Source: Owenia fusiformis
Lineage: Eukaryota; Annelida; Polychaeta; Sabellida; Oweniidae
Length of the DNA: 64,000 nt
NCBI GenBank assembly: GCA_903813345.2
Contig: CAIIXF020000007.1
Span: forward strand, 20,757,564-20,821,563
Direction of reading: 5' to 3'
This document shows positions 1 through 64,000 of this stretch, in pieces (the stretch's first letter is position 1; each line of letters opens with the position of its first letter). Both the position numbers and the translations under genes were made by a program. The notes beneath the pieces were generated by a model. That model was not told the DNA's origin. It saw nothing but the letters and a program-made list of their open reading frames with translations, and did not search any database.

Positions 1-528
1 TTCATAAGCTCCGAGACAAATAAAGATTTCCCAACTGTGGGGGTAAATACAACTGAAGGCAGGGAACATTTAACTGCTAAAACAATGCAGTCATTCAAAT
101 ACTGCTGGGATAACTATAAGGACCAAGCTGATTGGTTCCTCAAAGCTGATGATGATACGTTCGTCATTGTAGAAAATTTAAGATATTTACTATCAGCTTA
201 TAAACGGACAGATCCTATATACTTTGGACATAAGTTTAAAGTAATTATAAAACAGGGTTATTTCAGTGGTGGTGGTGGTTATGTATTATCTCATGAGGCC
301 TTAAAAAGATATGCTGAGAAAGGAGTGAAAGATCCTGCACATTGTCATCCCGATGGTGGCTCAGAAGATGTAGAGATGGGAAGATGCATGGAGCATCTGG
401 GGGTCACCGCAGGAGATTCAAGGGATGCTTTAGGACGTAGTCGTTTTCATTGTTTCAATCCTCCAACTCATCTTGATGGCGGGTACCCTGACTGGTTTCT
501 TTCGTATGATGCTCATGGGGCTAAGGGT
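1..528 (+). CDS. C1GALT1: C1GALT1-like core-1 beta-1,3-galactosyltransferase, copy 1, penultimate exon (5' end outside window)
   Basis: The reading frame is open from base 1 to a GTAAGT donor at 529 and is truncated only by the window edge. It encodes 176 residues of the glycosyltransferase-31 domain: the KADDDTFVIVENLR block with the metal/UDP-binding DxD motif, then KQGYFSGGGGYVLSHEALKR, the acidic EDVEMGRCME block, and AGDSRDALGR-RFHCF. These are the signatures of T-synthase (C1GALT1), the Golgi type II enzyme that transfers galactose from UDP-Gal to GalNAc-alpha-Ser/Thr to make core 1 O-glycans. The exon ends in phase 0 with a Gly codon and joins in frame to the exon at 779. The missing N-terminal part, including the membrane anchor, lies upstream of the window. 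The nearest relative is copy 2 at 35676-41648. I see no frameshift or stop in the visible part, so it is probably functional. Confidence 0.95.
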
Positions 529-778
529 GTAAGTAGATGTTTTATCTAATCTTTAACAAACACTTTATCTCCCCAACACATAGTTTGGGGGTGCATTCTC
601 TTTGTATATTGAGCAGAGGTGAGTATATTCAAATGTGGCATAAATGTTTTTGACCAAATTTCGACTTCCTGTCTGTCATTTAGAAATCTTTTTCTTGTTA
701 AGAGAATGTCCTTTTAAAAGTTTTGATTTAAAAATAGAGTGAAAATATTATAAATTGAACTGTAACGTGTGATTGTAG

Positions 779-925
779 GGCCCAGGGAACATCAGCGACT
801 ATGCTATTTCATTCCACTATGTCGACCCAAAAATGATGTATCATTTAGAATTCTACACGTATCACCTTCGTCCATATGGCATCATCACTGGCACCCAGAA
901 CCTCAATGCAAAACCAAAAGTCTGA
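779..925 (+). CDS. C1GALT1: C1GALT1-like copy 1, terminal coding exon
   Basis: This 147-nt exon follows an ATTGTAG acceptor (AG at 777-778) after a 250-nt intron (529-778). It encodes 48 residues and a TGA stop. It begins [17 protein letters not shown] and continues through the family-typical YHLRPYG. Human C1GALT1 has Cys-Cys in the GPG-CC-SD stretch; here the pair is replaced by Asn-Ile. The exon differs from the copy 2 terminal exon at only two bases that I can see, far fewer than the preceding exon does. Confidence 0.95.
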
Positions 926-2124
926 ACATTCTTATGACAATATAAACCATAAAACCTGCTCAAGAACAATTATTGCATGTTCATGTGTATAATAGACTTG
1001 GATCCCTCTCACTTATGTATATCAGATGTTTAGGGAGGTGGGTCACACTTGTTTAGTACAGGAGTATCTAAGCAGCATTTAGCCAACATAATAGAGACAT
1101 ACTCACAAGGATACCTAGTCACCAACTCCTACACAAAATCAATAACCTTGCTTCAGTTTAAGCCATTATGATCCCCACCCCTTTACACCTCACCCAAATA
1201 CAGATTTGAGGGCTGTAAAAATACTTATTATCAAGAGCAAGAACACAAAGTTACAACCCACATAATTGGGACTCAAACCAAAACCTACATATTATCAAAA
1301 AAATAGAAACTTAGGGAACTTCAAGAAACAATCTAGTCACATCTTAAGCATGTAATTGAAGACTAGTCTTGCTTCAGGACTCCCTGTTGTCTTTACCCAC
1401 TCTGTCCACCACCCACTTATGTGAGAAGGTGTGGATTCAAGTAATGGGAAGGGGGGGGGGTCACAAGGGCTTTGCAGCTGGACTAATTGGAGACCTACAC
1501 TACAGTACTACAGTACTTCCAAACTTGGATGTGATGTTCGAACATCAAATTCATTGGTTCGATCAATGAACATTGGTCATTATACATTCCTGGTAATTAC
1601 TGTGATTAAAATTCCTGTCTATTTTTGACCAATTTACAATATTGACCAGTTTACAATATTGGGCACTGTACTAAAATGTCCTAAAATGTCGAGCTTATAT
1701 GATTAGTTATGAGGGATCAAAACAACAGTAAAGGTTTAAATTATATTTTGGGGTATAGAGTTTCAATTTATTTTCTCATTTCAAGTCATCTTATTTCAAA
1801 GCTCCTTTGGAAGCCAGTATTTATTTTTAATCATCAAGAGAGGAAGGGGTTAAATCAAAATTAAAGTAGTTTTAGTATGGCTTGCACTGTTATTTTGAGA
1901 TGGACCCTTATAATTCAGATAAATGTACAGGCTTTATTATATAATTTCTTTATAAGAAATGATATAAGTTTAATTATAAAACAGTATAATTTTAGTTAAA
2001 TATATACTTTTACACATATGTTGTATATATCAATTATACAGACAAGAGAATGTTTTACAAGGCAGTATAACAAATGTATTGGTATAAATGTATTTACAGG
2101 GTTAGAATATTTTAAGAAATAAAA
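926..2124. other. 3' flank of C1GALT1 copy 1, partly shared with copy 2; otherwise no gene
   Basis: Up to about 1345 the sequence aligns with 41649-41965 downstream of copy 2 (for example GTTTAGGGAGGTGGGTCACAC versus a near-identical stretch, and later the TAGAAACTTAGGGAACTTC block). The segmental duplication therefore runs past the stop codon. Beyond that I see only AT-rich DNA and a 10-base G run at 1451-1460. Short open frames at 1369-1628 have no recognisable content. Confidence 0.6.
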
Positions 2125-2170
2125 CAAGGAGGATTGGCAGCCATAAGTCTAACTCGATATTCTGTTGCCT
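2125..2170 (+). repeat. Relic end of the CAAGGAGGATTGGC miniature element family
   Basis: The start CAAGGAGGATTGGC and the downstream AACTCGATATT match the left end of the intact element at 28865-29168. No matching right end was found nearby, so this looks like a fragment. Confidence 0.5.
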
Positions 2171-2197
2171 GGCATGAAACAATTTAGTAAAACTATT

Positions 2198-2734
2198 CCT
2201 AATCACTGTTCCACAACTAGTTACTTTGATGGAACGTCAATATAACAAAATGGATGAACTTCCTGGTTACAAGTTTTTTATTTTCTCGATTTAAACCTAC
2301 TTAAGTCAAGTTGCAGATTATAATTTGGCACAATAGTCTACAAAGCTCAAAAATATAATCTAATTTTAATAAGTTTCTTCGATTTGGAATTTGTTTTGTA
2401 AATGAAGTTGCAATTCATATATTTAGCCCCCTGCTTTTGTTACATTGATGAAAGTCTGTTATATTACCAATGTATGTTACTTTGACAACTTACGTCAATG
2501 TAACAAAAGCGATGGTCTAAATGCATGAATAACAGCTTTATTTAAAAATAAAAATCCAAACCGAAAGCATTTCTAAAGTCTAGACTATGTAACTATGTGC
2601 CAAATGATAATTTGCAACATGACTTATAAGTAAGTTTAAATCGAGAAAACGAAAAAGTCGTATCCAGGAAGTTCATCCATTTTGTTACATTGACGTTCCG
2701 TCAAAGTAACTAGTTGTGGAACAGTGCTAATAGG
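2198..2734. repeat. Foldback element with arms of about 250 bp
   Basis: The left arm begins CCTAATCACTGTTCCACAAC and the right arm ends with its reverse complement, apart from a short indel. The CTAGTTACTTTGA, GGAACGTCAAT and ATGGATGAACTTCCTGG blocks are all mirrored. The mirroring continues to the centre near 2465, where GTTACATTGA blocks face each other. It is a non-autonomous inverted-repeat element with no coding capacity. Confidence 0.85.
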
Positions 2735-2939
2735 TTAGAGGCTTTATGGGGACTAAGTATTTCATTAGAAGATGGACATTTCAAATATTACGGTAACATT
2801 CAAGCTTCCTTATTTGGCAAAATTACAAAATATCAGCAGTAATTTGTTACTAAATTGATCCATGCTAGGGAATGGAGTATCAAGTTTGAATAATGGCTTT
2901 CAATTTTCCTTGGAACAATATATGGTTATTATAAAACAT

Positions 2940-3105
2940 AGTGAAACCTGAAATGTAGAACACCGAGAAGTGGAACATTTTTCAGAGTTCCAGGACCAAT
3001 TTGCTTAATGTTAGATGAACCTCCATACTCTAGTAAGTGGAAAACCTCCCAAGTGGAACACTTTTTAGAGGTACCAAAGGTGTTCCACATAGACAGGTTT
3101 TACTG
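2940..3105. repeat. Short element with GTGAAACCTG / CAGGTTTTACTG ends
   Basis: The ends are imperfect inverted repeats (GTGAAACCTG and CAGGTTTTACTG). The interior has several GTGGAACAC-type motifs in both orientations. Related copies occur at 48526-48708, 56140-56351 and 62024-62187. Confidence 0.6.
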
Positions 3106-4531
3106 TTGCATGATTTTAGTTTAATTTTCTTTTTTCATATACGGTTGCATGTAGCACACATGTGATGATATATACTGATTAAACATAGAATGTGCTACAG
3201 AGCAGTATGTACCAATTACATTGGTAAAATTGATGCCTCAATTACACCAAGAGCTGCACACAGTATCATAAATTGACGAAGGGCTCCAAATCAGAAACAA
3301 TAAAGTTTCAACTACAATGTCTCATACTTTATAGCTTCTCACAAATTCATGATACCATGACCAGCACACAGTCTGATTGGGGTGTCAATACTTCAAGTGA
3401 TATACTAGGTAGTATATGTGTATACACAAAGCAGTATAATGATTGTCTCAATATAAGTGCCTTATTGTAGTTAAAAGTGCCAGATTTATTCTGATTGATG
3501 TATTAATATAGATATACAAATGTAGATATTTGTAGAGTATAGATTCAAACAATTGTGATAAATAATGATATCGCTATGACAATGAGATCTTTAAACAATG
3601 TAAGGGATAAATCAACTTTCTAGTCCATAAAAGCAATTGTTAAAACGCTTAAAATATTTAATCATACTTTATAGAGGGTTGTTGTATTAGTCCAGGGTAA
3701 AAGAACTCAGAGGTTTAACATTCTCCTCACTCAATTAAAAACATTGTAATTTATGGAAAGTTTATGCCTGTATATATTTCAATGTTTAAATGAGAAGCAA
3801 TATATGTTTTACATTCATAATTAACAACAAATCAAATGTCAATGAGATTCATTATTTAGTTTATGAAATTGTAAATCGTGTTTATGTTAGGAGGTCTGTT
3901 TATGTTGATGTCAAATATTTGATACTCTGAAACTACCTAATGTTTATGAATTATGTAATATTTCTAGACTGAACAAACATTCCTCGTTTATGTAGAGAGT
4001 CAGGCAAGGAACAGAAACAGGGTAACCTTTGGAAATGAACTTCTGAACAAGGTCATTTTTGAGCAAAAGCAAAACATTATTTAGATTTTTCCTTTTTCAT
4101 GAATTTCCTTTTTTAGATGATAGAAATAGTGGTTCTGTCAAATAATGATGGTGTTAGTCAAGGTTTACTTTTTAGTCTGGTATTACTACTAACATGTAAG
4201 CATTTAAGATGAATGTAGAAATATGGAATGCAACTAAGATATTAACATAACTGCCCATATTTGGCAGTACTCAGACTATTGGCCAGTTGGAAATGTCTCC
4301 GTGTTGACATTCTCTCAATCTGCCTCTAAATCTGCTAAGTAAACAAGTTATTCAATTAAGTTTAACTTACTCTGATTCTGTTCCGACCAGCCCTAATACA
4401 AAATGTTGAGCTTTAATGAGTAACATATAAATGAATGTTAAATGACATTACAGTTAATATATAGTAAGTGTCATTGTATTCCCAAAATTCATTTGAAAGA
4501 CAATGTTTCTACAAAATGTGATATTACAGAT
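3106..4531. other. Non-coding stretch, nothing recognised
   Basis: AT-rich sequence with only short, unsupported open frames. No splice-framed coding similarity or repeat structure was recognised. Confidence 0.5.
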
Positions 4532-4941
4532 AAACTACAGCCCATTTTATTGTTTTATTTCGTCAGTAAAACCTAAAAAATAAGAAATCAAAAGATCATT
4601 GTGCAATAATATATGGAATAATATATTCCTATTGTACATAAATGACATTTGTATATCTTGGATTGCTTCTAGTTTGGCTAATAAAGTATGTGGCCTCTAA
4701 TATTTTGCTTCTCTGCCATAGTATTTTCAAAAAGATTAACATGGGTGAAATTCTTTAAATTACAAGAGGTCATAGGCTTATTGTAATTGTACAAAAAACT
4801 AAATTATCAGAAATATACAAATGTCATTCGTGTACAATATGAACACACTTTTCCATATATTATTTTACAATTGGTTTCCTGATTTCTTATTTTTTGGGTT
4901 CTACTGACGAAATAAAACAGTGAAATGGGCTGTAGTTGTAG
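4532..4941. repeat. Foldback element, arms about 125 bp
   Basis: The left arm (AAACTACAGCCCATTTTATT, then GTTTTATTTCGTCAGTA and AAAAAATAAGAAATCA) is mirrored at 4810-4941 with a few mismatches. The spacer is about 150 bp. The right end abuts the 51-bp minisatellite that follows directly. Confidence 0.85.
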
Positions 4942-4945
4942 AGTG

Positions 4946-5660
4946 ATATGTACAGCTATATTTGCAAGTACAGTTTATCTACGCAGTAATAACTTTACAT
5001 GTACAGCTGTATTTGCAAGTACAGTTTATCTACGCAGTAATAACTTTACATGTACAGCTGTATTTGCAAGCACAGTTTATATACGCAGTAATAACTTTAC
5101 ATGTACAGCTGTATTTGCAAGTACAGTTTATCTACGCAGTAATAACTTTACATGTACAGCTGTATTTGCAAGTACAGTTTATCTACGCAGTAATAACTTT
5201 ACATGTACAGCTGTATTTGCAAGTACAGTTTATCTACGCAGTAATAACTTTACATGTACAGCTGTATTTGCAAGTACAGTTTATCTATGCAGTAATAACT
5301 TTACATGTACATCTGTATTTGCAAGTACAGTTTATCTACGCAGTAATAACTTAACATGTACATCTGTATAAATGCAAGTACAGGTTTTCTACAAAGTAAT
5401 AACTTGACATGTGCATCTATATTTACAAGTACAGTTGATCTACGCAGTTATAACAAAGTATCTACATGTACTTCTTTATTTTCAAGTTAAGTTAGTACAG
5501 TTTATCTGCATAAAAATATCTTTACATGTACATCTGTATTTGCAAGTACAGGTTTTCTACGAAGTAATAACTTAACATGTACATCTATATTTACAAATAT
5601 AGTTGATCTACACAGTTATAACAAAGTATCTACTTCTTTAATTACAAGTCAGTTTATCTA
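4946..5660. repeat. 51-bp minisatellite (about 14 copies)
   Basis: About eight nearly identical 51-bp units (each containing TACAGCTGTATTTGCAAGTA and TCTACGCAGTAATAACTT) run to about 5370, then decay over further degenerate units to about 5660. Because 51 is divisible by 3, several frames stay open and give a false 148-codon ORF with a 17-residue repeat. Each unit carries the self-complementary TACAGCTGTA, an E-box-like CAGCTG. Confidence 0.95.
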
Positions 5661-6371
5661 CGCAGTAATTTATTTAATAAATTTCTAGTATTAGGCATCA
5701 TATCCCTTCATGAATCGAATTTGCCAATAGGAGACAATACTTCTTAGTGTTTTTTTCTGGTTTACAAAATGACTAATGATTTTATTAAATATATTTTGAT
5801 CAGTGGGATTTGCCACTGTGCTGAGTTGATATTTTTCTAGTTATATAAAGTAATCCAGGGGCATATTTAGTAGCGAGCTTTCAGTCAGGGGGTGCGATCG
5901 CTCCCATCATCTCCCCCTCCCCTGGCTACACCTATATTCTGTGTTATCATTCAGCATTTATATTGTATAAAAGTATATTAAAGGGACAACAAGGCCTATA
6001 GAGAGAAAATTTCTGAGCTACCAGGGCAATATTTGGCTTAACATCTTCTTTGACATACCTATTTTCTTAAAATGTATGGATAAACTATCAATTTCAGCAT
6101 TAAGAAGTGTAAATTCAGTTCAAAGCTTCTATAAAAGGAGTCCCACTTATCGATTTTTAAGATCCACCATGTTTCAAGAGGAATATCAGCTGAAATAATG
6201 TTCATCCAGGGGGTTTCTTTATGTATGTCCAATGTATTGATCGGAACCTTATCTTTCATTTGACACCAACAATGGCTCAAATGGACCACATCAAAGCTTA
6301 CAATAAATTATCAAAAAATATTTTCGATCTGTTGAGCTTTATATATTAAGTTTTTATCAATGTCATTGAAA
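5661..6371. other. Non-coding stretch with a repeat end
   Basis: No gene was seen. The segment at 5807-5845 (GGGATTTGCCACTGTG and the following TTTTTCTAGTT) resembles 12237-12275 in the palindrome spacer, so both are probably ends of one interspersed repeat family. Confidence 0.45.
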
Positions 6372-7358
6372 GATCAACAGTAATTTAACATGCACTTTGT
6401 TTAGCATGTCCGATCCATGTATGTCTAATGATCTCTGAACTTCAAATGCTTTTTCTATGTGAGTTATTTTTTTCTTGGTTCAATATTAAAGCAAATCAAA
6501 CTTGTGTCATATTTGAGGGAGTGTGTGAGTAACATGTTTCAATGAATTTTTTTTATGATTTTTCTTCTAAATTGAGTATAGTGGGCCTTTAAATATACAT
6601 GTTCTTTGACACTGGTCTTTGGTCTTTGAATGGCCCCTCTGCACTAATTGTTTCACCTTTAATAGTAGTTTTAAACTTTTAAAAAGTCTGTTTCATTGAA
6701 ATAGATAGGTAGTGGTTGGTCCTAGATTTTAAGGAATGAATTGTTTCAAGAATCTATTGTTGACTGTAGACCATTGAACTGTTGCAATTGAACAGTTATA
6801 TTCAATCAAATCTCAAATATATATTGCATTGAAAAAATGTATAAGAGAACAAATGGTATTAGTTTAAATGTTTTTCATTTGATCAGTGCATTGTATTTTC
6901 AGATTAATTGGAGCAATATTTAAATATCATGTACAACTGAAGAAATATTAAAGATACAGCAAAGTTGAATGATTTATTGAAAGTTATCAATATTTTACAA
7001 TACTCTTTGCATTCATTGAGTTCTGACTTTATTATCCCAATGAACGAAGTTTGGTAGGGATATAGTGAAGGCCTCTGTCCGTCAGTCTGTCTGGCCGTCC
7101 ATACTGGCTGTCTGGCTGATTACTAGTTGACATATTTATACAGATGTATTTTGGTGAATAGTTTTATGCAAAAAAAATTTTTTCAAGATGGCCACTGCTT
7201 TTGAAATGGCAGAAATTTTTCGCAAAAATCTTATGTTTTATTTTAAACCAAAGTAACAAATGTTATATGTTATTATTTAAATTTTGGTAGTATATTCACA
7301 AAATGAATGGGGGTTTGGGAAAACAGAAATTTGCTTTAATTTTGAGATGTTTTTGAAG
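6372..7358 (+). repeat. Direct repeat A, left copy (987 bp)
   Basis: This block recurs at 10895-11881 with a constant offset of 4523 and no indel. It starts GATCAACAGTAATTTAACAT and ends TTTTTGAAG. It contains a TCCGTCAGTCTGTCTGG-type segment, found in interspersed repeats. The copy at 10895 continues into unique spacer, whereas this copy stops at the junction with the inverted arm. Confidence 0.95.
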
Positions 7359-7380
7359 ATTATTAGCTATACTTCAAAAA
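7359..7380. other. 22-nt junction insert between repeat A and the inverted arm
   Basis: Six nucleotides (ATTATT) are followed by AGCTATACTTCAAAAA, the exact reverse complement of 11873-11888, which lies just beyond the end of repeat A in the intact copy. With the first three bases of the arm (CAT) the templated match is 19 nt. The segment forms a hairpin with the end of repeat A. Confidence 0.85.
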
Positions 7381-10376
7381 CATAAACGATGAGGCACATG
7401 GCCAAAGCACATGATTATGTGTGGTAGATGTGCATCCACTTTCTTAAAACAGATCAGACTGTTATTAATGAACTTAACAACCATGTATATATAGTAGAGT
7501 GTTTATGTGTCAAAAAATAGGCTTCAATCAAAGTAGTGTGATCTTGATGACTGTCAATCATTAAAGCAATTATATGAAACAAATGTCCATTTATCAATGA
7601 ACATTGAACAAAAGTGTTTCCCATCCCAAATAACCCTTTCAGAGATGAAAAATTCCTGTCCCTATTTTTGTCAAAACTCAATAACCCTTACTATGTGTAC
7701 ATATCAGATTGATTTGATCATAATGAAGTCTGGGTAATTATAATATAATTAACAAATTATACAAATATAAAGATCCTTAAGACAATGTACTGCTGGATCA
7801 GTAACTTTGTATCTTTCCTATCTACTGGTTCTCCATCATAATTTTTCACTGGCTATGACATTAATTATTGAGAATTATAGACTGAAACCAGTCATACGTA
7901 GTTTTCTCCTGGTGACCCATTATGATTACATTATTGTGTTTTGGCATTGGCTTTGGGATGGATGTTGACGCTTTGGAATGCTTATGGACTTTGATTCTGG
8001 ATTTTGGACTGAAATTTGTCTGTCCCACATCATTTGAGACTGAATGTTCTATCCTGGGGCAATACTTGTATCTGGAACTATTTACAAACATTTCTAGTCA
8101 TTTTTACACACTGGCACTTGTGCATACATACTCCTACACAATCATTTTCAATGGTAATAAGACACAAGTGTTCTAAAGTATAAAGATTATATTGATCTAG
8201 ATGTTGGCTTTTTACATTTCATTTAATTTATATTCAATATGATATTTATTGGCCTGTTTTCCCCACTTAATCTTGCCATATCTAATCAATCTGATTCAGC
8301 TTTATTTCCTTATATAAAGTATTTCTTTTACAAATTGATATCTGACCTGCATGCTTGAAAATACCAAATATCATTTTTATGTCACAATCGAGAAGTGGTG
8401 ACATATTGTTACTGTCACCTTTTCTGTGCCTGGCATTCAGCATTTGGATTTGTAACAAATGGTTACTCTTTTGTAGATGTGACATAGTCAGTTTGAAGCA
8501 TCCAGCTGTGGAACAGTGCTCGAAATATGAGGTTTAAATAAATTCACAATTTTCGAACAAAAAGTCCTTCAAATACCACTTTTTGAAATGAAATGAGACA
8601 TTCTGATAACATTGGGTGAGACTGCAATATAAACCAAAGTGGTTTAGACTTTATACGAGGCCTTTAAAAGAAATGTATGCAAAATCATGTATGCTTAATT
8701 CAATGGTGAATGCCATATGTTCCATGAATAATGTTTGCTCTCTGAGAATTTTGTTGGTGATAGAAGAGCTGTTACATCAAAACTCATTTAGGTGTTTAAA
8801 CAATTCCAACTCAGCAAATATTTGAATATACTATGTCAGTGTAAAATTTTTATATTTGATATACTAAGGCACAAATGCTTGATTGGGTGCTAAATAAATA
8901 GAGGATATCCTATGATTTTTATCCATGAGTGGATATCGTCCATCTTCATCCCATAGAATCAGTGTGGATGGTGTTTGAACGTTTCCTTGTGGCTGTTTAC
9001 AACCATTATAAGCTTCATTAGTTTGCATGATGAAATATTTGGAATCCAGATTCAACTTAGTTTAGCTGAAATCGGAAGTTTATCGAAAAATTTTGGCCAC
9101 CATCTTGAACGATAATAACTGCAGTTTGAGCCATCCAGCTGTGGGTCAGTGTAGAGGTCACACATATCTTTTAATAATTTCACCTGAGTGACATCATGAT
9201 GATATAAAATGCTTTCTCAAACTGGCTCCATTCAGTGGACTCACATTCATATTTAACTTTTTTTTAAATTTCTAAATAACTATTCAAGTCATGAAAAAAG
9301 TAAATTAATAATAAAAACATATTTTCAACCTTTACATGGGGCCTTTAATATCCAAACCAATGTTCTATTGGTATTGTTTAAAAAGCTAATTGAATATTGA
9401 TTTCAATTACATATTTAATATAATTTAATGTTTTGGGTTTCTATTATTTCTATTCATGATAGGAGAATAGAATCTTGCATTAAATTAAGAATATCTATAC
9501 AATTTTATTTAACAATGATCTACATACTTTGTAGTTTGGTTGAATGGCTATGAACCATAAGTTCTGAGATGTATCACCAAAATGACGAAGAAGTGATGAT
9601 GAAGAACACGTCGAGCAAATTTCACTTGATATATCAGATTTTAATCGTAGCCTTATTGCTTTCACTGAAAGACATCAATAATCCTTCCAAATTGAAATTT
9701 TAGAGAGAACGGATTTTGCATACAAAGAACTAAAACTGATTGACAGATGCTATCACCTGATAGCTGGCCCAAATGCTATTAAGATCTTGTTGCACAGCTC
9801 TGATTCTGGATTTTTTACATGTTTTTTTTAAATATATCGTCACATGATATGTAATCACTCTCTCATATTTGTACCTCTTGCTAATGATACCTTTGAGCTA
9901 CTTTATATGAATTCTAATTGAATTTGATCAATCTAGAAGATTGAAAATTGAAGAGGAGAAAATACTTGTCAAAAAGTGGCTCACTTTTTCGGGGCAGCCG
10001 ATAGATAAAAATGATTGCTATCATATTATTGCTAGCTATAGGATAAATACATGTGTATCATGTCACAATAATAAGTAACAGTAAGATTCCATTTTATTTT
10101 TAAAACCTTATATTCCATAAATGGTAGCTAATGGTAGATAACCATTATTAAATATAAATGAAAAAGAGATACTACAAATAGTATACTTCAGAGATTAACA
10201 TGATTAACTCACTGTTTATAGTTTCAAGAAAACTGAATTGTTTCAAGTAGCAGCAAAAGACAGAAAGTATGTAAAACGTTTTATCCCATACTTGGACGTG
10301 TTACGGGTACATAAAGCTGGTTTGTAAAAACTTATATTTTCATCAGCGGGCAGATATAGCTTTACGTCCCGCTCCG

Positions 10377-10405
10377 AGCGGGCAGATATAGTATATCTGC
10401 CCGCT
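10377..10405. repeat. 29-bp perfect GC-capped palindrome
   Basis: AGCGGGCAGATATA and its reverse complement flank a single central G at 10391. A further GCGGGCAGATATAG lies just upstream (about 10345). The mirrored copy is at 12889-12917. It would extrude easily as a hairpin. Confidence 0.9.
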
Positions 10406-10677
10406 ACGTCATAATCGCCGCTCGCATATTTGTTCATAATTTGTAACGTTCGCGTAATGACTGTAAACTACAATGGAGAAAACACAGACAATCGGGATCT
10501 GTTTGATGGTTTAAAAAGGGAAAGAGCATCCACTTAATCAATCAAAAATTCGAGAAAGTAAATGTGGGAATATTTGAGAGAACAGGAAAATCCGTCCACG
10601 GCCAAGAAAACAAAACTGGACATTAATATTCTAAAATATTTCCACGATTGAACAATGTGAACCAGATGACCAAGATT

Positions 10678-10856
10678 GGTATGGGATAAACATATTATCC
10701 TATAGTCGGTTCAGGATATTGGGATTATCCCTTGGCCAATATAATATATTTTCCCTCGGGACCTGCGGCCCTCGGGCAAATACATTATATTTGCCTCGGG
10801 ATAATCCCAATATCCTGAACCTCATATAGGATAATCTCTATGGATGCATCCCTATA
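10678..10856. repeat. Foldback element with GC-rich loop
   Basis: GGTTCAGGATATTGGGATTA on the left is mirrored by TAATCCCAATATCCTGAACC on the right. The arms enclose a loop containing CCCTCGGGACCTGCGGCCCT. The outer parts pair less perfectly (ATTATCCTATA with TATAGGATAAT). The mirrored copy is at 12438-12616. A half element related to the right arm lies at 60212-60258. Confidence 0.85.
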
Positions 10857-10894
10857 TTTCCTTTATAGTCCTAAAATATATCAAAAGTACATTT

Positions 10895-11881
10895 GATCAA
10901 CAGTAATTTAACATGCACTTTGTTTAGCATGTCCGATCCATGTATGTCTAATGATCTCTGAACTTCAAATGCTTTTTCTATGTGAGTTATTTTTTTCTTG
11001 GTTCAATATTAAAGCAAATCAAACTTGTGTCATATTTGAGGGAGTGTGTGAGTAACATGTTTCAATGAATTTTTTTTATGATTTTTCTTCTAAATTGAGT
11101 ATAGTGGGCCTTTAAATATACATGTTCTTTGACACTGGTCTTTGGTCTTTGAATGGCCCCTCTGCACTAATTGTTTCACCTTTAATAGTAGTTTTAAACT
11201 TTTAAAAAGTCTGTTTCATTGAAATAGATAGGTAGTGGTTGGTCCTAGATTTTAAGGAATGAATTGTTTCAAGAATCTATTGTTGACTGTAGACCATTGA
11301 ACTGTTGCAATTGAACAGTTATATTCAATCAAATCTCAAATATATATTGCATTGAAAAAATGTATAAGAGAACAAATGGTATTAGTTTAAATGTTTTTCA
11401 TTTGATCAGTGCATTGTATTTTCAGATTAATTGGAGCAATATTTAAATATCATGTACAACTGAAGAAATATTAAAGATACAGCAAAGTTGAATGATTTAT
11501 TGAAAGTTATCAATATTTTACAATACTCTTTGCATTCATTGAGTTCTGACTTTATTATCCCAATGAACGAAGTTTGGTAGGGATATAGTGAAGGCCTCTG
11601 TCCGTCAGTCTGTCTGGCCGTCCATACTGGCTGTCTGGCTGATTACTAGTTGACATATTTATACAGATGTATTTTGGTGAATAGTTTTATGCAAAAAAAA
11701 TTTTTTCAAGATGGCCACTGCTTTTGAAATGGCAGAAATTTTTCGCAAAAATCTTATGTTTTATTTTAAACCAAAGTAACAAATGTTATATGTTATTATT
11801 TAAATTTTGGTAGTATATTCACAAAATGAATGGGGGTTTGGGAAAACAGAAATTTGCTTTAATTTTGAGATGTTTTTGAAG
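10895..11881 (+). repeat. Direct repeat A, right copy, first part of the palindrome spacer
   Basis: Same sequence as 6372-7358. It overlaps the end of the left arm by two bases (GA), a microhomology at the junction. Unlike the left copy it runs on without a break into 11882-12397, so this looks like the ancestral arrangement. Confidence 0.95.
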
Positions 11882-12397
11882 TATAGCTTTATTAAAATCA
11901 AATGAAAGGCAATTTAGAGTAGATTGCAAATATTGTATCATTTTTTGATTCGGGCCTCATAAAATTCAAAATGGCCGCCTAATGTGGGATTTTGCAAGTA
12001 TGGCTATATTATACTCAAATTGAAGGAATTTAGAGTAGATCACAAATGTGGTATCGTTTTTTCTGATTCGTGCCTCAGAAAATTCAAAATGGCTGCCTAG
12101 AGCAGGAATTTGCTATTGCTTGAGATATCTTTAAGTATGGTTTCATGATACTAAAATGATCTCAAGTGTTTATTGAAGGGAATAGTAAATGGTAAATATT
12201 ACATTGTGACTGTACAGAGGCATGATAGTGTTCTTTGGGATTTGCTACTCTGTGGAGTTGCCCATTTCTAGTTCTCGATGATTTGTAAGCCAATTTAGTA
12301 ATTTTTTTTTTTTAATGACTTTATCCTTGCAATTTCATTAATTTGGATATGTCTGTTTCTTAAATCTGTAACAACTTTCATATTATTTGATCAGATT
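11882..12397. other. Unique remainder of the palindrome spacer
   Basis: No gene. Two diverged tandem units of about 130 bp are visible, each with TTTAGAGTAGAT, a TGATTCG-GCCTCA stretch and AAAATTCAAAATGG, followed by the repeat end GGGATTTGCTACTCTGTGG. It resembles the 3' part of an interspersed repeat. Confidence 0.6.
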
Positions 12398-15300
12398 TCA
12401 AATGTACTTTTGATATATTTTAGGACTATAAAGGAAATATAGGGATGCATCCATAGAGATTATCCTATATGAGGTTCAGGATATTGGGATTATCCCGAGG
12501 CAAATATAATGTATTTGCCCGAGGGCCGCAGGTCCCGAGGGAAAATATATTATATTGGCCAAGGGATAATCCCAATATCCTGAACCGACTATAGGATAAT
12601 ATGTTTATCCCATACCAATCTTGGTCATCTGGTTCACATTGTTCAATCGTGGAAATATTTTAGAATATTAATGTCCAGTTTTGTTTTCTTGGCCGTGGAC
12701 GGATTTTCCTGTTCTCTCAAATATTCCCACATTTACTTTCTCGAATTTTTGATTGATTAAGTGGATGCTCTTTCCCTTTTTAAACCATCAAACAGATCCC
12801 GATTGTCTGTGTTTTCTCCATTGTAGTTTACAGTCATTACGCGAACGTTACAAATTATGAACAAATATGCGAGCGGCGATTATGACGTAGCGGGCAGATA
12901 TACTATATCTGCCCGCTCGGAGCGGGACGTAAAGCTATATCTGCCCGCTGATGAAAATATAAGTTTTTACAAACCAGCTTTATGTACCCGTAACACGTCC
13001 AAGTATGGGATAAAACGTTTTACATACTTTCTGTCTTTTGCTGCTACTTGAAACAATTCAGTTTTCTTGAAACTATAAACAGTGAGTTAATCATGTTAAT
13101 CTCTGAAGTATACTATTTGTAGTATCTCTTTTTCATTTATATTTAATAATGGTTATCTACCATTAGCTACCATTTATGGAATATAAGGTTTTAAAAATAA
13201 AATGGAATCTTACTGTTACTTATTATTGTGACATGATACACATGTATTTATCCTATAGCTAGCAATAATATGATAGCAATCATTTTTATCTATCGGCTGC
13301 CCCGAAAAAGTGAGCCACTTTTTGACAAGTATTTTCTCCTCTTCAATTTTCAATCTTCTAGATTGATCAAATTCAATTAGAATTCATATAAAGTAGCTCA
13401 AAGGTATCATTAGCAAGAGGTACAAATATGAGAGAGTGATTACATATCATGTGACGATATATTTAAAAAAAACATGTAAAAAATCCAGAATCAGAGCTGT
13501 ACAACAAGATCTTAATAGCATTTGGGCCAGCTATCAGGTGATAGCATCTGTCAATCAGTTTTAGTTCTTTGTATGCAAAATCCGTTCTCTCTAAAATTTC
13601 AATTTGGAAGGATTATTGATGTCTTTCAGTGAAAGCAATAAGGCTACGATTAAAATCTGATATATCAAGTGAAATTTGCTCGACGTGTTCTTCATCATCA
13701 CTTCTTCGTCATTTTGGTGATACATCTCAGAACTTATGGTTCATAGCCATTCAACCAAACTACAAAGTATGTAGATCATTGTTAAATAAAATTGTATAGA
13801 TATTCTTAATTTAATGCAAGATTCTATTCTCCTATCATGAATAGAAATAATAGAAACCCAAAACATTAAATTATATTAAATATGTAATTGAAATCAATAT
13901 TCAATTAGCTTTTTAAACAATACCAATAGAACATTGGTTTGGATATTAAAGGCCCCATGTAAAGGTTGAAAATATGTTTTTATTATTAATTTACTTTTTT
14001 CATGACTTGAATAGTTATTTAGAAATTTAAAAAAAAGTTAAATATGAATGTGAGTCCACTGAATGGAGCCAGTTTGAGAAAGCATTTTATATCATCATGA
14101 TGTCACTCAGGTGAAATTATTAAAAGATATGTGTGACCTCTACACTGACCCACAGCTGGATGGCTCAAACTGCAGTTATTATCGTTCAAGATGGTGGCCA
14201 AAATTTTTCGATAAACTTCCGATTTCAGCTAAACTAAGTTGAATCTGGATTCCAAATATTTCATCATGCAAACTAATGAAGCTTATAATGGTTGTAAACA
14301 GCCACAAGGAAACGTTCAAACACCATCCACACTGATTCTATGGGATGAAGATGGACGATATCCACTCATGGATAAAAATCATAGGATATCCTCTATTTAT
14401 TTAGCACCCAATCAAGCATTTGTGCCTTAGTATATCAAATATAAAAATTTTACACTGACATAGTATATTCAAATATTTGCTGAGTTGGAATTGTTTAAAC
14501 ACCTAAATGAGTTTTGATGTAACAGCTCTTCTATCACCAACAAAATTCTCAGAGAGCAAACATTATTCATGGAACATATGGCATTCACCATTGAATTAAG
14601 CATACATGATTTTGCATACATTTCTTTTAAAGGCCTCGTATAAAGTCTAAACCACTTTGGTTTATATTGCAGTCTCACCCAATGTTATCAGAATGTCTCA
14701 TTTCATTTCAAAAAGTGGTATTTGAAGGACTTTTTGTTCGAAAATTGTGAATTTATTTAAACCTCATATTTCGAGCACTGTTCCACAGCTGGATGCTTCA
14801 AACTGACTATGTCACATCTACAAAAGAGTAACCATTTGTTACAAATCCAAATGCTGAATGCCAGGCACAGAAAAGGTGACAGTAACAATATGTCACCACT
14901 TCTCGATTGTGACATAAAAATGATATTTGGTATTTTCAAGCATGCAGGTCAGATATCAATTTGTAAAAGAAATACTTTATATAAGGAAATAAAGCTGAAT
15001 CAGATTGATTAGATATGGCAAGATTAAGTGGGGAAAACAGGCCAATAAATATCATATTGAATATAAATTAAATGAAATGTAAAAAGCCAACATCTAGATC
15101 AATATAATCTTTATACTTTAGAACACTTGTGTCTTATTACCATTGAAAATGATTGTGTAGGAGTATGTATGCACAAGTGCCAGTGTGTAAAAATGACTAG
15201 AAATGTTTGTAAATAGTTCCAGATACAAGTATTGCCCCAGGATAGAACATTCAGTCTCAAATGATGTGGGACAGACAAATTTCAGTCCAAAATCCAGAAT

Positions 15301-15913
15301 CAAAGTCCATAAGCATTCCAAAGCGTCAACATCCATCCCAAAGCCAATGCCAAAACACAATAATGTAATCATAATGGGTCACCAGGAGAAAACTACGTAT
15401 GACTGGTTTCAGTCTATAATTCTCAATAATTAATGTCATAGCCAGTGAAAAATTATGATGGAGAACCAGTAGATAGGAAAGATACAAAGTTACTGATCCA
15501 GCAGTACATTGTCTTAAGGATCTTTATATTTGTATAATTTGTTAATTATATTATAATTACCCAGACTTCATTATGATCAAATCAATCTGATATGTACACA
15601 TAGTAAGGGTTATTGAGTTTTGACAAAAATAGGGACAGGAATTTTTCATCTCTGAAAGGGTTATTTGGGATGGGAAACACTTTTGTTCAATGTTCATTGA
15701 TAAATGGACATTTGTTTCATATAATTGCTTTAATGATTGACAGTCATCAAGATCACACTACTTTGATTGAAGCCTATTTTTTGACACATAAACACTCTAC
15801 TATATATACATGGTTGTTAAGTTCATTAATAACAGTCTGATCTGTTTTAAGAAAGTGGATGCACATCTACCACACATAATCATGTGCTTTGGCCATGTGC
15901 CTCATCGTTTATG
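12398..15913 (+). repeat. Large inverted repeat, right arm (3516 bp)
   Basis: Mirror image of 7381-10896. The symmetry is lost at 15914 on the outside and below 12398 on the inside. The right flank from 15914 shows no duplicated material, in contrast to the left flank, so this arm is probably the original copy. No gene is recognisable in it. Confidence 0.97.
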
Positions 15914-17344
15914 GAATCGTGGTTTTCTCAAATTGGTTTGATTTTTAACAATCTCCTAGCTTGTTCAGTGCAATCTGTTTCTCCTCTACCTTAGGTAGTG
16001 GAGATACGCAACAAACGAAATTAATTTTGAAGATGGATTTTTAAGTGTATCCACCCCCCCCCCCCCCCCCCCGTCACCTTCACTCTCTTTACCTGGCAAT
16101 ATACAGAGAGAAGAATAAAGGGGGGGGGAGTACAGGGTCTTTTAAGCAAGTGGTCAGAAAACTGATGTGTTTTGTCATAACAAATATTATGTACATGTAC
16201 ATGTTTTCAATCCTCCCAAGGCAACCATCTACAAATTTTATAGCTTTCAACTCACAATTGTAACAACCCTGGATAGCTTTGCTACTATACAGCACAGCAT
16301 ATATGCTTAAGTTTTGGTAGCTCGGTCAGCAGCATCAGGCTGTATTGGGTCTGAGGGTCTTAGATTCCCACTTAGGGCATTGAATTTAGCACAATTGTTT
16401 TCATATTTGTATCTGGCTTATTACACTACTGCACTATGCTCAGCATTAGTCTTTCCCTAGAGGCACCCTCTCAGGTTGTCACACAATCATAACAAGATTT
16501 ATTTCTTGATTACCAACATATTGTAGATCTCAATTTTCTTCATGATTGATTATTTTATTCATAGTTTTCTGTTTGTTTTTGAAGGGTCATACTGTCTGAA
16601 AGCAGATTAACATATACTATGTAAGTGACAAATAGGATGTACTGTATAACAATTCATGCCATTTCAACATTCACGTCACTGTACCATAAGTGGTGGAAGC
16701 TTGCATATGATTGTTTCATTCACATAAAAGATAAGCATTTCACAGCTCATGGAGTTTTATGTTTATTTATTTATTAAATAAAAGTTTCATGAGTTATAAA
16801 ACATTTACAATATAATTAAAACATCCCAGACCAACAATGACCATATATGACTGGATTTTCCAAGTCAAAACTTTATTGAATAACTGAGAAGTTCCTTGTA
16901 ACCATCATGTGAGATAACGACTTCCTTCGTCAGTTCCTTTTTAGGAGGCATGTGGTTTGAAAACAGAACGTTTGGATGAGTATCAGATTGCTTGTGACTA
17001 TCACCAATTATCATTGTTATTTTAAGTAAAGTCGTTCGTCATAATTCTATACTAAACATAACCTTGCAATTTTAGGTTATTGGCTATTGGTAAGATATCA
17101 AATGCAGAAACATGCATTGTCTGAAGTATTATCAGGAAATGTTACACAGCTTCATTTGACAGTGATTGATTGATGTGAATAAAACTATGGTTTGCTGTAT
17201 GAGACATGAGTATTTACTCAGTATTTGAAGAGTAAATAAGTATTTTAATATGTTGTAATTTTGATTCCAATGGGGACAATAAGCACTGGCAAAATCACCA
17301 TTTCAATAGCTGCCTTTTCAAATAAAGATGCTTGTAGTATTCTG
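15914..17344. other. Non-coding stretch with a 19-base C run
   Basis: No gene was seen. Positions 16054-16072 are an uninterrupted C run (G-quadruplex capable on the minus strand), and 16121-16129 is a G run. A TTTATTTATTTATTAAATAAA stretch at 16763-16783 looks like the tail end of an old retroelement. Confidence 0.5.
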
Positions 17345-18620
17345 GCTAAACCAGACCTGCCAACCTCCTGTTTTTACAGGAACCTCCCGTAAAATCTTTG
17401 TTTTCTGTAAAATATTACAAACTAACTGTACCGTATTCTCCCATAGAAATTCCCGTACAGTATTTCTACTAAAATCTACTGTCATTCTTTTTTAAAATCC
17501 CTTTTTCCTGTGAAAATGGCTGTTAAATCTCCCGTACTTTTGCTTAAATCTACCATATTTTTAAAAGGAATTTGATAAATTTGATAACACAACCAGGTAC
17601 AACCAGACATACAACCACCAAAACACAATCGGCTATCAACTAACACAATCCAATTGAGTACAACCCAATGATGAACAAACATAACATAGCCAACAAACCC
17701 AAACTCAACATAACCAATTGTTGAATAAACACAACATAATTAGGCACAACCTAACAACAAATCATCATAACACAATCAAGCGCAATTATAATCCAACATA
17801 ATACACTGCCAACAAACCCAAACTCAACACAATTGCTGAACTAACACAACACAATTGGCCACAACCGAACACCATTAACATCAGAACAAAATCAGTGTTT
17901 TAAAATCTACCGAAAACGTTTTTTTTGGAATATTATTAGAAAAACTACCATTTTTAAAAAATCTTCTGTAAAAACTACCCTTTCTCTAAAATTTACCGCA
18001 AAAACTACTGCTTTAAAAATACTGGAGATAATCCCCCTCCTTTATAGGCCAAGCAAATGGGCTCATAAAAGGCCCAAACATCCCAAAAATTGCAACAGTT
18101 TTTAAATTAGTCTTATATTATGTATTAATATCAGTTGAAAAACATATCAAAAATATAGAAAAATGTATGCAGTGGACAAATATGAAATTTCACTTCCTAG
18201 GTACCCCCTACAACCCTACCCCAAAATTGAGTATTGGTAGGAAACAATTTTTTCTTCCCAAATGGAATACTTAAGTCAAGTATTCAAGCTTTATTATGAT
18301 AGATCACATATTCACAAATAATTAAAATATTATTTTAATTAATTTTGAGACCAGTAATTGGTCATTTGACCCCAAAGTATAACAAAATAGGCCACAAAAC
18401 AGGCATGTTATCACATATCTATTTAGATATTTTAAGATCAGTTTGTCAGAAAAGCATGAAAAAAATCATGGTGTTACATATTCATATGAACTTCATATTT
18501 GGCGAGTGTCAGAATTCTAAGGTGTATACTTAGGAAGAAAAAAATTATTTAATTTTCATAGTTTTGCCCCGCCCACTATAGGGGAGACTATAGTTTTGAT
18601 GATTAACTCCCACAATGCAT
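17345..18620 (+). repeat. Dispersed repeat R, copy 1, with internal C/A-rich tract
   Basis: The ends match a second, inverted copy that is split between 29335-29560 and 21800-22197. Shared blocks are CTGCCAACCT, ACATCCCAAAAATTGCAACAG, AAATATGAAATTTCACTTCC-type sequence, GGTACC, and weaker matches to 18600. Copy 1 carries an extra 17380-18000 region made of degenerate TAAAATCTACC-like units around a tract (17540-17890) that is nearly free of G. Confidence 0.7.
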
Positions 18621-19539
18621 CACATTTGTATTAGAGTTGACATCTAAATCATTTATATAGGCTTGTCATCATCTCAAATACAAGTTTTGTGAAGGTTTAT
18701 ACCTTATTAGTATGAAAAATAGGAATTATTAGTTGCACCAGGTGAAATGTTAAGGTGACCTCACTTTTATTTGATGAATAATTACATATCACCACTCTGA
18801 TATTAGGGTATTTGATAACTGCTCTATACTAGGCTTATATAAATAATGTAAGTTGTAGTTTTTGTGGAATTTAATATTGTTTAAATTATTAATTACAATC
18901 CGCAATTACAAAATTTGCATATATTTAAATTCATCAGATAAATAAATCATTACATAAGAGTACATTACTATGGAACTATCAATTGGATGTATAATGCTGT
19001 AGAAACGAATTTATGGTTATTAAACGGAATTTAAACTGACAGAGAACATTAAAATCTCAGATATCTGGGGAGTCTTTCATTAATATAATTTCAGTGCATA
19101 GGAATGATGGTAATTCTGTCTGTCAGGTTGGAAAACATTGAGTGTACATGTGCTGCATTCAGAATCGGATGCAGATATTGTGATTGTGAAAACTGCAATC
19201 CAAAGTGTATAAACCTCAAATACAGTACTCATACAGATCTCCTTGTGCTTCTCATTTATCATGCACAAAACACATACTTCAATATTTTCTTCAAACCTGA
19301 ACAAAAAGCAGCAACCCAAGAAACAAAATGTTGGAATATAAATGAAATAAGATTGTCTTTGGAAAAGTGGTCTGTGACAATATTTTGTTTCTTTTCTGGG
19401 GTGTGACATCGCATTCAGGTTATATATGGCATAGACAAAAGGCTATCATTGAGGCAGATAAAAAAGGGTGAGTTCTTGAGAAAAAAGCGGTTGTTTTTAA
19501 ATTACCAAAAGCACTGGTGATCCGCTCGATTACGCTTGT
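18621..19539. other. Non-coding stretch, nothing recognised
   Basis: AT-rich sequence. Two open frames of about 100 codons lie opposite each other at 19080-19409, share the same bases and show no family features, so I do not call either. Confidence 0.5.
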
Positions 19540-19920
19540 CGTTTCGGTAACAAAATGTCTAAACGTCAAAAGTACGATATTTCTTTTTTCCTTTTTTTAC
19601 ACGCGTTGTAGGCAGAATCCCCACGATGTTTTTTTCTCACAGAATTGTTGATTTAATTCCTTACTTAAGTTAAATAAACGGTTTGGGTTAAAAGTGCAGA
19701 TCTTAATTGTTTATCGAAATACCGTTTATGTAACTTAAGTGAGGAATTAAATCGAAGATTCTGTTGTCTTCTGAACTATTTGTTCGCAAATATGTACATT
19801 TTTTAAACATATAATACTGATACATTTTTGTGATAACAATGCTGTGGGAATTCTGCCTACAATGTGTGAAATAAAGAAAAATCAAACCTTCGATGTTCCG
19901 ACATTTTGTTACAACGTAAA
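19540..19920. repeat. Foldback element, about 380 bp
   Basis: Outer GTAACAAAATGTC and GACATTTTGTTAC face each other, as do inner ATTTAATTCCTTACTTAAGT and ACTTAAGTGAGGAATTAAAT. The centre is near 19730. Confidence 0.8.
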
Positions 19921-20399
19921 CAAGTAGAAAACCAGTGAAATGCAAGCAACTCTGTCATTGCAGAGGAACATGCTCTTTTGTCAATTTATGGTGGAAAAAT
20001 GGTGAAATCCTAAATTATCTTAGGCTTCTAAAATTCTATTAAAAGAGAGCAGCAAGATCTGAATTATTGCAGCCCCGTGTTCTTCCTCCATTTTCTGATG
20101 CTGCGGAATACCACAGTTACAGAGTGTACCATCAGATCCAGGAGTGGGAGGGAAATAAACTGCCTCCATTATAATTGGGCTGGGAAATAAGCAACGAAAC
20201 TATGTACCAATTGCCTAAATACAGCTCCCCTTTCTCAGAGATCATCCATTGTGTGTGTAAGGCAGATTGTATTTCTATGAGATGTTCTTGTAGAAAAATG
20301 AAATAACTGTTCTTTGACATGTAAGGTATGCAAAGGCATTTGTGCAAATACCTCCATTACTGATCATGAGAATAATGATGACTAAATAATGAACACTGG

Positions 20400-20690
20400 C
20401 AGATCTGGGCCCCTTCCACCCCCTTGGGCGGGCCAGAAAAAAAATTGGGCCCAAAGGGCCTTAAGGCCCCGAAAAGTAGGCCTTTTTGGTCATAAATGGG
20501 CCTTTTAAAGCCTTATTTTTTAATTGAAGAAAATGGGTCTCAATATTTCAAAATTTGGGCCCACTTCAGGGTTTTAGGGGCCCAAAATTTTTTCCGCGGA
20601 AGTTTTTTTCTCAGACCTGACATTTGCCCCCCCCCCCCCAAGAGGAAGGTTATGAAGGTTAAGATTACAAAATTAAGGCAGCATTTTTGA
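20400..20690. repeat. GGGCC-rich interspersed repeat fragment
   Basis: Repeated GGGCC and AAGGGCC words in an otherwise AT-rich region, ending in a run of C at about 20629. A similar fragment (TTGGGCCCATTTTGAAAATT) occurs at 45880-46030. A 64-codon open frame here is not supported. Confidence 0.5.
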
Positions 20691-20914
20691 TAATGAACAT
20701 AACATAATCGAACCAGGCCCTGTATAAAGAGATTTACTTTGCGTTACACTAGTTAACTCAGGAGGATTTATTAATGTAGAAACCCTTTCCTCATTTTTTA
20801 TTGAATTTCATCTTGAAATCGAACATTCTTCAGTTGAACTTCTTCATTTCATTTCTCAATATCACTGTGGTTAAGAACACCTTAGTCAAAAGTAACAATT
20901 TTTCCTTAATACAG

Positions 20915-21465
20915 GGCGAGCCAAAAAGGTAACCCAAACAAATCTTAATAATCCAGTCCAACCATCCTGCATGGATTTAGTGTCATATTTGGCAGAATTG
21001 AGTCTTGGTCAATGTTTTATTAATCTACCCAGTCTCAGTGGTCTCTAGTGGTCACGATTTTATGGCCATTTTATACCATGCCATGAAATATGGGTGGCAT
21101 GCCTGGAGGCCAACTTGAACGTATCGTGCGTTGTTGTTCAAATCAGGAGCATAAAAGTCATGTGTTATGACTCTCATCTTCATTCTTATCTCTTGTTTTA
21201 ATGTTTCAAGTGTTGTTAGTATCGAAAAAAGGTCCACAGATAAAAAAAACTGGTGGTATTGATGTCCAGTCAGTTAGGCACATTTCGATATTTTGAGCAC
21301 ATTTTGTAAATGGCCATAAAATCGTGACCACTAAGGATAGATCAATGACACTTAGTAGAATGAAAGAACATTGAACAAGGTAATTGTGCCAAATATGAAA
21401 TCAAACCCATGCTGAATGACTGGGTTATTAACAAACATTTGGTTGGGTTACCTTTTTTGGCTCAT
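20915..21465. repeat. Foldback element with GAGCCAAAAAGGTAACCCA ends
   Basis: GAGCCAAAAAGGTAACCCA on the left faces TGGGTTACCTTTTTTGGCTC on the right. An inner pair of blocks, GTGGTCACGATTTTATGGCC at about 21048 and GGCCATAAAATCGTGACCAC at about 21312, extends the symmetry. It has no coding capacity. Confidence 0.85.
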
Positions 21466-21799
21466 ATTAATAAACTTATGTCAGGGACAGGGATATTTAA
21501 CATTTTGGTGCCTTTTCAAGGACATTTTTTGACCACTGATTGTAACAAATCGTTCTCTGTTTTATCAGAAAAGGTATATTATATATCAAATTGAATTCAA
21601 AAGGAAAAACATTTGATAATTTAACAGTTATCAACTAAAAGTAGGGCTTTCCCTATATTTCACCTGGCATTTGCTGTTTTTCTACTTTTTTTTTACATAA
21701 TCCTTTCCTGAAAACCTCAAAAAACTGTTTTCAGGACAAAATAAGCCTTTACAAATAATTTAGTTGTGCTATTGAGTTCAAATATGACATATCTTGGAA

Positions 21800-22194
21800 G
21801 TAATTAAACAAAAGTAAGGTCACCCCAAAAGTGGGTGTGGTAAAATATTGAAATTTCAAATATTATTTTCACGCTCAATGTTCACTTAATGACCCTGATA
21901 CTTATCAAAGACAATGTTCAGGTGTACAATACCCTCCTTGATATTTTTCATGCAATTCTGATGAATGATACAGAAATAAATACATTGTTATATTAAATTC
22001 GGGCTATTTGATGGCCTATTTTCAGATATTTGGCGCTAGAAATGCCAATTATTGCACTCAAATAGTTGGTTAACAATTTTTAGTTGCTCTTATGTCAGTA
22101 AACTATCATAATATTACTCGTTTAGTTGACAAGAGTATTCCATTTTGAAATAAAAAAATATTTACAATCCCATACTCAAATTTGGAGGGGGGTA

Positions 22195-22197
<3 letters not shown>
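21800..22197 (-). repeat. Dispersed repeat R, copy 2, distal half
   Basis: The reverse complement matches 18200-18600 with many differences (AAATGGAATACT, AAAATAGGCCA, GCATGAAAAA blocks). The match ends exactly at GGTACCT, where the LINE poly(A) begins. The other half resumes at 29335. Confidence 0.7.
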
Positions 22198-22227
<30 letters not shown>

Positions 22228-22673
22228 TGCAATAAATTTAGAAAATGTACAAACTTCCCCAGAAAGTGGACAGTGGGGTTATTACATACATAGGGTTTGC
22301 TTAAGATGGCAGCATGAACACCCTGTAGCAAATAATATAATAATAAGTCCTCTAAAAATATATTTAAAATTAGATCCAATATTACATTACAATGGGTATT
22401 AACTTAATATTGACATACAATATAAAATGATACATTCACCCATATTTTAATGTTCATATAAAAATATATTACATGCAATTTATAGTGTATATATATGTAC
22501 ATTTCAGCATATGCACTCTACAGTTAATTATAGTTAAACATAAAATAAGATATTGATGTAATTTTTCATTCTCCGCCATTCTCTCACATTCGCAAACATT
22601 CATACATCTACATTCATGCTTACTAGGTTGCTATGTCTGTAAGATAATAAAAATAACAAACAAACAGATTTGT

Positions 22674-23186
22674 TTACATTTTATTCAATAAAACTCTTAC
22701 GTCAGCAGCATATTTCTTATATTTAATAAATTCTATACTTTCGAGGTACTGCCTTACGTAATTTGTGAAATAAACAAAGTATGGAACCTTTTCATCAATA
22801 TATGCTTTGTAAATAACATATTTCATTATTAAGATAAAAAGATTTAGTCCGTTATGAATATTTGCATCAGTTTGTTTACATCCTAGTAGAATATCAGTTT
22901 TGGAAAGATCATTTATTTTTATCAATTCAGTATTAGTACACCATTCCTTAAAACGTTTCCATATGTCTTTAACTAATTTACAGTTTAATAGTAAGTGGTT
23001 CATATCTTGCACTTCTTCACACCATGGACATTTGCTAGAGTCTATTATTTTCATTTTTTGTAATTGAGAGTTGCATGTTAATGTATTCATAAGAATTTTA
23101 TATTGAAATGACCATAACTTTGTTTCTAAAGTTATATTTCTGGCCATTGTATAATAATATTTCATATCTTCCTCCTGTATTCCCAT
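22674..23186 (-). pseudogene. Displaced C-terminal part of the LINE ORF2 with zinc-knuckle-like motif
   Basis: This 170-codon frame carries CPWCEEVQDMNHLLLNC, a C-x2-C-x7-H-x4-C motif typical of the L1 ORF2 C-terminus, preceded by LWSFQYKILMN. The same block is recognisable in the fossil copy at 39082-39548. It lacks its own start context and is the downstream portion of the ORF ending at 23647, separated by about 450 bp of inserted DNA. Even after removing the insert the two parts do not share one frame, so ORF2 is broken. Confidence 0.88.
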
Positions 23187-23195
23187 AGATATAGA

Positions 23196-23374
23196 GGTTA
23201 TTTAATGGGAGGGATGGAATATGGATTTTATTCCGAGGGAAAATATGATATTGGCCAAGGAAAATATCATATTGACCGAGGGCGATAGCCCGAGTGTCAA
23301 TATGATATTTTCTGAGGCCAATATCATATTTTCTCAAGGCATAAATCCATATTCCATCACGACCATCAATAACC
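23196..23374. repeat. Foldback element inserted in the LINE ORF2
   Basis: The left arm (GGTTATT, GATGGAATATGGATTTTATT, GAAAATATGATATTGGCC) is mirrored on the right. The loop is GACCGAGGGCGATAGCCCGAG. The design matches 10678-10856: AT-rich arms with a GC-rich CGAGGG loop. GTTATTT appears at both edges of the inserted block (23197 and 23656) and may be a target-site duplication. Confidence 0.85.
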
Positions 23375-23536
23375 TATTTATTTCATAATAATGATTATGA
23401 TAATAATGAGGATATAATATGATATAATCATGATAATAATTTCAATAATTTCAATTTTCCAAACGATTTTTTTACTTCCTGTAGAGATGTGCTAGACGAA
23501 AAGCGTAAAACTCAAGAGAAATTACCGGGAATATTT

Positions 23537-23634
23537 CTGATACGGGATCTGATACGGGATTTTGGCTGATACGGGATCCAATACGGGATCTGATACGGGA
23601 TTTTGGCTGATACGGGATCTGATACGGGATTTTT
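23537..23634. repeat. Short tandem array of CTGATACGGGAT
   Basis: Seven copies of a 12-17 bp unit, two of them extended by TTTGG. It lies between the foldback and the resumption of the LINE, so it belongs to the inserted block. Read on the minus strand it supplies no ORF2 similarity. Confidence 0.9.
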
Positions 23635-23646
23635 CAAATAACACTT

Positions 23647-26600
23647 TTATTCCCTGTTATTTTCCCAGGGAAAACATGTTATTATGGAATAAAACCATTT
23701 ATTTAATGATGTAGGTTTTTCATATTCTTTATCTAATAAATTTTTATATATGTTTTTACAGGTAACATCTTTTGGTTTTTGAAAGCTGCTTTTTGTTGCA
23801 GGACTATTTTTTAATAACTTCCATAAGTTTGGGATAGCACTTACTATTCCTCTATACTTCATGAAATCTATTTTAATACCAAATTCTTCACTTAAAGATT
23901 CTTTAGTTTTAAAAGAATCATCTCTATTAAGAAGATCATTTATTTTGTTTATTCCTGCAGCATGCCATTCTTTATAGAAAATTGACTTGTTATTCACCTT
24001 TATGTGTTTGTTGTTCCATATATATTGAAGTTTGACATCTTCCCATGTTTCAATTTTATTTTCGTTAAAGGAAGCCCAAACATCTAGCATTTTTACATAA
24101 AATTTTGGCAAATAATTTAAGTTTAAGAAATTTGTATTGAAGTTGCAGTCAAACAAGAATTTGCCACCACTTTGTCCAAGATATGCCAGGGGTATGGTCA
24201 TCCAGGTTGTTAATTTATTCTTTTTAAACCTATTTATCCAAACGCCTTTAATGGCTTTATCCATTAAATGATAATCAATCATTTTAAGACCACCTTCCTC
24301 AATTGGCGCAATTATAGCTTTGGTTTTAACTTTAGGAGGCTTTTTATTCCACAAGAATTCAAAAATTGCTTTATTGATATCATTTATTATGTTCTCAGGA
24401 ATATATTGTACTGCACTTAAAAATGTTAGCTGTGAGATACCTAATGATTTAATTATTTTAATTTTTCCTTCAGAAGTTAAGTTTCTTTGTTTCCAAATGT
24501 TCAGTTTACTTTTCATGGCTTCTACTTTAGTATATACACTATTGTTCACTTCAACTTGATTGTAAGAAAATGTGACACCAAGTGCGCTCACTGCTGCTTT
24601 GGGTTTAATGTCTAAAACAGTATCAGAACTCTCCCGTTTTGCTCCTACCCACATAGCGTCTGTCTTGTTCTTATTAATTTGTAGACCTGAACACTTTTCA
24701 AAGTTTTCTAATATTTCCATTACTCGTTTTGCTGATGCTTCATCTTTAATGAATACTGTTGTATCGTCAGCATATTGTGTCACCCGAGCTTCAATTTCAT
24801 TTGTTATGTTGATACCTTCTATATCTTTATCTGACCTTAATGCTATACTCAATACTTCTGCAACCATTATAAATAGAATTCCTGATATTGGGTCACCTTG
24901 TCGCACACCACGCTCCATTTTAAAAAATTCAGATGCTTTCCCATTATTCAAAATTGTGCTTTCAGGGTTATTATGAAGAGCCTTAATAAAATTAATGAAA
25001 ATTGGACCAAAGTTAAATTTTTGTAATGTTTTCAACATGAATGACCAATTAATACTGTCAAACGCTTTTTTGAAGTCAATTAACAGGAATATTCCATTCT
25101 TATTGTTATCTTTGGTAAATTCCATAAGATCTTTCATTAATCGTATACTTTGTCCAATAAATCTACCCTCTACATAGCCAGTTTGATCTTCGTGTATGAT
25201 TTTTGGTAAAATTTTCCTGAGTCTATCACTAAGTACCTTTGTGCAAATTTTATAATCATAATTTAAAAGGGTAATAGGTCTCCAATTTTCTAAATGCTGT
25301 TTATTTTTATTTTTCTTAGGAATAAGTGAGATGATGCCTCTTTTTTGTGATATTGATGCTTCTCCCTTTATTAATAAGAAATTAAAACTTTTAATCAAAT
25401 CCTCTTTGATGAAATCCCAAAATGTAAGGTAAAATTCAACTGTTAACCCATCACAGCCTGGGGTTTTATTTTTCTTAAATGATTTTAAGGCATGTAAGCA
25501 TTCTTTTTCAGTTAACTGTTGTTCACAACTATTCTTATCTTCCTCACTTATTGTTGGTATATTATCATTTAAAAATTCCCTTTCATATTGTGGATTGCTT
25601 TCTCTTTTACTGTACAAATCTTTATAAAATTGTCTTTCTGTTTCTAATATTTCTGAACTTTCTGTTACTAACTTTCCCTGCTTGTTATATATTGAGTTAA
25701 TTACCTTTTTTGTAAAATTGTTTTTTTCTAAGTTCAGAAAATACTTGCTAGATTTTTCTCCATATTCACACCAGTTTGCTTTGCTCCTTATCATACTGCT
25801 CCTTGTTCGTCTATCTTGTATTATTTCAACCTTAAGTTTCGATCTATTGTATTGCATTAAAGTGTTCTCATTTTTATTTTTATCTAATTCCAACTGTGCT
25901 TTATTCAATTTAACCAAAGCTTCTTTCTCTTCATTTTTCCTTTCTCTGGCCTTGTTCTTACTGAATTTCAAACATTTTAATCTAATTTCCATTTTAATCA
26001 TGTCCCATTTCAGTCCTGAGTCAGTTACATCAATATATTTTATTTTTGCTTCCTCAATTACTTTTTGCATGCTCTCTAAGTATTTGGGGTCTCTATCAAA
26101 CATAGCATTATATTTCCAGAAACCTGGTCCACGTTCTTTGAAGTCCTTAGGAGTGTAGTTTAAAACAGCTGCATGATTGTCAGAGGAGGGGCCCCATATG
26201 ATATTTGTTTGTAGTTGGTCCATTAAAGTAGAGCTTACAAGCCAGTAGTCTAATCGACATTGTACCTTGCAGGCTTTATCACTCCAAGTAAAACGTTTCT
26301 CCAGTGGGTGCTGATTTCTCCAGACATCAATTAAATTATTAGTTTCTATTAGATTAAAAATTTTATCAATAACGTGATGCTTTTCATTTACAGGTCTTCC
26401 TCCTTTTTTATCTATTTCTGAAAGTGAACAATTAAAATCACCCGCACATAAAATGTTCTCAATATTTGGATTATTATTGTTTATCATATTACTTATATTG
26501 TCAAAAAAATCTAATTGCTGGTTCCTATCATTTGGTGCATATAAATTTAATAAGCAGTATAGATTCCCGTCTATTTCTACATTTAATAGGACATATCTTC

Positions 26601-26874
26601 CTTGTTTGTCAATTTTCTCTTCTACAATGGTTGCTTCAACCCTATCAGATATCAGAATCAAAACTCCCTTGCTATGTACAGTTCCATGTGAAAACTTAGC
26701 TATGCCATTCCATTCATTTTTCCATTTCTGTTCTGTTTTCCTCAGGCTATACGTTTCTTGTAAAAAGACTATGTCGAATTTCTGATTTTTTAACCACCTA
26801 AATATGTTCATGCGTTTTCTGGCTTTATTAAGACCTCTCACATTGAGAGTAATTGCGTTAAGTTTTGTTGTCAT
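23647..26874 (-). CDS. LINE ORF2: AP-endonuclease plus reverse transcriptase (1075 codons)
   Basis: Residues 1-240 form an apurinic-type endonuclease domain: LNVRGL (N11), FLQETY (E40), YAPND (Y112), GDFN (145-148), FTWSD and RLDYWLV (D209). The closing SDH motif reads S-D-N followed by His, so the usual catalytic His may be substituted. The reverse transcriptase domain covers about 450-780, with TPGCDGL, NWRPITLLN, LLIDFKKAFD (597-606), RQGDP (658-662) and the catalytic YADD (701-704). This order and the motif style are those of L1/Tx1-group non-LTR elements, in which the protein nicks target DNA and primes reverse transcription. The start is the first Met of the endonuclease domain. The frame ends prematurely because a foldback and minisatellite interrupt it; the C-terminal part continues at 22674-23186. 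Confidence 0.93.
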   Translation of the reverse strand: MTTKLNAITLNVRGLNKARKRMNIFRWLKNQKFDIVFLQETYSLRKTEQKWKNEWNGIAKFSHGTVHSKGVLILISDRVEATIVEEKIDKQGRYVLLNVEIDGNLYCLLNLYAPNDRNQQLDFFDNISNMINNNNPNIENILCAGDFNCSLSEIDKKGGRPVNEKHHVIDKIFNLIETNNLIDVWRNQHPLEKRFTWSDKACKVQCRLDYWLVSSTLMDQLQTNIIWGPSSDNHAAVLNYTPKDFKERGPGFWKYNAMFDRDPKYLESMQKVIEEAKIKYIDVTDSGLKWDMIKMEIRLKCLKFSKNKARERKNEEKEALVKLNKAQLELDKNKNENTLMQYNRSKLKVEIIQDRRTRSSMIRSKANWCEYGEKSSKYFLNLEKNNFTKKVINSIYNKQGKLVTESSEILETERQFYKDLYSKRESNPQYEREFLNDNIPTISEEDKNSCEQQLTEKECLHALKSFKKNKTPGCDGLTVEFYLTFWDFIKEDLIKSFNFLLIKGEASISQKRGIISLIPKKNKNKQHLENWRPITLLNYDYKICTKVLSDRLRKILPKIIHEDQTGYVEGRFIGQSIRLMKDLMEFTKDNNKNGIFLLIDFKKAFDSINWSFMLKTLQKFNFGPIFINFIKALHNNPESTILNNGKASEFFKMERGVRQGDPISGILFIMVAEVLSIALRSDKDIEGINITNEIEARVTQYADDTTVFIKDEASAKRVMEILENFEKCSGLQINKNKTDAMWVGAKRESSDTVLDIKPKAAVSALGVTFSYNQVEVNNSVYTKVEAMKSKLNIWKQRNLTSEGKIKIIKSLGISQLTFLSAVQYIPENIINDINKAIFEFLWNKKPPKVKTKAIIAPIEEGGLKMIDYHLMDKAIKGVWINRFKKNKLTTWMTIPLAYLGQSGGKFLFDCNFNTNFLNLNYLPKFYVKMLDVWASFNENKIETWEDVKLQYIWNNKHIKVNNKSIFYKEWHAAGINKINDLLNRDDSFKTKESLSEEFGIKIDFMKYRGIVSAIPNLWKLLKNSPATKSSFQKPKDVTCKNIYKNLLDKEYEKPTSLNKWFYSIITCFPWENNRE

Positions 26875-28864
26875 AAATAACCAAAAAATAACGTTGCTTT
26901 GTTAACTTGTTGAGTATACATACAGAGTAATACCAAAACATCTTAATTTGGCCTAAAACAATATGTTTAGGCTTTGTTATATATTTACTTAAAATAGCAT
27001 TTCCATTCCACAGACACTCTTCCTTGCATTCAATAACATTCACACACACCCACTGAAGTAATATTAGTAAAATCTGGATTTTCATTTCAAGTTTTATCTG
27101 TCAGTGTTTAGAGCAGGGTACTTCCTACCCTGCAATATTGCAGCTTAGAACAAGTTAAAAAAAAGTAAAAAGTGCTGCAATGAAGGCTTTAAAGCTTTAT
27201 CGAGCAGTTGACTCATCTCATGCTGTAACATGAATATATGGTTCCTTATTTACATGGATAATAATAAATAAAATCTGCCTAGAGAAAGAAATAAAAGTAA
27301 AAATCGCAATGGTTCTAAATTGCTTTTCCATTCGCACTTAGAGCGATATTTTGATAATTTGTCAGATTGTGTCAATCAAAAGTTCAATCGAGTTTTCATC
27401 TGGCATCTGAGATCAAGTGTGTACAAATATAAAACTCGCGGAATAGTGTTAGTTTGGTCCACACAAGAGTTGAAAATCCACGAGTCACTGAGTTTATATA
27501 CTCACTTTTATGCATTTGTCTAAAAACATAAGGTTAACATGTTTGAGAAAAAGTTTATCAAAAATGTATTTTTTGTGGGCATACTGTTGACCAACTAGAC
27601 AAACTTTGCAGTAATTTCTAATTATGCGTACATGTGACAAGATTTGTCAAAGGTTACCATGTTTAAAAAATATTTTGATGAAAAGTCACTTATCAAAGAA
27701 CAAGTAATTTCATATACAGCTGATCCTTTCACAGCAAAATATCTCAAATAATATATCTTAAAACTCATTTTCATACAACTAAAGTAATGTTTAATAGATG
27801 TCACTTTAGCATAGATATTTCCAACTGGAAGGGAGAATATGTGTGGGAGGGGGATTGACTGTTTCAATAATGTTATCAAATTTTCCAAACATTGGCCAAT
27901 TTGCCTTAAAGTGCATATGTTTGAACTGTGCATAAATTCTGCTTCACTTGCCATTCACACAAATATCAGTATAGCTACTCTAGTACATTGTTTGTGATCA
28001 GATTCATATTTGTAATACTTATTGAACTAGTTTATAACTAGTTTGCAATATACTGAATGAGCTTCTGATGTTTGGTATGACTTATTGAACTAGTTATGCA
28101 AATAACAAGTGAAAAACTCAGGCATGGTTATTGAACTCAGATTGGAATAAGACATTTTATTTCTATTGAATATCTTCCCAGTACAATATTCTTTATAATC
28201 CGTTGATGTTCAATGTTACTTATTCCATCTTCAATTTTTCAGTTTGAAATCAATACATTGGAATTATATAGTGGTAATTAGCAAATGTTGTTTTGTTGCA
28301 TATTGCTGAGGTGGTTCTAAGGGGAATTAACTTATCAATGTTAAAGTGTTCTTACAGTCATTTCACTGCTATTTGTTTTTAATTTAACTTGTATGAACCT
28401 AACCTCAAAAATGTGAAACAACTCAACATTGCAAGAATGACCTCAGGCAATGACACAGTTTCTATAGTTCTAAATCAATGTCTCTTTGGAGGTCTACCAT
28501 ATGTATCTACAATGACTGTTTATGTTCCCCAGATGGGGAATATGTATATTAAATGTTCATATTCATAGTAAATCAATTCAAAATATTGCAATGTGAACTC
28601 ATTATTCTTATGTGGCCTTCATGAATGTTTTACTCTTAAATTCATTAGTGGTATAACTATATGTGCATTTTAACTCGTGGATTAAGCACACTTTTTTACT
28701 GGATCTTCTCATGCTTCATGATCTCTACAAAAAGTCTTTACTATGATAGTTCTTGATTCTCATCTATCTGATGAGCCAATGGATTATAACATGGAAAAGT
28801 CTATTTAAAGGAATGTTAGCCTATGCTATCACCCCTGCTAAATATTGAAGGTTCATATTACTTT
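26875..28864 (-). other. 5' region of the LINE insertion, no ORF1 found
   Basis: L1/Tx1 elements normally carry ORF1 here. The longest minus-strand frame in the region (27622-27954, 110 codons) shows no coiled-coil, RRM-like or CCHC features. Either ORF1 has decayed or been deleted, or part of this interval is unrelated DNA. Confidence 0.5.
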
Positions 28865-29168
28865 CAAGGAGGATTGGCTCCCAGGATCGAAACTCGATAT
28901 TTTCCAACAATGAAAACGTCGAAATGTCGTTATTTTCTGAAATTAAAACCGACTATAAATTCAAAATAAACAGTTCAAAAGATTCGAACCAATATCTCGA
29001 TCATTTCTTGTGAGTTTTGGAATTTTTCGTTTGGAAATAAGACCAAAATTCACGATTTAAATGTTGAAGTGAACAAAATGGCGGCTGTTTGAATTCGAAT
29101 TTTGTATTACGACATACCCATATATGGGACAGAATATCGGTGGTGCACTCTGGGAGCCAATCCTCCTT
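28865..29168. mobile_element. Miniature inverted-repeat element nested in the LINE region
   Basis: The ends are CAAGGAGGATTGGCTCCCAG and its reverse complement. TATTACTTT flanks both sides, a 9-bp target-site duplication, a length seen with Mutator-like transposases. The interior of about 260 bp is non-coding and includes AAAATGGCGGC. A fragment of the same family is at 2125-2170. Confidence 0.88.
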
Positions 29169-29334
29169 GTATTACTTTCATTATTGATGGAACAGTTCAA
29201 ATGTAGTGCTCAAAATTCTGATATACCATTGACGAATACTTACAATTTTAAAAATGTGTTTTCAATACCACGATTTTGGATGGGATGTATATTCTAAGTC
29301 TAGAACACTGAGCACCACCCTTGCACTCTTCCAC

Positions 29335-29560
29335 TGGAGGGGGGTACCTGGAATGTGACATTTCATATTTGTCCACTGCATATATTTTTCTATATTTTTG
29401 ATATGTTTTTCAACTGGTATCAATATACAATATAAGCCTAATTTAAAAACTGTTGCAATTTTTGGGATGTTAAACTTCCATTTGCCTAGCCTATTACAAA
29501 AACGACCTCCTCTAAAATCAACCACAAATGTTCATTTCAGGTTGGCAGATCTAAATCTTT
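29335..29560 (-). repeat. Dispersed repeat R, copy 2, proximal half
   Basis: The reverse complement matches copy 1 (AGATCTGCCAACCT, ACATCCCAAAAATTGCAACAG, GACAAATATGAAAT). It begins at the 15-bp duplication flanking the LINE. The C/A-rich tract of copy 1 is absent here. Confidence 0.75.
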
Positions 29561-30599
29561 TGGATTGCTGATTATGAACTTATAGTCCGTTTAATGTCAG
29601 ACAATAACGATATTCTGACATTTTCATTGTTGGAAAATATTGAGATTGCATTTTTTTCAGTTTATTTATTTCAATTTCCTTGATATTGATATAAATACAA
29701 AATTATGCCTTTGTTAACTTAATAACATTATCGGCATAGTAAATATTAGAAATATAACACAGGAAATACAAAGAGAGAGATTGCATTCTGGGCCCAATCC
29801 ACCTTGTGTATAGCAGAAACATATGTTTTATATGTTTCTCACCACAAGGAATTCTGTCATCAAGATAGCAAGAAAACAATACTTTCCGTCATTCATTGAA
29901 TTTGAATCTGATTAGGCTTTTGGGCATTTTAGCTTGTGCATACGGTTATTTAGCTCTCAAAGTGTGATATTTGTTTTAATTGTCCTCAATTTCAGCATAT
30001 CAATTAATTGCAAATTATTCTTAGATAAGGCATCATTTTTACAAAGACACTTTCACAGACATTTTCTTTTCAGAAGGGATTCATCACACAATTATCGTTA
30101 TTAGCTATTGTTAAACCTTCGACTTCCTGATTTGAAATAAAGCTAGATTTATGACTACATAATACAAGATAATTGCCATTGCAGAAAAATTCAATAATCT
30201 TTAGAAAGAAAGCCAATTAATTTTGTTAAACATTCAAGTATTATTTTTCATATGGTAATTTTAACCATTTGATAGCCTTTTCACTTTTAGATTTTTTCAG
30301 TGTTTCATACACAAGGTTCCGTTCAATGCTATCAAATCCAAGAAGAGAACTGAATTTTATGTTTCTTTATGTGATTCAAAATACAAATATACAAATACAA
30401 ATATATCTTAAACTAGTATTGTACTATTTTCAACAAAGCGTCCATTTATAGAAGCTGTTTGCTGTAAACCAATTAATTTTCTAAATTGCTTGTTGCATTC
30501 TTTTTGCAAGGATAAAGGTTAGTATTTTATATTCTGTTGACAGAGAAATTGGCCTCCCGTTGGCCTCCCGTTTTGAAGAATTTTCGAAAATTGAACATC
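29561..30599. other. Non-coding stretch, nothing recognised
   Basis: AT-rich sequence with only short unsupported open frames. Confidence 0.5.
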
Positions 30600-30990
30600 A
30601 TTTGCACTGGTCAGTATCAAGGAAAGGTAACGGCCGTAACCTTCGCATCCGAGATGGCGGACGGTAATTGTCGATTTTATCGAATTAAACTACATTATAG
30701 TTGATATTATGCTTTGAGATTTCAACCAAATCAGGGTTAAATGACATGGGAACTCTGGAGTATGAGAGTTGGTTCATATTTTGCATGGGCGTCACAGTTC
30801 AACGATATCTTCCACCGCTTAAGGGAAGGTAACTGGAATACAATACGGTAACGGTCGTGTCGGTTTTCAATACACGGTAGCTCTCCATTATAAACTCTCA
30901 TAACGTTACCGCATCGCATATCAGCATCATCGGTAAAACCAAAATCCCAGTTACCTTCGAATTCCCGTAACATCAAAACGTCATGCTATT
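30600..30990. repeat. Repeat with AAGGTAACGGCCGT palindrome and GATGGCGGACGG block
   Basis: The first 150 bp are closely related to 44430-44600 in the same orientation, including GATGGCGGACGG and TCGAATTAAACTAC. A second part, 30832-30960, is a small foldback with GGAAGGTAACTGG facing CCAGTTACCTTCG. It is non-coding. Confidence 0.7.
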
Positions 30991-31422
30991 CCCATACTTG
31001 TAAAACCTAATGTGAGTTGTCATTCATTGGTGACAAATTGTTTCCAGTTTCCCGTTGAATGTCGAGTCTCGCATCATCCGAATGTAGTTTTAGGCGATCT
31101 GTCTGCATGGGGTGGTATAAATTTGGCTATAAACTTATATCGAAAGCTCTCTATTGACAATCCATAACCATCTATTTTGATTTCCAGTCAAAATTCGGAA
31201 ATTCCCCACGCCCCCGTCTAGATCCGCTAGTGTACATTATGTTTCTCGTAATGTCTTTAGCGTTCTCTATATTTTTGTTTGTGAATCCCTCTACATGAGT
31301 TATAGTATTTAATGTTTCACTCATAAATAGATGTCACTGTTGGTAATAGTTGAATTGATCTTCAACACTAATATTATCCTACACTATATAAGTGTGCTAA
31401 ATGTATAATAACATTAAAAGAT

Positions 31423-31815
31423 AAAGGACGATTCTCGGTTTGGAGAACGAAGTTCATCAATCTAAATGAGCACTATCCCTGCTTCGGACAAATTTGACTT
31501 TTTTACATAATATAGATTTGAATGTCTTCTTTTGAATAGTCATAATTTAATTTGGGTAATATTTCTAGATTTTTCGCAAAAAAATATTAGCGCAGTACAC
31601 TGATGAACTTTTTTCCCCAAATCGAGACTTGTATTTTATTGAATCGATCTAATTGAGCGTTATCCCTGCTTCAGACCAATTTGTTATTTTTACATCTTGT
31701 AGATTTAAATGTCTTCTTTTGAATATTCATAGTTTAATTTGGGTAATATTTCTATATTTTTCATGAAAAAATGATTAGCCCAGGAGACTGTTCTCCAAAC
31801 CGAGAATCGTCCTTT
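31423..31815. mobile_element. Miniature element with 26-bp perfect terminal inverted repeats
   Basis: The termini AAAGGACGATTCTCGGTTTG (first 20 of 26 bases) are perfectly inverted at the two ends. GAT flanks both sides. The interior is a diverged tandem duplication with an offset of about 185 bp (ATCCCTGCTTC, AATGTCTTCTTTTGAATA, TTTAATTTGGGTAATATTTC in both halves). It has no coding capacity. Confidence 0.88.
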
Positions 31816-31841
31816 GATATATGTTGGCAGAATGAAAAACC

Positions 31842-31950
31842 GGAGGATATGGCCACGATATACTCGGTGATATTGATATCTGTACAGTTTGGCTTCGCTC
31901 TCTCATGCAGATATCAATATCACCTCGTAAATAAAAGGGATATCCCTCAA
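31842..31950. repeat. Foldback with 17-bp perfect arms
   Basis: GGTGATATTGATATCTG (31866-31882) and its reverse complement (31908-31924) enclose a loop with GGCTTCGCTC. Flanking ATATGGCC and GGGATATCC extend the symmetry weakly. It lies 50 bp from the preceding miniature element. Confidence 0.85.
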
Positions 31951-32399
31951 AACAATAGGATACCCTATAATTATCACGAATGTGATCCGAAACCCCGCGA
32001 TGAATTAAAAATCGTTAGAGAGTTCCCACTGAAAACGCGAACATAGTCGATTCTTAGGAGAATGGACCAAAAGGGTAAATATATAAACACTAGTGCCAAA
32101 GAGAAAGGACCAAAAGTTGTAATGGAACTTAGTAAGAAAAAGTAAACTCTAAGTGCATACCAGTCAAGAAAAACAAACCCCATATAGCCCAAAACCATGA
32201 TCTAACGTGAAAAGAAACAAAGTCTAATACCCCCTTTCCCCCTCCATTCAAGAACCAATAGCACAATCCAAGACCAGAAGACAAAGGAACAATTCATTCA
32301 TACTGAAGTCATTACAATTACATGTTGAAGAAAAAATTAGAAATTGATAGCCAATACTCATAACCTCAAAAATAGTTGTACATACAAGTACTCACACAA

Positions 32400-32590
32400 G
32401 ATGGAGCATTCAGTCTCAAATGATGCGGGATAGATAAAATCCAGTCTCCAAGTCCATAGGCGTTTCAAAGGGTCAACATCCATTCACAAAAGCCATCGCC
32501 ATAATCCATAAAACACAATAATTCACAATGGTCATCAAGAGAAAACTGGATTCGATCCCTATTTCTCAACCATTAATGCCATAGCCGGGA
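32400..32590 (+). repeat. Interspersed repeat shared with the palindrome arms
   Basis: ATTCAGTCTCAAATGATG, GTCAACATCCATTC and the AAACACAATAATTCACAATGG stretch match 15245-15400 (and, inverted, the left arm). The arms therefore contain older repeats. Confidence 0.7.
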
Positions 32591-32720
32591 TCCACCTCAA
32601 AAGGTGCCAAGTGAAAATGTTGTGAGTTCAGCGTAAAAATACACATTACTGTTCTTTGATACTCCAACAATACTTTCAAAACAGGTTTACCTCATAATGG
32701 ATATTGGATCCATACATGTA

Positions 32721-33723
32721 GAGGAACATGGGGCAAAACGGCCCTCTGGGGGGCAAAGTTGCCCATCGAAATATCTTTTGAACTATAAAAAGATGGTTCT
32801 TCAAATGTCACATAATCGAATTTTGAAATTTCTGCCACCTCCTCGACCGCCCATTTTTAACCAAGCAGCGTCTCGCTTTACGTAAGAGGTAATTCTACTT
32901 TTCACCCTCTTTTTGTAAATTACCCCTCCCACGAGAATCTCTAAAAAATCCGGCAACAATAGAATATCGTTTTGATTTAACATTTTACATAGAGTATGCA
33001 CATTTATTCTTTATTTGTAAAAATTTCGAGCTTCAAATATTAGACAAATTAAAATGACGTCTATTTGAAAATTCACATGTCTTTGGGGCAAACCGGTGTA
33101 AAAGGGTAGGTGGTCCTATCAAATTTTGGTCCTACTCTCTATTGATTTATATGGTGACCTAATTACAATTATTTTCCTTATTATTTATACACAGTCAGGG
33201 CCATTAAGGGCCATAAGGAAAGGGGACCATAATTCCCAGGGGACCATAATTTATTTTACACCGGCCCACACATGTTATACATACAAAAATCTTATTGTGC
33301 AAGAACAATTGGTTTTCAAATATAACGATTTTAACATTTGGCTTGTATCTTATTTCCTTCCGACACATATCGAATGACTAGAATTATGGTAGGGATTAAG
33401 AATACTTTATCTGTCAAAGGTTTGAACGTCTGAGATAATATGTGTGTGGACGAGTCTTGTAATTGATTAATTTTGGTTTTAAAACCCATGTAACAGAGGG
33501 TGGGTCGTTTTCCCCCACCCATGGGCCGTTTTGCCCCACTCTCGACAATATTTTTGACCATTGAAAAATCACAGAAGATAGTCCTAGGAAAGTATAAAAC
33601 ACTCGAAAAATATAAACCACAAACCATTGATAAAGTGGAACATCAAAGTGCGCGATGATTGACAGATAAGAAAATACCCCGTACAGAATTAAATTTTTAG
33701 GGCCGTTTTGCCCCGTGTTCCCT
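32721..33723. mobile_element. 1-kb element with AGGAACATGGGGCAAAACGG-type inverted ends
   Basis: GAGGAACATGGGGCAAAACG on the left faces the reverse complement of AAGGGAACACGGGGCAAAAC on the right. TA flanks both sides, as for Tc1/mariner-type insertion. Internal GGGCCGTTTTGCCCCA and GGGGCAAACC motifs repeat the terminal sequence. No transposase frame is present, so it is non-autonomous. Confidence 0.75.
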
Positions 33724-34065
33724 TAGCTGAAAGTCTGTACTGATAAGTTGCTGTACAATTACAACTACGTTGGGGGGGGGGGGTGAAATACATCATTTAA
33801 CCTGTTCCAGTGGCCCCGCTAAAATCAGGAGGGGAGCGATGAAGAAATGAGGAGGTCCCGCTGAAAACGCGAGCAGATTTCACGAACACCCGCTTTGATC
33901 GCGAGGAAGGCTTCATTATTATTTCATGAGATATTGAGCTTCTTGATATAAACGTGCCGATAACGTATCATCGACCTCGGACAGTTTGAACCTTCTAGCT
34001 GTCTGCGTTATGATTAAACTTCTTTATCTTTGTAAAAAGACTCATGCGTTCATCTGTCTATTTGT

Positions 34066-34255
34066 TCATTCATTCGTTCGTTCTTCCATTCCCTCGTTCG
34101 TTCGTCTGTCCGTTCGTTCGTCATGGTGCGTTTGCCCATTTGTTTATCCGTCCATCCTCTCTCATTCGCCCGACCATCCGTTCATCTATTTGTGCGTGCG
34201 CGGATGCGTTCGTCCGTTCGTTCGTTCATCATTCTTTCGTTCGCAGGTTTTCCTC
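34066..34255. repeat. Degenerate CGTT/CATT tetranucleotide repeat
   Basis: Pyrimidine-biased GTTC/GTCC/ATTC words dominate, with runs such as CGTTCGTTCGTC. Serine-rich open frames through it are artefacts of the repeat. Confidence 0.85.
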
Positions 34256-34534
34256 TAAATATGTCTTTTAACTTGGCATGCGAAACGTCCTTTTTTGTGT
34301 GATATTGAACATAAGATGTTTTAGTTCTTCTGGTTGTGATATTTTGACACTGGTCCATGATCGTCGAATGGCCCCTCTGCACTAATTGTTGCACCTTTAA
34401 TGTTAGATTTTGTCAAATTGTGCAGATTAAGATTTCCACTAATAACGAGAATACCATACACACAGTTAATCTACCAGTCTGTCTGGTTCCATTAAACAGG
34501 GTTGCTTGATTCCCTCCTAGTGAGTGAGTAAGTG

Positions 34535-34855
34535 AGCAAGGATGGAAGGACGGAAGAAAGGAAGGAAGGGCGTACGGAAGGAAGGAAGAGTAAAGAACGA
34601 AGGAAGGAAGGAAGGAAGAAGGAAGGAAGGATGAAAGGAAAGAGGGAAGGAAATAAGGAAGGAAGTTAGGTAGGACTGAAGGAAGGAAGGTAGGAAGAAA
34701 GAAAGGAAATAAGGAAGTAAGAAAGGACGTGCGGAAGTAAGGTAGGGGGGAAAGAAGGACGTAGGGTAGGAGGGAAAGAAGGAATGAAGGAAGTAAGGAA
34801 GGAGAGAAGGAAGAAAATAAGGAAGGAAGAAAAGTAGGAAGGAAGGAAGCAAGCA
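34535..34855. repeat. Polypurine GGAA/GAAGG tract, about 320 bp
   Basis: The plus strand is almost entirely A and G with only scattered pyrimidines. Open frames on the minus strand (proline, serine, leucine rich) are repeat artefacts. The tract ends about 820 bp upstream of the copy 2 C1GALT1 start codon and could adopt a triplex structure. Confidence 0.92.
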
Positions 34856-34924
34856 ACCGTCACCTCAATCCACAACACAAATTCCGTTCACATTGAAATC
34901 AGCTAGTGTTTCTTTGGAATTTGG

Positions 34925-35320
34925 TTGTTGGTTCGATTTATTCACTGGGTTTGGGAGTTTGCTGTACTGGGATTTGGGGTTGTTTCTCAACTTACTCGAG
35001 CGATTGCTTATCCACTGGGTCGTTGGGTTGCACGTATGTGTATTGGGACATGTGATTGCCTAATAGCTGAAGTATGTTGTTGGTTATCCACTAGAATATG
35101 TGACTGGATCTTCCTTGGACAAAGGGATGTCTATCATTTCTGGAATGGGGGTGTTTATCCTTTGTGGCATATTGTTTCTTCCCGATTGTGTAAGCATCTG
35201 TGTATTCTGTTAGTATTTTCATCAGAAAATGTTCTTCCAAGGGAATGGGCTATGTTTCGTCAGATTTGTGAGGTTTTTGTTCAGGCCAGATCTCCAGATA
35301 TATCTCCCTGGGCACCTTGA
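34925..35320 (+). CDS. Unrecognised 131-codon open frame, Trp- and Cys-rich
   Basis: The frame encodes about nine Trp and eight Cys in 131 residues, with hydrophobic stretches near residues 1-25 and 90-100. I recognise no family. The DNA is G/T-biased on this strand, which favours TGG and TGT codons and could keep a chance frame open. It lies between the polypurine tract and the first exon of C1GALT1 copy 2, in the probable promoter region. It could be a small lineage-specific gene, an upstream exon or, as likely, a chance frame. Confidence 0.2.
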   Translation: MLVRFIHWVWEFAVLGFGVVSQLTRAIAYPLGRWVARMCIGTCDCLIAEVCCWLSTRICDWIFLGQRDVYHFWNGGVYPLWHIVSSRLCKHLCILLVFSSENVLPREWAMFRQICEVFVQARSPDISPWAP

Positions 35321-35675
35321 ATTCGATTTTTGATGGTGTTATTAGATCAGTGAATACATGCCATTTTCTTCATTCTTGTGACAATTATATGATATTTCCC
35401 CATTGCCCTCCGAGCCCTTGGAAAATATAATATCCTCATGATGAGTAAAAAACATATTCAATCCCTTCTCGTAAATAACCTCTGTATATTTGCAGTATAT
35501 AACAAGATGAACACGCTTTTAGCATTGATTACTATTTGGATGCCTTTTTGATACGCATGCGTATTCCAGAGTGCAAAAAAGCTTCCAGAAGTAGGGCCAG
35601 GGATCAGCCACGATCGGCAATGCTTGCTTGCACTGCTCAATTCTGCATGTAAATCGTTACTAACTGACTACTAAA

Positions 35676-35952
35676 ATGGTCAAACAGCATATTGAAGCAG
35701 TTTATTTAGTCATAGGGCTAACAGTTGGTTTAATAATTTCGTTCATAGGAGTAAACTTTGGAAATGTAGCGCTGCCACAATCACTTGCTAGAAATCATAG
35801 ACTTTCAGAAGCTGTAGAAGCGACACGATATACATTCCATAATGACACGCATTCTCAATTATCATTTCGGGATCCGCAATCTCATGAAGAGATCGATTCT
35901 ATCAAAGGACCAGATAAGCCACTTTCATTTGATGATGGACATCATCACCATG
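35676..35952 (+). CDS. C1GALT1: C1GALT1-like copy 2, first coding exon (cytoplasmic tail, anchor, stem)
   Basis: ATG in AAAATGG context opens 92 codons plus one base before a GTAAGA donor at 35953. Residues 9-28 (VYLVIGLTVGLIISFIGVNF) form a single hydrophobic segment after a short basic N-terminus, the signal anchor of a type II Golgi protein. A polar stem follows with an N-glycosylation sequon (NDT at 56) and a DDGHHHH run at the exon end. The leftover G combines with AC at the start of the next exon to give Asp, so the phase fits. Together the three exons total 1086 nt, or 361 residues, against 363 for the human enzyme. Direct similarity of this exon is weak, as expected for the stem; the call rests on topology, phase and total length. 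Confidence 0.85.
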
Positions 35953-36467
35953 GTAAGAATTTAATTTCTTTATAGTAAGAATGACAACGGTCAAAAATCA
36001 TGAAGTTGAGGAGAGCACAATGTTTTTGCAATTTGTTATATTTATAAAGGAATACTTATTTGCTGAGGGGACAGTACTGTTAAGTTACACTTTATATGAA
36101 GTCTCGTCTAATTTGCAGGACTTTTCTTTCAAGCTGATGTTGGGAAATGACGTAAAAATTTGGGAAATTGTAATTAGGTCCATGTGGAAGCTAATTGAAA
36201 GCAGGACAGTAATCCCCGGGTATCTGAAAATATTACATGCTCGCGTACAGGATCTCTTAAAAATGTGTAACTTAACCTCCCTATTATTTTAGAGTTACCG
36301 AAACGTCCTACCTACAGATGAATAGATGCAAAATTATATTAAGCGTTATGTTTGATTTCTTAGTTGTAAGAAGATCAATTTAATCGAGGCAAAAAGACAC
36401 TACTTAAAGTAAACCATGGTGTTGCTCAAAAGTGAATGATGGCAAAAATGGCATCATTCACAAAAAA

Positions 36468-36870
36468 TTGCCGATCTTTTGTAACAAAATTATTTTATTC
36501 AACTACTCTTACAGTGACATGGCTTTTTACAATGCAGGACACCTGAAATTATTTGTAAAGCTAGAAAATGTGCCAAAAGTGAATTTCGCGAGACAATAGG
36601 GGAGTTTTCTGTATTGATGTTGAACAAAAATAAGATAAAACGGGAATCCTATCGACAGAGGTTTTAAGCCGAATGGTCCAAAGGTGGATTTCGAGAGACA
36701 GAGGGACAAATCAATGTTAACTAAAATGGCTGAAAATAAAAAAACGGATATAATTTTTGACGATTTTTGTAACAAAATTATTTTACAGTGGCATGGCTTT
36801 TTACAAAGCGGGACACCTGAAATTATTTGTAAAGCTAGGTCATGGTATAGGATATAGTCATGTCTATAGA
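36468..36870 (+). repeat. Two diverged direct repeats in intron 1 of C1GALT1 copy 2
   Basis: TTTTGTAACAAAATTATTTT and GGACACCTGAAATTATTTGT blocks occur at 36478-36560 and again at 36764-36834, about 285 bp apart. No coding content. Confidence 0.75.
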
Positions 36871-36904
36871 CTGATCGATTTTAGGAAAAAAAATTGTTCT
36901 TACA

Positions 36905-37480
36905 GTTTTATTTATTTATTTATTTTATTTATCATAAAAACATATACAAAACATGTTACATGTCACAATCAGATTCTAAGACACCACAGAGGCATAAAAG
37001 AAGTATAATGTGCTACAAAAAATAATCTAAATAGAAAAAATGTAAGACTATATGCAATAAAGCTACTGTGGATTGAATTTGAAGCTAAATATAATGTTTT
37101 AAGAGTTCAGGTTTGGAATGCTTCTTAACATTTATTATTGATTCAGATTTTTAATGTTAACTTATCAGGTATTGTATTCCAGATAAAAGGGCCATAATAA
37201 TTGATTGAACTGCAAGCTGAGATATTTTTCAGTAGCTTTAATTCTGATATTGTTTAAAATTTATCATTGCTCTTTCTAGAATAAAAATGAACATTGCAGT
37301 ATTAAGTTTATTCACATCAAATATGTTGAGAATACCAAGATCCTTGAATAGGGAAGCTGAGTGGGTCTGTTGATTTTTGTTATATACAAGTCGAACAATA
37401 AGCAGTCTGTTTAGATTTGACTTTTAATTTTTGCCCCATATCAGAAATAGCAGTAATTAATATGAGAATAGATCATAAGT
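36905..37480 (-). pseudogene. Fossil non-LTR retrotransposon 3' end
   Basis: On the minus strand 37143-37218 reads YYGPFIWNTIPDKLTLKI, a match to the G-P-x-x-W-N-x-[IL]-P block at the C-terminus of many CR1/Jockey/RTE-like reverse transcriptase ORFs. The plus-strand TTTATTTATTTATTTTATTT at 36908 would be the A-rich tail. The rest is too decayed to read. Confidence 0.6.
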
Positions 37481-37889
37481 GAACTTAGGTTCATTATCAT
37501 TTGTAACACCAAAGAAGGACGTACTTTTATGTTTCCAATATTTGAACATCTGTTTTTGATCATGATTTTAAATTCAATTGTATTTCTCACAAAACAAAAT
37601 CAATTCAACAGATTTTTCAAACAAAAACAAGTGTTTTTGCTATCATTTGTCTGCCCTCTTTTTATAATCTGATATTATCGATCAGCTCCGCATGTTTTTG
37701 AGGAATCGAGATTTTAAATGATATTTTTCATTTTTTTCATCAGTTGCGAAGGATGTCAACAAAGTTGCCAGAACAAGGAGGAAAGTTAACTTTCATAGGT
37801 CGGATTTGGGGTACCAGGATGATAGGTTTTTAGAGCAATAGTGGAAATTGCAAAAACATTCCTGCGTTCTTCTAACATTATTTAATTTT

Positions 37890-39755
37890 TCTACGACCCT
37901 GTTACAAGTAAATAGGGTTCCTCAGAAAGAGGACAGTGAGGTTATTCCATATATCACTGGTGATACATAGGGTTTTGAGGTAAAACGAACACTCCGTATA
38001 CAGGGTGACACAAAAATGACACCCACCTCACGTTGCATAACTTGCTTGTCTAATCTTATGAGCGTTACAACATTTCGTCCTAATGTCGTCCATTCCTTTG
38101 CCACCCAGCTTTTGTTCATAAATTTATAAATACTTAAGTACTAATGGTTCTGGCTTGTACGTTCATGGAAATAAAGTCCATTCAATTAAACACAAAATAA
38201 TAGTTGTCATTATTTCAAAAACTATGTTACAAAAAGTGGGCGTCATTTTTTGCATTTTGCACGCATTTTGTAACGCTCATAAATGTGCATCTAGGTGAGC
38301 TAGTCATCTTAAACTTCTTGTTGAGTTGCAAAATGGAGTGCAATTTTAATGTGCAAAAAACAAGTCAGAATTTATTTAGACAAAAGAATTTATGAAATTA
38401 TATGTGGATCGGTGTCATTTTTTGATCCACGCGGTATAAAAGTAACATCTTACATCTTCTTTATAATATAAAACTGTTGCATGACATTACATTTAGTTTT
38501 TAAGTTTAAGATTACTATCTTATGTATAAAAGAACAATTTACAATCATCAATGCAAGGTATTTTTGACAATCATTTGATTAAACACGTAACGGGTCTTTT
38601 AAGGTACCCCATTTTATGGTTTCATGACACGTTTCAGTTAGAATATTAAGTTTTTATGAGGATTCACTCTCTAACATTCTCGCCCTTCCACACAATTCGA
38701 ATTCAAAATTCACATTCACACTGATATCTTTTTCATGTAGTGTAAATAAAATATAAAAACAAACATCAGTTTATAATCAATGATCACATTTTATTCAATA
38801 GTTTACTTGCACCTGTTGCATATGTTTTGTTTCGATACTTTTGAGCTCCTGTATGAAAAAATATATAAATATATACATATTCACATTTAAATTAATTCTG
38901 TGCAATAGAAGTTTTATGTCACTGAAGATGAATGCACTGTCAGCACTATCAATGGTATACTCTACCTTTAGTAATATAAGAGAAAAGTTCGAAAGGTCTT
39001 TGTCACAATATTTACCGATCCATCCACTCCCTCCAATACGCATGCGCAGCCCGATGTAAAAAATAAGGTCGTGGCATTGTTTTACATAGTAATAATTAGT
39101 GAAGTATGCAAAGTTTCATACGTTTTCAATTCCTTATTACCAAGTAAGATATCAGTTTTGGTTAGTTCATTTATTTTTATCGAAATAACTTTAGTACACC
39201 ATTCCTTACGACGATCCCGTATTTCTTTTACTAATTTACAGTTCAATAGTAGATGCTCCATGTTTTGTAATTCCTCACACCAAGGAAATCTACCAGATTC
39301 AATGATGTTCATTTTTTGTAATCCATCATTACATAAAGTTTATTCATGAGGATCTTGTACGGGAAAGACCATACTTTTGTTTCGAGTATTTCATTTCTGG
39401 CCAATCTGTAATATAATTTCATGTCATTTTCTGGAACTCCCACAGTGGGATTTTCATATTCTTTTTCTAATAGGCATTTGTTTTTGTTTTTTGCATTTGT
39501 AGATATTTTTATAATGTTAAATCTTATGCGTAGAGTTGTTTGTAGCATCTATATCTCTTTTATTCCTATTTTTCAATATACTGTTTCCATGAGTTTGGGA
39601 TGTCACGTATTATTATTTTAAAAAGTCAATTTTTTCTTCTGCTATATTTCCAATTGTTTTAAAGGAACTATCTCTGTTTAGAACGTCATCAATTTTGGAT
39701 ATCACAGCCAAATACAGGATATACCAATCTCCGAACAGAAATTGTCAACACTGGA
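37890..39755 (-). pseudogene. Fossil copy of the L1/Tx1-like LINE (C-terminal part and 3' UTR)
   Basis: Minus-strand frames at 39082-39548 match the C-terminus of the element at 22198-29334: DMKLYYRLARNEILETKVWS, then PYKILMNKL, then FPWCEELQNMEHLLLNCKLV with the same C-x2-C-x7-H-x4-C motif. The upstream part to about 39755 matches the NRD-SFKT region. The 3' UTR near 37920 shares CAGAAAG-GGACAGTG-GGTTATT with 22260. The copy is 5' truncated, has an internal deletion and a frameshift, and contains a nested element at 37996-38440. Confidence 0.85.
37996..38440. mobile_element. Miniature foldback element nested in the LINE fossil
   Basis: CAGGGTGACACAAAAATGAC on the left faces GTGTCATTTTTTGATCCACG on the right. 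Inner blocks GAGCGTTACAA and TTGTAACGCTC (about 38060 and 38267) also mirror. It is younger than the LINE copy it interrupts. Confidence 0.75.
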
Positions 39756-39894
39756 GGATGACAAAAGCGCGAAATTATATTTAAATCAAAAAGTATCCAT
39801 ATGAATGAAAATAAATATGTTTCACGTTCTTTATCTACTATTTTAGACCAATCAAAATACTTACTATTTTTAATATGTTTAATATGATTAGGTG

Positions 39895-40065
39895 ACCTGA
39901 AGTCAAGGTCAATGTTTTTGGGTCAAGGTCATCTCAAGGTTAAAGGTCAATATTTAAATGACGTTCTAAGGCACTTGAAGGATACTGTGACCCTTTGCAA
40001 CACATAATGAGGTGATCGGGGCCAGAGTCAATGCTAACGGGCCAAGGTCAAAGGTGAATATCTTG
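39895..40065 (+). repeat. Cluster of AAGGTCA half-site motifs
   Basis: GTCAAGGTCAATG, GGTCAAGGTCATC, TTAAAGGTCAA and CCAAGGTCAAAGGTG occur within about 150 bp. TCAAGGTCA is the extended half-site bound by monomeric nuclear receptors (SF-1/ERR type), but similar words are common in dispersed invertebrate repeats. It lies in intron 1 of C1GALT1 copy 2, about 600 bp before exon 2. Confidence 0.6.
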
Positions 40066-40084
40066 GTATTTGGCGTTTCTAGGC

Positions 40085-40440
40085 CGTTGATCAAATTCAA
40101 ATCAATTCAAGAAACAGTCAATGTCAAACGATTTCTACTCCTCCAATACTGGTGTGGCGTTGGTTGGAAGATCATGTTGGCACTCTTAGATGCCTTGAAT
40201 CTCAAATGTCATTTGGCTGACCAATATTCCAGGGTTTTCAGATCCTGTTGGAGTTCAAAAGTTTGGTTTAAATCTAGGTCAAAAGGAGCATACGCAGAGG
40301 TGCCACCTGAATATATAACGCATACCGATTTGAGGTTTTCATGGAGATTTTGTATGTTAAGAAAAAAACAAGAGAGGACCAAGAATAGATCTTTGAGGAA
40401 TTCCAATGTTAATAAAACTATTTTTAAAAATTCAGATTAA
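40085..40440 (-). pseudogene. Fossil reverse-transcriptase fragment (CR1/Jockey-like)
   Basis: The minus strand reads GIPQRSILGPLLFFLNIQNL, then VCVIYSGGTSAYA where YADDTS is expected, then LQQDLKTLEYWSAK, a stop in place of Trp, and HLRFKASKSANMIF. The order and spacing match the RT fragment at 58110-59656. The catalytic Asp pair is lost. The antisense plus-strand 142-codon frame here is a shadow of this fossil. Confidence 0.8.
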
Positions 40441-40657
40441 AAAGTTTGCAATGTCAAGATCAATACATGCTTTTGATTTGGCCATAATTCGAGTAGGCTC
40501 ATGAACAATTTATTTCCCATAAGAATTTCTTTCTCCCCTTTTGAATCTGACATTCCATTTGGCCAACCATTAAATGAACCCCTTCAATCACAAGTTAAAC
40601 CTGTCCCTCGTGATGTACTCTTACAATGTTAACCTGTTTAAATGTATGGTTTTTCAG

Positions 40658-41319
40658 ACAACATCACTTCAGCAGAGACGCTATATAAAACAGTACGTGT
40701 ACTTTGCTGGATCATGACTAGTCCACAGAACCTGAAAAAGAAGGCTCAACATGTCAGGGCCACCTGGGCAAAGCGCTGTAATATCGTTATCTTCATAAGC
40801 TCTGAGACAAATAAAGATTTCCCAACCGTGGGGGTTAATACAACTGAAGGCAGGGAACATTTAACTGCTAAAACAATGCAGTCATTCAAATACTGCTGGG
40901 ATAACTATAGGGACCAAGCTGATTGGTTCCTCAAAGCTGACGATGATACATATGTCATTGTAGAAAATTTGAGATATTTACTATCAGCTTACAAACCAAC
41001 AGATCCTATATTCTTTGGACATAAGTTTAAAGTAAATGTGAAACAGGGTTATTTCAGTGGTGGGGGCGGTTATGTATTATCTCATGAGGCCTTAAAAAGA
41101 TATGCTGAGAAAGGAGTGAAAGATCCTGTACATTGCCAACCCGATGGAGGGGCAGAGGATATAGAGATGGGAAGGTGCATGGAGCATCTGGGGGTCACCG
41201 CAGGAGATTCAAGGGATGCTTTAGGACGTAGTCGCTTTCATTGTTTCAGTCTTCGAACTCATCTTGATAGTTTATACCCTCAATGGTTTTACCATCACGA
41301 TGCAAATGGGGCTAAGGGC
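40658..41319 (+). CDS. C1GALT1: C1GALT1-like copy 2, catalytic exon
   Basis: The exon runs from the TTTTTCAG acceptor (AG at 40656-40657) to a GTAAGT donor at 41320 and encodes residues 93-313. It opens with VRVLCWIMTSPQNLKKKAQH and RATWAKRC, the start of the T-synthase catalytic domain, then has SSETNKDFPTVGVNTTEGRE and KADDDTYVIVENLR with the DxD motif at 187-189. KQGYFSGGGGYVLSHEALKR, the EDIEMGRCME block and AGDSRDALGRSRFHCF follow. Two further N-glycosylation sequons are present (94, 153). Relative to copy 1 the differences concentrate near the exon end (copy 2 SLRTHLDSLYPQWFYHHDANG), while long stretches before it are identical. Expected role: Golgi core-1 O-glycan synthesis from UDP-galactose. 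Confidence 0.97.
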
Positions 41320-41501
41320 GTAAGTAGATGTTTTTTTCTAATCTGTAACAAACTAGGTATGTTCAAATGTGACACAAATATTTTTGACCCACTTTCGACT
41401 TCCTGTCAGCCATTTTGAAGTGTTATATTTTTCTTCTAAAGAAAAGGTGCTTAAATATTGAATAAAATAGAGTGAAATCGAATTGTAATGCGTGATTGTA
41501 G

Positions 41502-41648
41502 GGTCCAGGGAGCATCAGCGACTATGCTATTTCATTCCACTATGTCGACCCAAAAATGATGTATCATTTAGAATTCTACACGTATCACCTTCGTCCATAT
41601 GGCATCATCACTGGCACCCAGAACCTCAATGCAAAACCAAAAGTCTGA
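41502..41648 (+). CDS. C1GALT1: C1GALT1-like copy 2, terminal coding exon
   Basis: This 147-nt exon after a 182-nt intron encodes residues 314-361 and a TGA stop. It starts [17 protein letters not shown] and includes YHLRPYG. The vertebrate Cys-Cys is replaced by Ser-Ile. It differs from 779-925 at two bases that I can see (one synonymous, one giving Ser for Asn). Confidence 0.96.
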
Positions 41649-41965
41649 ATATTCTAATGGCGTCTGAAGCATTAGACCTGCTCAAGAACAATTGCAACGT
41701 CGAATATTAGTATTGGACCCCCTCACATATGTCGGGTGTTTAGGGAGATGGGTCACACGTGTTTGATGGTAGGCTACTAAGCAGGATTCATTCAACATAT
41801 AAGAATAATACTTGGATAGAGGAATATGAGGGCCCATCTAGAGAATTTTGTTAAGGACAATAGTACAAATGTATGATGTAGCAACCAACTTACCTTTCAA
41901 AAACCTACTACCCATAATCAAGCAATAGAAACTCGGAGAACTTCTATACCTAGATATAGGAACTG
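41649..41965 (+). repeat. Downstream flank shared with C1GALT1 copy 1
   Basis: Aligns with 926-1345 with many substitutions and indels, far more than the preceding exon shows. The duplication therefore predates the near identity of the last exon. Confidence 0.6.
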
Positions 41966-42008
41966 ATATATATCTGGCCACAACCTAAGTAGTGAATGGA
42001 GACTTCAT

Positions 42009-42494
42009 CCCAGTCACATTTCCTACGGCGACCTTGCGGTCTATCATTTCTGCGGCCAGTAGCTTTTCTGCGCTCGCCGCAGAATTTCTGCGCTCTCATA
42101 CTTTTGCAGTCACATTTTCCACGGCAGCCGCACGGTGAATTTTAAATTTATATTGATAAATATTAGTTTTTTTCATTTTATTTACATCAGGACCATTTAA
42201 AAATGTTATTCAAAGTGCTAGGAGATTTTATCAAATGAAAAGTGATCGTGAAACATTGACAAATAATGATTCAATCTTGTTGAGCCAGTTGATTTCTACG
42301 GGGACCTCAGAAATGAACAAATATTATAACTCCGAGTTATAATTTCTACGCCTTCCCTGCGGCGTGTAAAAATCTGCATACGCCGCACGGAGGCCGCAAG
42401 GCGAGCGTAGCTTTTTCGACGCTCGCCGCAGAAATTCACCGATTTAATTGTTCTGCGGTCGACTTGCGGCCGCCGTGCGACAAATGTGACTGGG
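42009..42494. repeat. GC/CpG-rich foldback element with CCCAGTCACATTT ends
   Basis: CCCAGTCACATTT at the left faces AAATGTGACTGGG at the right. Subterminal CTGCGCTCGCCGCAGAA-type words occur in both orientations, and a second GCAGTCACATTT lies at 42106. The arms are much richer in GC and CpG than the surrounding DNA; the middle is AT-rich. Confidence 0.85.
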
Positions 42495-42814
42495 GTGTTA
42501 GGTTCTAGGTAAATAACGAGCGGGAATATATACTGTATCTAGGGATCTATCACTGAGGAGCGGGGCGGGATGGAAACACCCTGTTACTAAACTTCAATAA
42601 TAAACCAATGTTGATTGTCTAACCAGGTTAAAAGGAAGAATTTATTATGATTTAGATGTCATTGTACGGATTGGTTTCTATGAGAAATAAAATTTTGAAA
42701 TACATTTTTCTTAATTTTTTGACAAAAAACATGTGAGGATGAATGCTATACAGTATATGCATTAGTATGAATCGTGACTTATAAAAGATATGTGTGAACT
42801 CAAAAGTTAGTTTT

Positions 42815-42960
42815 GAATAAATTCACGATTTTTTGAATAAAAAGCCCTTCAAAAACCACTCTTTGAAATTAAAAAAAGTTTCACATCACACTTTGATAAC
42901 ATTGGGTAAGGCTACAATTTAAGCCAAAGTGGTTTAAACTTTATAAAGGGGATTAAGAAT
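42815..42960 (+). repeat. Interspersed repeat shared with the palindrome arms
   Basis: TTGAATAAATTCACGATTTT, AACATTGGGTAAGGCTACAA and AAGTGGTTTAAACTTTATA match 8535-8665 in the left arm (and its mirror in the right arm). Confidence 0.75.
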
Positions 42961-43625
42961 AATTTTGTACTGCGTCAAAAACTATTTGAACGGTGTCAAA
43001 AAATGATTTTGCACAATCAATCGAAGCAACGGGTAATCATTTGCGAAAAAGGGAAAAGAACTCGATTTTCATAATATCAACTTCCTGGGATAGTGAATAG
43101 ACTTACACATACCACCACCACCACGGGACAGAAGCTGTTCTTGTGTAAATTAGTATAACTGGTCCTCGGAATCCGAGTTTTACCGGTCTTGAACATCTGC
43201 TTCATCTTGAAAGAGATGGTCATTTAAAAATGGAATATAAAGATAGATATATGCATCAGACATTGAATTGTAGAAAGTATACGTCAAACTGGATCAATTA
43301 AATCACAGTTGATGGAAACCCATGTCTGGCGTTCTATAGATTTCTCTTTCCTGAGAGAATCCGCGTATATATATATAACTTTTATTGACATCTTGTATCA
43401 TAACATGATTACATTAGTCATAACTATGAAAAAAAACAACTAAATATCTAAACTACAAATACTAACTAAGGCAAAAGTACAAAAATATATACGAGATATA
43501 CAAAAACCCCAAATAAAGGTAGTATAAAAGGCCATGGATCTGATTGTAGCACAGGGCTAAATCAATTAAACTGTTGACAACGAACGCAATAGGTTTAGTT
43601 ATATGATATATATTGTACTAGTATT

Positions 43626-44320
43626 TGACAAAGGATAGGTATCGGTATGGAGAACTGAATTCAACAATGTTTTTCTCTTAAACCAATCATTGAAAACATT
43701 CTGTAAAAAAACATGTAATTTTGATTTTATATAACTGTTTTTGTTAACATTTTTTGTTTTTTAGTGCAATTGTTTTTGCTCCTTTCTACCAATTCTTGAG
43801 AATGAAATAAAATGTCTTTCCGAACCTTGTTGGAACAAAATAGCATATACAACATGTTTTTAGACCTCTCCATATTAAAGTTGTACAAAGGAATTTTTGG
43901 TTGATTTTAAAAAAAGTATTCAAAAAATTAAAACAAAATCCACCCAAAATAGATAAAAATCAAGAAAAACCTTTTATTTCATTAACAAGATACTTTTTTA
44001 AAATCAACCAACATTTCCTTTGTACAATTACAATATTGAGAGACCTAAACAACTGTGTTTATGTCGTTTTGTTCCAATGAGGTTCGGAAAGATGTTTCAT
44101 TTTATTCTGGAAACATGATACCAAGAACAAAACAAGTGTTTGATGTGTTTTTTAAAACAATATAGATGAAAGTATATATATCTATTTCAAATTATATTGT
44201 TATCATTCAAAAGATGGCCATTAAACTGACAATTTGTTAGATTTTCAGAAATTTTTGATGACTGGTTTAAGAGAAACGTGTGTTCAAAAAGTTCGCCATA
44301 TCGATACCCATTCTTTACAA
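43626..44320. repeat. Foldback element of about 690 bp, almost entirely palindromic
   Basis: Left-arm blocks GGTATCGGTATGG, TTTCTCTTAAACCAATCAT, GACCTCTCCATATT and GATTTTAAAAAAAGTAT all have mirrored counterparts in 43985-44320. The spacer is short (about 60 bp). The arms are diverged, so it is old. Confidence 0.85.
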
Positions 44321-44429
44321 AAATACGTTTTGCTGTACAAAAAACTGATTGAAAAAGCTGGTCAATGAATTACGACTTCAACTCCATATAAACAAGTATT
44401 TATTTGGTAATGACCTCGATAACTCATTG

Positions 44430-44600
44430 GTCGGTATCAAACGAAGGTAACGGCCGTCGCCTTCGTATCAAAGATGGCGGACGGGAAGTGTCGATTTCGA
44501 TATTTTTAGTTTTCATCGAATTAAACTACTTTATAGTTGACGCAATGCTTTGATATTTGAACTTAACCCGACTTATATGACACTTGATGACATGGAAACT
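44430..44600 (+). repeat. Second copy of the GATGGCGGACGG repeat
   Basis: Matches 30600-30760: GTATCAAACGAAGGTAACGG, AAGATGGCGGACGG and TCGAATTAAACTACTTTATA are shared in order. AAGGTAACGGCCGTCGCCTT is itself close to palindromic. No coding content. Confidence 0.75.
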
Positions 44601-45031
44601 CTGAAAACGCTAAAAACGTCGTGCAAAACCTCTCTAATAGCTTGTTTTTTCAAATCAAGATAAAGATGTAAGTGATGTGTGTGTACACGTTGATAAACAT
44701 TAATTCTTTCCATTCACTCCTAGTAACATGCGTTTAACTTCATAGATAAAAAGAATTAATTTTCGATATAACAAGGAATTAATGTTTGAATATACGCTAA
44801 ATACCGTATTGGTCAAACAAGAGAATTAGAAGAATTGCATCTACCTTACCTTTTGTTTAACACCATTTGTAACAGATTTGTACAATCGATGTACTTGATT
44901 ATATCATTGGAATTTCCACCCAACTTATGAAATTTGAACTAAACATTGAGTTGTTTAATAATCATGATAATACATCTCTTAAATTCCAATGCCATGGTCA
45001 ATGTACAGTTCAGTTGGTCGCAACGCTATAA

Positions 45032-45171
45032 GTTATTGAATGATTTGAAGTACAATAAAGGATATATTCTGCTCGAGAGATTCCGTATAGGAACGAGACG
45101 AATGCGAGTGCCAATACAGAATATCGAGACAGAATATATATCCTGTATTGCACTTCAAATCATTCAATAAC
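45032..45171. repeat. Foldback with GTTATTGAATGATTTGAAGT arms
   Basis: GTTATTGAATGATTTGAAGT (45032-45051) is perfectly mirrored at 45152-45171, with ATATATTCTG / CAGAATATAT inside. The loop has GAACGAGACGAATGCGAG. The form resembles the other AT-arm, GC-loop foldbacks of this window. Confidence 0.9.
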
Positions 45172-45879
45172 GTTTTTATCGTGTGATCTTCTGTATTGCC
45201 CCTGAGATTTTCTGTATTGCGACGGAGATGATCAATGGCGACAATCTCAGGAGAAATACAGATTGGTACAGCACAAGAACTGACCAATCGGAAGGCTTCA
45301 TTTTACAGACCATACGATAAATATACGTATTGGTATTTCAAGGCAAGGTAACGCATCGCATTGCAACGCAGATATTCCCGAAAATAATCTGATAATGAGG
45401 CATCTGCATCGTGAGATATCACGGCTTTCTCTCAGTGTCCTTCTTGTGCATAGCAGAGATGGTCTGAGTATCAGAATGAGGCATCTGGATCAAACGAAGG
45501 ATATGTTCATCCATATATGGAAGTGTCATGATTGAATAAGATTACCATATTCTATGTCCACTGGGTGTGGCTAGGGACTCGAGTAAGAATAAGACACGTG
45601 TGATAACATTATAACTATCTAAACCAACAGTCATGTAAATTACATATCAGAGTTTTAATAGATGGCATATCGATATCTACAGATGCTGACACCGTTTTGC
45701 CGGAAAGTGGAGACCTAAATGTCTAATTAAGATTTCAGGGGGTACAAAAATATTATTTCATAACATAAAGAATATAGTTGGTATTGTTCTGATGTCTACA
45801 GGACATGTTGCTAGTACAAAGATAAATTATAATGATAATGATCAATAAAAGATATTTAATCTTTTGTTGAAGAAACTGG

Positions 45880-46030
45880 CGGATCCTGAGGTTAACAAGG
45901 GGGAGCCTAAATTTTGAGTTAGGAAAAACATTTTGGGTCCTTAAAACTAAAATTGGGCCCATTTTGAAAATTGAAGTCCTATTTTTTGATAAATTGCCCC
46001 TCCCACCATCCCTCCCATCAAAGCATGGCA
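45880..46030. repeat. GGGCCC-containing repeat fragment
   Basis: Similar to 20400-20690 (AAATTGGGCCCATTTTGAAAAT and CCCCTCCCACC-type words). Non-coding. Confidence 0.45.
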
Positions 46031-48525
46031 CATTAGAACTAGTCTCATGAAAGGTATATTGCTTATGCCTGGGTCACATTTGCTCCGATCAAAAAAAATT
46101 GTATTCAATTTTGAACAAAATACAAAAATTTTGGAGAATCAGTTGCTTTTTTGTTATTTTAGGGATAAACTAAAACTGGAATTTAATTTGAAATTACTCA
46201 ATATTATTAAAGGCATTTCGCAGCAGAGACTTGATTTTATATCATGTCTACGATCATAGTAAAGGTGTAAACAAATAAATACAATACTTTTGGAAGAAGT
46301 AGAATCGAATACATCGATTAACACTTTATAAGACAATTCCTGAATGCATAACATTAATTAATCCCCTTCAACAGTTCTAGAAGTATTGACAGGATAATTA
46401 TGCCCCCTCTCTAATTATTCCCTGATAAGCCACTACTGTATGTTTAGCTCTAACAGAACATTACATCTAACTAGCTGATCCAGCACTATTGGAAATTCTT
46501 GCAAGTTCACATATACTCAAAGCATACTTGAGTAGTGGTAAGTACATTATTCTCTGACTTAGAGTCATCATTTATAGTTTGGAAATCAACCAATCAGAAA
46601 ATACCATAGATTCACGATTTATTACTTTAAATTAATGGACATGATCAAATATGAAAATCATGACTGCACTCTGATTGGTTAATTCCAGAGACGTTTATGG
46701 GTTTTATGTAGAGTTTGAAATGACCACAACTCTGACAAAGGGTATGGCAACTCCTGACTAGACGCTCAATAATGATTGTGTTTCATGAACTGAGCATTGT
46801 ACAATGCTTCATACGTAGTGGAACAATGGAAACAATAAATTACAATGATTTGCAGAATTATCTGGAATCTAATAAATCTGCTACCAGGTAAAAATATGTG
46901 GATCAGAAACCTAATCAGCTATAATTTAATGCTTTGGATTCGGATTATACCTTACCTTGCATGCTTTAGGGAATACATTCTACTAAATATTTTTTTATTC
47001 CTGTGTGATAATCTAGCACCATATACTGATGGTAATATTATTTTGTTACTTGACGTGAAATGAAAAGGATTGTTACTTTTTGACTATTGTATTTCAGTTC
47101 TGAGACCAAGTGAGACAACACATTGAAATTAATCATGAGATGAAATAGACGAACCTATAAGACAGACATGCCAATGTAATTCATGTCTACTATGGTGTTT
47201 ATCGATTTGTGTTCTACAGGGTGTGATACCATAATGTTGCATCATGATCATGTGAGTTTTACAACTACCTGTAACCTGTAACAACTATTGTAAATCAGGT
47301 GAGTTTTGTTTTTAAGCACATATGTATATTGTATAATAGTGTGTAATACAAGTGCTGTATTGTCATGGTAATACTCAATCATCTTTTGAGTAGAAGGGCT
47401 AGAAAGTGAAATGTTGAATACTTAACTTTACAAAGACCATGACAATGTTTCTCTTACAATTCTTATTTGATTTTCTGAATAATTGAATTGAGATATCTGG
47501 TGAAACAAAGAAGTTATTGAATATTTAAGATGCAGAAATTCATCAGAATTAAAGAATATGTCCACTTTTCAATTTTTGCCGAATTAATCTTAAAATTGAA
47601 GAATCATCCTGAAATAAAGTTAGAAACTGTACTTTATTAAAAAAGGCATGTCATGATGTGATGAAAAAGGACACCAAGCTTGTGTTTCGTTCAAACTACA
47701 AGGCTCACAGCGGGGTAAATGTTGCACTATTAGGAGCTATAAAAACAGCTATTGATTTCCTATTGTGTCTAAAACAAAGCGGTGCTCGTTAAAGGATAAT
47801 GTTGTGTTGCGATTAAATATAAATGAAGCTATTATAAATGCTTATATATTTTGCGATTTGGGTTACTGAGCAATTATTTTGCAGTTAGCTTTTTTGCTAT
47901 GTTTGATGATGCTAAAACTCTATTAATAGTAACCTGGTGATGGCCTTTGCACAAGACAATATAATTAAGAATACAACATCATATCAATACATTTTTACTA
48001 TACACAATACAGTATTTGTGCTTTTTAATATATTTACAAAAACGAATGTATCTGCAAATGAAATGACTATTGGTTATGCTTCATATCTTTGAAGCTTTGT
48101 TGCATCTTTGTTAGGATTAATCATTTCAACAATTGAATGTTTTTTGTAATTACAGGCACAGTTATGCAGGAATACGATTGACATGTTACGATTAGATACA
48201 CCTACAACAGTTCATTAAACTAAGAGCAACACAACAAACTATCACAGTCTTGAGGGAAGGTTACTCATCTTGTGACATACTATACATCACATAAGGCGTA
48301 TTCACCAGATACATTGGGATAAACCATGTCTTCTTTCTGCAGTTTTGAACAAGGAGCACCCTTCATTGCAAGACAGAATTAATCGATGAGTACAATATGC
48401 AATGTGGGATCATTATAGAACTGTCCCATTGTTGACAAACTGAAAAAATGTGACTTTTCACTCCAGAAAGATGAAGAAACCAACATACGTGATACAAAGA
48501 AACAGAAGCTGAGGTAATACAATAC
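46031..48525. other. Non-coding stretch with one exon-like island
   Basis: No recognised protein coding. 47220-47298 is bounded by TTCTACAG and CAG|GTGAGT and could be a non-coding exon. Otherwise AT-rich. Confidence 0.4.
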
Positions 48526-48708
48526 ATTAAAACCTGTGTATATTGAATATTTTTGCCAAGAAAAACGTTTAGTGTTGGGAGGTGTTCACTACAGAGAGGG
48601 TAATTTATACAGTCAGTAGAGCATGTGCGGAGCATGTGCAGAGAAAGTGTGTCCACTAGAGGCAGGTGTTCACTAGAGAGAGGTGTTCACTAAGACAGGT
48701 TTTACTTT
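48526..48708. repeat. Element of the AAAACCTGT / ACAGGTTTTAC family
   Basis: TTAAAACCTGTGT on the left faces AGACAGGTTTTACTTTA on the right, with several AGGTGTTCACT words inside, as in 2940-3105. Confidence 0.6.
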
Positions 48709-49380
48709 ATATAAGTTGACATTTAAAGTCATTAGTCATGAAACACCCTGACAACTACATTTTACATAAAGTAATTCATCAAAATCATTTTTATGAGAAC
48801 AATATCGCAAATATGAATTTAGGTCACCACCAGAAGTTGTGAAGATAGTCTCTTTTTTTTGTGGACAATGTTCAGCGTTTGTCATTCAGCATCCAGTGGT
48901 TGGTGTTCGGAGTTGGCAACTGTAACAATTACAATCACTTACAAGGTGGTGACAACACAGAAATTCAGGTACTGCAACAATGTATAACTTAGAACCATGA
49001 AAATGCTGAACATTTTCAATGGATTAAAGAAAAGAACCAATCAATACTTGTTAGATTAACTGGTAAAAACGATTCCACATTATGATCTTTTCTCATGTGT
49101 TCATGGTTCGCAAGTAGTGTGTGTAGGATGCTTGGACTGATTGGATCATTGTTGTTCCAGGTTAGCAGATTGATGAGTGAGGATGGATATATGTCCTGTT
49201 AACCCTGATGTCCCTTCAGGTTTGCAGTCTAACCAGGTAAGTTAGCTACATTTATGGTTATAATATGATATTATCATTCATAAGTTGTTATGACTATCAA
49301 TCACCATCTATTTATCATTAATCAGTTGTATTAGCATCACTCAGATTGATTATGATCAATCATCAGCATTTTTGGTAAAT

Positions 49381-49733
49381 CGATTGCATTGTTATTTATT
49401 TGATCAGTCAATTGCACATCAATCAGTTGCATTTTTATTTATTTGATCAGTCAATTGCAAATCAATTGGTTGCATCGTTATTTATTTGATCAGTCAGTTG
49501 CAAATCAATTGGTTGCATCGTTATTTATTTGATCAGTCAGTTGCAAATCAATTGGTTGCATTGTTATTTATTTGATCAGTCAGTTGCAAATCAATTGGTT
49601 GCATTGTTATTTATTTGATCAGTCACTTACAAATCAATTGGTTGCATTGTTATTTATTTGATCAGTCAGTTGCAAATCAATTGGTTGCATTGTTATTTAT
49701 TTGATCAGTCAGTTGCAAATCAATTGGTTGCAT
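49381..49733. repeat. 43-bp minisatellite (about 8 copies)
   Basis: Units contain TTATTTATTTGATCAGTCAG and TTGCAAATCAATTGGTTGCA. The inner units are nearly identical and the edges degrade into looser CAATCAGTTGCAT words to about 49840. Not coding. Confidence 0.95.
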
Positions 49734-49740
49734 TTTCATC

Positions 49741-51926
49741 ATATAGTTCCATTTTTAATCTATCAATTGCATTATTTATTAATCAGTTGGATTTATGATC
49801 AATCAGTTGCATTTCAGATCAACCAATTGCATTAATATCAGTCAAATTTGAACTCTTGCATTTTTCTTTTGGAATATTCCATCAGTTAGCCCAAATCATA
49901 ATAAAATTCTGCAAGAGACTGCTATTTCATTAGACATCACCTACATCATTAGCAGAAATAATCTGACATAATGTCTATACTATACCCAGTGATCAATAAT
50001 ATACCTGCTCTGTTGATCTAGTGCCTTGGTAATGCTTTACAATTATACTCCAGGGAATGCAGTAAATGCTTTTATACTTTGATGTTGCTGAGGATGAGCT
50101 TGTTTCTTTTGGTAGAATGGGAAATATGATATCAAATTATATACCATAATATATTATTAGATTATCAGTATATTAGATTTGTTATTAAGAGAAAGTTTTT
50201 TTTACATATTTACTATGAGTGAATTCTGGGGCCTTTGCTCTGGAGTATATATGCTGATAGGGAACATAAATTGCATGAATTGAATATGTGCATGATATGA
50301 ATGTGAATGTTGTTTGAAGCATTAAAAGCATGCATATATTATTTTATATAATGCAATCTTCTATCACACAAGGGTGCTTGTTCATTTCATTGACACTTTG
50401 TAACATTCCATATGAAACAACCTTGTGTTTTCATTCATAAACTACCTATTCTTTAACTTCTAAATCTGCTTGCATGGGAAAACTATGACATTTAACTCCA
50501 AGATGAAACTTAAATCAAGGGAAAATTGTTTAGTCACAGCATTTCTATCCCTTTTTTCTTTGTTTTGTCCATAGTTCTCCCCTAAGGAAAAGTATTAGTT
50601 GATTCGAGATTTAATACGAGACGTAGATATTTACATCTGGTGCAATTAAAGATGCACTTCAATTTCTAAGAGTCTTTATTTCGAAAAAAGTCACAAAAAG
50701 TAAAATTGTGACTTTTATTGGACAGGATCATAACCCGAGGGCTTCAGGTATTGTCAGTAAGATCAATGAATCCAGAAGCTACCTGTAATAAATATCAGGT
50801 AATAATCCACCCAGACAATCAATACTTCATAAAGTTGATGGCTTCAATTCTAAATCATATTGAATTACAATGTTCATTTTGGAGAGATTCCCTGAATTAC
50901 AACTAGGGGATGCTATTTTCATTTAGGAATGACAAACAATGCCAATGTTAATCTGATTCCTAATATGCCAATGTGTACACCACTGGCACTTTTGTACCAC
51001 ATACCACGTTGTGTGCACTTTATTTGTGTGATCAACAGTCTTGCTTCAATTCGCTTCATAAACTGGTATAGGGAGACTATAGCAGTGCATTCATTTGCTA
51101 GGATTGATTACATCAGTTTTTATTAAGAAATGGTGAGATATTGTTAAAGCGTTACAGTGAATCTTCTTTGACTGGTGTTCGCATCAGCATTTGGCATCTG
51201 TAACATCATGTTACACTTTTGTAATAATTTAAAGGTGGTGGTGACATTAAACTTTTCTAATAATGATCCAGTGTGTATTTTACACTTTTCATTATCTATC
51301 TTTGATATGTGTTATTGTGACAATGTGTTGAAAATTGGATCATGTCATGACAATAATATGTAGGTGGATATTAAAGGTGTTAACTACAGTTGTAGGCAGG
51401 TGTTGAATGTTGATACTATTGTTCTTTTACATACTGTATTCCGCCTCATTTAAAAGTATTATACATGCAGTGATCTCTCCAGCATTAAAGCAAGTAGTGG
51501 GCACAGCACCCATCTGAGATTTTAGTAAATTAGTAAATCAAGATTATTTCTACTCGCACCTAATCTTTTAGATAGTCTCCTATTTGGTTGAAAACTTGTT
51601 TATTAAAATGAGAAAATGATCCTTTTTTTGTCTAAAACAACATTTTTTCTAGAAGTGAAGTAAATAACTTATTGCACTTATAATTTGTTAATCATTATTC
51701 ACTTGTCATCTTAATGCTTCGAAAATGGACCAATCTCCACTTTTTATATCACATTATACCCAGTAAAAACAAAATGAAATAAAGCCAGAATTGTTGGACT
51801 TTTTACAAGGAATGTTGAGATGAAACAACACTGCATAATTGTAACAATATTTTAGAGAGTTATTCTTAACTTGCCCCTAGTCTTTGTTGCCCCTTTAACT
51901 TTTAGTTGAGGTAAACTAGTACTAGC
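49741..51926. other. Non-coding stretch with one exon-like island
   Basis: 50726-50798 is bounded by TTTATTGGACAG and CAG|GTAATA and stays open in one frame, but shows no similarity I recognise. The rest is AT-rich and featureless. Confidence 0.4.
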
Positions 51927-53078
51927 TAAGTCGGAACAAGTAGAATGAAATATCTGGCTAAACTAAATTAAGTTGGGTCAAGTAGAATGAAATATCTGGC
52001 TATAGTTAATTAAGTTGGGACAAGTAGAATGAAATATTTGGCTAAACGTAATTAAGGTGGGACAAGCAGAATGATTTTTTTGGCTAAACTTAATTAAGGT
52101 GGGAAAAGCAGAATGAATTATCTGGCTAAACTTAAATAAGGTGGAACAAGCAGAATGAATTACCTTGCTAAACTTAATTAAGGTGGGACAAGTAGAATGA
52201 AATATCTGGCTAAACTTAATTAAGGTGGGACAAGCAGAATGAATTATCTGACTAAACTAAATTAACGTGGGACAAGCAGAATGAATTATCTGGCTAAACT
52301 TAATTAAGGTGGGACAAGCAGAATGAATTATCTGGCTAAACTTAATTAAGGTGGGGAAAGCAGAATGAATAATCTGGCTAAACTTAAATAAGGTGGGACA
52401 AGCAGAATGAATTATCTTGCTAAACTTAATTAAGGTAAGACAAGCAGAATGAATTATCTTGCTAAACTTAATTAAAGTGGAACAAGCAGAATGAACTATC
52501 TGGCTAAACTTAATTAAGGTGGGACAAGCAGAATTAATTATCTGGCTTAACTTTATTAAGGTGGGATGAGCAGAATGAACTATCTGGCTAAACTTAATTA
52601 AGGTGGGACAAGCAGAATTAATTACCTGGCTAAACTTAATTAAGGTGGGACGAGCAGAATGATTTATCTGGCTAAACTTAATTAAGGTGGGATGAGCAAA
52701 TGAATTATCTGGCTAAAGTCCATTAGGGTGGGACAAGCAGAATGAATTAATTGGCTTATCTTAATTAAGGTGGGACAAGCAGAATGGATAATCTGGCTAA
52801 ACTTATTTAAGGTGGGACAAGCAGAATGAATTATCTGGCTGAACTTAATTAAGGTGAACAGACTTAATTAAGGTGGGACAAGCAGAATGAATTATCTGAC
52901 TTAACCTAATTAAGGTGCGACAAGCAGAATGAATTATCTGGCTAGACTTAATTAAAGTGGGACAAGCAGAATTAATTATCTGGCTAAACTTAATTAAAGT
53001 GGGACAAGCAAAATGAATTATCTTGCTAACTCAATTAAGGTGGGAAGGACAAGCAGAATGAATTATCTTGCTAAACTT
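51927..53078. repeat. 42-bp minisatellite (about 27 copies)
   Basis: The unit includes GGTGGGACAAGCAGAATGAA followed by TTATCTGGCTAAACTTAATT. Copies differ by point changes and a few indels (for instance near 52855 and 53040). Frames across it contain stops, so it is not coding. Confidence 0.95.
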
Positions 53079-56000
53079 AAACTTTTGACATATACACATA
53101 CATTGTGCAGATTTCTAAAAGGCCTACCGGCAAGTTAGAAAATATTTCAGTCATGTAAAGCAGGTGAAACGTATAATATTTATTATGTCTGTGTAATTGG
53201 TAGGTTTACAGTTTAGCTTGTGTTGCATTCATACCACCCAATAAGATATCTTAGAATTTTGATACATTCATAAAACCTGCTTTTAGAAGTAATATTTGTA
53301 CAATGCATTGTATACCACCTCCTTCTACTTAATTAAGGGTGTATGTCACAGTAAAAACAGAATTATTTGAATTCTTGGTCAATGTTCAAAATTCAGCTTA
53401 TAATTACAAACTATGCATTAATAACTGTTAAACACTTGAGTACAATTATGTAATCTGATTGGTTGAAATTGTACACATGATCATACAAAGACTTCTGGGT
53501 ATCAACCTCTACAGTTTCACCAGACAAACATGAATCTTTATAAATGAATATCATAAACATATCATAAATAAAAACACATCAGGTCACTTGTGTCAATTAA
53601 GATGTGATTGCATAAATAAAAGAATCATTTCAGTACAGCAAGTCAACCTTTTTAAAAACATGCAGTTGGACAGGCAGGCATGCTGACATAGGTATGCATA
53701 AAAAATAAAAACACGATAAGAGCCAAAATATGCCACTTTGTACAATTGATACATAACTAAGTAAATGGTTAAGTATCATGAAACATATATTTTTAAGTGT
53801 TCAAAAGGACTGGAAAATCAAATTAACCTTAAACTTGGACATACATCAGTAATCGGATTTAAATAAAATGTTAAAAAGAAAAATATTTCCTGTGTTTACT
53901 TGCGAGTGTGACTCACACATGTACCAAGTGGCAACTACACCTTGACAAGATCACAGTAACTTAATTGATCCTTTGTGGATATGATACCATCAAGAACTTG
54001 AAAACCTCAGATGTATTAAACAACAGAAACCTAATGGATTAATAATATACAATAAAAAACACATCGCTAGATTGAACAATGGACATGGGGGTAAATTATG
54101 CCACAGTGCACATTAGAAAGATTGAGTATACACAACAGTAATCTAATGACAAACATGGTTTTCAAACCTTTACGGAACTCCAGGAAAAAGGTAAGGAAAT
54201 CAATTGCAAAGAACTGAAGATGAAGCTTATTTTTCTGAAAGGAATAGATGATAAATAATTGTTTTGTCTTTTATGGCATGGAAAAGAAATATGAAATACT
54301 TAAAAGCTGAAATGCTTTTAAATAATTATTTTGTCTTAATTAGCATGAGAAAGAAATATGAAATGCTTGGGCTGAAAGTTTTTTTCTATCATAGGGAATA
54401 ACTCAACTTAGCCTCCTCCCCCCCCCCCCCTCAGTCATCCCTTAGGAGAGGGAGGGGTGACCTTTTCTATCACTATGCTTAGGAGGAAATAAGAAAACTG
54501 GTATTAGGGAAGCATTGGGATATTTGTTATATAATGAAATTAACATTTTTTAATTCTATAGATATTGTGATTCTTTAGTAAAACATGGGAACATAATGCT
54601 GTAAAATGTGGTCCTCTGACTGAAAATGACCTGCAATCTGTATCAGGGTCTTAGGGTAAGCTTGTCTTAAGTTTGCACTGATATAAGATTTTTACATAAC
54701 ACTATCAATTTGATAACTGCATTCATTGATTCTATTGCAGACCTTTTAATATTTGCATGTCACACAAAAAAAACACAAGTAATATTATAATGTTCATAAG
54801 ATCACATAAAAAGAACAATGTTTGTCTATCCATTAAAGAATAACAAAAAGGTGTTCTTGTGACCTTCATTACACATCTCCAGTTACACAAAACACATAGC
54901 TCCCAATTGAATTCTTTTGAGGGCTATTGTTGTAGAATAAAGACTAAAGAGTACGTAAAGAAACACAATGATCACATATTTGTTTATTTTAATTTCTTTT
55001 ATTCAATTTCAACGGCTCATATTATCCAAGGGACACTAACGGTAAAACAGAAATAAGCCTATTTCACATAATTTAAAAATAAATTTTAAAAGTACAAACG
55101 TGCTACCATATTCTATATTATCCAGGTGGATCTGTTTTTAAGTGGATAAATCACATTAATGTAATATTATGTTAATATCAAGAATGGTAAGTTAAAGTTA
55201 TTTCATGGTGGAACTAATGTTGTGTCTGTTTCATGTAGTTTATGACAACTAATTCACATTACCACAAAACAGCTAGTTTATTTTGTAGGCACAACAGATA
55301 ACATTACAAAAATAGGCTACAGAGCAATACAAACCCCTAAAAACCATGGCAAAATAAAGTAAAGCATTATTTTATATTAGGCTTTTATTTATGTCTAACT
55401 TAAACTATTCATATGGTTGGATTTTAAGCTAGTATTTAGTAGGATTACATGTATTTGATGCTTAGTAATGTCAATAAAATAATAATCATTGAGGGCATTC
55501 CAAAATTGGAATTTTTGTCATTGTGGGGTCTGAATTCACTGTCATATTTGAAAGCTTAGTAAACTGCATTTTATACATGATGTGCTCCAGCAAAACCTTT
55601 AAGTGTCATTGCATTATAATTATTTCCCATAAAAGCTATGTATATGTATGTTATCAACTACTAAAATATAAACTATTATTAATAAAAAACAATAACATTT
55701 GATTGGCTATAATATTTATACAGTTCAACCTGGGAACAAGGATATTTTATATTCAAATTTTGTCAACCTCATTTTACAGCATTTATAATTTGAAAGTTTG
55801 GGTTTGAAAAAGATTTTAAGAAATATACAGTAGTTCAACATGTTATACAATTTTGTTATCTCTAAAATAGTTGCGTCTGGATCTCTAGATTAGCACAATT
55901 AGTCAGATGGAATTAAACTTTGTTGGAAGATTTGCATTCTTGTAATAATGGCAATTAATAATCACAAACAGATTAAAACACTTAAGATTATAAGGGTAAT

Positions 56001-56139
56001 TAACAGTGGATGGGATGTCCCATCCTGTCCACAATTGGCTTATCCTAATCTCTCATATTAATCAAAGCTCTTTTAGAATCAGATATTGGCTAAAACCATT
56101 TACAACCTCTGAAAAACTGTGGAATAACAGTGGCCAATT
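53079..56139. other. Non-coding stretch with a poly-C run
   Basis: About 3 kb of AT-rich DNA without a recognisable gene. A C run of about 12 bases starts near 54419 and ends in a pyrimidine/purine-rich patch (GGAGAGGGAGGGG). Confidence 0.5.
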
Positions 56140-56351
56140 TTACATGTTCCTTGTGAACAGGTGAATTTTCATATTCCTTGTGAACAGGTGAATTTTCAAA
56201 ATTTGCCCTAAATAGTGTTCCTTGTTCCCAGTACTAGTAGGACCCAGTTGACAGGTTTTCCTTACAGTCAAAAATTTGTTCTTTTGAAAAGTGTTCCTTG
56301 TTGTCAGGCGTTCCTTTCAGAAAGGTGTTCAGTCGGACAGGTTTTACTTTA
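56140..56351. repeat. Decayed element of the ACAGGTTTTACTTTA family
   Basis: Repeated TTCCTTGTGAACAGGTGAAT and GTGTTCCTTG words end in GGACAGGTTTTACTTTAG, the same terminus as 48526-48708. Confidence 0.5.
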
Positions 56352-57408
56352 GTAGGATGAAATTGACTCATAAAAGACAGACATGTAATCACCATATTCA
56401 AGGGAAATCAAAAAGGCCACACATAAACTGTATTATGTTTTGCTTTTGGGTGTAATTCTAATCTTAACTAAGTTTTCATATACCGTTTTCATATGTTTAA
56501 CCAAGTAATACTAATCCAATGAATGAGCTTATCTTAAATTATTATTATGCAATAATAAATCTTTTCACTAAAATAGAAACTTGTCTTCTATTGAGTTAGT
56601 ACACAATATTGTGTACTTAAAAGCATCAAAATCAGATAATGCATATAGGATAAATATTGCGTATTTCAAAAATTCATGAAAATTGTTCAGCAAGTTCACT
56701 TGCAGTTATGTATAGAAAGTGTAGAAGCATATACTTTATTTTACAGAGATTTTTCTGTCTTGAAGAACAGGTGTGACTATGGCATAATGCAACATTGATA
56801 ATACAGTCTCTTGGAGATATGTTTGAGATAACACCCTTTGCAAGTGTAAAACTTAGTTCTGCACTCTTTAGATTAAAGATAAATCTTTGATCTAGCCTAT
56901 GATATCAAATCATGACACCACATGATCTGTCTTATAAGTAGCTTACTGTCATTTCACATTCAAATCATATATAAAAGATACATTTGAGACCATTAAGACC
57001 TAATTAGCATCAAAACTATAAAATCATATTTAATCAGAGACTAGTATGGCTTGCCAATAGGGATTCAGAATATTATTTCAACTGCAAGGGAATGAAAGTT
57101 ATGTAAAATATGTACAGGTAGTTTCTGGGGCTCTGCTTAAAATGCATTAGAAATACATTATTATGTAAGAGTATTCCTAGGCTGTTAAAGCCAAAGCTTA
57201 GAGCTATTCTGGTTAGAGAAATATGTTGATCTTACACATGATATAAATATTGATAAAATATTCCTGGAATTGACTCCTTAAAGAACCATGCTTGTTGCAA
57301 TATAAGTAATTTCCTCTAATGATGAAATGGAAACCTTATGACGATTACATATTTACTTGCAAGAAAGTAGAAGAAAGAACATCGTTGCTAATCTAAGATT
57401 TACCTTCA

Positions 57409-57549
57409 ATGGATAATAATGCTGTTAAGTGGTTACGAGAGAGTCACTCAATGCCAGAAAAGCCACTTTGTCATGTGTCTTTCTTTAAGTACCTACGACT
57501 GAATTCTGCATCAGAACAATTAGATATATGTGCCTCAGGGATGGGACTG
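57409..57549 (+). CDS. Possible first coding exon of the RA-domain gene
   Basis: ATG opens 47 codons before a CTG|GTAAAG donor at 57550, ending in phase 0, which matches the phase-0 start of the exon at 59779. The peptide has no domain of its own. The start context TTCAATGG is acceptable. The link to the RA gene is inferred only from phase, strand and position; it may equally be a chance frame. Confidence 0.3.
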
Positions 57550-58109
57550 GTAAAGTGCTATATCTGTATATGGATTATTCTTATTAAATCAAGTTCAGTT
57601 ATTCTAAATAACGCTTGAGGAAAGCAGTGGATATAATTGCTAAGGTTTTACAGGATCCAGGTAAATGTAGGTTAATTGGTAACATTGACATATATAATAT
57701 AATATTTATTAATACTGATTCAAACTTCATGTTGATACAAAAGAGATGCAGAATGACATGAGGAGATCTCACTGTTGACAATCAAAATTGTATTTGCTGT
57801 TTATTGATTTACTTATTAACTTGATATAGACAGGTTAGAAACTTAGGATTGACATCAATAGCCTAGATGCTTGTTTCTTTGTAATATTTGAAATCTTGTG
57901 GCTTACTCTCATGACTGAAACATGCAATATGTGTCTGGACTTAGTACAGGATTTTGGAACTTTCCATTTTTGCATGTGCATTATTGGTTTAACATGGTTT
58001 GGATGTTTATTAGGATCGCACGATTGTTGAAATATAAAGTATTCTTTAATGGAATATGTGAAGACTTAATTGGCCAGAGCAGATACATTAAAATAATATT
58101 TTTAGGTGT

Positions 58110-59656
58110 TTTTTTTTTTTTAATATTCCAGTTTATTTCGATCAATCATCAAATGTGTACATAAGAAAAATTGCCAAGGTTATTAGATAACATTAGCGGC
58201 AATTGTAACTATTTTGACAAAAAATATTGATTGATTAGTAAAATACACTGAACATTTGCAATAATATGGAATGTATTACTGTGTTTACTCTGCTTGCCCC
58301 ACCCTCTACCTCAATTCTTTACCCTAGTTATTAAAAAGATCTTGATCAAGAGCTTTAAAAGCTTGACTAGTGAAGTGAGCTGAAATCTCAATTAATTTTT
58401 CATTGACTTCAACACTTAAAGAATTGTCACCATACAAGAGAAAATCAGTTTTATTTTGGTTTGAAAAGTTTTCAAATTCACTTAAAAGATTTAAGTCTGT
58501 TAGCCCTGCAAGTAAAACATCTCTTTCATTCACAAGCAGTGGACATTTAACCAGAAAATGCTCTGTAGTTTGAAACCTAGAACCACATGGACATTTAGGA
58601 TCAGTTACTGAGACAAAGTTGTGAGAATATAGATGGCTATTCAAGAGGAGGCCAGCTCTAAGCCTATTAAAAACTATCTCAATATGTCTTGGCATAAAAA
58701 TATTCATTTTCGAAGTTGATACAGAGACCAGGCTCATGCACTCTCTTACTGATTTTTTAAATCTTGAAATAGGTTGACCAACTCTGGATGTATTTGGAAG
58801 TTTATTCCATAGGGTCATGGATTTAAATAATGTGGACTTCTCACTAGACACACTAATCTGGTTTGGAATCCGATAGTCTGGCTGGGATCTTAAGTTTCTA
58901 GTATGAGTGATTTCATAGGAGCGAACTAAATCACATATGAAAGGTGGAAAACAATTAAACCGTGCTTTAAAAATAAATATTTTCAAATGTTCTTCTCTTC
59001 TAGATGCAAGAGATTTCCAATTTAGGGATGCAAATACCTTGTCAGTACTTGATCCATGTATTGCACCAGATATCAAACAGGCTGCTCTGTAATGTAACTT
59101 ATCTAGAGCTTGGAGTTTGGTTAAGGAAGCTTTGTTGTAAATTATGTCACAATAGTCATAGTGAGGTATAAAGTAAGCATTATAAATTGTCTCAAGATGC
59201 TTGGCTGATAATTTTTTGCATAGAGCTTTCAATGGTCTGATTAAGTTGTTAATCTTTACAATTAATTGGTCGATGTGTGCATTGAAATTTAGTTTACTGT
59301 CCATGACTAATCCGAGGTGTTTATGCATTATACATTTGGGAACTTCTTCATCCCCTAAAAACAGGGGAGACTGATTGTTAACTTTGGTGCGTACCCCTGA
59401 AAATGTTATATCAGCACTCTTTTGGGCTTTGAATTTCATTTTCCACACTGAAGCCCAATTGTTTAGAGTGTCAAGGTCATGTTGTAATGGCTGATTAATG
59501 TTCATGTGTACTTCATTTTTATCATATGCATCATACAGAGAAGTGTCGTCGGCAAAGATGAAAGTTTTAGAATTAAGATTATCCGGCAAATCGTTAATAT
59601 AAATTAGAAAAAGTAGGGGTCCCAAAACAGACCCCTGTGGAACACCGGCATTGATG
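58110..59656 (-). mobile_element. 5'-truncated CR1/Jockey-like LINE with 12-bp target-site duplication
   Basis: ATTTTTAGGTGT occurs at 58098-58109 and 59657-59668, flanking the element. A T run at 58109-58121 is its poly(A) end. The encoded product begins at INAGVPQGSVLGPLLFLIYI, then FADDTSLYDAY (the catalytic FADD), HDLDTLNNWASVW, SMTLWNKLP, and a C-terminal CPCG-x9-H-x4-C motif, to a stop at 58324. At least 433 codons are open without a break, so the copy is young, but the endonuclease and the first RT motifs are missing and it cannot move by itself. It lies antisense in the probable intron of the RA gene, 110 bp before the exon at 59779. Confidence 0.95.
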
Positions 59657-59778
59657 ATTTTTAGGTGTCAGAAAGTAACTAGGATTGCATGCCCTTAGTT
59701 TACTTAGTTCAACATAAAATGGGTAAGGATTCATTGGAGAAGTATTTCCTGACTTTATTTGTGCACTTTTGCTTTCAG

Positions 59779-60026
59779 GGCACAGTAAAAGTGTATGCCA
59801 CCATTGTGTCGTCCAAATTCGAAGCAGAAAAGTATGACATCACAAACGAAACAACTGCAAAAGATCTGATTGGTCAAATACTGCTAGAGAATGGAATGAC
59901 AAGTCGTGACAGGAACCTGTACTACATGACATTGAACCTCTCTAGCAATGGAGGTGGGAAAGTGGAGACAATTGCGGATGATGAATTGCCAATTTCCATA
60001 CTTCAAAAAATGCAGATGGACACAAG
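59779..60026 (+). CDS. RA-domain gene, exon encoding first Ras-associating domain
   Basis: The exon runs from a TTGCTTTCAG acceptor to an AAG|GTATGG donor at 60027, with phase 0 in and phase 2 out. It encodes GTVKVYATIVSSKFEAEKYD, then TTAKDLIGQILLENG and NLYYMTLNLS, then ADDELPISILQKMQ. The pattern of an initial beta strand, TT-x-x-[DE][LV]I-x-x-[LM]L, a Y-x-L strand and a D-x-[CE]-P-x-x-[IL] turn is that of RA (RalGDS/AF-6) ubiquitin-fold domains, which bind GTP-loaded Ras/Rap-type GTPases. Afadin/canoe, RADIL/RASIP and RASSF proteins are candidate relatives; I cannot choose between them. The 5' exons are unknown or doubtful. Confidence 0.8.
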
Positions 60027-60211
60027 GTATGGTGTTGCATAATTCTCAAATGACCTTTCCTTTAATTAAACCCTCTGCCCTCATCTAGCTGAACTGTAGA
60101 AGCTGCATCAATGAAACTCAGATTTATTATCGAGATTAACTCATAAATACTATAACTTTATACCCTGTAATTATTCATTTTTATTATACTATACTTTCAT
60201 GTGCACATACA

Positions 60212-60258
60212 GCATCAGGGTAATCCCAATATCCTGAACTTTATTTCAGATAATCTGT
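60212..60258. repeat. Half of a foldback element of the 10678-10856 family
   Basis: GGTAATCCCAATATCCTGAAC followed by ATAATCT matches the right arm of the foldback in the palindrome. Only one arm is present, in the intron between the first two RA exons. Confidence 0.65.
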
Positions 60259-60321
60259 ATTAATTTATATTATTGGATGACAATTGATGTGAATTAATTT
60301 TATTGTTATATTCTGCAACAG

Positions 60322-60385
60322 TTTTATCCTGAAGATGAAGAATGGGGAGCTGGTGAAGATACATGATACTTGTCTCCATCCTCAT
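60322..60385 (+). CDS. RA-domain gene, 64-nt exon completing the first RA domain
   Basis: After the acceptor CTGCAACAG (60313-60321), one base completes the Ser codon split from the previous exon. Twenty-one codons follow (FILKMKNGELVKIHDTCLHP then His), ending in phase 0 at a CAT|GTAAGT donor. FILKMKNGE is the usual last strand of an RA domain. Incoming and outgoing phases match the neighbours exactly, which is the main support for so short an exon. Its last 13-16 bases plus the donor are the founder sequence of the 31-bp array that follows. Confidence 0.78.
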
Positions 60386-61375
60386 GTAAGTAATCTTCTC
60401 TTGTCTTGGCCTATATATATAAAATTTTCTTTTGCCTCCATCTTCATGTAAGTAATCTTCTATTGCCTCCATCCATATGTAAGAAATCTTCTTTTGCCTC
60501 CATCCTCATGTGAGTATAATCTTCTTTTGCCTCCATCTTCATGTAAGTAATCTTCTATTGCCTCCATCCATATGTAAGCAATCTTCTCTTGCCTCCATCC
60601 GCATGTAAGAAATCTTCTTTTGCCTCCATCCTCATGTGAGTAATCTTCTTTTGCCTCCATCTTCATGTAAGTAATCTTCTATTGCCTCCATCCATATGTA
60701 AGCAATCTTCTCTTGCCTCCATCCACATGTAAGTAATCCTCTCTTGCCTCCATCCTCATGGAAGTAATCTTCTCTTGCTTCCATCTTGATGTAAGTAATC
60801 CTCTCTTGCCTCCATCCTCATGTAAGTAATACTCTTTTGCCTCCATCCTCATGTAAGTAATCCTCTCTTGCCTCCATCCTCATGTAAGTAATCCTCTCTT
60901 GCCTCCATCCTCATGTAAGTAATCCTCTCTTGCCTCCATCCTCATGTAAGTAATCTTCTTTTGCCTCCATATTCATGTAAGTAATCCTCTTTTGCCTCCA
61001 TCCTCATGTAAGCAATCTTCTCTTGCCCTCATCCCTATGAAAGTAATCTCATATTGCCATCATCTTTGTCTGTTTGTGTAAGTAATCCTCTCTTGCCTCC
61101 ATCCTCATGAAAGTAATCTTCTCTTGCCCTCATCCTCTTGTAAGTAATCTCATATTGCCCTCATCCCTGTGTAAGTAATCTCATATTGCCCTCATCCCTA
61201 TGTTAGTAATCTCATATTGCCCTCATCCCTATGTAAGTAATCTCATATTGCCCTCATGCTCGTATAAGTAATCTTTTATTGCCTCTACCTTCATGTAAAT
61301 AATTGTCCCTTTCATCTACCCTCATGTCAGTAATCTGAATTGCCTCCACACTCAAGTAATTAGTCCTCTCTTGTA
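60386..61375. repeat. 31-bp minisatellite made of duplicated 5' splice sites (about 30 copies)
   Basis: The consensus contains TTGCCTCCATCCTCATGTAA followed by GTAATC and a pyrimidine stretch. The first unit overlaps the exon end (TGTCTCCATCCTCAT|GTAAGTAATCTTC). After a spacer of about 30 bp, about 30 further units follow. Most keep CATGTAAGTAAT or CATGTAAG, close to the metazoan donor consensus CAG|GTAAGT. Later units (61020-61260) shift to CCCTCATCCCTATGTAAGTA. Units contain no acceptor-like AG after the pyrimidines, so only donors are multiplied. Minus-strand open frames across the array are artefacts. Confidence 0.93.
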
Positions 61376-62023
61376 GAAAGTGTTGCTATTTTAGCTAAGA
61401 GGTCAACTTGACTTGTTGCGATAATGAGGGCTTGTAATCAGTATCTTATAAGTGTGATAAGAGGAACAAAGATAAAAAGAACTAAGACCAATGTTAAAAA
61501 AGCATGTTTAATAAAACCAGCTAATGTGAATCAACTTGGATAAAATTGATTGACTATGCCCTATATTATGTACTTTAAGTTTTGCTTGGACTTTTGAGTC
61601 TGAATAATTTTCAGTTTGAGTTTTAATACGCTTCTCGAATAATATTTTTAAGATATGCAGTGTATATATTGGTATATATTGTATATTGGTAAATATTATT
61701 AGTTTCCTAACTAATGTGTTATACCCTTCATATTATACAGTATATGTTTTGTAAATTGCATTATATATATTCTACATATATAATTATAAGTCATTCTGTG
61801 ACTAGAACATAAAACATAAAACACAAGATAATCATTTTGTATGCTTGATTCATTTTCAGAAAGCCTCTTGTACTAATTCCTTAAGTAGAATTAGTGACCG
61901 GCATGTAAAGGTGTTATTTCAATGACATTGCTGGCATTGAGTTAATTACAGGGATGGTATTGTTTTTCATCGAGAAGGTTCGAATCTTGACATTTGTGAA
62001 GGGCACATCTATTAATCTCTGTA

Positions 62024-62187
62024 TGCAGTAAAGTGGAACACCATTGGTACCGTCCAAAATGTGTTCCACTTGAGAGGTGTTCCACTTCTTTTAACATTAA
62101 GTCAGTTGGTGTTGGAACTCTGAAATGTATTCCACCAACAGAGGTGTTCCATTTCTAGAGGTGTTCCATTTTGCAGGTTTCACTGTA
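62024..62187. repeat. Element of the GTGGAACACC / AGGTTTCACTGTA family
   Basis: GCAGTAAAGTGGAACACC on the left faces GGTGTTCCATTTTGCAGGTTTCACTG on the right. It lies immediately upstream of the exon at 62209, and the polypyrimidine tract and AG of that exon come just after its end. Confidence 0.6.
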
Positions 62188-62208
62188 TGTATTTATATTC
62201 ATTTTCAG

Positions 62209-62341
62209 TCATTCTCGAAGAATCTGTTTGTATCAGGGAAGACGACAAGTCATGAGGTCATTGCGTTACTTCTGCAGGGTTACAGATCTAACGAAGATGC
62301 TGATTTGTTCATGCTCCAGGGAGTTGATCAAACTGGAAAAG
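62209..62341 (+). CDS. RA-domain gene, exon starting the second RA domain
   Basis: The exon follows ATTCATTTTCAG (AG at 62207-62208) and ends at AAAAG|GTAAAAC. Phase 0 in, phase 1 out. It encodes SFSKNLFVSGKTTSHEVIAL, LLQGYRSNEDADLFMLQGVD and QTGKG. K-TT-x-x-EVI-x-x-LL followed by the D-x-F-x-L strand again fits an RA domain start. Only about 35 residues separate it from the first domain, giving a tandem RA arrangement. The rest of the domain must lie beyond the window or in an exon I did not find before 64000. Confidence 0.8.
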
Positions 62342-62610
62342 GTAAAACAAATCACATATTGTACTTTGTTGTAAAAGCATGTCCATGCCTATTGTTTTTT
62401 TGCCGATCTTATTAATGCTACGAATTCGCACCAATTGTATCTTGAAAAATTATTTCCTCATACATTTAATTAGTGTGGTTCCCAGGGTAAAAAAAAGCTG
62501 ATATGGATGGATGTGAACAGGAAATCTTTTAGAACTGCAAATGATCTACACATAGGCTTGTATGTGTGTAGCCAATACTACAAAACAAATTACTGGGTAA
62601 TTGTATATCA

Positions 62611-63062
62611 CAGGCCTGTCAACTTGGGAACACCTAACATGAGTGACTTGGAAATGTTGAACACCTCCCCTCAAAATGTGGACACCTTGGTCCAAATCTG
62701 AACACCTTTATCCAAATTTTGAACACCTTGGTTTCCATATTATTACATCTTGCCAAATTTTGAACAATTTTGTATGGGGGGGGGGGTAGGTACGAAAATT
62801 TTCGAACGGAATGCGGGACATATACGTAATTCGCGTGAAAAGTCCGAACGAAATGCGTACATTTTTTTCCGGCGTTCGTATTTTTGCTGTGCAGACGATC
62901 TTTTTTAGAAATTTTTCTACAGAAATATTTTTGCTTGACAATTACCAGGTAAAATGCGTATTTGCGTGACATTTTCTGTCACGCAAAAATAACTGGCGTG
63001 ACTTCAAATTCTTCAGCAAATGCGTGACAAATACGCAAATTGCGGGACAGTTGACAGGCCTG
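62611..63062. mobile_element. Non-autonomous DNA element with CAGGCCTGTCAACT ends
   Basis: CAGGCCTGTCAACT at the left and AGTTGACAGGCCTG-type sequence at the right form inverted termini. ATATCA flanks both sides (62605-62610, 63063-63068). The CAG-start resembles hAT elements, though an 8-bp duplication would then be expected. Internal words such as TTGGAACACC, TGAACACCTT and GCGTGACA repeat. It lies in an intron of the RA gene. Confidence 0.8.
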
Positions 63063-63068
63063 ATATCA

Positions 63069-64000
63069 TGTTGAATAAATAATTCATTCATATAAAAACA
63101 AGAGTTGATTTATTATCCCATTGCATCTACTATTATAGTGATGACTCCCAATCAGCAGGATTTTTCAAGGGGATGCAGTGAGGCAACTTATTTATCAGTG
63201 AGGCAATTTTTTGTCATTGAGGCAATTTTTTTCAATGAGCCAAATACCCTTGGGGAGGCAAGCATTTTTTAATATACTGCAGTGCATGAACATCTAGATC
63301 TAATCTATATTTGGTGCAGTGCATAAAGTAACAGTTATGTCATCTAGATGCTAACATACTGTTTTCAAAATTGGTGTATTGTTTATACCTGATATTGTGG
63401 CACTGCACTGCAAACATTTGAACTGTTTGAATATGCAAATTGGAATGACAGCTTAGGGGAAGTGTCAAAAATAACTTGCATTTTGAGGGAGATTAAAAAA
63501 GCAACGAGTGATTTTTCTCAAAAGCGGTGAGGCAAAAGGGGGTGCACCCAAAGTGACCCCCTCGCTAGGGCCATGTAGAGTAGAGCAAGCCACAAAAGTC
63601 AAGTGAAATTTATATATGTTCTAATTTACCCTGAAGATACATGGTCTGCAATAACATACTAAGTCCTCTCATGCTATGATGTTATATGAACACTTTGCAA
63701 AAGGTATCAATTTAGTTTGTCTCCAAGGCAACCATCCAAACAAACAAGCAAATATGTTGACACGTTATTATACGAGCATATAAAACACAATGTACAGGGA
63801 TAACTCCAGGCAGGCTCATCTGTCAGAGATGAACAAATGAAAGCAGAGGACTTTATTTCCCACAAGCCCCTTTAAGGTCACATGATTCATTTGCCCAACC
63901 GCCTTCCTTTAAAGAAAAGAACATCATATTTGACTCATGGGATATTATCTTGATGCCTGTAGTGAGTTATGTAGACTATTATACTGTTTGCGAATGTTTA
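63069..64000. other. Non-coding stretch, nothing firm
   Basis: Contains repeated GTGAGGCAA words (63178-63530) and a CACCCAAAGTGACCCCC patch that look like an interspersed repeat. No further RA exon was recognised. Confidence 0.4.

Follow-up and report, generated by a model that had tools for sequence, protein, structure and literature searches.

A 31-bp minisatellite across the donor boundary of a predicted RA-domain exon: a long case of a rare repeat kind

Predicted RA exons and a tandem array across their splice junction

The window, by which we mean the whole stretch of 64,000 nucleotides analysed, carries on its forward strand three predicted exons (59779-60026, 60322-60385 and 62209-62341) that have AG/GT borders and, when joined, form one open frame. 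The joined peptide matches the Pfam RA (Ras-association) family, PF00788, with 46.1 bits (E 7.5e-12), and the exons appear to encode two such domains in tandem, RA1 and RA2. The RA2 piece, whose residues 3-52 align with profile positions 3-52 across the joint of exons 2 and 3, scores 19.0 bits, which is below the curated cut-off of 21 for PF00788, and a longer piece reaches 21.3 bits. The RA homology spans both junctions and the exons join in frame, which supports the first donor, at the end of exon 2, as the authentic one. The following features, read from the forward strand, are referred to throughout.

59779-60026 (+): predicted upstream exon of 248 nt with AG/GT borders, holding most of the first RA domain, RA1 (PF00788, profile 4-91, 31.7 bits)
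60322-60385 (+): predicted exon of 64 nt, holding the end of RA1 and the start of RA2 (RA2 match, RA1-RA2 alignment); its final 17 nt belong to unit 1 of the array
60369-61373 (+): minisatellite of 32 whole 31-bp units and a further 4 nt, across the exon-intron boundary (TRF, wraparound alignment)
60383-60393 (+): predicted authentic 5' splice site, CAT/GTAAGTAA (slash, splice point), first intron base 60386, U1 duplex -7.1 kcal/mol; the sole unit donor that keeps the frame without a stop
60400-60430 (+): unit 2, degenerate, its donor lost; a T in column 5 is common only to units 1 and 2
60445-60455 (+): first decoy donor, that of unit 3 (its intron would start at 60448), matching the authentic site at -3 to +8; its use would add 62 nt
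60449-60451 (+): TAA, enclosed in frame if any unit donor past unit 3 is used
60526-60773 (+): two successive four-unit (124-bp) blocks, units 6-9 and 10-13, identical at 118 of 124 positions
61123-61246 (+): second unit subfamily, units 25-28 (together with unit 22)
62209-62341 (+): predicted downstream exon of 133 nt with the remainder of the visible RA2 (Pfam, reading frame); skipping it would shift the frame

Searches of the PDB with phmmer did not identify the gene beyond its tandem RA domains: the full query returned two matches, with E values of 0.82 and 1.1. The RA2 piece returned Ika8 and Ika4 (whole-sequence E 1.4e-4 and 0.13), which we judge to be chance matches because they add up from repeated weak matches, none of which passes by itself. 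Elsewhere in the window, two closely similar open frames (1-546 and 40642-41415) read like a core-1 galactosyltransferase. Two open frames on the reverse strand, 23650-26901 (1084 aa) and 58327-59667 (447 aa), are presumably reverse-transcriptase-like and apparently stem from two types of LINE, and the second stops just short of the RA exon at 59779. A perfect inverted repeat of 3516 nt (7381-10896 and 12398-15913, 100% complementary, with a 1501-nt spacer) is either very recent or an assembly fold-back.

The intron that follows the 64-nt exon opens with a tandem array. TRF delimits it at 60369-61373 (period 31, 32.1 copies, score 1022), and wraparound alignment likewise yields 32 whole units and 4 nt. 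The repeat unit is CTTGCCTCCATCCTCAT/GTAAGTAATCTTCT, where the slash marks the splice point in unit 1; that unit (60369-60399), 17 nt of exon followed by 14 nt of intron, agrees with the consensus at all but one of its 31 bases. The array thus starts inside the exon, 17 nt before its 3' end, and the similarity ends sharply there, as the 14 nt upstream of unit 1 match the unit's tail at only four positions. The preliminary description, which had spoken of about 30 copies at 31-bp spacing built from the exon end and its donor, was right in this respect. A 22-nt core of the unit, allowing up to three mismatches, has 21 matches in the window, every one of them within the array, whereas the mean over 100 shuffles is 0.00; outside the array, no part of the window matches the unit at more than 19 of 31 bases. 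The array is real and lies far above chance expectation. Rfam returned nothing at its gathering threshold, and an exact 24-nt pattern of the unit was found in 0 stretches of viral contigs and 0 of prokaryotic genome contigs, as expected for an animal sequence.

Turnover of the units and ancestry of the exon end

The units fall into an inner, homogeneous set and a diverged rim. Units 3-21 and unit 24 carry zero to four changes from the consensus, whereas the edge units 2 and 29-32 carry seven to eleven; unit 2, which adjoins the exon, has 11 of 31 bases changed. Between these, units 22, 23 and 25-28 have five to eight changes, and the bases of the second subfamily are common to five of these six. 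Turnover is evident from the two 124-bp blocks, in which units 6-7 and 10-11 are identical at 62 of 62 positions, and from the second subfamily. These blocks, together with the divergence of units 2 and 29-32, correspond to the pattern of amphioxus mirages (tandem repeats across exon-intron boundaries, see below), namely concerted evolution inside the cluster from which its boundaries are excluded. Unit 1, with its single change, is the exception among the edge units, and all eight of its intron bases beyond +6 are unchanged.

Is the donor sequence held more constant than its surroundings? For the GTAAGT columns of units 3-31, variation is 0.080, compared with 0.130 for the other columns (P 0.23 against six random columns); among the 31 circular windows, the hexamer comes 8th. 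The corresponding values are 0.070 and 0.074 (P 0.57) in units 3-21, and 0.099 and 0.135 (P 0.31) in all 32 units. Extra conservation of the donor hexamer over the rest of the unit is therefore not significant in any of the three sets, by a test that is weak because the copies are not independent and that would not detect weak selection; the point estimates for the donor columns lie below the rest in all three sets, though barely so in units 3-21. Neutral expansion, one of the options listed in the preliminary description, fits this result.

Did the exon end seed the array, or was it recruited from it? The array-homologous end of the exon encodes TCLHPH, and the consensus translated in the exon frame gives TCLHPH as well, since the sole difference of unit 1 is synonymous. 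Without these residues, RA2 scores 14.2 bits instead of 19.0, and its match starts no earlier than profile position 18, as it does for exon 3 alone. When RA1 is aligned with RA2 by BLASTP (E 5e-4 for this one comparison), no gap occurs through the unit-1 stretch, with 10 of 48 identities overall and one gap further on. TCLHPH fills RA positions without a gap and matches the spacing of RA1, which argues that the exon end is ancestral domain sequence and the array derived from it; most likely, then, the exon-intron junction seeded the array, as had been proposed before. The T in column 5, which no unit other than 1 and 2 has, fits a seed at the exon end of the array. By this ungapped homology, modest as its scores are, the exon end would be older than the array, as in a mirage. 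The opposite order, in which the array came first and the exon recruited its donor and last six codons from it, would accommodate the closeness of unit 1 to the consensus, the eight intron bases beyond +6 included, yet it does not sit well with TCLHPH keeping to the spacing of RA1 and occupying RA profile positions without any net insertion. That the exonic part of unit 1 differs from the consensus by one synonymous base fits, on its own, both directions. We consider such recruitment highly improbable.

Donor copies and the predicted outcome of their use

Donor sequence persists in the array to different degrees: GT is kept in 27 of the 32 units, GT(A/G)AG in 23, GTAAGT in 16 and the exact CATGTAAG in 13, so the earlier statement that most copies keep CATGTAAG was too strong. 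Identity from -3 to +8 extends over 11 units (1, 3, 6, 10, 12 and 15-20), that is, the predicted authentic donor and ten intronic ones. As in the donor minisatellites of human IFI6 and ABCA7, the units therefore carry donors comparable with the authentic one. By a donor weight matrix, the array holds 10.9 sites per kb that score 5 bits or more and the remaining forward strand 0.16 per kb; at 6 bits or more, the same matrix gives 0 sites in the array and 7 on the remaining forward strand. The donors of the array are thus good, not top. The donors of the three predicted exons score alike (4.42, 5.09 and 3.04 bits; U1 -7.3, -7.1 and -6.8).

Nothing in the U1-duplex and weight-matrix scores favours the predicted authentic donor over the decoys; pairing with U1 is even slightly stronger in units 5 and 9 (-7.5 and -7.2) than at the authentic site (-7.1). 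Local folding does not favour unit 1 either, with an unpaired probability of 0.017 against 0.000-0.080 in the decoys. Extended to the first decoy, exon 2 would measure 126 nt, an ordinary exon size, so that sequence alone does not explain why the first donor should win.

What would the use of a decoy do to the message? The donor of unit 2 being lost, the next intact one is that of unit 3 at 60448, whose use would add 62 nt and shift the frame, with no stop through the end of exon 3. Beyond unit 3, all 25 unit donors that keep GT would enclose the TAA at 60449 in frame, at a distance from the joint of 27 nt for unit 4 and at least 58 nt for later units; in any of its three frames, the array holds 17-22 stops. 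The preliminary description had held that only the first donor restores the frame to the next exon, that the following one adds 62 nt and shifts it, and that later ones include this TAA. All three statements stand, the second with the proviso that it applies to unit 3.

Further tandem repeats are present in the window. A repeat of 42-bp units at 51936-53080 has a consensus with the donor-like AAG/GTGGGA (U1 -8.8), and one of 27-bp units at 56136-56198 has a consensus with the donor-like CAG/GTGAAT (U1 -8.4). With two more minisatellites at 4948-5669 (51-bp units) and 49384-49734 (43-bp units), whose units contain only weak donor-like sites, tandem expansion is no rarity in the window.

Known relatives and possible consequences of the array

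Tandem repeats across exon-intron boundaries have been described in the globin genes of amphioxus and were given the name mirages in work on Adh3 (PMC3087553, 2010); others were added in PGBD5 and troponin C (PMC3902484). Many but not all mirage units carry splice signals and inner units are homogenised with the boundaries excluded (PMC3087553, PMC3902484), array length is unstable and cluster boundaries escape homogenisation (PMC3087553), and the Adh3 data together with RT-PCR of globin transcripts suggest no interference with regular splicing (PMC3087553). The array described here resembles the mirages of Adh3, BflGb6, BflGb9, PGBD5 and troponin C in that minisatellite-like duplications span an exon-intron boundary, which its tandem units include. 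It differs from them in consisting of 32 units of 31 bp at a donor, whereas the globin and PGBD5 mirages have few units of 60-160 bp, some of them at acceptors; the units of the Adh3 mirage measure 10-72 bp. The cases of this repeat kind that we found are few.

The minisatellite of human IFI6 has a unit of about 12 nt in about 26 copies, unlike the 31 bp and 32 units here. It is similar in that the repeat units at the donor themselves carry donors: IFI6 (6-16, G1P3) is described by the title of Turri (1995) as having a minisatellite that gives multiple splice donor sites, and by PMC4526556 as using two downstream repeat units as donors, which results in three mRNAs. Another parallel to an array that follows an authentic donor is the VNTR in intron 18 of human ABCA7 (PMC5954066). 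Its 25-bp unit begins with the two bases of the authentic donor of exon 18, the reference has 23.7 units and alleles range from about 12 to 427 (PMC5954066). A shift by one unit causes a frameshift there as it would here, and the corresponding isoform has been seen in cDNA at 2 +/- 1%, unchanged with VNTR length, whereas skipping of exon 19 strongly increases with length and longer alleles are associated with lower expression and disease risk (PMC5954066). The ABCA7 repeat differs in being C-rich and highly variable and in starting at the GT, whereas the present array starts inside the exon. PMC2812944 further suggests, for human paralogues, that new introns may be caused by variable tandem repeats located at exon-intron boundaries. 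The claim that a tandem array seeded by a splice junction is not a standard repeat class was therefore mistaken, because such repeats are named and described in amphioxus, and a donor shows this arrangement in human IFI6 and ABCA7 too. The splice-junction minisatellite is a long new case of an already described, rare repeat kind.

How might the array have arisen, and does it matter to the gene? We picture that a 31-bp segment, made up of 17 nt from the RA-exon end and 14 nt of intron, was duplicated in tandem, and that slippage or unequal exchange afterwards enlarged the array to about 32 units within the intron and turned its units over. Unit 1 would have been kept by coding and splicing constraint while the other units drifted neutrally. 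Most transcripts would be spliced from the first donor, and a small leak to unit 3 or later would yield frameshifted or stop-containing mRNA, much of it degraded. We give roughly four chances in five, or slightly less, to this reading of the array as a boundary-seeded minisatellite of the mirage and donor-VNTR kind, grown neutrally, with the first donor mostly used and decoys leaking to a minor extent. The array is most likely neutral in origin, and the splicing machinery probably ignores it for the most part, as regular splicing is apparently undisturbed in amphioxus mirages and the one-unit decoy of ABCA7 remains at 2 +/- 1%. Set against this reading are the ten intronic donors that equal the authentic one from -3 to +8, the slightly better U1 pairing of units 5 and 9, and local folding that does not favour unit 1. 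The unchanged eight intron bases of unit 1 exceed what drift at a diverged edge suggests, donor columns vary less than the rest in all three unit sets (in a weak test), the RA2 evidence is modest (19.0-21.3 bits for a cut-off of 21), and the ABCA7 array does have effects, on expression, exon 19 skipping and disease risk.

Conceivably, the decoys act as a ladder of poison donors that enlarge exon 2, include the TAA at 60449 and cut the output of the gene, with copy number tuning the loss. All 25 GT-keeping donors beyond unit 3 would enclose that stop and ten decoys equal the authentic site, yet the donor columns show no significant excess of conservation over the remaining columns and the decoy isoform of ABCA7 is constant across VNTR lengths, which makes such a ladder very unlikely. 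Tuning of decoy use by copy number and sequestration of U1, both named in the preliminary description, find no support in the present results. Alternatively, as in ABCA7, what array length changes may be the splicing of the following exon and not the choice of donor. The order of donor, array and next exon is that of ABCA7, where exon 19 skipping increases with VNTR length (p = 3.24e-13), and skipping of the 133-nt exon at 62209-62341 would shift the frame; moreover, the array is rich in TCTT, with 42.8 occurrences per kb, where the remaining intron has 5.0 and base shuffles give 16.8. That density follows from the unit sequence, however, TTCT and runs of eight pyrimidines are not above base shuffles, and the precedent is a single human gene with alleles of up to 10.7 kb, whereas the array here measures 1 kb. 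The best-founded functional lead, which comes from ABCA7, is that array length acts on the following exon and not on the decoys themselves, unlikely as we hold such an effect to be. A length-dependent rheostat, in which U1 bound to the array would divert part of the transcripts to stop-containing forms or to next-exon skipping and so set the dose, is likewise very doubtful.

Because ten intronic donors equal the authentic one from -3 to +8 and unit donors beyond unit 3 would bring a stop, the locus is a natural setting in which to ask how, among many equal donors, the spliceosome comes to pick the first. The G+C content of the window is 31-40% in 4-kb steps, and that of Branchiostoma is higher. 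If the host is not a lancelet, mirages would be shown to exist outside the amphioxus and human cases that we found. Should the rheostat be true, individuals with arrays of different length would make different doses of an RA-domain signalling protein.
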